A stretch of 64,000 nucleotides of DNA from positions 191,164,925-191,228,924 of the forward strand of contig CM041782.1 in the NCBI GenBank assembly GCA_023374045.1. Direction: 5' to 3'. The stretch is from Limonium bicolor (Eukaryota > Streptophyta > Magnoliopsida > Caryophyllales > Plumbaginaceae). Below, piece after piece: positions 1 through 64,000 of the stretch (position 1 is its first letter; the number at the start of each line of letters is the position of its first letter). The translations under genes were made by a program, and so were the position numbers. The notes beneath the pieces were generated by a model. That model saw nothing but the letters and a program-made list of their open reading frames with translations, was not told the DNA's origin and ran no database searches.

Positions 1-2756
1 CATAAGTTATATTAATTGCTAATATCTTTAATGGCGTAACATTATTTAGCCACGTAATTTTCAACCTTATAATTCGAATTCGGTTATACTACATCTCATA
101 AATTAATTCCTCTCTTATTTGGTATAAGGCTCTAATCCTCTAACTACATATACACATATGTATACATGTATGTTCTTGACAATTCCAATGTAATACCAAT
201 GTTACATGTATTCTCCAAACTTATGCCATCCTCCACCCTTAATCATTAATGATTTTTTACTTTACTTATAATTCTACTTCCTTCAATTTTATGTATAAAT
301 GTGTATTCACACACCTATATATATGTATGCAGTCTCATAAATTCCAATATTAAACCTTTATGTACACATATATCTTGTAGTTTTCAAAGGATTAGTATTA
401 AACCTTAATGTCATCACAAATTAATATAGATTTATAGCAACAAAAATCCCTTAACCATTTTAGTCTATCACCTAGTCAACTTACTACAATTTATTAACCT
501 TATTTATAACTCACCAAATTAATGCCTAATTATTTAATGTTGGCCCAATTAAATATTCAGACTTCTATCATTTCTAATTTAGCTTAAGCTCATCCCACAA
601 TTTGATTGTCTTCTAAACCTTATTTACTAACTCCAAATTAGATCCAAATCTAATTAGATTTTGAGCCCTATACATTACACTTTATTATTTATATTTGTTT
701 AGGCCCAATTGGTTTAATTTGGCCCAGACTGACCAAGGCCCAATTTCAACTTTGAATCCTAATCAATTTTTGACATAATCAAAATTCAATTTTAATTCCA
801 ATTTCAATTTTTGACTTGGTCAAAATCCGTAACTCAATTTTTACCAAGCAACTTCAATATTGACCATTCAATTTTGATTTTGACCAAATATAATTTCCAT
901 TTCTATCTTTGACCAAATTAAATGACCTATTCTCGAACTCTTATTCATAGCCCTCATTTTTTCCAAAACTACCAATTGGACCCAGAATTTTCCAATAATT
1001 ACATTGTCACCCTTAATTTTTCCAATAATTATAATTTCACCCCAATTAACCCAAAACCCCTAATTTCAATTATAGAAAACCTAACTTTCTATTTGAAAAC
1101 CCTAATTTCGGATTTCCTCCAAATTGATTTTTTGAAACCCTAATTTTCAAACTCAGAAACCCTAAATCGATTTTGAAAAGCCCTAAATTGTTAACCATGC
1201 ACTAGTTTTGATTTCCCCCCAAATCAAGGTTCAAAACCCTAATTTTGTTTCAAACCCTAAATCGATTCAACAGAAAGTCTAAATCGATTTTCCCAAATCA
1301 ATTTCAAATTCGATTTTCCCCAGATTCAAGTTTTAGAACCCCAATTTTTGTTCTCAAACCCTAAATAAATTTTCTGCCAGTTTCAACTAGTTACTCATAC
1401 AATTTCCATATTCGGAACCCTAAATCGATTTTAGGGCTCCGATTTTTACGCAACAGAACACAACAATTTGTCAAACTCGTAACGTCCATGTGCAAAAGTT
1501 CGAATCTGAGAAGAAACTAACAACTAACAGCGCACACACTCGCACAGATCTAGCCAAAATTTTACAAGTTTGCAAAGGTACAAATCGGGCTCTAATGGCC
1601 ATAAAACAGAGAGGGGGTAGGGGAATATCTAGCCTAGTTTTCTAGTTCAAATCTTAATTAAACTCGAACAAAAACGTAAACGACTTGTATGAAACGACCG
1701 ATATACACCTTGAATCCCCGGGAATGGTGGTGGCTCTAATATGCTCCTTCTCGATTGTGGTTTCTCCGGATTCGGTCAGAGGCGTGAAGTGTGCAGTTCC
1801 TGTTTTGTCGCCAACCAAGGTTGCTATTCGCAGGTTGAAGAAGAAGACCAAAGGGAAGGAATTGCCAGTTTAGGGTTGATTTACCCATGAGAAGAAGAGA
1901 AATCAAGAGAGGGGAAGGTGGTGAGTTAGGGTTGGATTTCTGTGAGGAGAAGAGAATATCGAGAGAGAGGGATGAGGCGTACAGTTAGGGTTGCATTACC
2001 GTGCAAAGAATACGATCGGCGAGAGCATGTATGTTACTCAACGCCAATTAAGGTTGCAATGTTACTAGAGTGAAGAGGAATGAAGATGGTCTGGCTAACC
2101 CATCACCGTGAGTGAAAGGAAGTTTGGGTTGGGCTGTATACCAGCGTGAATCAATGAAGACTGGGCCGGCCCAGTCTTTTGGCTGGCCAGCCCATATATT
2201 TTTTTTACAATGTTTCATTAAATGTGTCGTTTCTAACTCGTTTTAGATCCATTTTTATGTCGTTAGCGACACGTTGTTTCGTTTGACGATACGAACCTTT
2301 TTATATCTCCAAATTTATAAGTTCAAACAATATTTATTATTGTTATTTTTAAATTTGATTAATTAGCATTTAATTTCTAAATGGTTTGCATTTCGCCATT
2401 TTAGGCGAAAACGCAAAATCTTTTAGTTCGATTGTTTTACCAATTTCCAATGCCTTTAAAATTACCCAAATAATCTTATACGGTGTCTAAGACTTTGTTT
2501 TCACTTCTAAAATATTCGCGATACATTTTTCATTGTAAAACACTTAATTATATTTTGTTTATATTTCTTTTTCTAAACCTTCCCAATATCGTTTTAGGCT
2601 TTGATAATGTTTCCTAGCGACTTTTTAGGGTTTATTTAAATATTATATTATACCCTTGTATTTATTTAAGGGCATTCAATTCCTTAACCTCTCATTAATT
2701 ACTTTTATTTAATTAATTCATTATTAATTAAAGTAATTAATATTTGGGATATTTCA
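1..2756 (-). mobile_element. 3' LTR fragment of a minus-strand Tekay-like chromovirus (cut by window edge)
   Basis: The right end reads as the reverse complement of a Tekay LTR start (TGAAATA), and a reverse-complement polypurine tract follows at once at 2757. This is the same arrangement as at 57478/57479 and as in E1 and E2 on the plus strand. The LTR is AT-rich, has no believable gene, and its far end lies outside the window. It contains a long stretch of degenerate short repeats (640-1450). Short open frames at 922-1143, 1654-1851 and 1685-1873 have no recognisable domain and I take them as chance. Confidence 0.65.
640..1450. repeat. Degenerate short-motif array inside LTR (TTGACCAA-like, then AACCCTAA-like)
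   Basis: From about 640 to 920 the sequence repeats variants of TCAATTTTTGACCAA. From about 1035 to 1450 it repeats variants of AAACCCTAA, about eight times exactly and more with one change, mixed with CGATTTT. The CCCTAA motif resembles the plant telomere repeat and telo-box, but the copies are spaced irregularly and not in tandem, so this is not a telomere tract. Other LTR families in this window carry different arrays at a comparable place. Confidence 0.55.
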
Positions 2757-2775
2757 ATCTACCCCCCTTAAAAGG
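2757..2775 (-). promoter_or_regulatory. Polypurine tract of the minus-strand element
   Basis: Read on the minus strand this is a purine run of the form TTTTAAGGGGGGTAGAT directly before the LTR start. It matches the tracts of E1 (about 29300-29316), E2 (about 44083-44099) and the other minus-strand element (57479-57496). It would prime plus-strand DNA synthesis during reverse transcription. Confidence 0.75.
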
Positions 2776-3770
2776 ACTTCATCCCGAAGTCATATTCCTC
2801 AATTCATATAGTCCTAGAATATCTAGTTCCACACTAATCTCAACTCTAGGGATCAAGTCCCATATCTCAACAACTTAATCTCACAGTACATGTCTTGCAC
2901 ATATAAGTTCGATAACATCCACAATGATAATCCCAAAGTGCAACGAGTGCACATATACTCCAGCTCAAAGCGTTACAAAAATACGCATATAAACAATCAT
3001 AATGCAACAAGAGTGCACAACAACCAGTATCATGCAAGATGCATCATAAAATCTAAACAAAGTGCAACAATAGTGCAAAAAGACTAACTAGTGCAACAAT
3101 AGTGCACATATAATCACAATATAAGTGATTCGTCCACACCATGAATATTAATTTTGAATTCTTGCTATGTGAATATACTTTGGGGGGTATTATAGTCCCT
3201 GTCCTATACTTCTCATACTATTTGCATGGCATATGTAATAGAGGTCAATCCCTTCTATTGTATGGAGCCTCTAAAACCCAATGGTAAAACCATAACAAAG
3301 GACTTTTCTCAGTCCACAACCATCCATAAATATCCGCATGCACACCGGTCTTATGACAAAGGACACCGAGGTCCACGACCCCTTGGAAAAAATACAACTA
3401 CACCCTAGGGCACACCGGTCCAATGAAAAAGGACACCGAGATCCACGACCCATTAGGTAGTAGTTTTTCAAAACCGTACTTTTTTTTACCGTATTCAAAA
3501 GAAATATTCAATTTACCAATACAACTCCAATCCAAATTCATTCTAGGACTAAAGGTCCATGTCTATTCCTAACGTGAATAATTGTGGCCACTTGTAGGGA
3601 GTTTCGGAAATCATCCGACCCTGAGGTGATCAGCATCAGTGTTGAACTATCCTTTCACCCCAACTACTAAAAACGTGATTATCGCTTAAACCTCCAAGTC
3701 ATTACCATACTATCGTAGTGGAAATTCATACTAAGTTGGTGTTACCGTCGTTAGTCACCCACGTGACTAA
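2776..3770 (-). other. Decayed 3' untranslated and internal remnant, no gene visible
   Basis: The first 400 bases have the same character as the region downstream of pol in the second minus-strand element (57497-58029), rich in GTGCA/CACA motifs, and likely represent its 3' untranslated part. Pol coding sequence should follow on the minus strand but none is found, so the internal region is deleted or decayed. A pair of 40-base direct repeats lies at 3341-3380 and 3411-3450. Short open frames here show no domain. Confidence 0.45.
3341..3450. repeat. Pair of 40-base direct repeats
   Basis: The copies at 3341-3380 and 3411-3450 both begin CACACCGGTC and share GGACACCGAG and TCCACGACC, with a few mismatches, separated by 30 bases. 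This looks like a local duplication in non-coding element sequence. Confidence 0.7.
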
Positions 3771-3772
3771 CT

Positions 3773-3877
3773 AATATTTATGCTCGGTATATTTTGAACC
3801 ATCAGGCCGTGACTAACTAGGCCTATTCCATTCCAAGTCACGGCCTGATGGTTCAGAATATACCGAGCATAAATATT
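3773..3877. repeat. Inverted repeat with 41-base arms (hairpin)
   Basis: The left arm 3773-3813 and right arm 3837-3877 are reverse complements over 41 bases with one mismatch, separated by a 23-base loop. The arms include ATGCTCGGTATA and its complement. No open frame is associated. It could be a small foldback element, a template-switch product, or an RNA hairpin of the surrounding LTR. Confidence 0.85.
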
Positions 3878-5315
3878 TACAACACTTAACCAAAACATAC
3901 CGAGTATCAAGTATCTGGTACCGCTAACACAAGTTCACTACAACCGTTTACTTATTTACAATCATGAATGTATATACACAACTCATATATCAAAATAAAA
4001 GAAACCAAAGTACGTCTACCCACTCCTACTCTCAGGGTGAGTCACCTTCCATCCCTTACCTGAAAAATATGGTAGGCCCCGAGGTGCTCACCACCATTAC
4101 TGGTATGATAAACGTGTAACCCACGAGCTACCGGGGCTACACATAACTAATTGGTCGTATACATGCAATTGATTATTACATAAATAACAATATGAAGTAC
4201 ATTAACATGTAGCTCACCAACCATACAATACATAACTTAATAGATCGAACAACGTAATGGAAGTCCATCGGGTAAGTGAGTTAGTTTTCTATTCGTTCTA
4301 AGGCCTGAGAATTGTTTAGTTCTCGTATTCGGCCATAATCATATAATGTCGATCGTTCTTTATTTAAAACCGATCATACTTCATTCCGTTGTTTACCTTG
4401 TCGGGTTGTGAGTAACCCTAGCCAGTGAGTTATGAGCTCCACTGGATAAATAAATAATTTATGTTAGCATGGGGATGTAAGCGAGATCCCCCCGCACCAT
4501 ACTTAATCCGGCCTCCCACATCGAACTGTAATTCGAGGAGGTTGAGTCGGTTCCTTGACTCTAGGCGACAAGTCCGTAGACGAGTATCAAACGAAAGATG
4601 GATCTGATATAGATACCAACCTCCTACTTCATACACACGTGACGAAGTCTGTCCTGGATTCCTCTCCCCCCACGTTACCCATTGGTTAGAAGTCTTGTAT
4701 AATCAATTTCCGTTAGTTAAATCTGGTAGGATATTAACTAAATAATATTGGGGAGTCATTCATGTTCTTACACCATTGTCCAAGGTTAGACATTTTCGTA
4801 TATGAGAAACATTGCGTATCTATAACCGTCATTTTATATTACTTACACGCATTATTACTGATCAAAGTTAGTACGCAAGCCCAAAGGAAAGATGGTATAG
4901 TACAATACGAAACACGAAGGAAAATGCATTAAACCGTTTTCATGCATTAATCTTGTTTAGTCGTAGCATATAAACAAGTAGCAAACAAATCGAGGTAAAC
5001 CTCGGTAGCAAGTAAGCTGCAAGTAAACCATACTATACACCAAAGAGGAAGCTCATCTAACTCCCGACTGTCGTCTCGACTATCGTCCCGACTATCCCGA
5101 TCCTATAATTGGATCAACCGAGAGTGTCATTTACTTATTACACTCGCTACAATGGTTTCTCTCGTATACGTTTTCCTCTTAATTAAACTTGCCAACTATA
5201 TATACATGTATGTTCTTGTAATTTAGGAATCCTATGTTAATCGTTATGAGTTATACAACTCTAACCTCTTACTCCATTAACCAATGTCCTAATCCTTTGA
5301 TTGTACATTCATATA
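3878..5315 (-). mobile_element. Second minus-strand Tekay-like LTR fragment
   Basis: Reverse-complement matches to the 3' part of the E1 and E2 LTRs are recognisable: a CTTACCTG block with GGCCCCGAGG near 4058-4085, and the CTCCCACxTCGAAC to CTAGGCGAC block near 4515-4570 (compare 22300-22340 on the plus strand). The piece near 5200 also resembles 130-180 of the window-start LTR, so this may be the partner 5' LTR of the same element with the internal region lost. It ends where a plus-strand LTR begins at 5316. The left boundary is uncertain. Confidence 0.55.
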
Positions 5316-7219
5316 TGAAATACCCTTGACTTAATTATGGTGATTAATTATGCTAATATGATAATTAAAGGCCTAATGATGCCATTAAAACATGTGGGAA
5401 CAATTCCCGAAGAAAACGAATCCATATAGTGGGCTAAAAATGCAAATGAAGTCTTAAAGCACATTTTTCGGGAAAACCTGGAAAAATGTGACTTTAAGTG
5501 GTTTAATGGACTTGTGTATATTATAATTGATCATGTAACTATAATTAAACACCAATGAAGGTCACAGAATCATAAAAATTAAATATACAAAAAAAATCCA
5601 GAAAACATCCCCGATTGATGAATAGTGCCAAACGGGGACTTAAGGGTGTTATTTGCTAAAAACCAAAATTCCCCTCCTTCCCATTCTCTTAAAACTGACA
5701 CCTTCCTTCTGTTTCTGTATAGGCCACGATTTTTCCCCCTTTCTCAATTAATCTCTATTAGTGAGAAGAGACAAAAAGAAGTAAAGTAAGAAAAGTACAA
5801 ATTACTTTTTAGCATTCTCTCTCTCCCATTCCTTCTTCTTTCTCATTTTTCTTCTTCTCCACAGATTCACTGTTTCTCCCTTGTTCTCCCTGGCAATTTT
5901 TGGAGCCCTTCAACCAGCTTGAGTTCTCCCTCCTTGTTCAAGGCTAAATTAAAGCCTAAACAACACAAAAACTAGAGAATCTTGCTTGCCTTGCTTTGGA
6001 GATTCATTTCCACCTCTCAAAATCTAAAAACTCTGAAGTTAAACTCCATGAGTAGCTCCACGTGAAGGAAGAAGTAGCACCTCTTGAGCGAGTCCACTTC
6101 TTGGTTGTTTTAAGGTGAGAAACGCTTAAAACACCTCTTTTCCTAGCTTCCTTTGCAACTGAAAATTACCATGCCTTGAGCTCCCTTTTCTTCTACTTGT
6201 GCTAGCTCTATTTTACCTTCAAGAGAGTAGCTGGACCCTTGCTTGTTTAATTGCCAAAATACTTCATTGGACGTTTGAAGGTAATCCTCCTTTTTAGTGC
6301 ATTAAGCACTCCTTTACATTCTAGGGTTGTTTCAAAATCCTAAGTGCTTACTTAGTGATTATGGTATTTTCCTTGGACATTGGTCTGTAGTTTAGCAAAG
6401 GAAACCCCACCTTGACTGGTTTGTAAACAAGAACAAGAGAAAAGAACAAGAAGAAAGGAGGGAAGAAAAGGAAAAGAGAACTAAAGAGTTCTAAGGTAAT
6501 TGGCTCACCTTGAACTGATTTTGAATGTCTTGTGGAAATAAAATTACATTGCTTATGTTGGAGTTTAAGGGCCTTGGAGCCATGTTATTTAAGATTATTG
6601 CACCTTGACATTATTATAAATAATGTGCTGGATTGAGTATGTTGTTAGTGTCCAGGATGAATATGGTTATTGAATTGATTTAGGTGAACTATATGATGAA
6701 TCTGGGCGTGCTAGAAAAGTAGGGAAACTATGACAAAATGTCTATAGAAACCAAGTGTGGTAAGGGTATTCTTGAGTAGGAATGACCTAGGGTTAACAAG
6801 GTGCTTTTAAGGATCCATTTGATTAACTAATCACCTTGGGACTATATTGGAAGAAAATAATGTAGTTGTGTAAAACTTGGAGTATAATGTGCAGAGGAAG
6901 TGAAATTGGTTATAAAGGTCTAGTATGACCAAGAGGAGAAAGAATGATGGAGTATAGATGATTGTAAGTGAAACAATTGAGTTAGTAAAGGTTGTGAGCA
7001 AAGTTGCATCTTAGAAACCTAGAAGACTAAGTTGTAGTGTAGAAATGAAAGTGGGAATTTGTAAATTTGTGCAAGGATTATGTAATGGGTTTGATCAATG
7101 GATTAGGAAGGTTTAAGGTGTCATTATGGTGTTAAAACATGTTAAGATACATGTGGAAAGATTATGAAAGAAATGAGTAAGAAATATGGTTAGAATAGCA
7201 AAACCAAACTGTCAAATTT

Positions 7220-7565
7220 TATAGTGTAGTAGGGTCCGGGACCTACTCCTTGTATGTAGTCCTGGACCACAAGTGAAAAAGCACCATAAGTTATATGTAA
7301 AGGATGATTCGGGACATAGGACCTGCAAAAAGTCCCGGACCACTCCATAAAAACAACCAAAATAACCCTGCAACAAAGGTCTGGGACCTTGCTCTTGTAA
7401 GAAGTCCCGGACCATGGTGAAAATGTAACCGAGAAATCCTGCAGTGGACTGGTCCGAGACTTAGGACAGGTACAAAGTCCTGGACCATAATGAAATTTCC
7501 CCCGAGAGTTTGATTACTGGTTTGGTCTGGGAGTTTGGACCCGGACAAGGTCCCGGACCACTCCA
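7220..7565. repeat. Intra-LTR array of about five 70-75 base units with GGTCCGGGACC/GTCCCGGACC
   Basis: Each unit begins with a variant of GGTCCGGGACC and ends with a variant of AGTCCCGGACCA, so every unit can fold back on itself. The array lies at the same relative place in its LTR as the unrelated GC-rich arrays in E1 (21310-21595) and E2 (35945-36285). Confidence 0.75.
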
Positions 7566-8215
7566 GAATTTCAACCGTGAGTTTGAAAATGAATTTAAAT
7601 GAAGGGGATTGAAAGGCATTGTCATTATATGATTGTTAAGGCTTATTTGGTGACATGTAATGGTCATTAGAGGTGTGAGCAAGTATAAGTTATAATGAGA
7701 AGTAAATAACTTATGTATTAAGTTTGGACTATAAGGAGTTAGTAGTTGTTAATCGGGAATCATTACTGATGAACTGAACTAGGTTAATCAAAGAGTATTA
7801 ACCACCCGACTTAATGAATATTATAGGATCGTAATAGTTTGACTCCAGAGGAGAGTCGTCAACCAACAATGACGGTGAACGGTATGATATTCTCATGCCC
7901 TGTATGCTGACGAGATTACCTTGATTTGTGTGATTGTGTGTCTATTTGCAAATCACGTATCAAGATAAATGCATGAATATGTTTACTACATTTCTTATGT
8001 CTTTTGAATGGTTTAATGCCTTTTTGAGTTGATGATTGACTGTGGACTAATCTAACTCCGCACTTGACATAATTAACGATGGTGGGACCTAACCGCTTAA
8101 AATGTGCCACGTCCCACGTGTGATTGAGTTGTGAGATGAATTCTTACTGACTCACCAACGATATATTATGACTAACCCGGGGAATGGGTTAGGGGATTAT
8201 GAGTCACGCGTGCAA

Positions 8216-8516
8216 GAGAGAGGAAACAAGAGAGATTGTTTCCGATCTTGGGGTCGAACTCCCTTGTTACAGGGTTGCGAGCCACATAGTGGTGTTCGAC
8301 AGGGCCGAGAGCCACATAGTGCTGCCCATTGGAGTAAGACTGACAGAGCTTATCCGTCTAAAGAGATAAACTGGGTATTATGGGTATGAAAGAGAGAGGA
8401 AACAAGAGAGATCGTTTCCGATCTGGTGGTCGAACTCCCTTGTTACTGGCCCTTGAGCCACATAGTGGTGCCCGTTGGAGTAAGACTGGCAGAGCTTATC
8501 CGTGAAAAGAGATAAG
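8216..8516 (+). repeat. Tandem duplication within LTR
   Basis: The segment 8216-8370, starting GAGAGAGGAAACAAGAGAGA and ending AAGAGATAA, is repeated at about 8392-8515 with some substitutions. The first copy also has an internal duplicate of GAGCCACATAGT that the second lacks. Confidence 0.75.
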
Positions 8517-8628
8517 GTAGGGATTGTGGGTTATGAAAGAAATAACGCGGTGGTGTGATCTATATGTGTCTCAACAGGAGGTCATACCGACTTCACTCTA
8601 GAATTATCCAAGAAGTAGGATAACTAGA

Positions 8629-9372
8629 TGTAACACCCCTAATCCTAAACCTGTAATAACGTCGCAAGTCGTAGCACAATAAATAACGTTCGCAGCGGAA
8701 AATAAAACTATCTATCCTTGGTGTTACACGCCGTTACTCACCCTTGTGAGTAACAAGGCATCCTTACTCCTTCCAACAACTTCAACTCCTCACGCTGTGA
8801 TGAACAAGATATTGAGCACCCTTAATATTACAAACCAAATCCAAACTAAATGAGCAACTAACTGAATACAATGAACTCCTTAATACAATACATAATAAAA
8901 CTACAGAGTGTTTATTAAAACACATCAGCTACCCTGTTCCCCGCACTTCGGCTTGAGTCTTTAGTAACCTGAAATGTTTTGCCCATTGAAGGGCTTAGCA
9001 ATCGAAATGCTGGTATGCTAAATGTCGTCTTAAGTCATCTAGATTCCTTAAGTCGTTTTAGCCATCTTGATATTAGATTTTTTACATGATATACCAGTTT
9101 ACAATAATAATAGTAATAACTGTAAACATTAAACAATCACAGATTAGTTCACCTACAAACATCAGTGCATAATAGTAAACAACAACCAGATAATCAAACA
9201 CCAATAATCCATAACAATAACCAAACAAGATACACGTATGATAAGTGTGAAACATATAGGCTTTTTTTAGGGTTTAATTACCTTATAATTTGCAACAATT
9301 TAAGCAATATTTCCCACTTATTCTGTGTTTTTCCTAAGAATGATGTTTTGATATGAATCGACGCATTTTATG
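8629..9372 (-). mobile_element. 3'-terminal segment of the nested minus-strand LTR
   Basis: It starts TGTAACACCCC, the reverse complement of the Tekay LTR end (GGGTGTTACA), and contains the reverse complement of the TTTCCGCTGCGA block found near the end of the E1 LTR. The same LTR continues after each nested insertion at 16414, 33452, 48179 and 57030 and ends at 57478 against a polypurine tract. With insertions removed, the LTR is about 5.5 kb. Confidence 0.7.
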
Positions 9373-9477
9373 TGTTAAATATAGGAAAACCCCTTGGAAA
9401 TGAAGATTTTACATCATAAGGATTACCACGTAACAAACGGGGAACAAATCAGGAGATGAGACGCAAATATTGGTCAC

Positions 9478-9672
9478 GTCCGGGTCAAGATGGCTGGACG
9501 CAAATCCGGACATCACATGTCCGGATCCGGACGTAAGCCGGACTTGACCCGAGATCCAGCTCAAAAGTTCTGTGTCTTGTCCGGATCCGGACACAGATCC
9601 GGACGTAACCCGAGATTTAGATCTGAAAATTCTATCTCACGTCCGGATCCGGACACAGATCCGGACGTCACA
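9478..9672. repeat. GTCCGGATCCGGAC palindrome array in Athila LTR
   Basis: Several copies of TCCGGATCCGGACGT and half-copies TCCGGAC or GCCGGAC are interspersed with GACCCGAGATCCAG. The array recurs in the right LTR at about 15600-15800, where several CpG sites have changed to TpG or CpA (for example CATCCAGATCCGG). Confidence 0.8.
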
Positions 9673-9824
9673 TAGAGACGAAAAATAAAAATGCAATTGT
9701 GCTGATAATCAGGCTTTCGGCGCAATTATCAGCCAAAAGCACTAGTTAAGCCCATCCTCAATTTGTTTAGCCTACGCCCATGCTCTTACCCAACTCACCA
9801 CTAACCGATGTTTTATTTCTGAAG

Positions 9825-9838
9825 CCTATATAAACTCT
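9825..9838 (+). promoter_or_regulatory. Putative TATA box of the Athila LTR
   Basis: CCTATATAAACTC is followed by a short pyrimidine-rich stretch. It is conserved in the right LTR at about 15953-15966. No other strong TATA element is seen in the LTR. Confidence 0.55.
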
Positions 9839-10907
9839 CCTCCTGCTTCCATTTCAATTCGTACCAGACACTCCAGTCTAAACATTACACTCTCCTCATC
9901 TCCCTCCATATTACATGCTCATCCACTATAAACCCTTCATCTCCATTCACAAACCTTTCTCCGTAACTCTTCTCCCTCACTCACAGACAGAAACCTGCTC
10001 ATGGTGCTTCATTTAGCCGCGTCCAGATTGACGTCCGGATCCGGACAGACCCTGAAGAACGTGCCCGAATCGGCGTCCGACCCCAGATAGCCGGACGTGA
10101 CACAGTCAAGGGTGGAAATTGCAGAATCGGCGACGGCTTGTAAAATCAGTTTTTCTGCTAAATCCCTCTATCCTTATGCTGTTTATATTGAGCATTGTTA
10201 TTATGTCTATGGCTGAGTAGTCACTTTTAATTTCGGTTTACCATGTATCTCTAGATTTATTATTTCTGAACCTTTGTGATTTTCTGCAGTACTTTAGAAT
10301 AAAGTTCTTTTCCCTTTTGAATTCCTAAACTTTTTAATCTGATCAATTATTGAGTTTATTAGTTTGTTAGCTTATAAGTAAGAACTGCGGCTATGAATTG
10401 ACTACAGGGAAAGAACCAGTTAGTATAGAGATGGTAATTCCTCTAAAGCAATTAGTAAACAGTGGATTCATAACGAGAGTTAGGATTCGGTCTTTGCTAA
10501 TTAGAATTCGTGGAGCGGGAGACCGAATACGAGTTATCCTTATTCTAGGGTTTTATTCATAATTCTATAGAAATCACTTAGGAGAAGAAACTGCAAATCT
10601 AGAGAGAAGTAGTAAACCGGAATTTCCTTTATCAAACAAAAATCAAATCAATTATTTACCTGTTATTTATTGTTTATTGAACTCCTTTACAACATTTACC
10701 ATCACATACAAAAACCCCCAATCTCCTGTTACTTTTATATTATTCTTGTTTTGTGTGTAAGTAGAAATTAACCTAGACACTGCCTCCTTTGGTTCGATAC
10801 TCAGGGAATACTCCGAGATTTAAACTTGCTATAATCGACCAGTACACTTGCCGTTAGGTTAAACCCCCAACAACAATTTACCGTTAGGTTTTTGTCCAAC
10901 AAGTTTT

Positions 10908-10925
10908 TGGCGCCGTTGCCGGGGA
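10908..10925 (+). promoter_or_regulatory. Primer binding site, tRNA-Asp type
   Basis: TGGCGCCGTTGCCGGGGA lies seven bases after the LTR end and matches the primer site known for Athila and related elements. Confidence 0.9.
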
Positions 10926-11111
10926 GGCACGGTTATTTAGTTTAATTTTTTTGGTATTATCTCATTTAATTTTGTTTTGCTTTTTTTTTTATTCTTGTTT
11001 TGTTTTTTTCTTAGCTCTGTGAAATTTATTTTTGGTTCTGGTTTATTTTGGTTTTACCCGATTGAGTTTACTTTTACAACTAAATTTCTGTCAGTTATCT
11101 GATTTTGGTTT

Positions 11112-14100
11112 ATGGTTAAAACTCGTTCTGAAGGCAATCCCGAATTTGAGCTTGAACTTGAGATATAGCGACTTGCTAGAAGAAGTCATCAGGGATTAGT
11201 ACTGGAGACTGCTGTTGAGCCTGAACTGTTTTTCAAGGACTCACCAGGTGATACATTTGTTCCAGAGGAAGAGTATATTATGGACGGTATCAGCCGAGAA
11301 AGAAGGATGAATGACTACACTCGTCCGAATGTGAAGGGACTCACATCACCAATAGTAATCCCTGCACTACCGGAAGGGGTAGAATGGCAATTCAAGACCC
11401 ATTACGTCACGATGGTCCTGAATGCTCCACAGTTCAGTGGAACAGTTACTGAAGACCCAAATGTTCATCTTACATCTTTCCCGCGATTGGTTGGAGCATG
11501 TTCAACACCAGCCTCTCAGGAGGTAGCCAGGCTAACCTTGTTTCCTTTTTCACTCAGGGACAGAGCTGTGGAGTGGCTGAACACCCTATCTCCAAACAGC
11601 ATCACTTCTTGGAGTGAGCTGGCAAATGTGTTCCTAGCAAAGTACTTTCCACCGTCCCGAATGCTGTCAGTGAGAGGTGAGATCACGAACTTCAAACAGT
11701 ATAGTGGTGAAACTCTTTCTGAAGCATGGGTGCGATTCAACGGAATTGTAAGAAGAGTACCACATCATGGTCTGGGAGTTGTATTGAAATCATTCTATAA
11801 GGATCTAGACCCCCAGAGCCGTCTATTAGTTGACACCTGTGCAGGAGGAAGTCTTATGGAGCATCCAATCACCAGGATAAAGGAGTTATTGGAAACTCTT
11901 TCCAATTCAGCTAACCAATGGGGAGGTGCTAGAGCTGTTACTGAGATCTTTCCAAAGAAGAATGCAGGAATTTATGAGGTAGACTCGAATACCCTCTTAG
12001 CTGCTAAGATGGATAGCATTTCTAAGTAGTTTGAGAAGATGTGCACATTGATGAACCCAAAATCAAACGCATCGGCTATCACTGATTCATTCCCTCAATG
12101 TGAGTACTGTGGTAGAAGTTCAAACTTGTGTCAGTGTACACCTCAACCAAGTGAAGAGGTGAATTACCTGGGGAACAGACAAGGAAATTTCTATAACAAC
12201 CAAAACAATCAAGGATATTAGCAGCAAAGGTTTCAGAGCAACAACTACAATCAGAAGGCACCACAACAATATAATCAGTCTTTTCAGAGACCCCCTCAGA
12301 ATCAACAGATGCAAGGTCAAGGAGCTAGTAGTTCCTCAAACTTGGAAGCTATGATGAGCGAATTCATTGCATCAACAAAAGCCAGATTCAATGAGCAAGA
12401 TGAAATCAACAACAACCAAAAGGAATTCATGCAAGAACAAAAGGCTTACAATAAGTGAATGGAAACTCAATTGGCTCAGATTAATCAGAAGCTTTCAGAG
12501 AGACCTGCAGGGTCTTTACCTAGTCAACCAGAGATGAATCCAAGAGAGTATGCTAAAGCAATAAACTTGAGAAGTGGTAGACAGCTTGATCACCCGATCC
12601 CTGAAGCTGTGGATACTCCCAATCAACCAGATAAAGAAAATGATGCTGGTCAAGAGGTTGAGATTGTTGAGCAACCAAGGTTGGAAAATGTGCCGGCTAG
12701 AAAACCTAAATAGTCAGAGAATGAGACATCAAACAAATCTACCCACAGTCCCAAACCATCACAGAGAGCAGCTATTGAGTTGCCCATTCTGTTCCCGAAC
12801 AGACTAACGAAGAAAGACCTTGATGAGCAGTTCGGTAAGTTTTTGAGCATCTTTAAGAAACTAACCATAAATGTTCCTTTTGCAGATACGTTAAAGCAAA
12901 TGCTCATCTATGCGAAATTCATGAAGGACATCCTCTCGAATAGAAGGTCATTGATAGAAAAGGAAACGGTCCAGCTGACATAGAGAGTTTCTACTGTGCT
13001 CACTAAAAAGCTTCCCCCGAAGCTCGATGATCCAGGTCTCCCAATCATCCCATGTTCTATAGGTAATATCGACTGTGGTAAGGGACTCCGTGATTTGGGA
13101 GCTAGCATTAATCTGATGCCCTTATCCATGTATCTTAAGCTTGGATTAGGGGAATGTGACCCTACTCGTATTACTTTACAGTTAGCAGATAGATCCATCA
13201 TTTTCCCGAAGGGTGTAGTTAGAGATTTGGTTGTTTCTGTTGGTACTTTTGTTTTTCCTGCTGATTTTGTGATTCTAGATATGGAGGAAGACACGGAAGT
13301 ACCATTAATTCTTGGACACCCTTTCATGCGAACAACGAGAACCCTCATTGATGTTGAGGGTGGTAAAATTATTTTGAGAATGCATGATGAGCAGCTGGTT
13401 TTTGATATGTCCAAGGTTACTAAACATCCTTCTGACGTGCATGCCTATTTCAGTCTAGATGCTATTGATTCTTTGATGCAGGAATATATTTTTGGTCCAG
13501 CTGAATTAGATGAGTTAGAAAAGTGCTTAATTAATTCTTTCAATGGAGCTCATAAAGATCCAGAGATTGCTGAGGTTGCATTCCATTTATCAGCTGGCAG
13601 GCCATTTCGCAGGGGTGCTCATGTGGAGAATGAGAGATTAGAGCGAGAACCTAAGGAGTTGATTCCTTCCATCAGAGCCCCACCCACCTTAGAGCTGAAA
13701 CCTCTTCCTAGTCATTTGAAATATATCTCTTTAGTTGAGCCCTCTGGTTTACTTGTTATTATCTCTGCAAATCTAACACATACGCAGGAGGAGCAACTTG
13801 TACAGGTACTCAGGAAGAACAAGTAAGCAATTGGGTGGTCTATCGCTGATATCAAGGGGATATCAGGAAATTTCTACACCCACCGCATACACTTGGAGGA
13901 AAACTGCAAGCCAATGGTTCAACCTCAACGACGCTTGAATCCTAACATGAAAGAAGTGGTCAAGAATGAGGTAATCAAGCTTCTGGACGCTGGTATTATC
14001 TATGCTATTTCAGATAGCGAATGGGTAAGTCCTACACAGGTAGTACTAAAGAAAAGGGGATTTACTGTAGTCCCCAATGATAAAGGTGAACTAGTTCCTC

Positions 14101-15509
14101 AAAGAACCATCACAGGACATAGGGTATGTATTGATTACAGGAAATTGAATGCTGCCACTAGGAAAGATCATTTTCCTCTTCCATTCATTGACCAAATGTT
14201 AGAGAAGCTTTCAGGGCATCAATATTATTGTTTCTTGGATGGATATTCTGGTTATTTTCAGATTCCTATTGCTCTAGAGGACCAGGAGAAGACCACGTTT
14301 ACATGCCCCTATGGAACATATGCCTACCAACGCATGCCTTTTGGATTGTGCAATGCGCCAGCTACCTTCCAGCGATGCATGACTGCTATATTTTCTGATT
14401 ATCTTGAGAAGTGCATCGAGGTATTTATGGATGATTTCTCTGTGTTTGGACTAACGTTCGATTCATGTTTAGAAAATTTAGATCAAATTCTAGCTAGGTG
14501 CAGAGAGACACACCTAGTGCTGAACTGGGAGAAGTGCCACTTCATGGTGCAAGAGGGCATTGTGTTGGGTCAAAAGATATCGAGTAAAGGCATTGAGGTA
14601 GATAAAGCCAAAATTGAGGTCATTGAGAAGCTACCACCGCCAGCCTCTGTAAAAGATGTTAGGAGTTTCCTGGGTAACGCAGGGTTCTATAGAAGATTCA
14701 TAAAAGACTTTTTGAAGAAATCTAAACCTCTGTGTGATTTGCTAATGAAGGATGAAAAGTTTGAGTTTACGCAGGTGTGCCTTGATGCATTCAACACGAT
14801 AAAGGAAAAGTTGGTGACTGCCCCTGTTGTCGTTGCTCCTGATTGGTCCTTAACCTTCAAGATCATGTGTGATGCGAGCGATTTTGCTGTGGGAGCAGTC
14901 CTAGGTCAAAGGCATGAGAAGGTGTTGCGAGTTGTTTATTATGCCAGCAAGACGCTCAATGACGCCTAGAAAAACTATGCCACCACAGAGAAGGAGCTGT
15001 TGGCCATTATTTTTGCTTGTGATAAGTTCAGACCATACATCATCGGGAGCAAAGTCATCATACATACTGATCATTCTGCTTTGAGGTATTTGTTTCAGAA
15101 AGCTGATGCTAAGCCCCGGTTGATCAGATGGATACTACTCTTACAGGAGTTCGACATTGAGGTGAAAGACAAGCCAGGGGTGTAGAACGGAGTTGCTGAT
15201 CATTTATCATGGATGCAAGTTCCTGATAACGGTGTACCAATAAATGAATATTTTCCTCATGAGCTGGTGTATGCAATTGGTTTTAAGGAGGACCCTTGGT
15301 ATGCCGACATTGCAAATTACCTTGCTAAGCAGATTTTGCCACAAGAGATGTCCTATCAGCAGCGGAAGAAATTATTTTCTAATGTTAAGCAATACCGGTG
15401 GGATGATCCATTCCTATTCAAGGTTTATGGAGATGGAATTATTCGTCGGTGTGTCCCGGAGACTGAGACACGTGACATCCTTGTCCACTGTCATTCAAGA
15501 GAACAAATA
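11112..15509 (+). pseudogene. Athila gag-pol, one frame with nine nonsense codons, truncated in integrase
   Basis: One reading frame runs from the ATG at 11112 to the truncation without a single frameshift. It is interrupted only by stops at about 11163, 12027, 12219, 12456, 12711, 12981, 13824, 14967 and 15183. Gag spans about 11280-12700 (QFSGTVTEDPNVHL, FPFSLRDRAVEWL). The aspartic protease is near 13090 (LRDLGASINLMPLS). The reverse transcriptase is at 13893-14600 with VCIDYRKLNAAT and the catalytic FMDD near 14427. RNase H is at about 14860-15190 ([19 protein letters not shown]). Integrase begins near 15400 and is lost after its first histidines at 15505, where LTR sequence starts. Most stops look like CAG to TAG or TGG to TGA changes. 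The env-like region of some Athila elements is absent. Confidence 0.85.
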
Positions 15510-16413
15510 TAGGAAAACTCCTTGGAAATGAAGATTTTACATCATAAGGATTACCACGCAACAAACGGGGAACAAATCAGGAGAAGAGACGTAAATATTG
15601 GTCACGTCCGGGTCAAGATGGCCGGACGCAAATCCGGACGTCACATGTCCGGATCCGGATATAAGCCGGACGTGACCCGAGATCCAGCTCCAAAAGTTCC
15701 GTGTCTTGTCCGGATCCGGACACAGATCCGGACATAACCAGAGATTTAGATCTAAAAATTATATCTCACATCCAGATCCGGACACAGATCCAGATGTCAC
15801 ACAGAGACGAAAAATAAAAATGCAATCGCGCTGATAATCAGGCTTTTGGCGCAATTATCAGCCGAATGCACTAGTTAAGCCCATCCTCAATTTGTTTAGC
15901 CTACGCCCATGCTCTTACCCAACTCACCACTAACTGATGTTTTATTTCTGAAGCCTATATAAACTCTCCTCCTGCTTCCATTTCAATTCGTACCAGACGC
16001 TCCAGTCTAAACATTACACTCTCATCCTCTCCTTCCATATTACATGCTCATCCACGATAAACCCTTCATCTCCATTCACAAACCTTTCTCCGTAACTCTT
16101 CTCCCTCACTCTAGAGAGAAGTAGTAAACCAGAATTTCCTTTATCAAACAAAAATCAAATCAATTATTTACCTGTTATTTATTGTTTATTGAACTCCTTT
16201 ACAACATTTACCATCACATACAAAAACCCTCAATCTCCTGTTACTTTTATATTATTCTTGTTTTGTGTGTAAGTAGAAATTAAACTAGACACTGCCTCCT
16301 TTGGTTCGATACTCAGGGAATACTCCGAGATTTAAACTTGCTATAATCGACCGGTACACTTGCCGTTAGGTTAAACCCCCAACAACAATTTACCGTTAGG
16401 TTTTTGTCCAACA
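15506..16413 (+). mobile_element. Athila 3' LTR, 5' truncated and internally deleted
   Basis: It matches the left LTR from AAATATAGGAAAA onward, but begins directly after integrase coding sequence without a polypurine tract, so a deletion joins the two. A second deletion of about 620 bases removes the part corresponding to 9990-10600 of the left LTR (junction near 16112, CTCCCTCACT to CTAGAGAGAAG). It ends at 16413 in TCCAACA. Confidence 0.8.
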
Positions 16414-18988
16414 GCGTATTCATTAACTGTACTTGTTAGTTGGCCACCTGGCCCTTATCCTTTAAACCAACCAATTAAACTGTTCCAATTAAATTCCACC
16501 TCAGGCCTCATGTTAAGACAACCCTTAATGACTTAATAATGGACAGTAGTCCCCTGGGTCCCAATGGAACCGTTACCAGCTGACCTTATGGCCCTGGATA
16601 ATATATTTGACCGATTCGGTCGAACCTGTGCACCAACGGTAGTGCCCTCCGCCATCGTCGAATGTGGATAATGGATTCCCTTGAGTGACTCCCCATAGAA
16701 GTCCCTCGTAGTGATCACGATGCGCAACCAGAAAGTTGAAACAGTCTGGATTCCACTCTTTATAAGTTATCCCTTTAGTCAGTAATACAATATCCAATCC
16801 TTGAGTTAAGACTATAACAGTTAACCATTAGTTAGGTTCAATAATACCTAAAGGTCAGTTAGTCTTGTTCCAGTTTAGATGTATAAACTTCCAGTCATAA
16901 GACGTTCGCGTAAAATAGAACGTAACAGTGTCGAGCAATACAGTATACAACATCATATACATAAATCACAAATATCGCTCTTAATAACTAAACACACAAC
17001 GTCTGGACCATAGGAAAATCCTTATGACATTCAGACCATACAATTAACATACCGTTCACCGTGTAACTTGCTAGCTTGACAGTTCACGCCTTAATAGTTT
17101 CTCCCCGTACGCTGTTATATTTACATGCAATACCGGGTAATATTAATACAACTGTTCACTAAGTATTACAGTACTGTCACTATAGACCTAATACTCGTAG
17201 TATAATAACCTCGTATGTTCTTTATTTCCCCCTGTTATTTTACAGTGATTCGAGGTAGTTTATCAGTCCATTATTTTGTATAATAACTACATGTGATAAT
17301 GAATTTCCATTGTGTTGTATATCTTTATTTCATTAATCATATGCTCATAATTATCTTCACTTATTCCATATATCAATATCCTTTGGTTATTTTTATTATA
17401 ACCACAATTATTTTATAAACTTTACATTATACTCCATAATATACCATAATACATTATACTTCTTAGTTTTAATTCCTTTCTTTATTAAATTTCAAACGAA
17501 CCTTATTAATTCGGTAATTACATAATGAACACATTAACTTTTATAAATTACCAAATGACCACATATATTTTCGATCTTTACAAATTTAATATACTAACTT
17601 TTATAAATTACAAATTAATCCCATAACTCACAGTTTTCCACATATATTTTCTATTTTCACATTTTAACCCCAAAACTTTATATAAGTTACATATTAACTT
17701 ATAAACTATAGTTTTAATATTTGATTTCCTAAAATAACCGAAATGACCCATATACTTTTATAAATTATGAATTCGACCCTTATTCAATTCGGTTCCACAC
17801 TTATATTTTCATAGATTACATATTCACCCCAAAACTTTTATAAACTTAATATTTTATGTCATAAATCATTATAATCCAAAGTTTTTGGTCAACACTTTGA
17901 CCAAGGCTTAATTTCATAATTAATACTTTAATATAACCAGAAAAACATATCTAATCTTGGTTATACACTAAACTTTCCATAAATTACAAAATAGCCCCAA
18001 AACTTTATAAAATGTTATTTTAACACTTAAACACTTGTTTAAATTCACCAAAATTCATAATATTAATTCCCACTTTATATTATATCATAATTATGCCAAA
18101 TAACTCCATAAACTCTCGGCAATTATAATTTGTACCCTTTACTTTTCAAAATTTACATTTTAGCCACATAACTTATTAAACTAGCCATTTAAATACTTGT
18201 AGCTATTTTTAATGTTCCCAAAATTTATAATATAAGCTAATATACTTATATACTTCAAAAATCACCAAATGAACCATATTATCCTCGGCTTTGATTTTAT
18301 TTTACCATATGGTTTTAAAACTTGATTTATACTTTATAATAAGTGTATATAAATGTATATAAGCCATATAACACTTCTAAAAATTATGTTAATGACTTAG
18401 AATGATTATAAACTAAAAATAGAACATTTTGTCCCTAGACAATTTGGCCTAAACAAATATGTATCCTAAATAATTTTTATGACACAATTTTATACCTTAA
18501 GGTAATAACCTTACCTTATATGTTATAAATTATTTTCCTTGATATTATAACCCAATATTTTTGACCTTAATATTACTAAGGCTTATACATAATTTTTATA
18601 CCAAAGTTTGAAGCTTAAATCAAACTTAAACTTAATAAACCTTAGTTATAGAAACTTACTCCTTAAATCAAGATAATTCTTGTACTTGATTTCTCCTTGA
18701 ATTCCAAGCTCCTCCAAAGGTTTCTAGATGAGGTATTTTTGGCCTCCATGTACAAGTTTAGGAGATCCATGTGTTAGACTTCTAACAAGAATTTATAAGT
18801 AATGTTTGGAGTAGTTCTACAAGAGTTTACCTTAGGTATTTTTCAAGGGATTTTCGGTATTCCTTGGGATGATTGTAGATCTAAATTCCCTTCATGAAAT
18901 GATGAAGAGAATATAGGTTTAGAAGCTCTGAATTTTCGGACATAGCTTAAGGAATTCACTTAGGATTTTCAACATGAAAATATACCTT
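16414..18988 (-). mobile_element. Middle segment of the nested minus-strand LTR
   Basis: It continues the LTR that begins at 8629. The reverse complement of the conserved GGTGAACGGTA motif is at 17049-17060. An AT-rich array follows (17480-18260), then leader-like sequence up to the insertion site of E1 at 18994. No gene is present. Confidence 0.6.
17480..18260. repeat. AT-rich degenerate tandem repeat (TTTATAAATTAC-type)
   Basis: Variants of CCCAAAACTTTTATAAATTACATATT recur roughly every 40-70 bases with heavy divergence. In minus-strand LTR orientation the array lies just upstream of the GGTGAACGGTA motif, the same relative position as the GC-rich arrays in the E1, E2 and 5316-8628 LTRs. 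Confidence 0.55.
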
Positions 18989-18993
18989 AACTT
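18989..18993. repeat. Target site duplication of E1 (AACTT), left
   Basis: AACTT directly before TGAAATACCCC; the same five bases follow the right LTR at 33447-33451. Confidence 0.9.
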
Positions 18994-19471
18994 TGAAATA
19001 CCCCAAACTTAGATATGGTGTTTAAATGATAAACTAAGATATAAGGAGGCTAAATAATGCCTTAGAAACATTAAGAAACGTTTCTAATCAAAGAAAATAT
19101 AAGGAAACACCAAAAGAGCAGTTTAAGCAAAACGTGCTCTAAGCTTGGAGAGATATGGGAGAGTACCCAAATATTGTCCCAAGACCTTAGTATATCCTAA
19201 TGGTCATTTTAAGTCAATTACCAAAGAAAACCAAGCTTGAAAACAAGTTAAAACACAAAATGTGCTTTAAGGAGTCTTAAAGCACGTTTTTGAAAAATTG
19301 TCTTGTAAATGAGTTTTGAATGGCTAAATGTCCATCATTACTCTTTAATTAATATGTGTACTATATAGTATCACATTTGGAGGTCTATATTAATGGGAAA
19401 TCAAAAATTTCACAACAATGTGCCTTGTTTTTGATGATAGTGAATTTTTAAGCTAGTTTATAACATAAGTC

Positions 19472-19478
19472 TATATAA
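19472..19478 (+). promoter_or_regulatory. Putative TATA box of the E1 LTR
   Basis: TATATAA within GTCTATATAAGTGAG, about 480 bases into the LTR. The same sequence is in the right LTR near 29798. E2 has the weaker CAATATAAGTGAG at the matching place. If used, most of the 4.1 kb LTR would be transcribed R and U5. Confidence 0.55.
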
Positions 19479-21309
19479 GTGAGACATTTGGTCAATAAAG
19501 AATAAACTACCCTCATCACTAGAAGGGGGCCGGTTTCTTAAGGGTGAGTCACCACCTTTATGACTCATTAAGTGATTAAGGAAGCAAATAAGTCTTTTAA
19601 AGCCTAAAATACTATTCACCTTTCTACATAATATCTCACCTTTAGTGATTCTCTCTCCTCACTTCTTCATTGTTCCTTGTTCACACGGTTTTCTTGCTCT
19701 CTTTCTCTTCTCCATTAACGTGAAGCACCTCTCCATGCTAGCTCCATCTTCTCTTGCACACATCTTGCTCATTTAAGCTCCAAATCCAAACAAAATACAT
19801 ATTCTTCTTAGTTAGCTCAAGCTCCTCCTTTCTATCTTTTCAAAACTTCAAGAGCTCCATTTTGGTGCCAAGTCAAACCACCATTAGAGGAGGAAATTCA
19901 AGTTTGGAGACTCCATTGGCATCTCCATTCTCTTAAGGTAAAGAAAGTGTAAGAAAAACTAGGTTTCCACCATTTTCTTCACTTGACCGAGAATATATAC
20001 TCATGGGACTCCATGTTTATGCCTTGTTCTAGCTTGTTTCTACTCTTCAAAGGAGAGAGGAGGTCCTTCTTGCTTCACATCCAAGTTTGTCTTGAGAAAC
20101 CAAGGTAAAACAATCACATTAATACCTTAAAACATATTTTTAAACCTAGGGTTTGTTCCTTAGGGTTAATGTGTTATCTAGTACTCATTGGAGTCATTGG
20201 ATATTGGGTAGAACATTTGCAAGGAGAATCACATTGGTGACCGAGATTGAACAAAGAAAACCTAAGGAGAAAAGCTTGTAAGCTTGTGAGAAAACAAGGT
20301 AAATTGCTTACCTTAAGGTGTCTTGTTGTTTAAGGAATGAGATGTGGGTAAATGATGAGCTTAGTGTTTAGTTTATGTGTGGAAGGTGCTATTAAAACCT
20401 AGGAGAACAATGTCTATACTTGTGAACTTGTGACTAAGGAGCAAATGAGAAAGGAGATAGTTTAAGAATATAAAGGTGAAGTACAAGAAGCATTTTTATT
20501 TCAATGGGAGCCTTGTTGAGTGTATTCGCAGGTTGAAGGCATATATATGTGGAAATTCAGTGGTTAAGATTATTGTTATTTAAGGGCCTAAGTGCCAAGC
20601 ATTTTTAAGTTCAAGCGTTATATGATGATGGGTGAAGTTTTAGTGTAAATTGGGTGCTAAGGTGTTGTGATGAGAATTTGTGTGGTATTGGTTGTTTGAT
20701 GGAGAAAAACCATTTGTTAGGAAGTACTATATACTAGAGAACCCATGGCAAAATTTAAAGGAAGTTTAAGTGTTTAAGATATCCTAAGGGAATTTAAGAC
20801 TAAGAAGTACTAGGAATGTTCTATGGGTTGCCTTGATGAAAAAGGGTGAAGTTAAGATGTTTTAATGACTTATGATGACTTAGGTATCACCATGGAATAT
20901 TTAGGAATCAAAAATGTATTTGGGTATTTAGACTTAGGCAAATGTTGGTGTACATCTAGGAAGGAAATAATGTGATGATGATGGAAGTTTAGACTGTTAA
21001 GGAACTTTAAGTGAATGCTTAAAAGAGTTTAGATAAGTGAGAGATGCTTGGGAGATGATGTTATAGTGATGAGGAAGCATTGGCATAGAGGTTACATTAG
21101 GTGTGAACCACCACCTAGAAACCTAGTGAAAAACATTATAAGAAGTTGGCATTATTACAATGAAAATGCATAATGATCAAGGTGGATATTGGTGAGTGAT
21201 TTGATGGTTTTAGAGGAATGTTAAAGTGTATTTGAGGGACCTAAATGAGGTTGGAACATAATAGTATACATGGGAAGAGTTTGGAGTTGAAAGAACATAT
21301 TATAGAAGA

Positions 21310-21595
21310 ATCTGTAGTGGACCGACCCAGGGACCGACCCAGTTCTGGGTCGGTCGGACCTTGTTAACCCAGCAGAAATGTTTCGGTAATAGACCGACCC
21401 ATAAGGATGGGTCGGTCGGTGGTCGGTCGGGCAAGGTTTAACGAAGGAAAATGTCTCGGCAGAGGACCGACCCAGAGGGCTTTGGGTCGGTCGGTTTAGC
21501 TTTGGGTCGTCGGGGATTTCCAAAGGAGGGGAAAGTTTCGGTAATGGACCGACCCATAAGGTTGGGTCGGTCGGTGGGTCGGTCGACCCTTAACA
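21310..21595. repeat. E1 intra-LTR array: ACCGACCCA ... TGGGTCGGTCGG foldback units
   Basis: Four or five units of roughly 70 bases each contain GGACCGACCCA, a short spacer, and the reverse complement TGGGTCGGTCGG, separated by sequences like GTTTCGGTAATGG. A poly-A run follows. The right LTR has the same array at 31655-31912. ACCGAC or its complement GTCGGT occurs about eleven times. Confidence 0.9.
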
Positions 21596-23132
21596 CAAAA
21601 AAAAAAAAAGAAGAAATTTTAATTTCTAAGGATGTTAATTGGTAATAAAGTGTGCCATTAATAGGATGTTGATGATTAGGACCCTAAGAACTTAAGTAAT
21701 TAAGTTAAGAATATGTATAAACCTTAATGTTTAAAATTAAGTTATAAGGTTGAATGGCAATGGCCTAAGAGGGTATCGAATGGGGATTTATAGGGACTAA
21801 GTAAGTTAAGAAAGGTACAAATAACTAATGACCTAAAAATGAATGAATGTTCTAGGTTTGTGAGTTGGGACCCCGAAGAAGATTAGTCAAACACGATCGA
21901 CGGTGAACGGTACAATCCTTTTCGTGACCTGCTTGCTAACGAGGTGTCCCTCGGCTTGTGTGCTATCTGTTTATTTGCTATGACTAAACAAGATAAAGCA
22001 TGCAACCGGTTATATTGCTCTCGTTGCGATTGTGTTACATTTACACTAACCCGCGAAGCTTGAGATTGTTACTAACCAAGGTTAGTACCTATTGAGTTAA
22101 GGTTGAGAACTAAGTATCGTTGATTGTTGGTTTTACCCTTCAAGGTTTAACTAACACTTGGAAAATAAGGCTTTCACTAACCATAACTTGGGGTGGGAGT
22201 GAATCCGGAATGGTACCGGCACATGTTATTGGGGGAGGTCGGTATCTGAATCAGATCCCTTCCAAATAAGACTGGTCATTAGACTCGTCGCCTAGGGTCA
22301 ACAAATTGACCCGACCACCCGGGCTACTGTTCGAGGTGGGAGGCACATTAAGGAAGGCGTGGAGGGATCAAGCCTACATCCCTATTAAGTTAAGGAAGGT
22401 AGCTTATCGTCGGATAGTGCACTGCTACCGGCTAGGGTTAACCAGCCCTACAAAGATAAGCAACCAATTAAGGGCTAACCAATCTAATAGTGGAGAGGTT
22501 GGCAAGTATAAGTTTGAGATTAAGATTAAGGTAAATTAAGGAACTGAGGACTGAGGCAGGGGATTATTAACCCACTTGTTAAGGGAACGCTTGAGTCGTT
22601 CATTGGTTGTGAATTATAAATGTTCATCTGGTGGTTATTGTTATTGCACTTCATATTATGTTTGCATATGTAATCAATTTCCATGCTATCGACAATTAGT
22701 CGTCGTAGCCCCGTTAGCTTGGGGGCCATGAGAGGGTGTACCAGCATTCGTGCTGACCCCCCCTCGGGGGCTATTTTTACACTTGCAGGTAAGAGGCCCA
22801 TGAGGACGCACCACGAGAGTAGGAGCGGTTAGATTTAGGTTGGGACGTTTGTTTTGAGTTCGGGTTGCGCCTGTGCACCCGACTGTTCATATTAAAATGT
22901 TGTAAGTTTGAGATTATGATTGTGATACTAGTACTCGGATGGTCGTGGGATTGTGGATGTTATTGTTTTGAGCTGGATAATATTTGGTTAAGTATTGTAT
23001 ATATTAAGCCGGTATGTTCTAACGATCAGACCGTGGCAAGGTCCAAGTGTTGTATATTTCCGCTGCGATGTTCTCGATTAGGAGTTCAGATTGCGATAAC
23101 CACGATAGGCTTTGGATGGGGTGTTACAAAAG

Positions 23133-23144
23133 TGGTATCAGAGC
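23133..23144 (+). promoter_or_regulatory. E1 primer binding site, initiator tRNA-Met type
   Basis: TGGTATCAGAGC, four bases after the LTR end, is the usual primer site of plant chromoviruses. An untranslated leader of about 215 bases runs from here to the gag start. Confidence 0.93.
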
Positions 23145-23358
23145 GTAGTTACGCTCTGATCAAAAACCGGATATAAGTGACCATCGAGTTAGGATGTAAG
23201 TTAAGGAATAAGTATTGGGTTAAGGGTGTGAGAAGTTAGAGTGAGTAGAGTCAGATGACCACTAATAAGTGTGGATTGTCTTTACCGTCTACGGACGTTA
23301 TAAATTTACTAACCAAACGGTGGTGAATATGAATCTAATGTAAGTTGTGCTTGTTCAG

Positions 23359-24613
23359 ATGGCAGGACGCCCTAGAGGAGGCCGAGGTCGCGGCCGGGGT
23401 GAGGATATTCCAGATATACCTGGAGGGCAGACGATCGCAGAGATCGTAGCTGCCGCTTTAGGGCACATGGGCTATCAGCCCGGTGTGGGTGCACCACCTC
23501 CACCGCCACACCTAGGGAACCCAACTGGGTGAAGAGTCTGTCAGATCTTCGACCCGCACAATTCAAGGGGGAGACCGATCCCGCCAAGCTTGAGGCGTAC
23601 ATCTCCGAGCTGGAGACCGCCTTCGAGACCCTTGATGTCCCTGCTGGGATCAAGGTGCGCTTAGCTGCTTTCTACCTGAAGGGGGCGGCGGGCGATTGGT
23701 GGAAGCTGGTGAGGGCCGAGCATGTGGCCAACCCAGAGTTCGGCTGGGAGCAGTACACCGCCTTGCTACGGGCAAAGTACTATCCCGCCCATGTCCAGAC
23801 GAAGAAGCGCTTGCAGTTAGATGCGCTTAAGCAGTCGGACAAGATGACGGTGGACGAGTATTACTCAGAGTTCACCGCCTTGCTCCGTCTTCTGCCAGGT
23901 CTAGGGTATTCTGACCAGATCTTGGTAGACCGCTTCTATGGCGGGCTTAGCCATCGACTCCGCTACGGCATGGGGCCGACTAGTTACACTACCTTGCAGG
24001 AGTGCTATCATGCCGCTGCTAAGGTCGAGATTACCGTCCAGCTGAGGGACGAGGAGAATGCTAAGAGGAAGAGTGCCGGTAAAGCTCAGAGAGTCAAGGG
24101 CAAGGAGGGTACAAGAAACAGAAGTACCAGCCTCAGGCCCAGAAGAATCAGAACCCGAAAGGGAAGGAGGGAAAGGAGAAGGCTCCGGAAGAGCCATTGA
24201 AACTGACATATGCTTATGCAGCTACACCCCTGCGCTCTAAGGCGCCGAAGGGATCTGAGACCGAGAAAGGAGCCGGTGGTGGCTACCAACGACGCTACAT
24301 TTGTAGATGGTGTCACAAGGACCACCCCGGGCTCGACTGTAAGGGGAACAAAGTAGAGTGCAACTTCTGCGGAGTACTTGGACACCGAGCATATGAGTGC
24401 TACGGGAATCCAGAGAGTAAGAATTTCAGACCCAGTTTCAAAGTTAAGGCCAAGGCTGATCAGGGATCCGGATCAGACGGTCAGAGGAGGGGGCAACCAG
24501 CAGCAGACAAGAACCCAAGGGTGACCCAGAAGACGGGGCCCACTCTACACATGGTGGATCGGGACGATGAGCCTGAGCCCTCATCGAGGCCAGGTACCAT
24601 TATAACTATTTAG
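23359..24613 (+). pseudogene. gag: E1 Gag, two single-base frameshifts
   Basis: Gag forms the capsid and binds genomic RNA. The start at 23359 (ATGGCAGGACG) matches the E2 start and opens a basic Gly/Arg-rich head (RGGRGRGRG). The capsid domain follows (LEAYISELETAFETL, AAGDWWKLV), then a Lys/Gln-rich linker and a zinc knuckle CNFCGVLGHRAYEC (CX2CX4HX4C) preceded by a second Cys/His cluster (CRWCHKDHPGLDC). Compared with E2, one base is lost near 23503 and another near 24082, splitting it into three frames. Gag ends at a stop at 24611-24613, six codons past a GT donor-like site at 24594. The two gag introns of E2 are absent here. Confidence 0.88.
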
Positions 24614-25621
24614 TAACAAAACTACCTGCTTACCGCATTATCATGCATGTTTGGTGAAATATATGAGTTAAGTAAAAATAAGATGAGACTAGAACCTAAG
24701 TAAGATATAACCTACTACCACTCTAGGAAAATTCAACATCTGCTACCCTATACCATCTACATCTAACCCGGAGCACACCGACATCGAAACCACACACTTT
24801 CCAACCGAACAATGTCAGGTTATCCGCCCAGGTATGATCTTATTAAGGGGATACCTGACACCCGACGCACAAATAGCCATCATCAGAAGATGCAATCAAC
24901 TAGGAATGGGACCGGGAGGTTTTTACACACCGGAGTACCCAGGGGGAGCAAGGATGAAATTAAAGATGATGAGCTTGGGCAAGGATTGGAATCCGTATGC
25001 CAAGAATTACCAAACCACAAGGGAGCAAGATGGAGTCTCACCACCGGGGATACCCGAAGAGTTCCATCCAGTTATTACACAAATCGTGGAAATCGCTCAG
25101 CAGTTGGAGGCTGAACCGATTCCAGACATCCAGCCAGACATTTGCATTGTAAACTTCTATGAAAAAGATGGAAAACTGGGACTACACCAGGATAAGGACG
25201 AGACAACGGAGTCTCTCGAGAGAGGGATACCCGTAGTGTCTTGGTCCATTGGAGATGATGCGGAATTTTTATACGGCGAGCAGAAGCGTGCGGACCGTGC
25301 AGATAAGATAATACTTAAGTCAGGTGATGTATTAATTTTGGGAGGAGAATCAAGGATGTTGTACCATGGGATTAAGAGAATCAAGCTGAATACAGCACCG
25401 TCAGCAGTAATCAATGCGACGCACATGAGACCAGGAAGATTAAACTTAACCTTTAGACAATATTAGCCGTGTAATGTTAGAATGAGATGAGAAATGAGAT
25501 GTAAGATTGAAGCACATGTTGTAAACAGGATGGTTATAAATAAAATAACAGTGTTGTTCATATAAATTGTTACGACTCTTGTTATGCCATCAATACTCAT
25601 GGAGCTTGTGAACACAATTAG
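24594..25621 (+). other. E1 candidate intron (GT-AG, 1028 bp) housing the AlkB-like gene
   Basis: CCAG/GTACC at 24591-24598 resembles a donor, and CACAATTAG/GTTATGG at 25613-25628 an acceptor. Joining the flanks puts gag (ending ...SSRP) in frame with the protease frame (...LGTEGALS), which is open back to this acceptor and closed by a TGA just before it. E2 has both sites at the same places (39384-40407) with the same phase. Unspliced RNA would stop Gag six codons into the interval. Splicing itself is inferred, not observed. Confidence 0.6.
24834..25466 (+). CDS. AlkB-like 2-oxoglutarate/Fe(II) dioxygenase inside E1
   Basis: The 210-residue product is a whole AlkB-type domain. AlkB enzymes oxidatively remove methyl groups from bases in DNA or RNA, using Fe(II) and 2-oxoglutarate. 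Residues 107-109 (NFY) precede the HxD iron motif at H118/D120 (LGLHQDKDE); the distal histidine is H178 (GGESRMLYHGI); the 2-oxoglutarate arginines are R202 and R208 in RLNLTFRQY at the C-terminus. These motifs are nearly those of bacterial AlkB, and overall it looks closest to the plant ALKBH1-like clade. An upstream ATG at 24812, the start used in E2, is out of frame because of one extra base near 24838. No target peptide or membrane segment is seen. E2 carries a homologue at 39599-40252 at the same place. It was probably captured from a host gene; substrate and expression are unknown. Confidence 0.9.
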   Translation: MILLRGYLTPDAQIAIIRRCNQLGMGPGGFYTPEYPGGARMKLKMMSLGKDWNPYAKNYQTTREQDGVSPPGIPEEFHPVITQIVEIAQQLEAEPIPDIQPDICIVNFYEKDGKLGLHQDKDETTESLERGIPVVSWSIGDDAEFLYGEQKRADRADKIILKSGDVLILGGESRMLYHGIKRIKLNTAPSAVINATHMRPGRLNLTFRQY

Positions 25622-28600
25622 GTTATGGACTCGGTACGGAAGGTGCACTAAGCATACTCACAGAGGCACAGGCCGACGTTAGCGGTACTATCCTCACCGG
25701 CACCTTTCCGATCAATGGAATTGAGGCATCAGTTCTCTTCGACTCAGGGGCCTCGCATACCTTTGTCTCTGCATCATTCGCGAGCAGGTTGGGGCTAGAC
25801 GCTGATGAGCTACCCGACTTACACTCACGTTACTCACCCTCTAAGGAGAATGGTTCGTTGCACTCGTTACTACCAGGAGCCACCATCAGAATTAAGGGGG
25901 AAGACTTCCAGTTAGTTTCATTGAGTTCAGTAAGCTAGGATTTGATGTTATCTTCGGGATGAACTGGTTGGAGCGGCACAAGGGACGTATCCTCTGCGCC
26001 GACATAGATTGCTGCTCAGGAGTCCATCTGGGGTAAACAATTCATCCGCCATAGGCCCAGAGAGCCTTCGACTAAGATCATCACCGCCATGGCAATGCAA
26101 AGAGAAATAAGGAGAAAGGAAGAAGTATACCTCTGCTATGTACAGGACATAGAGAGAGACCCTGAGTTCGACCCCGACTTACCGGTAGTGTCGGAGTTCC
26201 CCGACTTATTTCCACGGGAACTGCCCGGCATGCCACCCACTCGGGAGGTAGAGTTCACCATTGAGCTGCTGCCTGGTACCGGACCGATAGCCAAAGCACC
26301 ATATCGTATGGCTCCGGCAGAAATGACTGAATTAAAAGAACAACTGAAAGATTTGTTGGATAAAGGATTTGTCAGACCAAGTGTGTCACCATGGGGAGCG
26401 CCAGTCCTCTTCGTGAAGAAGAAGGATGGTAGCCTCCGCCTCTGCATCGACTACAGAGAGTTGAATGCAGTGACAGTGAAGAATAAGTACCCACTACCCC
26501 GCATTGACGATCTGTTCGATCAGTTGAAGGGAGCATCTGTGTTTTCCAAGATTGATCTCAGATCGGGGTATCATCAGATAGCCATTAAGGAGGGAGACAT
26601 TGAGAAGACGGCATTCCGGACACGATACGGCCACTATGAGTTTACAGTGATGCCGTTCGGTTTGTCGAACGCACCGCGAAGTTTATGGATCTGATGAACC
26701 GCTTGTTCCGGGAGCAGCTGGACAAGTCGGTTGTGGTTTTTATTGATGATATATTGATATATTCAAAGTCTAAGATTGAGCATGAGGAACATTTGAGAAA
26801 GGTGTTGGAAATATTAAGGGAGAACCAGCTATATGCTAAGTTCTCCAAGTGTGAGTTTTGGCTTGACCAGGTCTCTTTCCTAGGTCATGTCATCTCAGAT
26901 GCTGGGATCGCAGTGGATCCAGCAAAGATTGATGCCGTACGTACCTGGCCAAGGCCGAAGACAGTTACCGACATCAGGAGCTTTCTCGGTCTGGCAGGTT
27001 ACTACAGGAGGTTTGTTAGAGATTTCAGCAAGGTCGCAAGCCGATGACCAGTCTGATGAAGAAAGATGCACCATTTCTGTGGACAGTCGACTGTGAGAGA
27101 TCATTTCAGCGCTTGAAGGACTCACTGACCACTGCACCGGTACTGACCATTCCAGACGGTACAGAGGGCTTTGAGGTTTATTGTGATGCATCCGGCAGAG
27201 GGCTGGGTTGCGTGCTCATGCAACATGGCAAGGTGGTGGCATATGCCTCACGCCAGTTGAAGAAACATGAGGAGAACTACCCCACACATGATTTAGAGCT
27301 GGGAGCTGTAGTCTTCGCTTTGAAGATATGGCGCCACTACTTATATGGGGTTAGTGTCACGATCTACACCGATCACAAAAGTTTGAAATATATATTCACT
27401 CAGAAGGAGTTAAATCTTCGACAGAGGAGATGGTTAGAATTTCTGAAAGACTATGACATTGACCTCCAATACAAAGAAGGGAAGGCCAATGTTGTAGCAG
27501 ATGCCCTGAGCCGTCGAGCACACTCACTCCATTCGCTAGTTTCTTTCTCCAGCTTGGTCGATGAGGTGCGAGAGGCTCAGAGGACTGATGAGTATATAGA
27601 GAGGTCAGACAGAAGCTGACAGATGGTACCTTTGAGAGTCAGAAATACGACTTCAGACTTCATGATGATGATCTGATCAGACTTAAGGGCCGATTATGCA
27701 TACCACGAGGTAACACGGATCTGAAAGACCGTATACTTAGAGAATCACACTGTTCTTCAGTTTCCATCCATCCGGGAGCCTCTAAAATGTATAAAGACAT
27801 GAAGAGATACTTCTGGTGGTCGGGGATGAAGACAGATGTTACCGAGTTCGTCTTGAGGTGTCTCACATGCCAGAAGGTGAAATTCGAGCACAGACGACCG
27901 GGCGGAATGGTACAGTCGATGCCAGTTCCGGAGTGGAAGTTCCATGATATCTCCATGGACTTCGTAGTTGGGCTTCCACCTGCTAGGGGAGGTCTCAACA
28001 TGATATTGGTGGTGGTGGATCGCCTTACCAAAGTAGCCCGATTCATACCGATGAAGGATACTTGGAAGGTGACCAAATTAGCTGAGTTATTTGAGAAAGA
28101 AATCATGAGGCACCACGGCATACCAAAGACCATAGTGTCAGATAGAGATACCAGATTCCTTTCGAGGTACTGGAGAGCTACCAGAGAAGCGTTGGGTACA
28201 GAACTCAAGCTGAGTACCGCGTTCCATCCTCAGACAGATGGTCAGACTGAGCGTACTATTCAGACACTCGAGGACATGCTGAGAGCATGTGCCTTAGACT
28301 TCCAGGGCAGTTGGATTGACAGATTGCATCTGATCGAGTTTTCATACAACAACAGCTATCACGCTTCGATCAAGATGGCACCTTTTCAAGCGTTGTACGG
28401 TAGACCATGTCGTACACCGCTCTGCTGGGATGAGTCGAGTGAGACGGTCATCATAGGACCAGAGTACTTAGAACAAGTTCAGGCTGAAGTTCAGCAAATC
28501 AGGGAGAACATGAAAGCTGCTCAAGATAGGCAGAAGTCGTATGCTGATGTTCGACGACGAGACCTGGAGTTCGCAGTGGGCGACCAGGTATTTCTGCGAG

Positions 28601-28998
28601 TATCACCGATGAAGGGTGTATTTAGGTTTGGGCAGAAGGGCAAGTTAAGCCCGAAATTTGTTGGTCCTTATGAGATTACGGAGCGGGTGGGCCCGGTTGC
28701 TTACAGGTTAAATTTACCTGCTGAGCTGGGTAAAGTGCATGATGTCTTTCATGTTTCACAGCTGAAGAAATACATGCACCACCCCTCCCACGTGTTAGAA
28801 CCTGAGAGGTTGACCTTAGAACCAAATATGAGATCCGTGGAGACTCCTCAGAGAATCTTGGACAGAAAGACTAGGGACACTCGCCACAAGTCAGTGCGAC
28901 TGGTGAAGGTTCTCTGGTCTAACCAAGATGTCGAAGAGGCCACGTGGGAATTAGAGGATAAGATGAGGGCGAAGTACCCTTCTTTATTTACTGACTAG
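25622..28998 (+). pseudogene. pol: E1 Pol: protease, RT, RNase H, integrase, chromodomain (several frameshifts)
   Basis: The protease is near 25665-26080 with LFDSGASHTF and FDVIFGMNWL. The reverse transcriptase runs about 26300-26990 with LCIDYRELN, and has FIDD as its catalytic box near 26740. RNase H is at about 27150-27530 ([35 protein letters not shown]). Integrase has an HHCC zinc finger (about 27700-27880), the catalytic DDE residues in SMDFVVGLP, VSDRDTRF and [11 protein letters not shown], then FVGPYEITERVG. The chromodomain lies at about 28900-28995 (VKVLWSNQDVEEATWELE). Integrase from 27787 to the stop at 28998 is one open frame. Upstream, single-base losses relative to E2 near 26673, 27031 and 27600, and more in the protease (25830-26045), break the frame. 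The chromodomain and Pol order identify a Tekay/Del-type chromovirus. Confidence 0.92.
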
Positions 28999-29010
28999 AT
29001 CGTCTGTATA

Positions 29011-29046
29011 GGGTACGGGGCGTACCCCTTTTTAAGGGGGGTAGAG
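29011..29046 (+). promoter_or_regulatory. Conserved inverted repeat plus second polypurine-like tract after pol
   Basis: GGGTACGGGGCGTACCCC, a perfect short inverted repeat, is followed directly by TTTTTAAGGGGGGTAGAG, a near copy of the LTR-proximal polypurine tract, 13 bases after the pol stop. E2 (43801-43835), the duplicated copy (51070-51102) and the diverged minus-strand element (57979-58015) keep the same arrangement. Confidence 0.7.
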
Positions 29047-29299
29047 CTTCCTCGCTTTTGAGTTAGGAAACGATCATGTTTGTCGTTTGTTTGGGTGTTT
29101 AAGTTGTGGATTTGTGTAAGTTGCTACACTTTGGTGTAAGTTTGAGCTTTGAGTTATGTATGATACTTATGTATTGTATTTGAGATTGACCTTTGAGTCT
29201 TGAGATGTATGAATGTGAATATAAGATGTGGTATTAAGATTAAGAGAACTGTGTACCGTGAACGGTTAAACACATGTGTGAACTTTGAGGACAAAGTTC

Positions 29300-29316
29300 T
29301 TTTAAGGGGGGTAGAT
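29300..29316 (+). promoter_or_regulatory. E1 polypurine tract
   Basis: TCTTTTAAGGGGGGTAGAT immediately upstream of the right LTR; it would prime plus-strand DNA synthesis. Confidence 0.9.
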
Positions 29317-32300
29317 TGAAATACCCCAAACTTAGATATGGTGTTTAAATGATAAACTAAGATATAAGGAGGCTAAATAATGCCTTAGAAACATTAAGAA
29401 ACGTTTCTAATCAAAGAAAATATAAGGAAACACCAAAAGAGCAGTTTAAGCAAAAACGTGCTCTAAGCTTGGAGAGATATGGGAGAGTACCCAAATATTG
29501 TTCCAAGACCTTAGTAATATCCTAATGGTCATTTTAAGTCAATTACCAAAGAAAACCAAGCTTGAAAACAAGTTAAAACACAAAATGTGCTTTAAGGAGT
29601 CTTAAAGCACGTTTTTGAAAAATTGTCTTGTAAATGAGTTTTGAATGGCTAAATGTCCATCATTACTCTTTAATTAATATGTGTACTATATAGTATCACA
29701 TTTGGAGGTCTATATCAATGGGAAATCAAAAATTTCACAACAATGTGCCTTGTTTTTGATGAATAGTGAATTTATTAAGCTAGTTTATAACATAAGTCTA
29801 TATAAGTGAGACATTTGGTCAATAAAGACTAAACTACCCTCATCACTAGAAGGGGGCCGGTTTCTTAAGGGGTGAGTCACCACCTTTATGACTCATTAAG
29901 TGATTAAGGAAGCAAATAAGTCTTTTAAAGCCTAAAATACTATTCACCTTTTTACATAATATCTCACCTTTAGTGATTCTCTCTCCTCACTTCTTCATTG
30001 TTCCTTGTTCACACGGTTTTCTTGCTCTCTTTCTCTTCTCCATTAACGTGAAGCACCTCTCCATGCTAGCTCCATCTTCTCTTGCACACATCTTGCTCAT
30101 TTTAGCTCCAAATCCAAAACAAAATACATATTCTTCTTAGTTAGCTCAAGCTCCTCCTTTCTATCTTTTCAAAACTTCAAGAGCTCCATTTTGGTGCCAA
30201 GTCAAACCACCATTAGAGGAGGAAATTCAAGTTTGGAGACTCCATTGGCATCTCCATTCTCTTAAGGTAAAGAAAGTGTAAGAAAATCTAGGTTTCCACC
30301 ATTTTCTTCACTTGACCGAGAATATATACTCATGGGACTCCATGTTTATGCCTTGTTCTAGCTTGTTTCTACTCTTCAAAGGAGAGAGGAGGTCCTTCTT
30401 GCTTCACATCCAAGTTTGTCTTGAGAAACCAAGGTAAAACAATCACATTAATACCTTAAAACATATTTTTAAACCTAGGGTTTGTTCCTTAGGGTTAATG
30501 TGTTATCTAGTACTCATTGGAGTCATTGGATATTGGTTAGAACATTGGCAAGGAGAATCACATTGGTGACCGAGATTGAACAAAGAAAACCTAAGGAGAA
30601 AAGCTTGTAAGCTTGTGAGAAAACAAGGTAAATTGCTTACCTTAAGGTGTCTTGTTGTTTAAGGGAATGAGATGTGGGTAAATGATGAGCTTAGTGTTTA
30701 GTTTATGTGTGGAAGGTGCTATTAAAACCTAGGAGAAACAATGTCTATACTTGTGAACTTGTGACTAAGGAGCAAATGAGAAAGGAGATAGTTTAAGAAT
30801 ATAAAGGTGAAGTACAAGAAGCATTTTATTTCAATGGGAGCCTTGTTGAGTGTATTCGCAGGTTGAAGGCATATATATGTGGAAATTCAGTGGTTAAGAT
30901 TATTGTTATTTAAGGGCCTAAGTGCCAAGCATTTTTAAGTTCAAGCGTTATATGATGATGTGGTGAAGTTTTAGTGTAAATTGGGTGCTAAGGTGTTGTG
31001 ATGAGAATTTGTGTGGTATTGGTTGTTTGATGGAGAAAAACCATTTGTTAGGAAGTACTATATACTAGAGAACCCATGGCAAAATTTAAAGGAGAGTTTA
31101 AGTGTTTAAGATATCCTAAGGGAATTTAATGACTAAGGAAGTACTAGGAATGTTCTATGGGTTGCCTTGATGAAAAAGGGTGAAGTTAAGATGTTTTAAT
31201 GACTTATGATGACTTAGGTATCACCATGGAATATTTAGGAATCAAAAGAATGTATTTGGGTATTTAGGACTTAGGCAAATGTTGGTGTACATCTAGGAAG
31301 GAAATAATGTGATGATGATGGAAGTTTAGACTTGTTAAGGAACTTTAAGTGAATGCTTAAAAGAGTTTAGATAAGTGAGAGATGCTTGGGAGATGATGTT
31401 ATAGTGATGAGGAAGCATTGGCATAGAGGTTACATTAGGTGTGAACCACCACCTAGAAACCTAGTGAAAAACATTATAAGAAGTTGGCATTATTACAATG
31501 AAAATGCATAATGATCAAGGTGGATATTGGTGAGTGATTTGATGGTTTTAGAGGAATGTTTAAAGTGTATTTGAGGGACCTAAATGAGGTTGGCATAATA
31601 GTATACATGGGAAGAGTTTGGAGTTGAAAGAACATATTAATAGAAGAATCTGTAGTGGACCGACCCAGGGACCGACCCAGTGGGTCGGTCGGACCTTGTT
31701 AACCCAGCAGAAATGTTTCGGTAATAGACCGACCCATAAGGATGGGTCGGTCGGTGGGTCGGTCGGGCAAGGTTTAACGAAGGAAAATGTCTCGGCAGAG
31801 GACCGACCCAGAGGGCTTTGGGTCGGTCGGGGAATTTCCAAAGGAGGGGAAAGTTTCGGTAATGGACCGACCCATAAGGTTGGGTCGGTCGGTGGGTCGG
31901 TCGACCCTTAACACAAAAAAAAAAGAAGAAATTTTAATTTCTAAGGATGTTAATTGGTATTAAAGTGTGCCATTAATAGGATGTTGATGATTAGGACCCT
32001 AAGAACTTAAGTAATTAAGTTAAGAATATGTATAAACCTTAATGTTTAAAATTAAGTTATAAGGTTGAATGGCAATGGCCTAAGAGGGTTCGAATGGGGA
32101 TTTATAGGGACTAAGTAGTTAAGAAAGGTACAAATAACTAATACCTAAAAATGAATGAATGTTTAGGTTTGTGAGTTGGGACCCCGAAGAAGATTAGTCA
32201 AACAACGATCGACGGTGAACGGTACAATCCTTTTCGTGACCTGCTTGCTAACGAGGTGTCCCTCGGCTTGTGTGCTATCTGTTTATTTGCTATGACTAAA

Positions 32301-33446
32301 ACAAGATAAAGCATGCAACCGGTTATATTGCTCTCGTTGCGATTGTGTTACATTTACACTAACCCGCGAAGCTTGAGATTGTTACTAACCAAGGTTAGTA
32401 CTATTGAGTTAAGGTTGAGAACTAAGTATCGTTGATTGTTGGTTTTACCCTTCAAGGTTTAACTAACACTTGGAAAATAAGGCTTTCACTAACCATAACT
32501 TGGGGTGGGAGTGAGGAATCCGGAATGGTACCGGCACATGTGTATTGGGGGAGGTCGGTATCTGAATCAGATCCGACTTCCAAATAAGACTGGTCATTAG
32601 ACTCGTCGCCTAGGGTCAACAAATTGACCCGACCACCCGGGCTACTGTTCGAGGTGGGAGGCACATTAAGGAAGGCGTGGAGGGATCAAGCCTACATCCC
32701 TATTAAGTTAAGGAAGGTAGCTTATCGTCGGATAGTGCACTGCTACCGGCTAGGGTTAACCAAGCCCTACAAAGATAAGCAACCAATTAAGGGCTAACCA
32801 ATCTAATAGTGGAGAGGTTGGCAAGTATAAGTTTGAGATTAAGATTAAGGTAATTAAGGAACTGAGGACTGAGGCAGGGGATTATTAACCCACTTGTTAA
32901 GGGAACGCTTGAGTCGTTCATTGGTTGTGAATTATAAATGTTCATCTGGTGGTTATTGTTATTGCACTTCATATTATGTTTGCATGTAATCAATTTCCAT
33001 GCTATCGACAATTAGTCGTCGTAGCCCCGTTAGCTTGGGGGCCATGAGAGGGTGTACCAGCATTCGTGCTGACCCCCCCTCGGGGGCTATTTTTACACTT
33101 GCAGGTAAGAGGCCCATGAGGACGCACCACGAGAGTAGGAGCGGTTAGATTTAGGTTGGGACGTTTTTTTTGAGTTCGGGTTGCGCCTGTGCACCCGACT
33201 GTTCATATTAAAATGTTGTAAGTTTGAGATTATGATTGTGATACTAGTACTCGGATGGTCGTGGGATTGTGGATGTTATTGTTTTGAGCTGGATAAATAT
33301 TTTGGTTAAGTATTGTATATATTAAGCCGGTATGTTCTAACGATCAGACCGTGGCAAGGTCCAAGTGTTGTATATTTCCGCTGCGATGTTCTCGATTAGG
33401 AGTTCAGATTGCGATAACCACGATAGGCTTTGGATGGGGTGTTACA
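29317..33446 (+). mobile_element. E1 3' LTR
   Basis: The LTR is 4130 bases, co-linear with the left LTR including the array (31655-31912) and the GGTGAACGGTA motif near 32212. It ends GGGGTGTTACA and is followed by AACTT, the target duplication. Confidence 0.93.
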
Positions 33447-33451
33447 AACTT
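33447..33451. repeat. Target site duplication of E1 (AACTT), right
   Basis: Matches 18989-18993. Confidence 0.9.
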
Positions 33452-33616
33452 GATCTTGTTGCTCCTTGTGTTGTTGTTGAATCAAGGTGACTCCTTGGAG
33501 AACCTAAGCTTGGCGAATTCTTGTAGGTTTGCTAGGATGATTCTTGCTTTAAGACTTAGTAGATTTAACTAAGAAATTTACATAGAAATGGTGTTAGAGC
33601 TTAAAACACCATTAAT
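33452..33616 (-). mobile_element. Short segment of the nested minus-strand LTR between E1 and E2
   Basis: These 165 bases lie between the two complete elements and continue the interrupted LTR of 16414-18988, resuming after E2 at 48179. E1 and E2 thus inserted only about 170 bases apart in the same old LTR. Confidence 0.65.
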
Positions 33617-33621
33617 GGAGC
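33617..33621. repeat. Target site duplication of E2 (GGAGC), left
   Basis: GGAGC before TGAAATACCCC; repeated after the right LTR at 48174-48178, and a third time at 55498-55502 because of the tandem duplication. Confidence 0.9.
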
Positions 33622-36600
33622 TGAAATACCCCAAACTTAGATATGGTGGTTAAATGATAAACTAAGATATAAGGAGGCTAAATAATGCCTTAGAAACATT
33701 AAGGAACATTTCTAATCAAAGAAAATATAAGGAAACACCAAAAGAGCAGTTTAAGCAAAAACGTGCTCTAAGCTTGGAGAGACTTGGGAGAGTACCCAAA
33801 TATTATTCTAAGACCTTAGTAATATCCTAATGGTCATTTTAAATCAATTACCAAAGAAAACCAAGCTTGAAAACAAGTTAAAACACAAAATGTGCTTTAA
33901 GGAGTCTTAAAGCACATTTTTGAAAAATTGTCTTGTAAATGAGTTTTGAATGGCTAAATGTCCATCATTACTCTTTAATTAACATGTGTACTATATAGTA
34001 TCACATTTGGAAGTCTATATCAATGGGAAATCAAAAATTTCACAACAATGTGCCTTGTTTTGTGAACAGTAAATTAATTAAGCTAGTTTATAACATAATT
34101 CAATATAAGTGAGATATTTGGTCAACAAAGACTTAAGTACCCCTTGTTACTAATGGGGGCCGGTTTCTTATAAGGTGAGTCACCACCTTCATGACTCATT
34201 AAGCAAATAAAGACTTATAAAGCAAAAGTACTATTCACCTTTTAACATAAATATCACACTTTACTTACCTCTCTCCTCATCTCTTCATTCTCCATCTTCT
34301 CCATCGGTTTTCTTTGCTCTCTTTCTTCTCCCTCACGTAAAACTCAACCTCCATGCTAGCTCCATCTAGCTTTGCACACATCTTGCTCATTTTAGCTCCA
34401 AAACCAAAACTAAGTACATATATCTCTTAGTTAGCTCAAGCTCTTCCTTTCTATCTTTTCAAAACTTCAAGAGCTTCATTTTGGTGCCAAGTCAAACCAC
34501 CATTAGAGGAGGAAATTCAAGTTTGGAGACTCCATTGGCTTCTCCATTCTCTTATGGTAAAGAAAGTGTAAGAAAATCTAGGTTTCCATCATTTCTTTCC
34601 TTGTCCGAAAATTTGCACTCATGGGACTCCATGTTTATGCCTTTTTATAGCTTGTTTTCTACTCTTCAAAGGATTAAGGAGGTCCTTCTTGCTTCATATC
34701 CAAGCTTGTCTTGAGAAACCAAGGTAAAACAATCACCTTAATACCTTAAAGCACATTTTTAACCTAGGGTTTGTTCCTTAGGGTTAATGTATTATCTAGT
34801 ACTCATTGGAGTCATTGGATATTGGTTAGAACATTGGCAAGGAGATATATATTGGTGACCGAGTTTGAGCAAGGAAAAACCTAAGGAAGAAAGCTTTTAA
34901 AGCTTGTAAAAGAACAAGGTAAATTACTTACCTTAAGGTGTTTTATTGTTTAAGGGAAAGAGATTTAGATATGTGATGAGTTTAGTAGAGAGTTTACATT
35001 AGAAAAGGGTTATATATAACCTAGGAGAAACAATGACTATACTTGTGAACTTGTGACTAAGGAGCAAATGAGAAAAAGAGATAGTTTAAGGATATCAAGG
35101 TGAATTACAAGAAGCATTTAGTTTCAATGGGAGCCTTGTTGTGTGTATTCGCAGGTTGAAGACAAATATATGAGGAAATTCAGTGGTTAAGATTATTGTC
35201 ATTTAAGGGCCTAAGTGCCAAGCATTTAAGTTTATGCACTATAAGATGGTGCGGTGTAGTTTTGGTGTAAATTGTGTGTTAAGATGTTGTAATGAGAATT
35301 TGAGTGATCTTGGTTGTTTAATGGTGAAAAACCAAGTGGTTGGGTGTAACAATATACTAGAGAACCCATGGCAAAATTTAGTGAAGAACCTAAGTGTTTA
35401 AGATGTTCTAAGGAGATTTCATGACTAAGGAAGTACTAGGAAGTTTTAGAGGTTGTCTTGATGAAAAAGGGGTGAGTTTAAGGTGTTTAATGAGTTAGAA
35501 TGACCTAGACATGATCATGGGGGATTTAGGAATCAAATGAATATACTTGAGTATTTAGAACTTAGGCAAATGTTGGTAAACAACTAGGAAGGAAATAATG
35601 TGTTGATGGATGGAAGTTTAAGCTTGTGAAGGAACTTTAAGTAAATGCATAAAAGAGTTTTAGATGGTGAAAGATGCTTGGGAGATGATGTTATAGTGGT
35701 GGGGAAAACATTTGGCATAGTGGTTACTTTAGGTATGAACCACCACCTAGAAAGCTATTGGAAAACATTACAAGTGTTGGCATTATTACAAGGAAAAATG
35801 CATAATGATTAAAGTGGATGTTGGTGAGTGATTTAAAGTGTTTAGTGGTTGGTTTAAGGTGTATTTGAAGTGCCCAAATGAGGTTATAACATATTAGGAT
35901 ATATGAGGAGAAGTATGGAGTTGAAAGAGAATTTAGAAATAAGGTTCTGGAGCCGACTGACCTTAGGACCGGACCTGCAAGGTCGGTCGAGCTCAGATTA
36001 CACTACCGGAGAAAGTCTCTGGAACCGACTGAACTTGGGGACCGGACTTGCAAGTTCGGTCGGGCTTGTATTTTGTGAAGGAAATAAGTCTCTGGAATCG
36101 ACCGAACATGGGACCGGACTTGGCAAGTTCGGTCGAGCTTAAATTTCCCACGGGGGAAACTCTCGGGAATGGACCGACCTTGGGACCAGACTTGCAAGGT
36201 CGGTCGGGGTAGAATTTTCAAGCGGTAATATGTTCTGGAACGGACCGACCTTGGGTAAGGTCGGTCGGAAGTTCGGTCGAGCCTAAAAAAAAAAGAAATA
36301 TTGAATTCTAAGAATGGTAATAGGTAATAAGGTATACCTTTGGTAGGGTGGTAATGATTAGGACCCTAAGAACTTAAGGGATTAAGTTAAGTTAAGTATA
36401 AATTTTAATGTTTAAAGTTAAGTTTGTAAGCTAAGTGGAAAAGACTTGAGAGGTTATTGAATGGGAATCTTTAGGGACTAAGTGAGTTAAGTAAGGTGCA
36501 AATAACTAATGACCTAAAAATGAACCAATGTTTTAGGTTTGTGAATTGGGACCCCGAAGAAGGTTAATCAAACAACGATCGACGGTGAACGGTACAATCT

Positions 36601-37745
36601 TTCTTGTGACCTGCTTGCTAACGAGGTGTCCCTCGGCTTGTGTGCTATCTGTTTAATTGCTATGACTAAAACAAGATAAAGCATGCAACCGGTTATATTG
36701 TTCTCGTGGTGTATGTGTTATATTTACACTAACCCGCGAGACTTGAGATTGTTACTAATCAAGTTTAGTACTTACTGAGTTAAGAATAAGAGTTAAGTTT
36801 GGTGGTTGTTGGTTAATGCCCGTTAGGGCTTAGCTAGCACATGGTGATTAAGATTTTTACTAACTGGAACATGAGTGAGGAAACCCGGGACCGATCTCCG
36901 GTCATGCATGCTAAGGAAAAAGGGGGACGGTATCTGAATCAGATCCGCCCTCCGCTTAAGGACTTGTCTTCGGACTTGTAGCCTAGGGCCGGTTGCCGGC
37001 TCAGCTACGCTGGACTCCCGTCCAGAGTAGGTGGCATTAAGATGGTCCGTTGGGATCACCTAAATCCCAGGTTCGAATTAAGCTACAACCACTCCCTTCC
37101 AGGAACGGTTTGTATACTGAGATTAAGATTAAGGTAAGGTAAGGAACTGAGATTAAGGAAATGAGGACTAAGGAGGGGGTTACTAACTTACTTGGCAAGG
37201 GAACGCTTGAATCGTTCATTGTTTGTGAACTATATATGTTCATCTGTGGTTATTGTTATTGCACTTCATATTATGCTTGTGTATGTAATCAATTTCCATG
37301 CTATCGACAATTAGTCGTCGTAGCCCCGTTAGCTTGGGGGCCATGAGAGGGTGTACCAGCATTCGTGCTGACCCCCTTTGGGGGCTGTTTTTACACTTGC
37401 AGGTAAGAGACCCATGAGGACGCAATACGAGAGTAGGAGCGGTTAGACTTAGGATGGGATATTTATTTTGAGTTCGGTTTGCGCCTGTGCACCCGTCTGT
37501 TTATATTTAAACTGATGTAAGGTTATGACTATATCTTAGCTATTTGTACTCGGTTGGTTGTGGTATTATGGATGGTGATGTTTCGAGTTGGTTAAGTATT
37601 TTGGATAAGTATTGTAAATGTTAAGGCCGGTATATTCTAATGATCAGACCGTGGCAAGGTCCAGGTGTTTATTATCTCCGCTGCGACGTATTCGATTAAG
37701 GGTTTAGTTTTGCGATAACCACGATTGGCTTTGGATGGTGTTACA
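33622..37745 (+). mobile_element. E2 5' LTR
   Basis: The LTR starts TGAAATACCCC and ends GGTGTTACA, and aligns with the E1 LTR throughout except for the array at 35945-36285. Donor-like AAGGTAAAAC and ACAAGGTAAATT sites and the TATTCGCAG acceptor-like site are kept. Open frames within it are chance. Confidence 0.93.
35945..36285. repeat. E2 intra-LTR array: five units with CGACCGAxCTTGGGACCGGAC ... GGTCGGTCG
   Basis: Five units of about 65-75 bases each start with a variant of TCTGGAACCGACCGACCTT, contain GACCGGACTTGCAAG, and end with the complementary GGTCGGTCG, then a short linker; a poly-A run follows. Copies are at 46368-46705 in the right LTR and 53690-54035 in the duplicated LTR. Confidence 0.9.
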
Positions 37746-37750
37746 AAAAG

Positions 37751-37762
37751 TGGTATCAGAGC
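37751..37762 (+). promoter_or_regulatory. E2 primer binding site, initiator tRNA-Met type
   Basis: TGGTATCAGAGC, five bases after the LTR end. Confidence 0.93.
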
Positions 37763-37980
37763 GTAGTTACGCTCTGATCAAGAAATACCGGACATGAGTA
37801 ACCACCGAGTTAGGATATAAGTTAAGGAATAAGTGATGGGTTAAGGGTGTGAGAAGTTAGAGTGAGTAGAGTCAGATGACCACTAATAAGTGTGGATCGT
37901 CTTTACCGTCTACGGACGTTATAAATTCGTTAACCGAAACAGTGGTGAATACGAATCTAATGTGAGTTATGCTTGTTCAG

Positions 37981-39403
37981 ATGGTAGGACGTCCTAGGGG
38001 AAGCCGAGGTCGCGGCCAAGGTGATGATGCTTCAGGAATACCTGGAGGGCAGACGATCGCAGAGATCGTAGCTGCCGCATTAGGGCATATGGGCTATCAG
38101 CCTGGTGTGGGTGCACCACCTCCACCGCCACAACCCAGGGAACCAAATTGGGTGAAGAGTCTTGCAGATCTTCGACCCGCGCACTTTAAGGGGGAGACCG
38201 ATCCCGCCAAGCTTGAGGCGTACATCTCCGAGCTGGAGACCGCCTTCGAGACCCTTGATGTCCCTGCTGGGATCAAGGTGCGCCTGGCTGCTTTCTACCT
38301 GAAGGGGGCGGCAGGCGATTGGTGGAAGCTGGTGAGGGCCGAGCATGTGGCCAATCCAGAGTTCGGCTGGGAGCAGTACACCGCCTTGCTACGCGCAAAG
38401 TACTACCCCGCCCATGTTCAGACGAAGAAGTGCTTGCAGTTGGATGCGCTTAAGCAGACGGACAAGATGACAGTGGACGAGTATTACTCAGAGTTCACCG
38501 CCTTGCTCCGTCTTCTGCCAGGTCTTGGATATTCTGACCAGATCCTGGTGGACCGCTTCTATGGCGGGCTTAGCCATCGACTCCGCTACGGCATGGGGCC
38601 GACGAGTTACACTACCTTGCAGGTAATAAGAATGATTGAGATTTGAGTAAGTAATGAGTAAGATTTATATTATGAGAAATAAGAGTGACTAATACTATGG
38701 AAAAGCAGGAGTGCTATCACGCCGCAGCTAAGGTTGAGATAACCGTCCAGCTGAGGGACGAGGAGAATGCTAAGAGAAAGAATACTGGTAAGAGCTCGGA
38801 GAGTCAAGGGCAAGGAGGGTACAAGAAACAAAAGTACCAGCCTCAGGCCCAGAAAAATCAGAACCCAAAGGGGAAGGAGGAAAAAGAGAAGGCTCCGGAA
38901 GAGCCATTGAAGTTGACATATGCTTATGCAGCTACACCCCTGCGCTCTAGGGCGCCAAAGGGTAAGGAATTGATATTGAATGAGTTAAGAAACAAATTAG
39001 TAACCGTTTGAGATATGAGAATTGACATTATGAATCATCAGGACCTGAGACTGAGAAGGGAGCCGGTGGTGGCTACCAGCGACGCTTCATCTGTAGGTGG
39101 TGTCACAAGGACCACCCCGGGCTCGATTGTAAAGGGAATAAGGTGGAGTGCAACTTTTGTGGAGTGTATGGACACCGGGCATATGAGTGTTACCGGAACC
39201 CTGCTAGCAGAGCCTATAGGCCCGACACCAGGGGCAAGGGTAAGACCGATCAGGGAGCTGGATCTGACAGTCAGAGGAAGGTGCAGCAGGCGGCGGACAA
39301 GAACCCACGGGTGACCCAGAAGTCGGGACCCACATTACACATGGTGGACCGGGACGATAAGCCTGAACCCTTATCGAGGCCAGGTACCACTATAACCATT
39401 TAG
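37981..39403 (+). CDS. gag: E2 Gag, three exons by comparison with E1
   Basis: Exon 1 (37981-38622) encodes the basic head (RPRGSRGRGQG) and capsid domain (LEAYISELETAFETL). Exon 2 (38709-38961) encodes the Lys/Gln-rich linker beginning ECYHAAAKVEI. Exon 3 (39042 onward) encodes both Cys/His clusters, including CNFCGVYGHRAYEC. Removing 38623-38708 and 38962-39041 gives a continuous frame co-linear with E1, whose gag is contiguous at exactly these two points. No frameshift is needed in E2 gag. Without further splicing Gag stops at 39401-39403; with the donor at 39384 it would continue into protease. Gag packages the element RNA. Confidence 0.85.
38623..38708 (+). other. E2 gag intron 1 (86 bp, absent from E1)
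   Basis: TTGCAG/GTAATAAG opens it and AAAAGCAG/GAGTGC closes it. The E1 sequence reads TTGCAGGAGTGC straight through. The interval is AT-rich, has in-frame stops, a length not divisible by three, and a GACTAAT branch-point-like motif about 20 bases before the end. Confidence 0.8.
38962..39041 (+). other. E2 gag intron 2 (80 bp, absent from E1)
   Basis: CCAAAGG/GTAAGGAA opens it and AATCATCAG/GACCTGAG closes it. E1 reads CCGAAGGGATCTGAG continuously. It is AT-rich with stops in frame and its length is not divisible by three. Confidence 0.8.
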
Positions 39404-40407
39404 TAGTAAAAATTACCTCCTTACCGCATTATCATGGCATGTTTGGTGAATAAATGAGTTAAGTAAGAAGATGAGATTAGAACTAAGTAAGATATAACCT
39501 ACACCACTTTAGGAAGCTTCAGCATCTGCTATCCAATACTATCTACACCTAACCCGGAGCACACCGACATCGAAAACCATAGACTTTCCAACTGAACAAT
39601 GTCAGGTTATCCGCCCAGGTATGATTTATTAAGGGGATACCTGACACCCGAAGCACAAAATAGCCATCATCAGAAGATGCAATCAACTAGGAATGGGACC
39701 GGGAGGTTTTTACACACGGAGTACCCAGGGGGAGCAAGGATGAAATTAAAGATGATGAGCTTGGGCAAGGATTGGAATCCGTATGCCAAGAATTACCAAA
39801 CCATGAGGGTGCAAGATGGAGTCTCACCACCGGAAATACCCGAAAAGTTCCATCCAGTTATTACACAAGTCGTGGAAATCGCTCAGCAATTGGAAGCTGA
39901 ACCGATTCCAGACATACAAGCAGACATTTGCATTGTGAACTTCTACGAGAAGGATGGGCGACTTGGACTACACCAGGATAAGGACGAGACAACGGAGTCT
40001 CTCGAAAGAGGGATACCCGTAGTGTCTTGGTCCATTGGGGATGATGCAGAGTTTTTATACGGCGAGCAGAAGCGTGCGGACCGGGCGAATAAGTTGGTAC
40101 TTAAGTCAGGAGATGTATTAATTATGGGAGGAGAATCAAGGATGTTATACCATGGGATTAAGAGAATCAAGCTGAATACAGCACCGTCAGCAGTAATCAA
40201 TGCGACGCATATGAGACCAGGAAGATTAAACCTAACCTTTAGACAATATTAGCCATGTAATGTTAGAATGAGATGAGAAATGAGATGTAAGATTAAAGCT
40301 CATGTTGTAAAAAGGATGGTTATAAATAAAATAACAGTGTTGATCATATAAATTGTTACGACTCTTGTTATACCATCAATACTCATGAAGCTTGTGAACA
40401 CAATTAG
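39384..40407 (+). other. E2 candidate intron 3 (GT-AG, 1024 bp) housing the AlkB-like gene
   Basis: CCAG/GTACCAC and CAATTAG/GTTATGG are conserved with E1. Removing the interval joins exon 3 to the protease frame (LGTEGALIILTEAQAD) in phase. The non-coding parts, about 195 bases before and 155 bases after the AlkB frame, are closely similar in the two elements. Confidence 0.6.
39599..40252 (+). CDS. AlkB-like 2-oxoglutarate/Fe(II) dioxygenase inside E2
   Basis: This 217-residue frame is homologous to the E1 protein at 24834-25466. It keeps the HxD iron motif (H125, D127 in LGLHQDKDE), the distal histidine H185 (GGESRMLYHGI) and the two 2-oxoglutarate arginines R209 and R215 (RLNLTFRQY). Residues about 20-39 differ completely from E1: one extra base near 39660 and one missing base near 39718 shift this stretch out of frame and back. 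Elsewhere about a dozen residues differ from E1, none in the catalytic motifs. The start MSGYPPRYD has an out-of-frame counterpart in E1 at 24812. Role as for E1: a probable nucleic-acid demethylase captured from the host; its substrate is unknown. Confidence 0.88.
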   Translation: MSGYPPRYDLLRGYLTPEAQNSHHQKMQSTRNGTGRFLHTEYPGGARMKLKMMSLGKDWNPYAKNYQTMRVQDGVSPPEIPEKFHPVITQVVEIAQQLEAEPIPDIQADICIVNFYEKDGRLGLHQDKDETTESLERGIPVVSWSIGDDAEFLYGEQKRADRANKLVLKSGDVLIMGGESRMLYHGIKRIKLNTAPSAVINATHMRPGRLNLTFRQY

Positions 40408-43400
40408 GTTATGGACTCGGTACGGAAGGTGCACTAATCATACTTACAGAGGCACAGGCCGACGCCAGCGGTACTATCCTCACCGGCACCTTTCCGATTA
40501 TTGGGATTGAGGCATCAGTTCTCTTCGACTCAGGGGCCTCGCATACCTTTGCCTCGGCATCATTCGCGAGCAGGTTAGGGCTAGACGCTGATGAGCTACC
40601 CGACTTCACGGTTACGCTCCCGTCTAAGGAGAAGGTTCGTTGCACTCGTTACTACCGAGGAACCACTGTCAGAATTAAGGGAGAAGACTTTTCAGTCAGT
40701 TTCATTGAGTTCAGTAAGCTAGGATTTGATGTTATCTTCGGGATGAACTGGTTGGAGCGGCACAAGGGACGTATCCTCTGCGCCGAGCATAGATTGCTGC
40801 TCAGGAGTCCGTCTGGGGTAACAATATCATACCGCCAGAGGCCCAGAGAGCCTTCGACTAAGATCATCACCGCCATGGCAATGTATAAAGAATTAAGGAG
40901 AAAGGAAGAAGTGTACCTCCGCTATGTACAGGACATAGAGAGAGACCCTGAGTTCGACCCCGACTTACCGGTAGTGTCGGAGTTCCCCGACTTGTTTCCA
41001 CGGGAACTGCCCGGCATGCCACCCACTCGGGAGGTAGAGTTCACCATCGAGCTGCTACCTGGTACCGGACCGATAGCCAAGGCACCATACCGTATGGCTC
41101 CGGCAGAGAAGAAATGATGATGTAAAAGAATAATTGAAAGATTTGTTGGATAAGGGATTTATTAGGCCAAGTGTGTCACCATGGGGAGCGCCAGTCCTCT
41201 TCGTGAAGAAGAAGGATGGTAGTCTCCGCCTCTGCATCGACTACAGAGAGCTGAATGCAGTGACAGTGAAGAATAAGTACCCACTACCCCGCATTGACGA
41301 TCTGTTCGATCAGTTGAAGGGAGCATCTTGTTCTCCAAGATTGATCTCAGATCGGGGTATCATCAGATAGCCATTAAGGAGGGAGACATTGAGAAAACGG
41401 CATTCCTGACACGATACGGCCACTATGAGTTTACAGTGATGCCGTTCGGCTTGTCGAACGCACCGGCGAAGTTTATGGATCTGATGAACCGCTTGTTCCG
41501 GGAGCAGCTGGACAAGTCGGTTGTGGTGTTTATTGATGACATTCTGATATACTCGAAGTCTAAGGTTCTACATGAGGAACATCTGAGGAGAGTATTGGAA
41601 ATACTGAGGGAGAACCAGCTATATGCTAAGTTCTCCAAATGTGAGTTTTGGCTTGACCAGGTCTCTTTCCTAGGTCATGTCATCTCAGATGCTGGGATCG
41701 CAGTGGATCCAGCAAAGATTGATGCCGTACGTACTTGGCCAAGGCCGAAGACTGTTACCGACATCCGGAGCTTTCTCGGTCTGGCAGGTTACTACAGGAG
41801 GTTTGTTAGGGACTTCAGCAAGGTCGCGAAACCGATGACCAGTCTGATGAAGAAGGATGCACCGTTCTTGTGGACAGTTGACTGTGAGAGATCATTTCAG
41901 CGCTTGAAGGACTCACTGACCACTGCACCGGTTCTGACCATTCCAGACAGTATAGAGGGCTTTGAGGTTTGTTGTGATGCATCCGGCAGAGGGCTGGGTT
42001 GCGTGCTCATGCAACATGGCAAGGTGGTGGCATATGCCTCACGCCAGTTGAAGAAACATGAGGAGAACTACCCCACACATGATTTAGAGTTGGGAGCTGT
42101 AGTCTTCGCTTTGAAGATATGGCGCCACTACTTATACGGGGTTAGTGTGACAATCTACACCGATCACAAGAGTTTGAGATACATATTCACTCAGAAGGAG
42201 TTAAATCTTCAACAGAGGAGATGGTTAGAGTTTCTGAAAGACTATGACATGACCTCCAATACAAAGAGGGGAAGGCCAATGTTGTAGCAGATGCCCTGAG
42301 CCGTCGAGCACACTCACTCCATTCGCTAGTTTCTTTCTCCTGCTTGGTTGATGAGGTGCGAGAGGCTTAGAGGACAGATGAGTACATGAGAGAGGTCAGA
42401 CAGAAGCTGACAGATGGTACCTTTGAGAGTCAGAAATATGACTTCAGACTTCATGATGATGATCTGATCAGACTTAAGGGCCGGTTATGCATACCACGGG
42501 GCAACACAGATCTGAAAGACCGTATACTTAGAGAATCACACTGTTCTTCAGTTTCCATCCATCCGGGAGCCTCTAAAATGTATAAGGACATGAAGAGATA
42601 CTTCTGGTGGTCGGGGATGAAGACAAATGTTACCGGGTTCGTCTTGAGGTGTCTCACATGCCAGAAGGTGAAATTCGAGCACCGACGACCGGGCGGAATG
42701 GTACAGTCGATGCCAGTTCCGGAGTGGAAATTCCATGATATCTCCATGGACTTTGTAGTTGGGCTTCCACCTGCTAGGGGAGGTCTCAACATGATATGGG
42801 TGGTGTGGATCGCCTTACCAAAGTAGCCCGATTCGTACCGATGAAGGATACTTGGAAGGTGACCAAATTAGGTGAGTTATTTGAGAAAGAAATCATGAGA
42901 CATCACGGAACACCAAAGACCATAGTGTCAGATAGAGATACCAGATTCCTTTCGAGGTACTGGAGAGCTACCAGAGAAGCGTTGGGTACAGAACTCAAGC
43001 TGAGTACCGCGTTCCATCCTCAGACAGATGGTCAGACTGAGCGTACTATTCAGACACTCGAGGACATGCTGAGAGCATGTGCCTTAGACTTCCAGGGCAG
43101 TTGGATTGACAGACTACATCTGATCGAATTTTCATACAACAACAGCTTTCACGCTTCGATCAAGATGGCACCTTTTCAAGCGCTGTACGGGAGACCATGT
43201 CGTACACCGCTCTGCTGGGATGAGTCGAGTGAGACGGTCATTATAGGACCAGAGTACTTAGAACAAGTTAAGGCTGAAGTTCAGCAAATCAGGGAGAACA
43301 TGAAAGCTGCTCAAGATAGGCAGAAGTCGTATGCTGATGTCCGACGACGGGACCTGGAGTTCGCAGTGGGCGACCAGGTATTTCTGCGAGTTTCACCGAT

Positions 43401-43788
43401 GAAGGGTGTATTCAGGTTTGGGCAGAAGGGCAAATTAAGCCCGAAGTTTGTTGGTCCTTATGAGATTACGGAGCGGGTGGGCCCGGTTGCTTACAGGTTG
43501 AATTTACCTGCTGAGCTGGGTAAAGTGCATGATGTTTTTCATGTTTCACAGCTAAAGAAATACATGCACCACCCCTCCCATGTGTTAGAACCTGAGAGGT
43601 TGACTTTGGAACCAAATATGAGATCCGTGGAGACTCCTCAAAGAATCTTGGACAGTAAGACTAGGGACACTCGCCACAAGTCAGTGCGACTGGTGAAGGT
43701 TCTCTGGTCTAACCAGGATGTCGAAGAGGCCACGTAGGAGTTAGAGGATAAGATGAGGGCGAAGTACCCTTCTTTGTTTACTGACTAG
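40408..43788 (+). pseudogene. pol: E2 Pol: protease, RT, RNase H, integrase, chromodomain (broken)
   Basis: The protease (40450-40860: LFDSGASHTF, FDVIFGMNWLERH) is better preserved than in E1. The reverse transcriptase (about 41060-41800) has LCIDYRELN and FIDD near 41538. RNase H is at about 41960-42300, integrase at about 42450-43500 and the chromodomain near 43690-43785. Breaks: a small rearranged stretch with stops at 41105-41135; indels near 41327, 42251 and 42800-42812; a CAG to TAG change near 42368; and TGG to TAG at 43735 in the chromodomain. The integrase HHCC finger and all three DDE-type acidic residues remain visible. This copy as read cannot make a whole Pol. Confidence 0.9.
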
Positions 43789-43800
43789 ATCGTCTGTATA

Positions 43801-43835
43801 GGGTACGGGGCGTACCCCTTTTTAAGGGGGTAGAA
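43801..43835 (+). promoter_or_regulatory. Conserved inverted repeat plus second polypurine-like tract, E2
   Basis: GGGTACGGGGCGTACCCC followed by TTTTTAAGGGGGTAGAAC, 12 bases after the pol stop; counterpart of 29011-29046 in E1. Confidence 0.7.
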
Positions 43836-44082
43836 CTTCCTCGCTTTTGAGTTAGGAAACGATCATGTTTGTCGTTTGTTTGGTTGTTTAAGATGTGAAT
43901 TTGTGTAAGTTGCTACATTTTGGTGTTAAGTTTGAGTTATGTATAATACTTATGTATTGTAATTGAGATTGACTTTTGAGTCTTGAGGTGTGTGAATGTG
44001 AATATAAGATGTGGTGTTAAGATTAAGGAAATTGAGTACCGTGAATGGTTAAGCACATATGTGAACTTTGAGGACAAAGTTC

Positions 44083-44099
44083 TTTTAAGGGGGGTAGAT
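44083..44099 (+). promoter_or_regulatory. E2 polypurine tract
   Basis: CTTTTAAGGGGGGTAGAT directly before the right LTR. Confidence 0.9.
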
Positions 44100-47000
44100 T
44101 GAAATACCCCAAACTTAGATATGGTGTTTAAATGATAAGGAACATTTCTAATCAAAGAAAATATAAGGAAACACCAAAAGAGCAGTTTAAGCAAAAACGT
44201 GCTCTAAGCTTGGAGAGACTTGGGAGAGTACCCAAATATTATTCTAAGACCTTAGTAATATCCTAATGGTCATTTTAAATCAATTACCAAAGAAAAACAA
44301 GCTTGAAAACAAGTTAAAACACAAAATGTGCTTTAAGGAGTCTTAAAGCACATTTTTGAAAAATTGTCTTGTAAATGAGTTTTGAATGGCTAAATGTCCA
44401 TCATTACTCTTTAATTAACATGGTATATAGTATCACATTTGGAAGTCTATATCAATGGGAAATCAAAAATTTCACAACAATGTCCTTGTTTTGTGAATAG
44501 TAAATTAATTAAGCTAGTTTATAACATAAGTCAATATAAGTGAGATATTTGGTCAACAAAGACTTAAGTACCCCTTGTTACTAATGGGGGCCGGTTTCTT
44601 ATAAGGTGAGTCACCACCTTCATGACTCATTAAGCAAAAAAGACTTATAAAGCAAAAGTACTATTCATCTTTTAACATAAATATCACACTTTACTTACCT
44701 CTCTCCTCATCTTCATTCTCCATCTTCTCCATCGGTTTTCTTTGCTCTCTTTCTCTCCCTCACGTAAAACTCAACCTCCATGCTAGCTCCATCTAGCTTT
44801 GCACACATCTTGCTCATTTTAGCTCCAAAACCAAAACTAAGTACATATATCTCTTAGTTAGCTCAAGCTCTTCCTTTCTATCTTTTCAAAACTTCAAGAG
44901 CTTCATTTTGGTGCCAAGTCAAACCACCATTAGAGGAGGAAATTCAAGTTTGGAGACTCCATTGGCTTCTCCATTCTCTTAAGGTAAAGAAAGTGTAAGA
45001 AAATCTAGGTTTCCATCATTTCTTTCCTTGTCCGAAAATTTCACTCATGGGACTCCATGTTTATGCCTTGTTCTAGCTTGTTTTTACTCTTCAAAGGATT
45101 GAGGAGGTCCTTCTTGCTTCATATCCAAGCTTGTCTTGAGAAACCAAGGTAAAACAATCACCTTAATACCTTAAAGCACATTTTTAACCTAGGGTTTGTT
45201 CCTTAGTGTTAATGTATTATCTAGTACTCATTGGAGTCATTGGATATTGGTTAGAACATTGGCAAGGAGATATATATTGGTGACCGAGTTTGAGCAAGGA
45301 AAAACCTAAGGAAGAAAGCTTTTAAAGCTTGTAAAAGAACAAGGTAAATTACTTACCTTAAGGTGTTTTATTGTTTAAGGGAATGAGATTTAGATATGTG
45401 ATGAGTTAGTAGAGAGTTTACATTAGAAAAGGGTTATATATAACCTAGGAGAAACAATGACTATACTTGTGAACTTGTGACTAAGGAGCAAATGAGAAAA
45501 AAAGATAGTTTAAGGATATCAAGGTGAATTACAAGAAGCATTTAGTTTCAATGGGAGCCTTGTTGTGTGTATTCGCAGGTTGAAGGCAAATATATGAGGA
45601 AATTCAGTGGTTAAGATTATTGTCATTTAAGGGCCTAAGTGCCAAGCATTTAAGTTTATGCACTATAAGATGATGCGGTGTAGTTTTGGTGTAAATTGTG
45701 TGTTAAGATGTTGTAATGAGAATTTGAGTGTGATCTTGGTTTGATGGTGTAAAACCAAGTGGTTGGGTGTAACAATATACTAGAGAACCCATGGCAAAAT
45801 TTAGTGAAGAACCTAAGTGTTAAGATGTTCTAAGGAGATTTATGACTAAGGAAGTACTAGGAAGTTTTAGAGGTTGTCTTGATGAAAAAGGGGTGAGTTT
45901 AAGGTGTTTAATGAGTTAGAATGACCTAGACATGATGATGGAGGATTTAGGAATCAAATGAATATACTTGAGTATTTAGGACTAGGCAAATGTTGGTAAA
46001 CAACTAGGAAGGAAATAATGTGTTGATGGATGGAAGTTTAAGCTTGTGAAGGAACTTTAAGTAAATGCATAAAAGAGTTTTAGATGGTGAAAGAGCTGGG
46101 AGATGATGTTATAGTGGTGGGGAAAACATTTGGCATAGTGGTTACTTTAGGTATGAACCACCACCTAGAAAGCTAGTGGAAAACATTACAAGTGTTGGCA
46201 TTATTACAAGGAAAAATGCATAATGATTAAAGTGGATGTTGGTGAGTGATTTAAAGTGTTTAGTGGTTGGTTTAAGGTGTATTTGAAGTGCCCAAATGAG
46301 GTTATAACATATTAGGATATATGAGGAGAAGTTTGGAGTTGAAAGAATTTAGAAATAAGGTTCTGGAGCCGACTGACCTTAGGACCGGACCTGCAAGGTC
46401 GGTCGAGCTCAGATTACACTACCGGAGAAAGTCTCTGGAACCGACTGAACTTGGGGACCGGACTTGCAAGTTCGGTCGGGCTTGTATTTTGTGAAGGAAA
46501 TAAGTCTCTGGAATCGACCGAACATGGGACCGGACTTGGCAAGTTCGGTCGAGCTTAAATTTCCACGGGGGAAACTTCGGGAATGGACCGACCTTGGGAC
46601 CGGACTTGCAAGGTCGGTCGGGGTAGAATTTTCAAGCGGTAATATGTTCTGGAACGGACCGACCTTGGGTAAGGTCGGTCGGAAGTTCGGTCGAGCCTAA
46701 AAAAAAAAAGAAATTTTGAATTCTAAGAATGGTAATAGGTAATAAGGTATACCTTTGGTAGGGTGGTAATGATTAGGACCCTAAGAACTTAAGGGATTAA
46801 GTTAAGTTAAGTATAAATTTTAATGTTTAAAGTTAAGTTTGTAAGCTAAGTGGAAAAGACTTGAGTGGTTATTGAATGGGAATCTTTAGGGACTAAGTGA
46901 GTTAAGTAAGATGCAAATAACTAATGACCTAAAAATGAACCAATGTTTTAGGTTTGTGAATTGGGACCCCGAAGAAGGTTAATCAAACAACGATCGACGG

Positions 47001-48173
47001 TGAACGGTACAATCTTTCTTGTGACCTGCTTGCTAACGAGGTGTCCCTCGGTTTGTGTGCTATCTGTTTAATTGCTATGACTAAAACAAGATAAAGCATG
47101 CAACCGGTTATATTGTTCTTGTGGTGTATGTGTTATATTTACACTAACCCGCGAGACTTGAGATTGTTACTAATCTAGTTTAGTACTTACTGAGTTAAGA
47201 ATAAGAGTTAAGTTTGGTGGTTATTGGTTAATGCCCGTTAGGGCTTAGCTAGCACATGGTGATTAAGATTTCTACTAACTGGAACTTGAGTGAGGAAACC
47301 CGGGACCGATCTCCGGTCATGCATGCTAAGGAAAAAGGGGGACGGTATCTGAATCAGATCCGCCCTCCGCTTAAGGACTTGTCTTCGGACTTGTAGCCTA
47401 GGGCCGGTTGCCGGCTCAGCTACGCTGGACTCCCGTCCAGAGTAGGTGGCATTAAGATGGTGCGGTGGGATCACCTAAATCCCAGGTTCGAATTAAGCTA
47501 CAACCACTCCCTTTCAGGAACGGTTTGTATACTGAGATTAAGTTGAGATTAAGATTAAGGTAAGGTAAGGAACTGAGATTAAGGAAATGAGGACTAAGAA
47601 GGGGGTTACTAACCCACTTGGTAAGGGAACGCTTGAGTCGTTCATTGTTTGTGAACTATATATGTTCATCTGTGGTTATTGTTATTGCACTTCATATTAT
47701 GCTTGTGTATGTAATCAATTTCCATGCTATCGACAATTAGTCGTCGTAGCCCCGTTAGCTTGGGGGCCATGAGAGGGTGTACCAGCATTCGTGCTGACCC
47801 CCTTTGGGGGCTGTTTTTACACTTGCAGGTAAGAGACCCATGAGGACGCAATACGAGAGTAGGAGCGGTTAGACTTAGGATGGGATATTTATTTTGAGTT
47901 CGGGTTGCGCCTGTGCACCCGTCTGTTTATATTTAAACTGATGTAAGGTTATGACTATGTCTTAGCTATTTGTACTTGGTTGGTTGTGGTATTATGGATG
48001 GTGATGTTTCGAGTTGGTTAAGTATTTTGGATAAGTATTGTAAATGTTAAGGCCGGTATATTCTAACGATCAGACCGTGGCAAGGTCCTGGTGTTTATTA
48101 TCTCCGCTGCGACGTATTCGATTAAGGGTTTAGTTTTGGGATAACCACGATTGGCTTTGGGTGGGGTGTTACA
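44100..48173 (+). mobile_element. E2 3' LTR
   Basis: The LTR is 4074 bases. It lacks 41 bases near 44138 that are present in both the E2 left LTR and the duplicated LTR at 51367. Otherwise it is co-linear, with the array at 46368-46705. It is followed by GGAGC. Confidence 0.93.
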
Positions 48174-48178
48174 GGAGC
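48174..48178. repeat. Target site duplication of E2 (GGAGC), right
   Basis: Matches 33617-33621. Confidence 0.9.
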
Positions 48179-49702
48179 TTTGAAGCTCTAAGGAATGAAC
48201 AAGCAAATAAAGAAGGAAAGAGAGAGCAATGGAGACTTACCAAATCGGTGGAATGAGGCAAATGAGAGTAGGCTACCGTATGGTGCTTAAGTGTTTGGAA
48301 AGAAGGAATTTTTTTTGATAAATTAATGTCACATTTGACTAATCTTTTCCTTTGTTTATTCGTTGATTGTTTGGCTCAATAAATGCCCTTATTTCATGCT
48401 ATAATTTCGGCTGATTGATAAGGAATAATGAAGGCTTTGATTGATAATTGAAACTAGAAGACAAAGGCAAGGTAGGCACATGTTTTCTTTGAGTTTTCTA
48501 GGTAGCAATAACAATACTAACTTGTCACATTCTCTTGAAATTTTCGGCCACCATAGCAGCATATAGACATTTGTTTTTTGACAATAGAAGACATGAGAAC
48601 ATGCTTAGGTTGGTAGGTGTTTTATTTGGCTAATTATAAGGTAATCAAACTTGCTTTTCTAACTCATTTTCGGCAGCCATGTGCTGTATAAGACAATTGA
48701 TTTTTGTAGTATTAGGCATGAGAATATATAGTTAGGTAGTTGTCTTCCTTGACTAATTTAGACAGCAATCAATCCCCCTTTTTCTGGATCAAAATCGGCA
48801 GTACATGCTGTAGGAAGCAACTTGATTTCTTTGTTTAATTGTAAAGCATAAAGCTAGATCTAACTTGTATTTTAATTTCATTACTTCTCTCTAACTTATT
48901 CCATGTTGTTTTCTTGCAGGTCATAGGTAATGGAGCCTCCCTTGACTGAGTTTCTCATGATATAATATCATATGGTACATGATAAGATGAGTCACCATCC
49001 ATAAGACATAATTGTTTTGTTAAAACTATGTCAAATACACCCTAAATGGCGGACACTATAGGGACTATATGGGACTGATTTTTAACTTGGTTCCTGTCAC
49101 ACTATATTGTACTAAGATCATACTAATATATGTAATAGGTTCCAGTATTTATTTGGTACATTTATACTATGGTAAAAGGTGAAAGTTCTAAGGTAAACAT
49201 GCTGATTTATGGTACCTTTTTGATGATAAAATCGGCCCTGTTTGTGCTATGAGTTTAGCACTGGAATTAATTTATTTATATGGTCAATTTATCCCCTATT
49301 AGGATTATCAACGCGTGGCTCCTCAAAGCGTTAAGGTAATTGCGTAAAACGCGTTTTTATGACACCCGAAGGTGCGTTTTTGTGCTTTAAGGATATTCTT
49401 GAAAATAAGTCGTTGCTATGAGTTCCAAGTGTTTATAAACATTGTTTATAGTCAATAATAATATGTTAAGGTGTTACATTGAGTTATATGGGGTTATATC
49501 AACTCAAGACACAATTTCCGGGCTACCGGGACACTCCTGGGGCAAAAAGGAGCGTTAAGAAATTCCCTCGAGCACTTTGTTTATTTTTGAAAAAGTATCT
49601 CAATAATTCTCTTTATAATGGTGAATATTGATGATAGGAACTCTAAGAATGAATTATATAGGAGTTCGTGCCACCTCGGCACCTCTCCGGGGCATTCCTA
49701 GG
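48179..49702 (-). mobile_element. Segment of the nested minus-strand LTR with degenerate ~125 bp repeats
   Basis: This continues the old LTR after E2. About four degenerate units begin with a TCGGC core at about 48405, 48544, 48670 and 48795, each followed by a CAT-GCTGTA and GACAATTGATTT-like stretch, spaced about 120-137 bases. No gene is seen. The whole segment is repeated at 55503-57029. Confidence 0.6.
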
Positions 49703-51057
49703 CCTTTGAGAGTCAGAAATATGACTTCAGACTTCATGATGATGATCTGATCAGACTTAAGGGCCAGTTATGCATACCACGGGGCAACACAGATCTGAAA
49801 GACCGTATACTTAGAGAATCACACTGTTCTTCAGTTTCCATCCATCCGGGAGCCTCTAAAATGTATAAGGACATGAAGAGATACTTCTGGTGGTCGGGGA
49901 TGAAGACAAATGTTACCGGGTTCGTCTTGAGGTGTCTCACATGCCAGAAGGTGAAATTCGAGCACCGACACCGGCGGAATGGTACAGTCGATGCCAGTTC
50001 CGGAGTGGAAATTCCATGATATCTCCATGGACTTTGTAGTTGGGCTTCCACCTGCTAGGGGAGGTCTCAACATGATATGGGTGGTGGTGGATCGCCTTAC
50101 CAAAGTAGCCCGATTCGTACCGATGAAGGATACTTGGAAGGTGACCAAATTAGGTGAGTTATTTGAGAAAGAAATCATGAGACATCACGGAACACCAAAG
50201 ACCATAGTGTCAGATAGAGATACTAGATTCCTTTCGAGGTACTGGAGAGCTACCAGAGAAGCGTTGGGTACAGAACTCAAGCTGAGTACCGCCGTTCCAT
50301 CCTCAGACAGATGGTCAGACTGAGCGTACTATTCAGACACTCGAGGACATGCTGAGCATGTGCCTTAGACTTCCAGGCAGTTGGATTGACAGCTACATCT
50401 GATCGAATTTTCATACAACAAACTTTCACGCTTCGATCAAGATGGCACCTTTTCAAGCGCTGTACGGGAGACCATGTCGTACACCGCTCTGCTGGGATGA
50501 GTCGAGTGAGACGGTCATTATAGGACCAGAGTACTTAGAACAAGTTAAGGCTGAAGTTCAGCAAATCAGGGAGAAACTGAAAGCTGCTTAAGATAGGCAG
50601 AAGTCGTATGCTGATGTCCGACGACGGGACCTGGAGTTCGCAGTGGGCGACCAGGTATTTCTGCGAGTTTCACCGATGAAGGGTGTATTCAGGTTTGGGC
50701 AGAAGGGCAAATTAAGCCCGAATTTGTTGGTCCTTATGAGATTACGAGCGGGTGGGCCCGTTGCTTACAGGTTGAATTTACCTGCTGAGCTGGGTAAGTG
50801 CATGATGTTTTTCATGTTTCACAGCTAAAGAAATACATGCACCACCCCTCCCATGTGTTAGAACCTGAGAGGTTGACTTTGGAACCAAATATGAGATCCG
50901 TGGATCTTCAAAGAATCTTGGACAGTAAGACTAGGGACACTCGCCACAAGTCAGTGCGACTGGTGAAGGTTCTCTGGTCTAACCAGGATGTCGAAAGGCC
51001 ACTAGGAGTTTAGAGGATAAGATGAGGGCGAAGTACCCTTCTTTGTTTACTGACTAG
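49703..51057 (+). pseudogene. Duplicated integrase-chromodomain fragment of E2
   Basis: This copies E2 pol from the integrase zinc-finger region (ESQKYDF) to the stop, without reverse transcriptase. Zinc finger, SMDFVVGLP and VSDRDTRF are readable. Many single-base losses relative to unit 1 (for example near 49966-49975, 50294, 50358, 50378, 50392, 50420, 50745 and 50990) break the frame repeatedly. Few of the differences are substitutions. The fragment has no start or promoter of its own and is not expected to work. Confidence 0.9.
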
Positions 51058-51366
51058 ATCGTCTGTATAGGGTACGGGGCGTACCCCTTTTAAGGGGTAG
51101 AACTTCCTCGCTTTTGAGTTAGGAAACGATCATGTTTGTCGTTTGTTTGGTTGTTTAAGATGTGAATTTGTGTAAGTTGCTACATTTTGGTGTTAAGTTT
51201 GAGTTATGTATAATACTTATGTATTGTAATTGAGATTGACTTTTGAGTCTTGAGGTGTGTGAATGTGAATATAAGATGTGGTGTTAAGATTAAGGAAATT
51301 GAGTACCGTGAATGGTTAAGCACATATGTGAACTTTGAGGACAAAGTTCTTTTAAGGGGGGTAGAT

Positions 51367-54300
51367 TGAAATACCCCAAACTTAGATATGGTGTTTAAAT
51401 GATAAACTAAGATATAAGGAGGCTAAATAATGCCTTAGAAACATTAAGGAACATTTCTAATCAAAGAAAATATAAGGAAACACCAAAAGAGCAGTTTAAG
51501 CAAAAACGTGCTCTAAGCTTGGAGAGACTTGGGAGAGTACCCAAATATTATTCTAAGACCTTAGTAATATCCTAATGGTCATTTTAAATCAATTACCAAA
51601 GAAAAACAAGCTTGAAAACAAGTTAAAACACAAAATGTGCTTTAAGGAGTCTTAAAGCACATTTTTGAAAAATTGTCTTGTAAATGAGTTTTGAATGGCT
51701 AAATGTCCATCATTACTCTTTAATTAACATGTGTACTATATAGTATCACATTTGGAAGTCTATATCAATGGGAAATCAAAAATTTCACAACAATGTACCT
51801 TGTTTTGTGAATAGTAAATTAATTAAGCTAGTTTATAACATAAGTCAATATAAGTGAGATATTTGGTCAACAAAGACTTAAGTACCCCTTGTTACTAATG
51901 GGGGCCGGTTTCTTATAAGGTGAGTCACCACCTTCATGACTCATTAAGCAAATAAAGACTTATAAAGCAAAAGTACTATTCATCTTTTAACATAAATATC
52001 ACACTTTACTTACCTCTCTCCTCATCTCTTCATTCTCCATCTTCTCCATCGGTTTTCTTTGCTCTCTTTCTTCTCCCTCACGTAAAACTCAACCTCCATG
52101 CTAGCTCCATCTAGCTTTGCACACATCTTGCTCATTTTAGCTCCAAAACCAAAACTAAGTACATATATCTCTTAGTTAGCTCAAGCTCTTCCTTTCTATC
52201 TTTTCAAAACTTCAAGAGCTTCATTTTGGTGCCAAGCCAAACCACCATTAGAGGAGGAAATTCAAGTTTGGAGACTCCATTGGCTTCTCCATTCTCTTAA
52301 GGTAAAGAAAGTGTAAGAAAATCTAGGTTTCCATCATTTCTTTCCTTGTCCGAAAATTTGCACTCATGGGACTCCATGTTTATGCCTTTTTCTAGCTTGT
52401 TTTCTACTCTTCAAAGGATTGAGGAGGTCCTTCTTGCTTCATATCCAAGCTTGTCTTGAGAAACCAAGGTAAAACAATCACCTTAATACCTTAAAGCACA
52501 TTTTTAACCTAGGGTTTGTTCCTTAGTGTTAATGTATTATCTAGTACTCATTGGAGTCATTGGATATTGGTTAGAACATTGGCAAGGAGATATATATTGG
52601 TGACCGAGTTTGAGCAAGGAAAAACCTAAGGAAGAAAGCTTTTAAAGCTTGTAAAAGAACAAGGTAAATTACTTACCTTAAGGTGTTTTATTGTTTAAGG
52701 GAATGAGATTTAGATATGTGATGAGTTTAGTAGAGAGTTTACATTAGAAAAGGGTTATATATAACCTAGGAGAAACAATGACTATACTTGTGAACTTGTG
52801 ACTAAGGAGCAAATGAGAAAAAAAGATCGTTTAAGGATATCAAGGTGAATTACAAGAAGCATTTAGTTTCAATGGGAGCCTTGTTGTGTGTATTCGCAGG
52901 TTGAAGGCAAATATATGAGGAAATTCAGTGGTTAAGATTATTGTCATTTAAGGGCCTAAGTGCCAAGCATTTAAGTTTATGCACTATAAGATGATGCGGT
53001 GTAGTTTTGGTGTAAATTGTGTGTTAAGATGTTGTAATGAGAATTTGAGTGATCTTGGTTGTTTGATGGTGTAAAACCAAGTGGTTGGGTGTAACAATAT
53101 ACTAGAGAACCCATGGCAAAATTTAGTGAAGAACCTAAGTGTTTAAGATGTTCTAAGGAGATTTCATGACTAAGGAAGTACTAGGAAGTTTTAGAGGTTG
53201 TCTTGATGAAAAAGGGGTAAGTTTAAGGTGTTTAATGAGTTAGAATGACCTAGACATGATGATGGAGGATTTAGGAATCAAATGAATATACTTGAGTATT
53301 TAGGACTTAGGCAAATGTTGGTAAACAACTAGGAAGGAAATAATGTGTTGATGGATGGAAGTTTAAGCTTGTGAAGGAACTTTAAGTAAATGCATAAAAG
53401 AGTTTTAGATGGTGAAAGATGCTTGGGAGATGATGTTATAGTGGTGGGGAAAACATTTGGCATAGTGGTTACTTTAGGTATGAACCACCACCTAGAAAGC
53501 TAGTGGAAAACATTACAAGTGTTGGCATTATTACAAGGAAAAATGCATAATGATTAAAGTGGATGTTGGTGAGTGATTTAAAGTGTTTAGTGGTTGGTTT
53601 AAGGTGTATTTGAAGTGCCCAAATGAGGTTATAACATATTAGGATATATGAGGAGAAGTTTGGAGTTGAAAGAGAATTTAGAAATAAGGTTCTGGAGCCG
53701 ACTGACCTTAGGACCGGACCTGCAAGGTCGGTCGAGCTCAGATTACACTACCGGAGAAAGTCTCTGGAACCGACCGAACTTGGGGACCGGACATTGCAAG
53801 TTCGGTCGGGCTTGTATTTTGTGAAGGAAATAAGTCTCTGGAATCGACCGAACATGGGACCGGACTTGGCAAGTTCGGTCGAGCTTAAATTTCCCACGGG
53901 GGAAACTTTCGGGAATGGACCGACCTTGGGACCGGACTTGCAAGGTCGGTCGGGGTAGAATTTTCAAGCGGTAATATGTTCTGGAACGGACCGACCTTGG
54001 GTAAGGTCCGGAAGTTCGGTCGAGCCTAAAAAAAAAAAAAATTTTGAATTCTAAGAATGGTAATAGGTAATAAGGTATACCTTTGGTAGGGTGGTAATGA
54101 TTAGGACCCTAAGAACTTAAGGGATTAAGTTAAGTTAAGTATAAATTTTAATGTTTAAAGTTAAGTTTGTAAGCTAAGTGGAAAAGACTTGAGTGGTTAT
54201 TGAATGGGAATCTTTAGGGACTAAGTGAGTTAAGTAAGGTGCAAATAACTAATGACCTAAAAATGAACCAATGTTTTAGGTTTGTGAATTGGGACCCCGA

Positions 54301-55497
54301 AGAAGGTTAATCAAACAACGATCGACGGTGAACGGTACAATCTTTCTTGTGACCTGCTTGCTAACGAGGTGTCCCTCGGCTTGTGTGCTATCTGTTTAAT
54401 TGCTATGACTAAAACAAGATAAAGCATGCAACCGGTTATATTGTTCTTGTGGTGTATGTGTTATATTTACACTAACCCGCGAGACTTGAGATTGTTACTA
54501 ATCTAGTTTAGTACTTACTGAGTTAAGAATAAGAGTTAAGTTTGGTGGTTATTGGTTAATGCCCGTTAGGGCTTAGCTAGCACATGGTGATTAAGATTTC
54601 TACTAACTGGAACTTGAGTGAGGAAACCCGGGACCGATCTCCGGTCATGCATGCTAAGGAAAAAGGGGGACGGTATCTGAATCAGATCCGCCCCCGCTTA
54701 AGGACTTGTCTTCGGACTTGTAGCCTAGGGCCGGTTGCCGGCTCAGCTACGCTGGACTCCCGTCCAGAGTAGGTGGCATTAAGATGGTGCGGTGGGATCA
54801 CCTAAATCCCAGGTTCGAATTAAGCTACAACCACTCCCTTCAGGAACGGTTTGTATACTGAGATTAAGTTGAGATTAAGATTAAGTAAGGTAAGGAACTG
54901 AGATTAAGGAAATGAGGACTAAGAGGGGGTTACTAACCCACTTGGTAAGGGAACGCTTGAGTCGTTCATTGTTTGTGAACTATATATGTTCATCTGTGGT
55001 TATTGTTATTGCACTTCATATTATGCTTGTGTATGTAATCAATTTCCATGCTATCGACAATTAGTCGTCGTAGCCCTGTTAGCTTGGGGGCCATGAGAGG
55101 GTGTACCAGCATTCGTGCTGACCCCCTTTGGGGGCTGTTTTTACACTTGCAGGTAAGAGACCCATGAGGACGCAATACGAGAGTAGGAGCGGTTAGACTT
55201 AGGATGGGATATTTATTTTGAGTTCGGGTTGCGCCTGTGCACCCGTCTGTTTATATTTAAACTGATGTAAGGTTATGACTATGTCTTAGCTATTTGTACT
55301 TGGTTGGTTGTGGTATTATGGATGGTGATGTTTCGAGTTGGTTAAGTATTTTGGATAAGTATTGTAAATGTTAAGGCTGGTATATTCTAACGATCAGACC
55401 GTGTCAAGGTCCAGGTGTTTATTTTCTCCGCTGCGACGTATTCGATTAAGGGTTTAGTTTTGCGATAACCACGATTGGCTTTGGGTGGGGTGTTACA
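51367..55497 (+). mobile_element. Duplicated E2 3' LTR
   Basis: The LTR is 4131 bases, starting TGAAATACCCC after a polypurine tract (51350-51366) and ending GGGGTGTTACA before GGAGC at 55498. It retains the 41 bases missing from unit 1. Its array is at 53690-54035. Confidence 0.93.
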
Positions 55498-57029
55498 GGA
55501 GCTTTGAAGCTCTAAGGAATGAACAAGCAAATAAAGAAGGAAAGAGAGAGCAATGGAGACTTACCAAATCGGTGGAATGAGGCAAATGAGAGTAGGCTAC
55601 CGTATGGTGCTTAAGTGTTTGGAAAGAAGGAATTTTCTTTTGATAAATTAATGTCACATTTGACTAATCTTTTCCTTTGTTTATTCGTTGATTGTTTGGC
55701 TCAATAAATGCCCTTATTTCATGCTATAATTTCGGCTGATTGATAAGGAATAATGAAGGCTTTGATTGATAATTGAAACTAGAAGACAAAGGCAAGGTAG
55801 GCACATGTTTTCTTTGAGTTTTCTAGGTAGCAATAACAATACTAACTTGTCACATTCTCTTGAAATTTTCGGCCACCATAGCAGCATATAGACATTTGTT
55901 TTTTGACAATAGAAGACATGATAACATGCTTAGGTTGGTAGGTGTTTTATTTGGCTAATTATAAGGTAATCAAACTTGCTTTTCTAACTCATTTTCGGCA
56001 GCCATGTGCTGTATAAGACAATTGATTTTTGTAGTATTAGGCATGAGAATATATATAGTTAGGTAGTTGTCTTCCTTGACTAATTTAGACAGCAATCAAT
56101 CCCCCTTTTTCTGGATCAAAATCGGCAGTACATGCTGTAGGAAGCAACTTGATTTCTTTGTTTAATTGTAAAGCATAAAGCTAGATCTAACTTGTATTTT
56201 AATTTCATTACTTCTCTCTAACTTATTCCATGTTGTTTTCTTGCAGGTCATAGGTAATGGAGCCTCCCTTGACTGAGTTTCTCATGATATAATATCATAT
56301 GGTACATGATAAGATGAGTCACCATCCATAAGACATAATTGTTTTGTTAAAACTATGTCAAATACACCCTAAATGGCGGACACTATAGGGACTATATGGG
56401 ACTGATTTTTAACTTGGTTCCTGTCACACTATATTGTACTAAGATCATACTAATATATGTAATAGGTTCCAGTATTTATTTGGTACATTTATACTATGGT
56501 AAAAGGTGAAAGTTCTAAGGTAAACATGCTGATTTATGGTACCTTTTTGATGATAAAATCGGCCCTGTTTGTGCTATGAGTTTAGCACTGGAATTAATTT
56601 ATTTATATGGTCAATTTATCCCCTATTAGGATTATCAACGCGTGGCTCCTCAAAGCGTTAAGGTAATTGCGTAAAACGCGTTTTTATGACACCCGAAGGT
56701 GCGTTTTTGTGCTTTAAGGATATTCTTGAAAATAAGTCGTTGCTATGAGTTCCAAGTGTTTATAAACATTGTTTATAGTCAATAATAATATGTTAAGGTG
56801 TTACATTGAGTTATATGGGGTTATATCAACTCAAGACACAATTTCCGGGCTACCGGGACACTCCTGGGGCAAAAAGGAGCGTTAAGAAATTCCCTCGAGC
56901 ACTTTGTTTATTTTTGAAAAAGTATCTCAATAATTCTCTTTATAATGGTGAATATTGATGATAGGAACTCTAAGAATGAATTATATAGGAGTTCGTGCCA
57001 CCTCGGCACCTCTCCGGGGCATTCCTAGG
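55498..57029 (-). mobile_element. Duplicated segment of the nested minus-strand LTR
   Basis: Near-identical copy of 48174-49702, starting with the third GGAGC copy (55498-55502). Confidence 0.88.
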
Positions 57030-57478
57030 CCTTTGTGGGGACCCTCTAGGGAACTGCCGAGCACTTTGCGTTTAACTGAGAATTTATCATGAGGACTTCA
57101 TCATATATGTTTAATAAAGTGTTATTGTGCATTTTAAATGAAGTGTAACACTTTATTTTATTTTATAAGGTATTTCAAGGACTTTCAGGCCTTAAGGGCC
57201 CTTAAGGGAACTCCCGGGCAATTTGTATTTCTACTCAGTTCTAACTGAGGACCTGTGTTCTAAGGGTCATATAATGATCCTTGGTGAACTTCATATGAGG
57301 TTTATAGCTTATATAACTTGTTTAGCTTAAGGTCCGGCTTAACGCCCGTTTATGACCTTAAGGAGTTTAGGTGCGTTTTTAACGCCTAACTATTTGTATA
57401 CTTTTCCCAGGGTTTAATAATGCCCCAAATAATATATAATTCTCATTATTTAATTATTTAAAGGTTAGGGGTATTTCA
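57030..57478 (-). mobile_element. 5'-terminal segment (LTR start) of the nested minus-strand LTR
   Basis: On the minus strand it begins TGAAATACCCCTAACC at 57478, the Tekay LTR start, directly next to a polypurine tract. It is therefore the 3' LTR of the element whose pol is at 58030-60382. Confidence 0.8.
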
Positions 57479-57496
57479 GTCTACCCCCCTTAAAAG
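57479..57496 (-). promoter_or_regulatory. Polypurine tract of the nested minus-strand element
   Basis: Minus-strand reading CCTTTTAAGGGGGGTAGAC directly before the LTR start at 57478. Confidence 0.85.
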
Positions 57497-58029
57497 GACT
57501 TCGTCCCGAAGTCATAACCTCTACTTATTCATCCTATGGAATCAAGTTCCTCATATCTTTTCCCTGTATACTTATCATTCCTGGGTGTCAATACTTTATT
57601 GAAACCTCTACATTCCATCAGTAATCTGAGTGTATGCAATTCGTACATACACATAACCTTGCTCATGGCAAACAATGTAATCATAGCATAAGTAATTGAT
57701 AGATACTGTAAAGTAAATAAGTGTGCTTTTATTGACCATCCAAGTGTTTCATAGAACACAACAATAACCATCCAAGCGTCACATAGGACTCATCCATACC
57801 AAGTGTTACACAGAACACATCCATAACCAAGTGTTACATAGAACACATCAATAACCAAGTGTTACATAGAACACATCCATAACCATCCAACCAATTGCAC
57901 ACATGCGCAACAATCAAACATAAACAACCAAGTACAAAACCAGTATACACTGCAGATATGCAAGACGCATGTGGTGCTCTACCCCCCTTAAAAAGGGTTA
58001 CGCCCACGTACCCCCACAAGTATACACAA
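57497..58029 (-). other. 3' untranslated region with short repeats and second polypurine-like motif
   Basis: Tandem-like copies of AACCAAGTGTTACATAGAACACAT occur around 57800-57880. Near the pol stop, at 57979-58015, the minus strand keeps the GGGGTACG-GGCGTA-CCC inverted repeat and AAGGGGGGTAGAGC tract also found in E1 and E2. Open frames here have no domain. Confidence 0.6.
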
Positions 58030-60382
58030 CTACATGAAAAGTGACGGATACTTGTCTCTTATGGAGTCCTCTAACTCCCACGTGGCCTCCTCAATGTCAT
58101 GGTTTGACCACAGAACCTTGACCATTCTAATGGTCTTGTTTCTGGTCTCCCTAGTCTTGGAGTCTAAAATGCAAACTGGGGTCTCTTCATATCTAAGTGC
58201 AGGATCTAGCTCGAGTGTCTCGGGCTCTAATATGTGTGATGGGTGAGGCACATACTTCTTTAGCTGAGAAATGTGAAACACATTGTGCACTCTCCCAAGC
58301 TCAACAGGTAAATCTAATCTGTAAGCTAATGGGCCCACTCGCTCCGTGATAAGGTACGGTCCTACATACTTCGGGCTAAGCTTGCCCTTCTGCCCAAATC
58401 TGAAAACTCCCTTCATAGGTGAAACTCTGAGGAAGACTCGATCGCCTACAGCAAACTCGAGGTTTCTCCTCCGGACATCAGCATATGACTTCTGTCTGTC
58501 CTGGGCTATCTTCATGTTTTTGCGTATCTGCACAATATCTTCCTTCATCTGGTCTAGGTACTCTGGCCCTAAGATGATATTTTCACTGGCCTCGTCCCAA
58601 CATAGTGGTGTTCTGCATGGCATGCCGTATAATGCCTGGAATGGTGGCATCTGAATGGATGCATGATAACGGATGTTGTACGTAAACTTGATCAAATGTA
58701 GTCAATCTATCCAGCTTTCTTGGAAGTCTAAGGCACGAGCTCTAAGCATATCCTCTAATGTTTGGATTGTTCTTTCACTCTGAACATCTGTCTGTGGATG
58801 GAAGGCTGTACTTAGCTTCAGCTTTGTACCAAAAGCCTCCTGAACTTGCTGCCAAAATCTGGAAACAAATCTGGAATCTGTATCTGACACAATCGACTTA
58901 GGTACACCGTGGTGTCTAATGATTTCTCTCTGGAAGAGGTCCGCTAGTTTGGGGACTTTCCAAGTGTCCTTGATAGGAATAAACTTTGCTACTTTTGTCA
59001 GCCTGTCGACGATGACCCATATCATGTTAGCACCTCCTCTAGTCGGTGGAAGACCTACTACGAAATCCATGGATATATCCTCGAACTTCCAATATGGAAT
59101 GGGCATCGGCTGTACTAAACCACCCGGTCTCCGGTGCTCAAATTTCACCTTCTGACACGTCATACATCTTGCCATAAACTCTGCAACATCTTTCTTCTTA
59201 CCACTCCACCAGAAATGTAATTTCAGATCCTTGTACATCTTGGATGATCCTGGGTGTACTGATAAGGATGAGCAATGAGCTTCCTGTAGTATCTTTTCCT
59301 TCAAGTCGGGGCTGGACTCTGGAATGCACAACCGACCATTCAGTCTGATTAACCCATCTTCACTGAGTACAAAGTCATACTTCTGACTCTCAAAGATGCC
59401 ATCGGTCAACTACTGTCTGATAGTCTTCATGTATTGGTCGTTATCCTGAGCACAACGTACCTCCTCGATGAGGCCGATGTCTCCTGTCATGGCAAATAAA
59501 GAATGAGCTCTTCGGCTCAGGGCGTCAGCAACTACATTTGCCTTACCCTCCTTGTACCTGAGGTCGATGTCGTAATCCTTCAGAAACTCGACCCATCACC
59601 TCTGTCTCATGTTAAGCTCCTTCTGAGTGAATAAATGTTGAAGGCTCTTGTGATCTGAGTAGACTATCACTGTAACTCCATATAAGTAGTGGCGCCAGAT
59701 CTTCAGTGCAAACACTACTGCTCCCAATTCCAAATCATGTGTTGGGTAATTCTCTTCATGTTTCTTCAGCTGTCGTGATGCATAAGCGATGACTTTGCCA
59801 TTCTGCATGAGTACACACCCTATCCCTGTGCCTGAGGCATCACAATAAACTTCAAACCCATCGGTCCCCTCTGGAATGGTGAGTATGGGTGCCGATGTCA
59901 GTAGATCCTTCAGTGTCTGAAAGGGACGCTCACAATCCACTGTCCATACAAATGGAGAATCTTTCTTCATCAGGCTGGTCATTGGTTTCGCCAGTTTGGA
60001 GAAGTCTTGAACAAATCTTCGATAGTAGCCAGCTAATCCCAAGAAACTATGGATATCGGTCAATATCTTCGGTCTCGGCCAAGTCTTAACTGCCTCAATC
60101 TTCGCAGGATCTACAGATATACCGCTGGCTGATATAACATGCCCTAGGAAAGATACACTGTCTAGCCAGAAATCACATTTTGAAAGCTTGGCATACAATT
60201 GATTCTCTCTCATCGTCTGCAAAACTTGCCTTAGATGCACCTCATGCTCGTCCTTGGTTTTAGAATAGACTAGAATGTCGTCGATGAATACAACCACTGA
60301 TGAGTCTAACTGCTCTCTGAATAACCGGTTCATAAGATCCATAAATATTGTTGGGGCGTTCGACAAGCCAAATGGCATAACT
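58030..60382 (-). pseudogene. pol: Minus-strand Tekay-type pol: RT part, RNase H, integrase, chromodomain
   Basis: A single frame runs from 60382 down to the stop at 58030-58032. It is interrupted only by nonsense codons at 59596-59598, 59410-59412 and 58702-58704, with no frameshift. It opens in the reverse transcriptase at MPFGLSNAP (60378), with FIDD following. RNase H ([17 protein letters not shown]), the integrase zinc finger (CMTCQKVKFEHR), SMDFVVGLP, VSDTDSRF and HPQTDVQSERT follow. It ends in a chromodomain (VKVLWSNHDIEEATWELE). The N-terminal half of RT, protease and gag are missing because a CACTA element begins at 60383. It is related to, but clearly diverged from, E1 and E2. Confidence 0.9.
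60380..60382. repeat. Likely 3-base target duplication of the CACTA element (ACT)
   Basis: ACT directly precedes CACTAGTAG. CACTA elements duplicate 3 bases; the partner cannot be checked because the other end is not recognised. Confidence 0.4.
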
Positions 60383-60397
60383 CACTAGTAGAAAAAG

Positions 60398-60680
60398 ACC
60401 CTACTGCAGCGGTTGTTTGGTACCTATGGCAGCGGTTGAAAACCGCTGCGATGGGTGCCGCCGCGGTAGGTGAAACACCTACCGCAGCGGTTGTAGAACC
60501 GCTGCGGCAGGTACAACCGCTGCGGTTGTTAAAAGAACCGCTGCGTTAGACCTTTTTTTTTAAAAAAAACAACCTATCGCAGCGGTTGTTGAAGGAACCG
60601 CTGCGATAGGGTCTCTTCAGAAAATATTGACAGGGCCTATTGTAGCGGTTCTTACTAAGAACCGCTGCAATAGGTTGTTT
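60398..60680. repeat. CACTA subterminal repeats, ACCGCAGCGGTTG in both orientations
   Basis: About a dozen copies of CAGCGGTT or its complement AACCGCTG, often as ACCGCTGCGGTAGGT, alternate in orientation and can form hairpins. Such subterminal repeats bind the element's own TNPA-type protein in CACTA elements; here the role is by analogy. Confidence 0.85.
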
Positions 60681-60939
60681 TTTTTCCATTCCACCCTATA
60701 ATTCTACCACACACACCCAAAATCAATCAAACCTGTTAAGATATAGCAATTAACAATGCCACAGTGGGGCATTAGATCAACCATTTCACCATTTCAATAG
60801 CCACCAAACCTATCTACGGGCAATAATCCACTTACATTTACAAATTTGAGCAAATAAATCAAACATCAACAAAAACTTTACAGAAACCACAATTGTTTCA
60901 TGAGAATTTCAAAATCATCCTACTCAATCCTACCAAACC

Positions 60940-62467
60940 CTAAAAGCAACCTACATTAACGCTCATGAATTCTGCCCATTCTTCGAGCACCTCGGTTATA
61001 TGTCCTTCGTTGTAACCGTCTACCAACTCTTCAAAAGCCTTGAAATTAACACAAAAAGAAATATGATTAGTTGCTAATAATGCTTTGAGTTTAAGAATCA
61101 ATGTCAAAAATTATCTACAAAACCAAAATATTTCGAGAATGCTACTTACCTTGTCTAGAGACTTCTCTGGCAAGAGTCTCGGTCCCGCTATCAAGTCACT
61201 CATAAACCGAATGACATAGTAGCCACATTCCGAACCTCCCGGCTGCTGTGGACACTGCACATGTATATACGTACATATTCAAAATCAATTTAACACATAA
61301 ATTATAATACTGTTCCTATTTTAAAACTAATGAACATATTACAAAATTTGAATAAGGACTACAAAAATACCTTGACTACATTCCACAGAATCTTCTTAAT
61401 TCTCTCTCCCCGGATATGCGTTAGTACAGATACAAAGACACTAGAATTCACACGCACAGATAAAGTAAAAGTTATCAACCGGATGATTAAGAAATAACTA
61501 AAAATTGATAATTAATCAAGTTAAGTAAATTCATCACCTCATCAACATGTTATATATAAGTGGCCTCTTGGGATGCCGAGATGCTGAGTCAAGCTGCAGG
61601 ACTCTTGGGCTTTTTAGACATAGAACGAGCAAAGACCAGTGTCGGCTGTTCATAGATTACAATACAAGCAGAACTTAATTCAGTCAATTACATAATACAA
61701 ATATCATAATTTTTAAACTAACTTAACATTAGATAAAATTCTTACCCTTGATGAAGAGGCAGCATTATGTAAGATTTATCAGCAACTGCACACGCATGTA
61801 TCACGGTCGACAAGTACTGGACCAAAGCTTGGGGGTCAGATCCCATATTAGCTTCAGAACAGTAGTCAGGGCATAAGAACCCGAAACTACTATTCTCATG
61901 TATTTGGACCGCCTTGTCATCAACAAACCTGCACAATATAAAGAAACCAATATTATGAATTTAATTTTCATATATACAGAGTAAAATGTGTACAAGGTAT
62001 GCTAATTACTCACATGCAAGCCGATTTGAGAATCGACGCACTCAACTAATCCTACGTGAACAACTCCACAAAATCAGTAAGATAGATTTCAAAACTCTGA
62101 GTGCCTGCATAGTAAAAAAGATCCGGTCTTGGTTCCATTGTAACCAAATCTCTTGCTGGCGGCGTCATCAACAGTGTGGAGTGCAACAGTTTCAGCTTGG
62201 GGGGTAAGACATTCAGAACCGCCGGTTGTAGCAAATTCATTCTCATCACAACTCTAGTCGCGGATGCCATCGAAGGATTAGCTGGTGCAACAACAACTCT
62301 CTTTCCTTTTGCCTTATCAGAATTTGATTGAATGTGTTCCTAATATATTAATTTAATAAGTATATGTTTCTACTCTAGGATATGTTAAAGAATAAGTTTT
62401 TTCATGGGGTTACCTGCTGCTCCCCAAGCTTAATCAATCTACAGGGCCACTGTACTGTCATGGATTC
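60940..62467 (-). pseudogene. Ulp1-like (C48) cysteine protease gene of the CACTA element, seven exons, 5' truncated
   Basis: Exons read on the minus strand: 62467-62414 (MTVQWPCRLIKLGEQQ), 62339-62014, 61928-61746, 61645-61538, 61440-61371, 61254-61150 and 61038-60940, ending in a stop. All six introns have GT-AG ends, and phases match. The Ulp1/SUMO-protease triad is visible across exons: His in GRHWSLLVL, Asp in LQLDSASRHP, and Gln with Cys in CPQQPGGSECGYYVIRFM. Such C48 domains are common passengers or partners in plant CACTA and some Mutator elements. Two TAG codons near the 3' end of the second exon (62046-62054) and loss of the 5' end make this copy inactive as read. The product's role in transposition is not established. 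Confidence 0.75.
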
Positions 62468-64000
62468 AACATGTGTACTACTTAGTATCACATTAGGAAG
62501 CCTAAATCAATGGGAAATAAAAAATTTCACAATTATGTGCCTTGGTTAGTGAATAGTGCCCAAATAGTGCTAGTTTTGACTTCAGTCAACTTAGCTTAAT
62601 TAAATGGTCAACATAAGTCATGAAATGCCCAATTATATGGAGGGGGCCGGTTTCCAACATGAGGAGTCACCACCATCTATTAGTTAGTAAAAGAAAGAAA
62701 GAAAAAGTAAGTAAAAAGTTACTTTTGCTTTATAACATAAATATTTTCCAAAGTATACTCTCTCACCTCATTCTCTTCATTTCCTCCACTCACCACCGTC
62801 TTCATCCTCTCCTCCCTTCTTGAAATCGTTTTTGCTACAGCAAACCATACCATCTCCATCTTTGAATGCTTGTAACTTCTAGCTCCAAGATCCAAATTCA
62901 ATTTCAAGACTACCATTCTTCTAGTTAGGCCAAGCTCTACAACTTTGTCTTTTCAAATCTTCAAAAGCTCCATTTCGGTGCCATGGAGATTCACCATTGA
63001 AGGAGCTTGAGCTCATATTTTCATGCTTTGTCATTCTCCTTTGTTTCAAGGTAAGGAAAACCAAAGAAAAACTTCATTTCCCCTTGTTTTAATATATGAC
63101 CGAGAATCACCCTTTGATGGTGTGTTCTTTTGATCTTTCATAGCCTCATTTCAAACTTCAATGGACAAGAAGGAGTCCTCTCTTGTTACTTACTCAAGTT
63201 CTCTTTCAATTCTAAGGTAAACTTCTATTTTAGTGTTTAAAACACTTATGTAAATTTAGGGTTTATATGTGAGTTTAAGTATGAATCTTAAATCTCATTA
63301 CCCTTATGTGTGTATTGGTTAGAAGATTGACAAGTAATCAAAAGCCCCTTGCCGATTTCTAATCAAATAAGAACAAGAGTGTTCAAGTAAAAATCTTGAA
63401 GAAAAGAGGTAAATGTGCTAACCTAATGTAATTTAATGTCTAAGGAAAATTGAGCTTGCATTGCTTACTAAAATACCTAAGGAGCCAATGGCAAATGAGC
63501 TAGTAAAGTACTCACAAGGAGGTTGTTAAAGGCGTATGAGATGTTGTGTGTATTTGCAAGTCAAAGGCAATATATATGTGGGAAATTCGGTGTTTATGGT
63601 TTATACAATTTAAGGGCCTAAGAGCCATGTTATTTAAGGGCCTAAGTGCCAAGAAATTTAATTTTATGCACTATATTGTGATGTAGTGTAGTTTAAAGGT
63701 TTGGATGTGTGTAAAGAACATTCTTTGTGAAGATGAATGTCTTGGATGGTTAAAGGATGAAAAACAATATGTTTGTGTGTATTAAATGATTAAGGGTTCT
63801 TGGTTGTCAAAAGGTGAAAACCTAAGTGTTTGGGTGTGAGAATATACAAGAGAAGCTATGGCAAAATTTAGTTGATAAACAAAGGAGTTTATGTTTAATA
63901 ATGAGATTTTATGACCTAGAAGGTACTAGGAATGGTTAAGCTTTAAGATGGTGAAAGAATGTGAATTAAGGTGTTCTTAAGTGTTAAGATGCCTTGGGCA
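62468..64000 (+). mobile_element. Plus-strand Tekay-like LTR fragment, start missing, runs off the window
   Basis: From AACATGTGTACTA onward it aligns with the E1 and E2 LTRs from about position 360 of those LTRs (compare 51727 and 33981). Shared landmarks are GGGGGCCGGTTTC with GAGTCACCACC, the pyrimidine-rich leader, the TTTCAAGGTAAGG, TCTAAGGTAAACT and AGAGGTAAAT donor-like sites, and the paired GGGCCTAAG-GCCA motif. The first 360 bases are absent. The open frames at 62620-62823 and 62719-62916 are chance. Confidence 0.75.

Follow-up and report, generated by a model that had tools for sequence, protein, structure and literature searches.

An LTR retrotransposon of putative chromovirus type in Limonium bicolor, E1, carries a gene for an AlkB-type 2OG-Fe(II) dioxygenase between its gag and its protease. 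The same slot is occupied by AlkB in a second, diverged element family of this genome; the active site is intact, the modelled fold is that of OsALKBH1 and E. coli AlkB, near-identical copies are many, and the gene is under purifying selection in the elements. The explanation that best covers the whole, and that we favor with some reserve, combines an old capture, a cassette exon and a demethylase working in the particle.

The element and its neighbors

E1 lies in the window (by which we mean the whole 64,000-nucleotide stretch of DNA that was analysed) and is recognizable as an LTR retrotransposon by its two LTRs (each about 4.13 kb long), target-site duplication, primer-binding-like site, purine tract, gag and pol (Table 1). 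The preliminary description had placed an AlkB gene between gag and protease of an element with both LTRs and a target duplication: the order of the Pfam matches bears this out, and AACTT is found on both sides. The Retrotrans_gag match (5.7e-18) falls within 23529-24200; the protease of the neighboring element E2 (40398-41117), which is the counterpart of E1's broken protease region, matches RVP_2 at 1.1e-25; a chromodomain-like match follows the E1 integrase (Pfam Chromo 6.8e-5, 23.1 bits, below the cut-off of 25.1). The preliminary description called E1 a Tekay chromovirus, a clade label that is treated here as putative. The primer-binding-like sequence is one that we take to be of the initiator Met tRNA type.

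Table 1. Features of E1 and E2, in window coordinates
Feature	Position	Strand	Basis or remark
E1 target-site duplication AACTT, 5' copy	18989..18993	+	end sequences
E1 5' LTR, TGAAATACC...TGTTACA	18994..23128	+	blastn, 98.2% against 3' LTR; ends inspected
E1 PBS-like TGGTATCAGAGC	23133..23144	+	sequence inspection
E1 gag (capsid and zinc-knuckle tail), one frame break; frame reaches candidate donor 24593/24594	23529..24593	+	Pfam
E1 candidate intron 1, CCAG^GTACCA ... ACTCTAG^GAAAATTC	24594..24726	+	GC 0.32 against 0.56 in gag tail
E1 AlkB N-terminal extension, FNICYP...RPG	24727..24833	+	frame open into AlkB; in gag phase if intron 1 is spliced
E1 AlkB-type 2OG-Fe(II) dioxygenase, 210 aa and stop	24834..25466	+	ORF, Pfam, fold
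E1 AT-rich segment 3' of AlkB, ending in acceptor-like ACAATTAG^GTTATGG	25467..25621	+	GC 0.33
E1 possible donor GAT^GTAAGA	25501	+	inside AT-rich segment 25467..25621
E1 protease region, frame broken	25622..26088	+	E2 counterpart
E1 RT, RNase H, integrase, chromodomain-like C-terminus; four overlapping frames	26089..28998	+	Pfam
E1 polypurine-tract-like AAGGGGGGTAGAT	29304..29316	+	sequence inspection
E1 3' LTR	29317..33446	+	blastn against 5' LTR
E1 target-site duplication AACTT, 3' copy	33447..33451	+	end sequences
E2, second element of E1's family; duplication GGAGC on both sides; 3' LTR start damaged	33622..48173	+	
E2 5' LTR	33622-37745	+	
E2 AlkB	39618..40252	+	protein 86% identical to that of E1 (residues 3-210, one frame)

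Over about 4.1 kb, 18 substitutions and 36 indel events separate the two LTRs of E1; 26 of the indel events involve a single base. At a substitution rate of 1.3e-8, 18 substitutions make the insertion young, about 0.2 million years old. Frame breaks interrupt both gag and pol of E1; because the excess of indels suggests assembly errors, these breaks are not readable as decay and may themselves be errors of assembly. (A technical note: one-base indels in many of the family A loci described below, together with the preponderance of indels over substitutions in the E1 LTRs, suggest that errors of sequencing or assembly affect this genome.)

The LTRs of E2 are about 12-13% different from those of E1, and frameshifting indels lie close to the start of its AlkB. 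Behind E2, a unit of some 7.3 kb that comprises the end of pol, the LTR and flank is tandemly duplicated (window 42420-57035); its copies, at about 42.4-49.7 and 49.7-57.0 kb, are 98-99% identical, and the LTR start is damaged in the first. A related stretch on the minus strand (57976-60382) has 73% nucleotide identity with E1 pol; no AlkB match was found in this stretch, which appears truncated before the AlkB region. Elsewhere in the window, direct repeats at 9377-10901 and 15505-16413 (94-99% identical) flank ORFs at 11169-14969 and are probably the LTRs of another element. The plus-strand ORF 11169-12029 resembles the gag of another LTR element, which we assume to be perhaps of Athila type, and contains a minus-strand match to Rfam snoR71 (11667-11773, 52 bits, cut-off 40); the snoR71 family may be element-derived. 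A tRNA scan of the window returned no genes.

Copies in the genome and a second family

The genome that was searched comprises 2.92 Gb in 2686 contigs. Query P0001 drew 50,395 candidates at first look; the 150 best of them, which were scored, are all 97-100% identical and belong to what is here called family A; 149 of these 150 have no in-frame stop, but a sample of the best 150 is biased to intact copies and is neither a copy number nor an unbiased sample. Twenty-eight of them, 3.6 kb each (L004-L031, L004 being E1), were examined as loci. With a host-type query, P0031, the best 150 of 47,656 candidates are near-full-domain matches at 52-57%, some of them with stops, and the eight that were fetched (L032-L039) turned out to be elements of another family, B; no ALKBH1 gene of the host itself came to light among these best 150.

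All eight family B loci have the order gag, AlkB, protease (the gag tail was matched in all eight, the capsid in seven). Their AlkB is 61-65% identical to that of E1, their capsid pieces only 34-45% identical to the E1 capsid (the seven matched loci), and their protease 47-56% identical to that of E2, apart from one short piece at 81%: between the two families AlkB is better preserved than capsid and protease. Five of the eight match E1 RT at 74-79%; the exceptions are L035 (60% over a part), L038 (pieces at 37-89%) and L034 (unmatched). The preliminary description had weighed absence of AlkB from other copies, and a host-gene insertion confined to this one locus, against its own proposal: AlkB is present in E2, in the 150 scored family A matches, which were found by their AlkB, and in every family B locus fetched.

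The gag tails of E1 and E2 (24251-24593 against 39041-39383) are 81% identical and their AlkB genes 94%; among 29 family A rows (27 loci, E1 and E2) the mean pairwise difference is 0.10 in the gag tail and 0.02 in AlkB. Two gag-tail types occur among the L004-L031 copies, which suggests recombination.

The AlkB protein

The ORF that had been described at 24834..25466 is there: its 210 residues (246 with the N-terminal extension) match Pfam 2OG-FeII_Oxy_2 (PF13532) at 7e-46, with 157 bits against a cut-off of 31, from position 2 to position 194 of a 194-position profile, and all three of the motifs that had been picked out by eye (LGLHQDKDE, GGESRMLYHGI, RLNLTFRQ) are present. The iron ligands (HxD...H), the RxxxxxR motif and the 2OG-binding N/Y, that is, N107, Y109, H118, D120, H178, R202 and R208, are retained in all 29 family A rows.

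Among solved structures, OsALKBH1 (5xeg, E 3.6e-73) and E. coli AlkB are the best relatives of E1 AlkB. A structure model built on 30 sequences (mean pLDDT 92.7) gives TM scores of 0.93 to OsALKBH1, 0.80-0.82 to E. coli AlkB and 0.58 to human ALKBH5; sequence identity is 52% to OsALKBH1 and 16% to ALKBH5 (7v4g_A). By its modelled fold and by sequence, therefore, the element AlkB belongs with OsALKBH1 and E. coli AlkB, apart from ALKBH5. With OsALKBH1 (PDB 5xeg, 5xoi) and plant proteins named ALKBH1C/1D (about 45-56% identity) it has in common its fold, its catalytic residues and the FDIC and RPGM landmarks. It nevertheless differs from its host relatives: the stretch from FDIC to PGM is 35 residues long instead of the 40-65 of ten host rows, an NRE stretch seen in six of those ten rows is missing (both by eye), and in a 45-row tree it sits on a long branch outside the host ALKBH1 rows.

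A candidate cassette exon

AlkB of E1 is flanked by AT-rich sequence: GC is 0.32 upstream and 0.33 downstream of the gene, which itself has 0.46, while the gag tail has 0.56 and the protease 0.51. The gene bounds first proposed for AlkB hold as an ORF from ATG 24834, but may not be the limit of its coding sequence, since the frame remains open, and host-like (FNICYP...), back to 24727, immediately after an acceptor-like ACTCTAG^GAAAATTC. The phases, worked out by hand, are these: the candidate donor falls between the first and second bases of a gag codon and each acceptor supplies the remaining two, so that the gag-AlkB and gag-protease joins are both in frame.

Family A has the donor and the first acceptor in 28 of 28 loci, E1 included, with intron lengths of 128-136; the second acceptor motif is likewise present in all 28, three of them with GTATGG after the AG and the others with GTTATGG or GTCATGG. 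From the first acceptor to the AlkB stop the frame is open in 17 of the 28 (15 of normal length, two one codon short), and small indels occur in this stretch in 11 of 28. The donor in family B is GTAAGC in 8/8 loci, in phase 1 in seven; the remainder at the first acceptor is 2 in all eight, and at the second acceptor 2 in all seven readable loci, one of the eight having CCCCAT in place of the AG before protease. One of the eight has a stop between the first acceptor and the AlkB stop. Intron 1 of family B is 133-137 nt long with a GC of 0.32-0.36, against 0.55-0.57 in the gag tail, and AT-rich flanks of AlkB are found in both families. CAG^GTACCA, the donor of family A, is a weak site: a coarse frequency matrix gives 25 GT sites a score above 4, and among these it ranks 17th. 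Splicing is supported mainly because place, phase and composition agree between two old families; as judged from these sequences, AlkB is probably a cassette exon in the element transcript.

Might the enzyme instead be made free of Gag, from ATG 24834, on subgenomic or unspliced RNA, the AT-rich flanks being leftover host or spacer sequence? The 210 residues that start at this ATG form a complete domain; the extension that precedes it shows no constraint in the E1-E2 pair (one synonymous and seven non-synonymous changes); and the AlkB of an orchid element occupies a separate ORF (PMC9289625). Free production is nevertheless harder to square with the retention of F-D/N-IC(Y/F)P in the upstream frame of E1, of the public ORF P0003 and of family B loci, and with the agreement of donor and acceptor positions and phases between the families; we consider it improbable on balance, although far from negligible.

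What the enzyme may do

The use that we propose for AlkB as a cassette exon runs as follows. In the distant past, a chromovirus-type LTR-retrotransposon lineage would have taken up an AlkB gene of the plant ALKBH1 type and have kept it in use, in the slot between gag and protease, ever since. The donor at the end of gag would be joined to the acceptor just 5' of AlkB to yield Gag-AlkB, ending at the AlkB stop; the same donor, joined to the acceptor before protease, would yield Gag-Pol, while unspliced RNA would yield Gag and double as genome. Gag would deliver the dioxygenase into the virus-like particle, where single-stranded RNA or cDNA of the element would be stripped of methyl groups (m1A, m3C or N6-methyladenine); this would help reverse transcription or allow escape from methylation-based control. 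Demethylation inside the particle is judged the most likely use, since that is where an enzyme fused to Gag would be carried; that a Gag-borne enzyme demethylates element RNA or cDNA in the particle, with benefit to reverse transcription or evasion of control, is a proposal whose chances we place somewhat short of even. Its fullest version, that for millions of years one cassette exon has yielded, beside Gag-Pol, a particle-bound Gag-ALKBH1-type enzyme that cleans genome RNA and first-strand cDNA, is more tentative still.

A serious rival, albeit an unlikely one, would direct the enzyme to host chromatin or host RNA, so as to counter silencing of the element much as rice ALKBH1 counters 6mA/PRC2 repression. 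Rice ALKBH1 takes 6mA off DNA that is single-stranded or in R-loops, and it restricts H3K27me3 (PMC10469495), and the element AlkB is OsALKBH1-type by its modelled fold (the protein of 5xeg and 5xoi may differ from the rice locus of PMC10469495); placement next to gag, on the other hand, would favor delivery to the particle. Alternatively, the cassette may be chiefly a splicing switch that sets the ratio of Gag to Gag-Pol, with the enzyme secondary: inclusion of the exon would stop translation at the AlkB stop and skipping would permit Gag-Pol, and Ogre and EVADE vary their products by splicing (PMC12786077, PMC6317226). This is a long shot, since a switch would not explain why the active site is conserved in full, and the fold with it.

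Selection on AlkB

Between E1 and E2, dS of AlkB is 0.18-0.19 and dN about 0.03, for a dN/dS of 0.16-0.18 (p 1.9e-7); the other dN/dS values for this pair are 0.07 for capsid, 0.13 for the gag tail, 0.42 for protease, 0.21 for the 5' part of RT, 0.07 for RT-RNase H and 0.08 for integrase. Between E1 and four family B loci (210 codons, no indel), dN/dS is 0.11-0.14 in three of four pairs, with dN 0.26-0.31 and dS 2.05-2.4, which is near saturation; the fourth pair is saturated. Five pairs within family B give 0.09-0.15 (the sixth pair differs in length). These A-B and within-B values come from a simple counting method that is rough at such divergence, and the B loci were ranked by similarity to P0031.

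Variants common to at least three copies among the 29 family A rows number four non-synonymous and 19 synonymous, and single-copy variants 20 and 39; the contrast between single and shared variants is not significant in these rows (p 0.18). Ranking loci by protein similarity lowers apparent dN in both genome samples and, since the 29 rows were picked by similarity to E1, weight is placed on the E1-E2 and A-B comparisons. AlkB is under purifying selection in the elements, and the earlier proposal that it is a kept module stands up in the other copies: dN/dS lies far from the value near 1, with loss of catalytic residues, that would have spoken for decay.

That AlkB is a passenger, a host gene recently transduced by chance, multiplied with the element and useless to it, is scarcely credible: plant LTR elements are known to capture genes, mostly in few copies (PMC7264820), and noisy gag and pol frames leave any single copy in doubt, but recent capture of this kind is rejected by the low dN/dS (between families at near-saturated dS) and by a second family with AlkB in the same slot, and both the better preservation of AlkB than of capsid and protease and the intact active site in 29/29 rows speak against it.

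Origin of the capture

The tree with host ALKBH genes that the preliminary description had called for separates the two: 26 hand-chosen host ALKBH1 rows, four of them untrimmed, stand on one side, and 19 rows from elements or unnamed public entries on the other. Of the 36 genome loci fetched, 13 are in the tree. Under midpoint rooting the split has 100/99 support, and its stem measures 0.61. Family A is supported at 100/99 and is joined by the public ORFs P0002 and P0005 (98/90); P0003 joins family B at 84/89, under the mark for firm support. A quick tree of 156 rows, thinned from 254 sequences, repeats the element-host split for six of these element or public rows (SH-aLRT 100), although the grouping of P0002-P0005 and P0117 is there partly by choice, because they were labelled element rows on similarity alone. 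In protein searches of 5.8 billion sequences P0002-P0005 rank above host proteins; P0002, P0004, P0005 and P0117 are public ORFs whose element membership is putative. P0003 has the 35-residue FDIC/FNIC-to-PGM stretch in common with E1 and (counted by hand) with family B, and weakly matches candidate intron 1 (8 of 2000 shuffles score as high, in one of three frames tried). As close relatives of A and B occur among public ORFs on other contigs, the sequences suggest that the capture probably predates the host species.

A viral-contig collection held no relative when searched with P0001 and with the integrase, and the AlkB profile found three loci there (L001-L003) at 30-38% identity, which were left out of the comparisons. 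A search of public protein sets for long fusions listed 50 proteins, and among these P0151 alone carries a precomputed gag domain: this 584-aa protein of Cinnamomum micranthum joins a retrotransposon gag to a host-type ALKBH1. It is read as a gene-model chimera or a separate event, because by eye its gag differs from that of E1 and its full N-terminus is host-type. A second AlkB clade, on a long branch within the grasses (P0041, P0053, P0056, P0090, P0008, P0033, P0070 and P0075), comes from Paspalum species and unnamed contigs; several of its proteins are 205 aa long, and P0090 represents 42 sequences. It is possibly another mobile-element capture.

Known systems and meaning

An AlkB in a plant LTR element is not wholly new: the general idea is already known from an orchid element published in 2022, the Phalaenopsis Gypsy_Pa_2799, which has its AlkB in a separate 565-aa ORF2 with gag-pol as one ORF, belongs to the Tat/Ogre lineage by its RT tree, and encodes an ALKBH5-type enzyme that is active on m6A in single-stranded RNA in vitro; AlkB-carrying copies were found in only two Phalaenopsis species of 121 genomes screened (PMC9289625). 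Among the matches listed in our search of freely readable papers, AlkB in an LTR element is found only there and in a citing review (PMC12786077). The two elements have much in common as described: both are Ty3/Gypsy with large LTRs, abundant in their genomes, and have a captured AlkB with intact Fe and 2OG ligands. They also differ: E1 is probably of chromovirus type, and its 210-aa AlkB, a candidate cassette exon represented in two families, lies in the gag-protease slot in E1, E2 and 8/8 family B loci. Its enzyme is OsALKBH1-type where that of the orchid is ALKBH5-type (the orchid AlkB is known here by description, with 7v4g_A as the stand-in for ALKBH5).

Plant flexiviruses are exogenous RNA viruses with AlkB domains and, exogenous as they are, resemble E1 as mobile RNA-using elements that own an AlkB; they are mentioned in connection with the orchid element (PMC9289625). 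Ogre elements have an intron in their coding region that is spliced from some transcripts (PMC6317226, PMC12786077); as described, it lies between gag-protease and RT, in another lineage and with no AlkB mentioned. Sunflower Tekay elements have other extra ORFs, at the 5' end, and the word demethylase is absent from that account (PMC11728184). As far as the searches show, what is new here is an OsALKBH1-type enzyme, an element of putative chromovirus type, the gag-protease slot, occurrence in two families that parted long ago, and a candidate cassette exon.

A single published case might be a curiosity; a second capture, of another AlkB subfamily by another element lineage, kept through deep divergence, suggests that erasure of methyl marks is a repeated need of plant retrotransposons. 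It provides a candidate for a Gag-delivered enzyme arising from alternative splicing in plants, and opens to test the question whether these elements are restrained by methylation of their RNA or cDNA. If the fullest version of the particle proposal is true, it and the ALKBH5 case of the orchid would together mean that retrotransposons have taken up nucleic-acid demethylases on two occasions or more, each time from a different subfamily, for repair or counter-defence.
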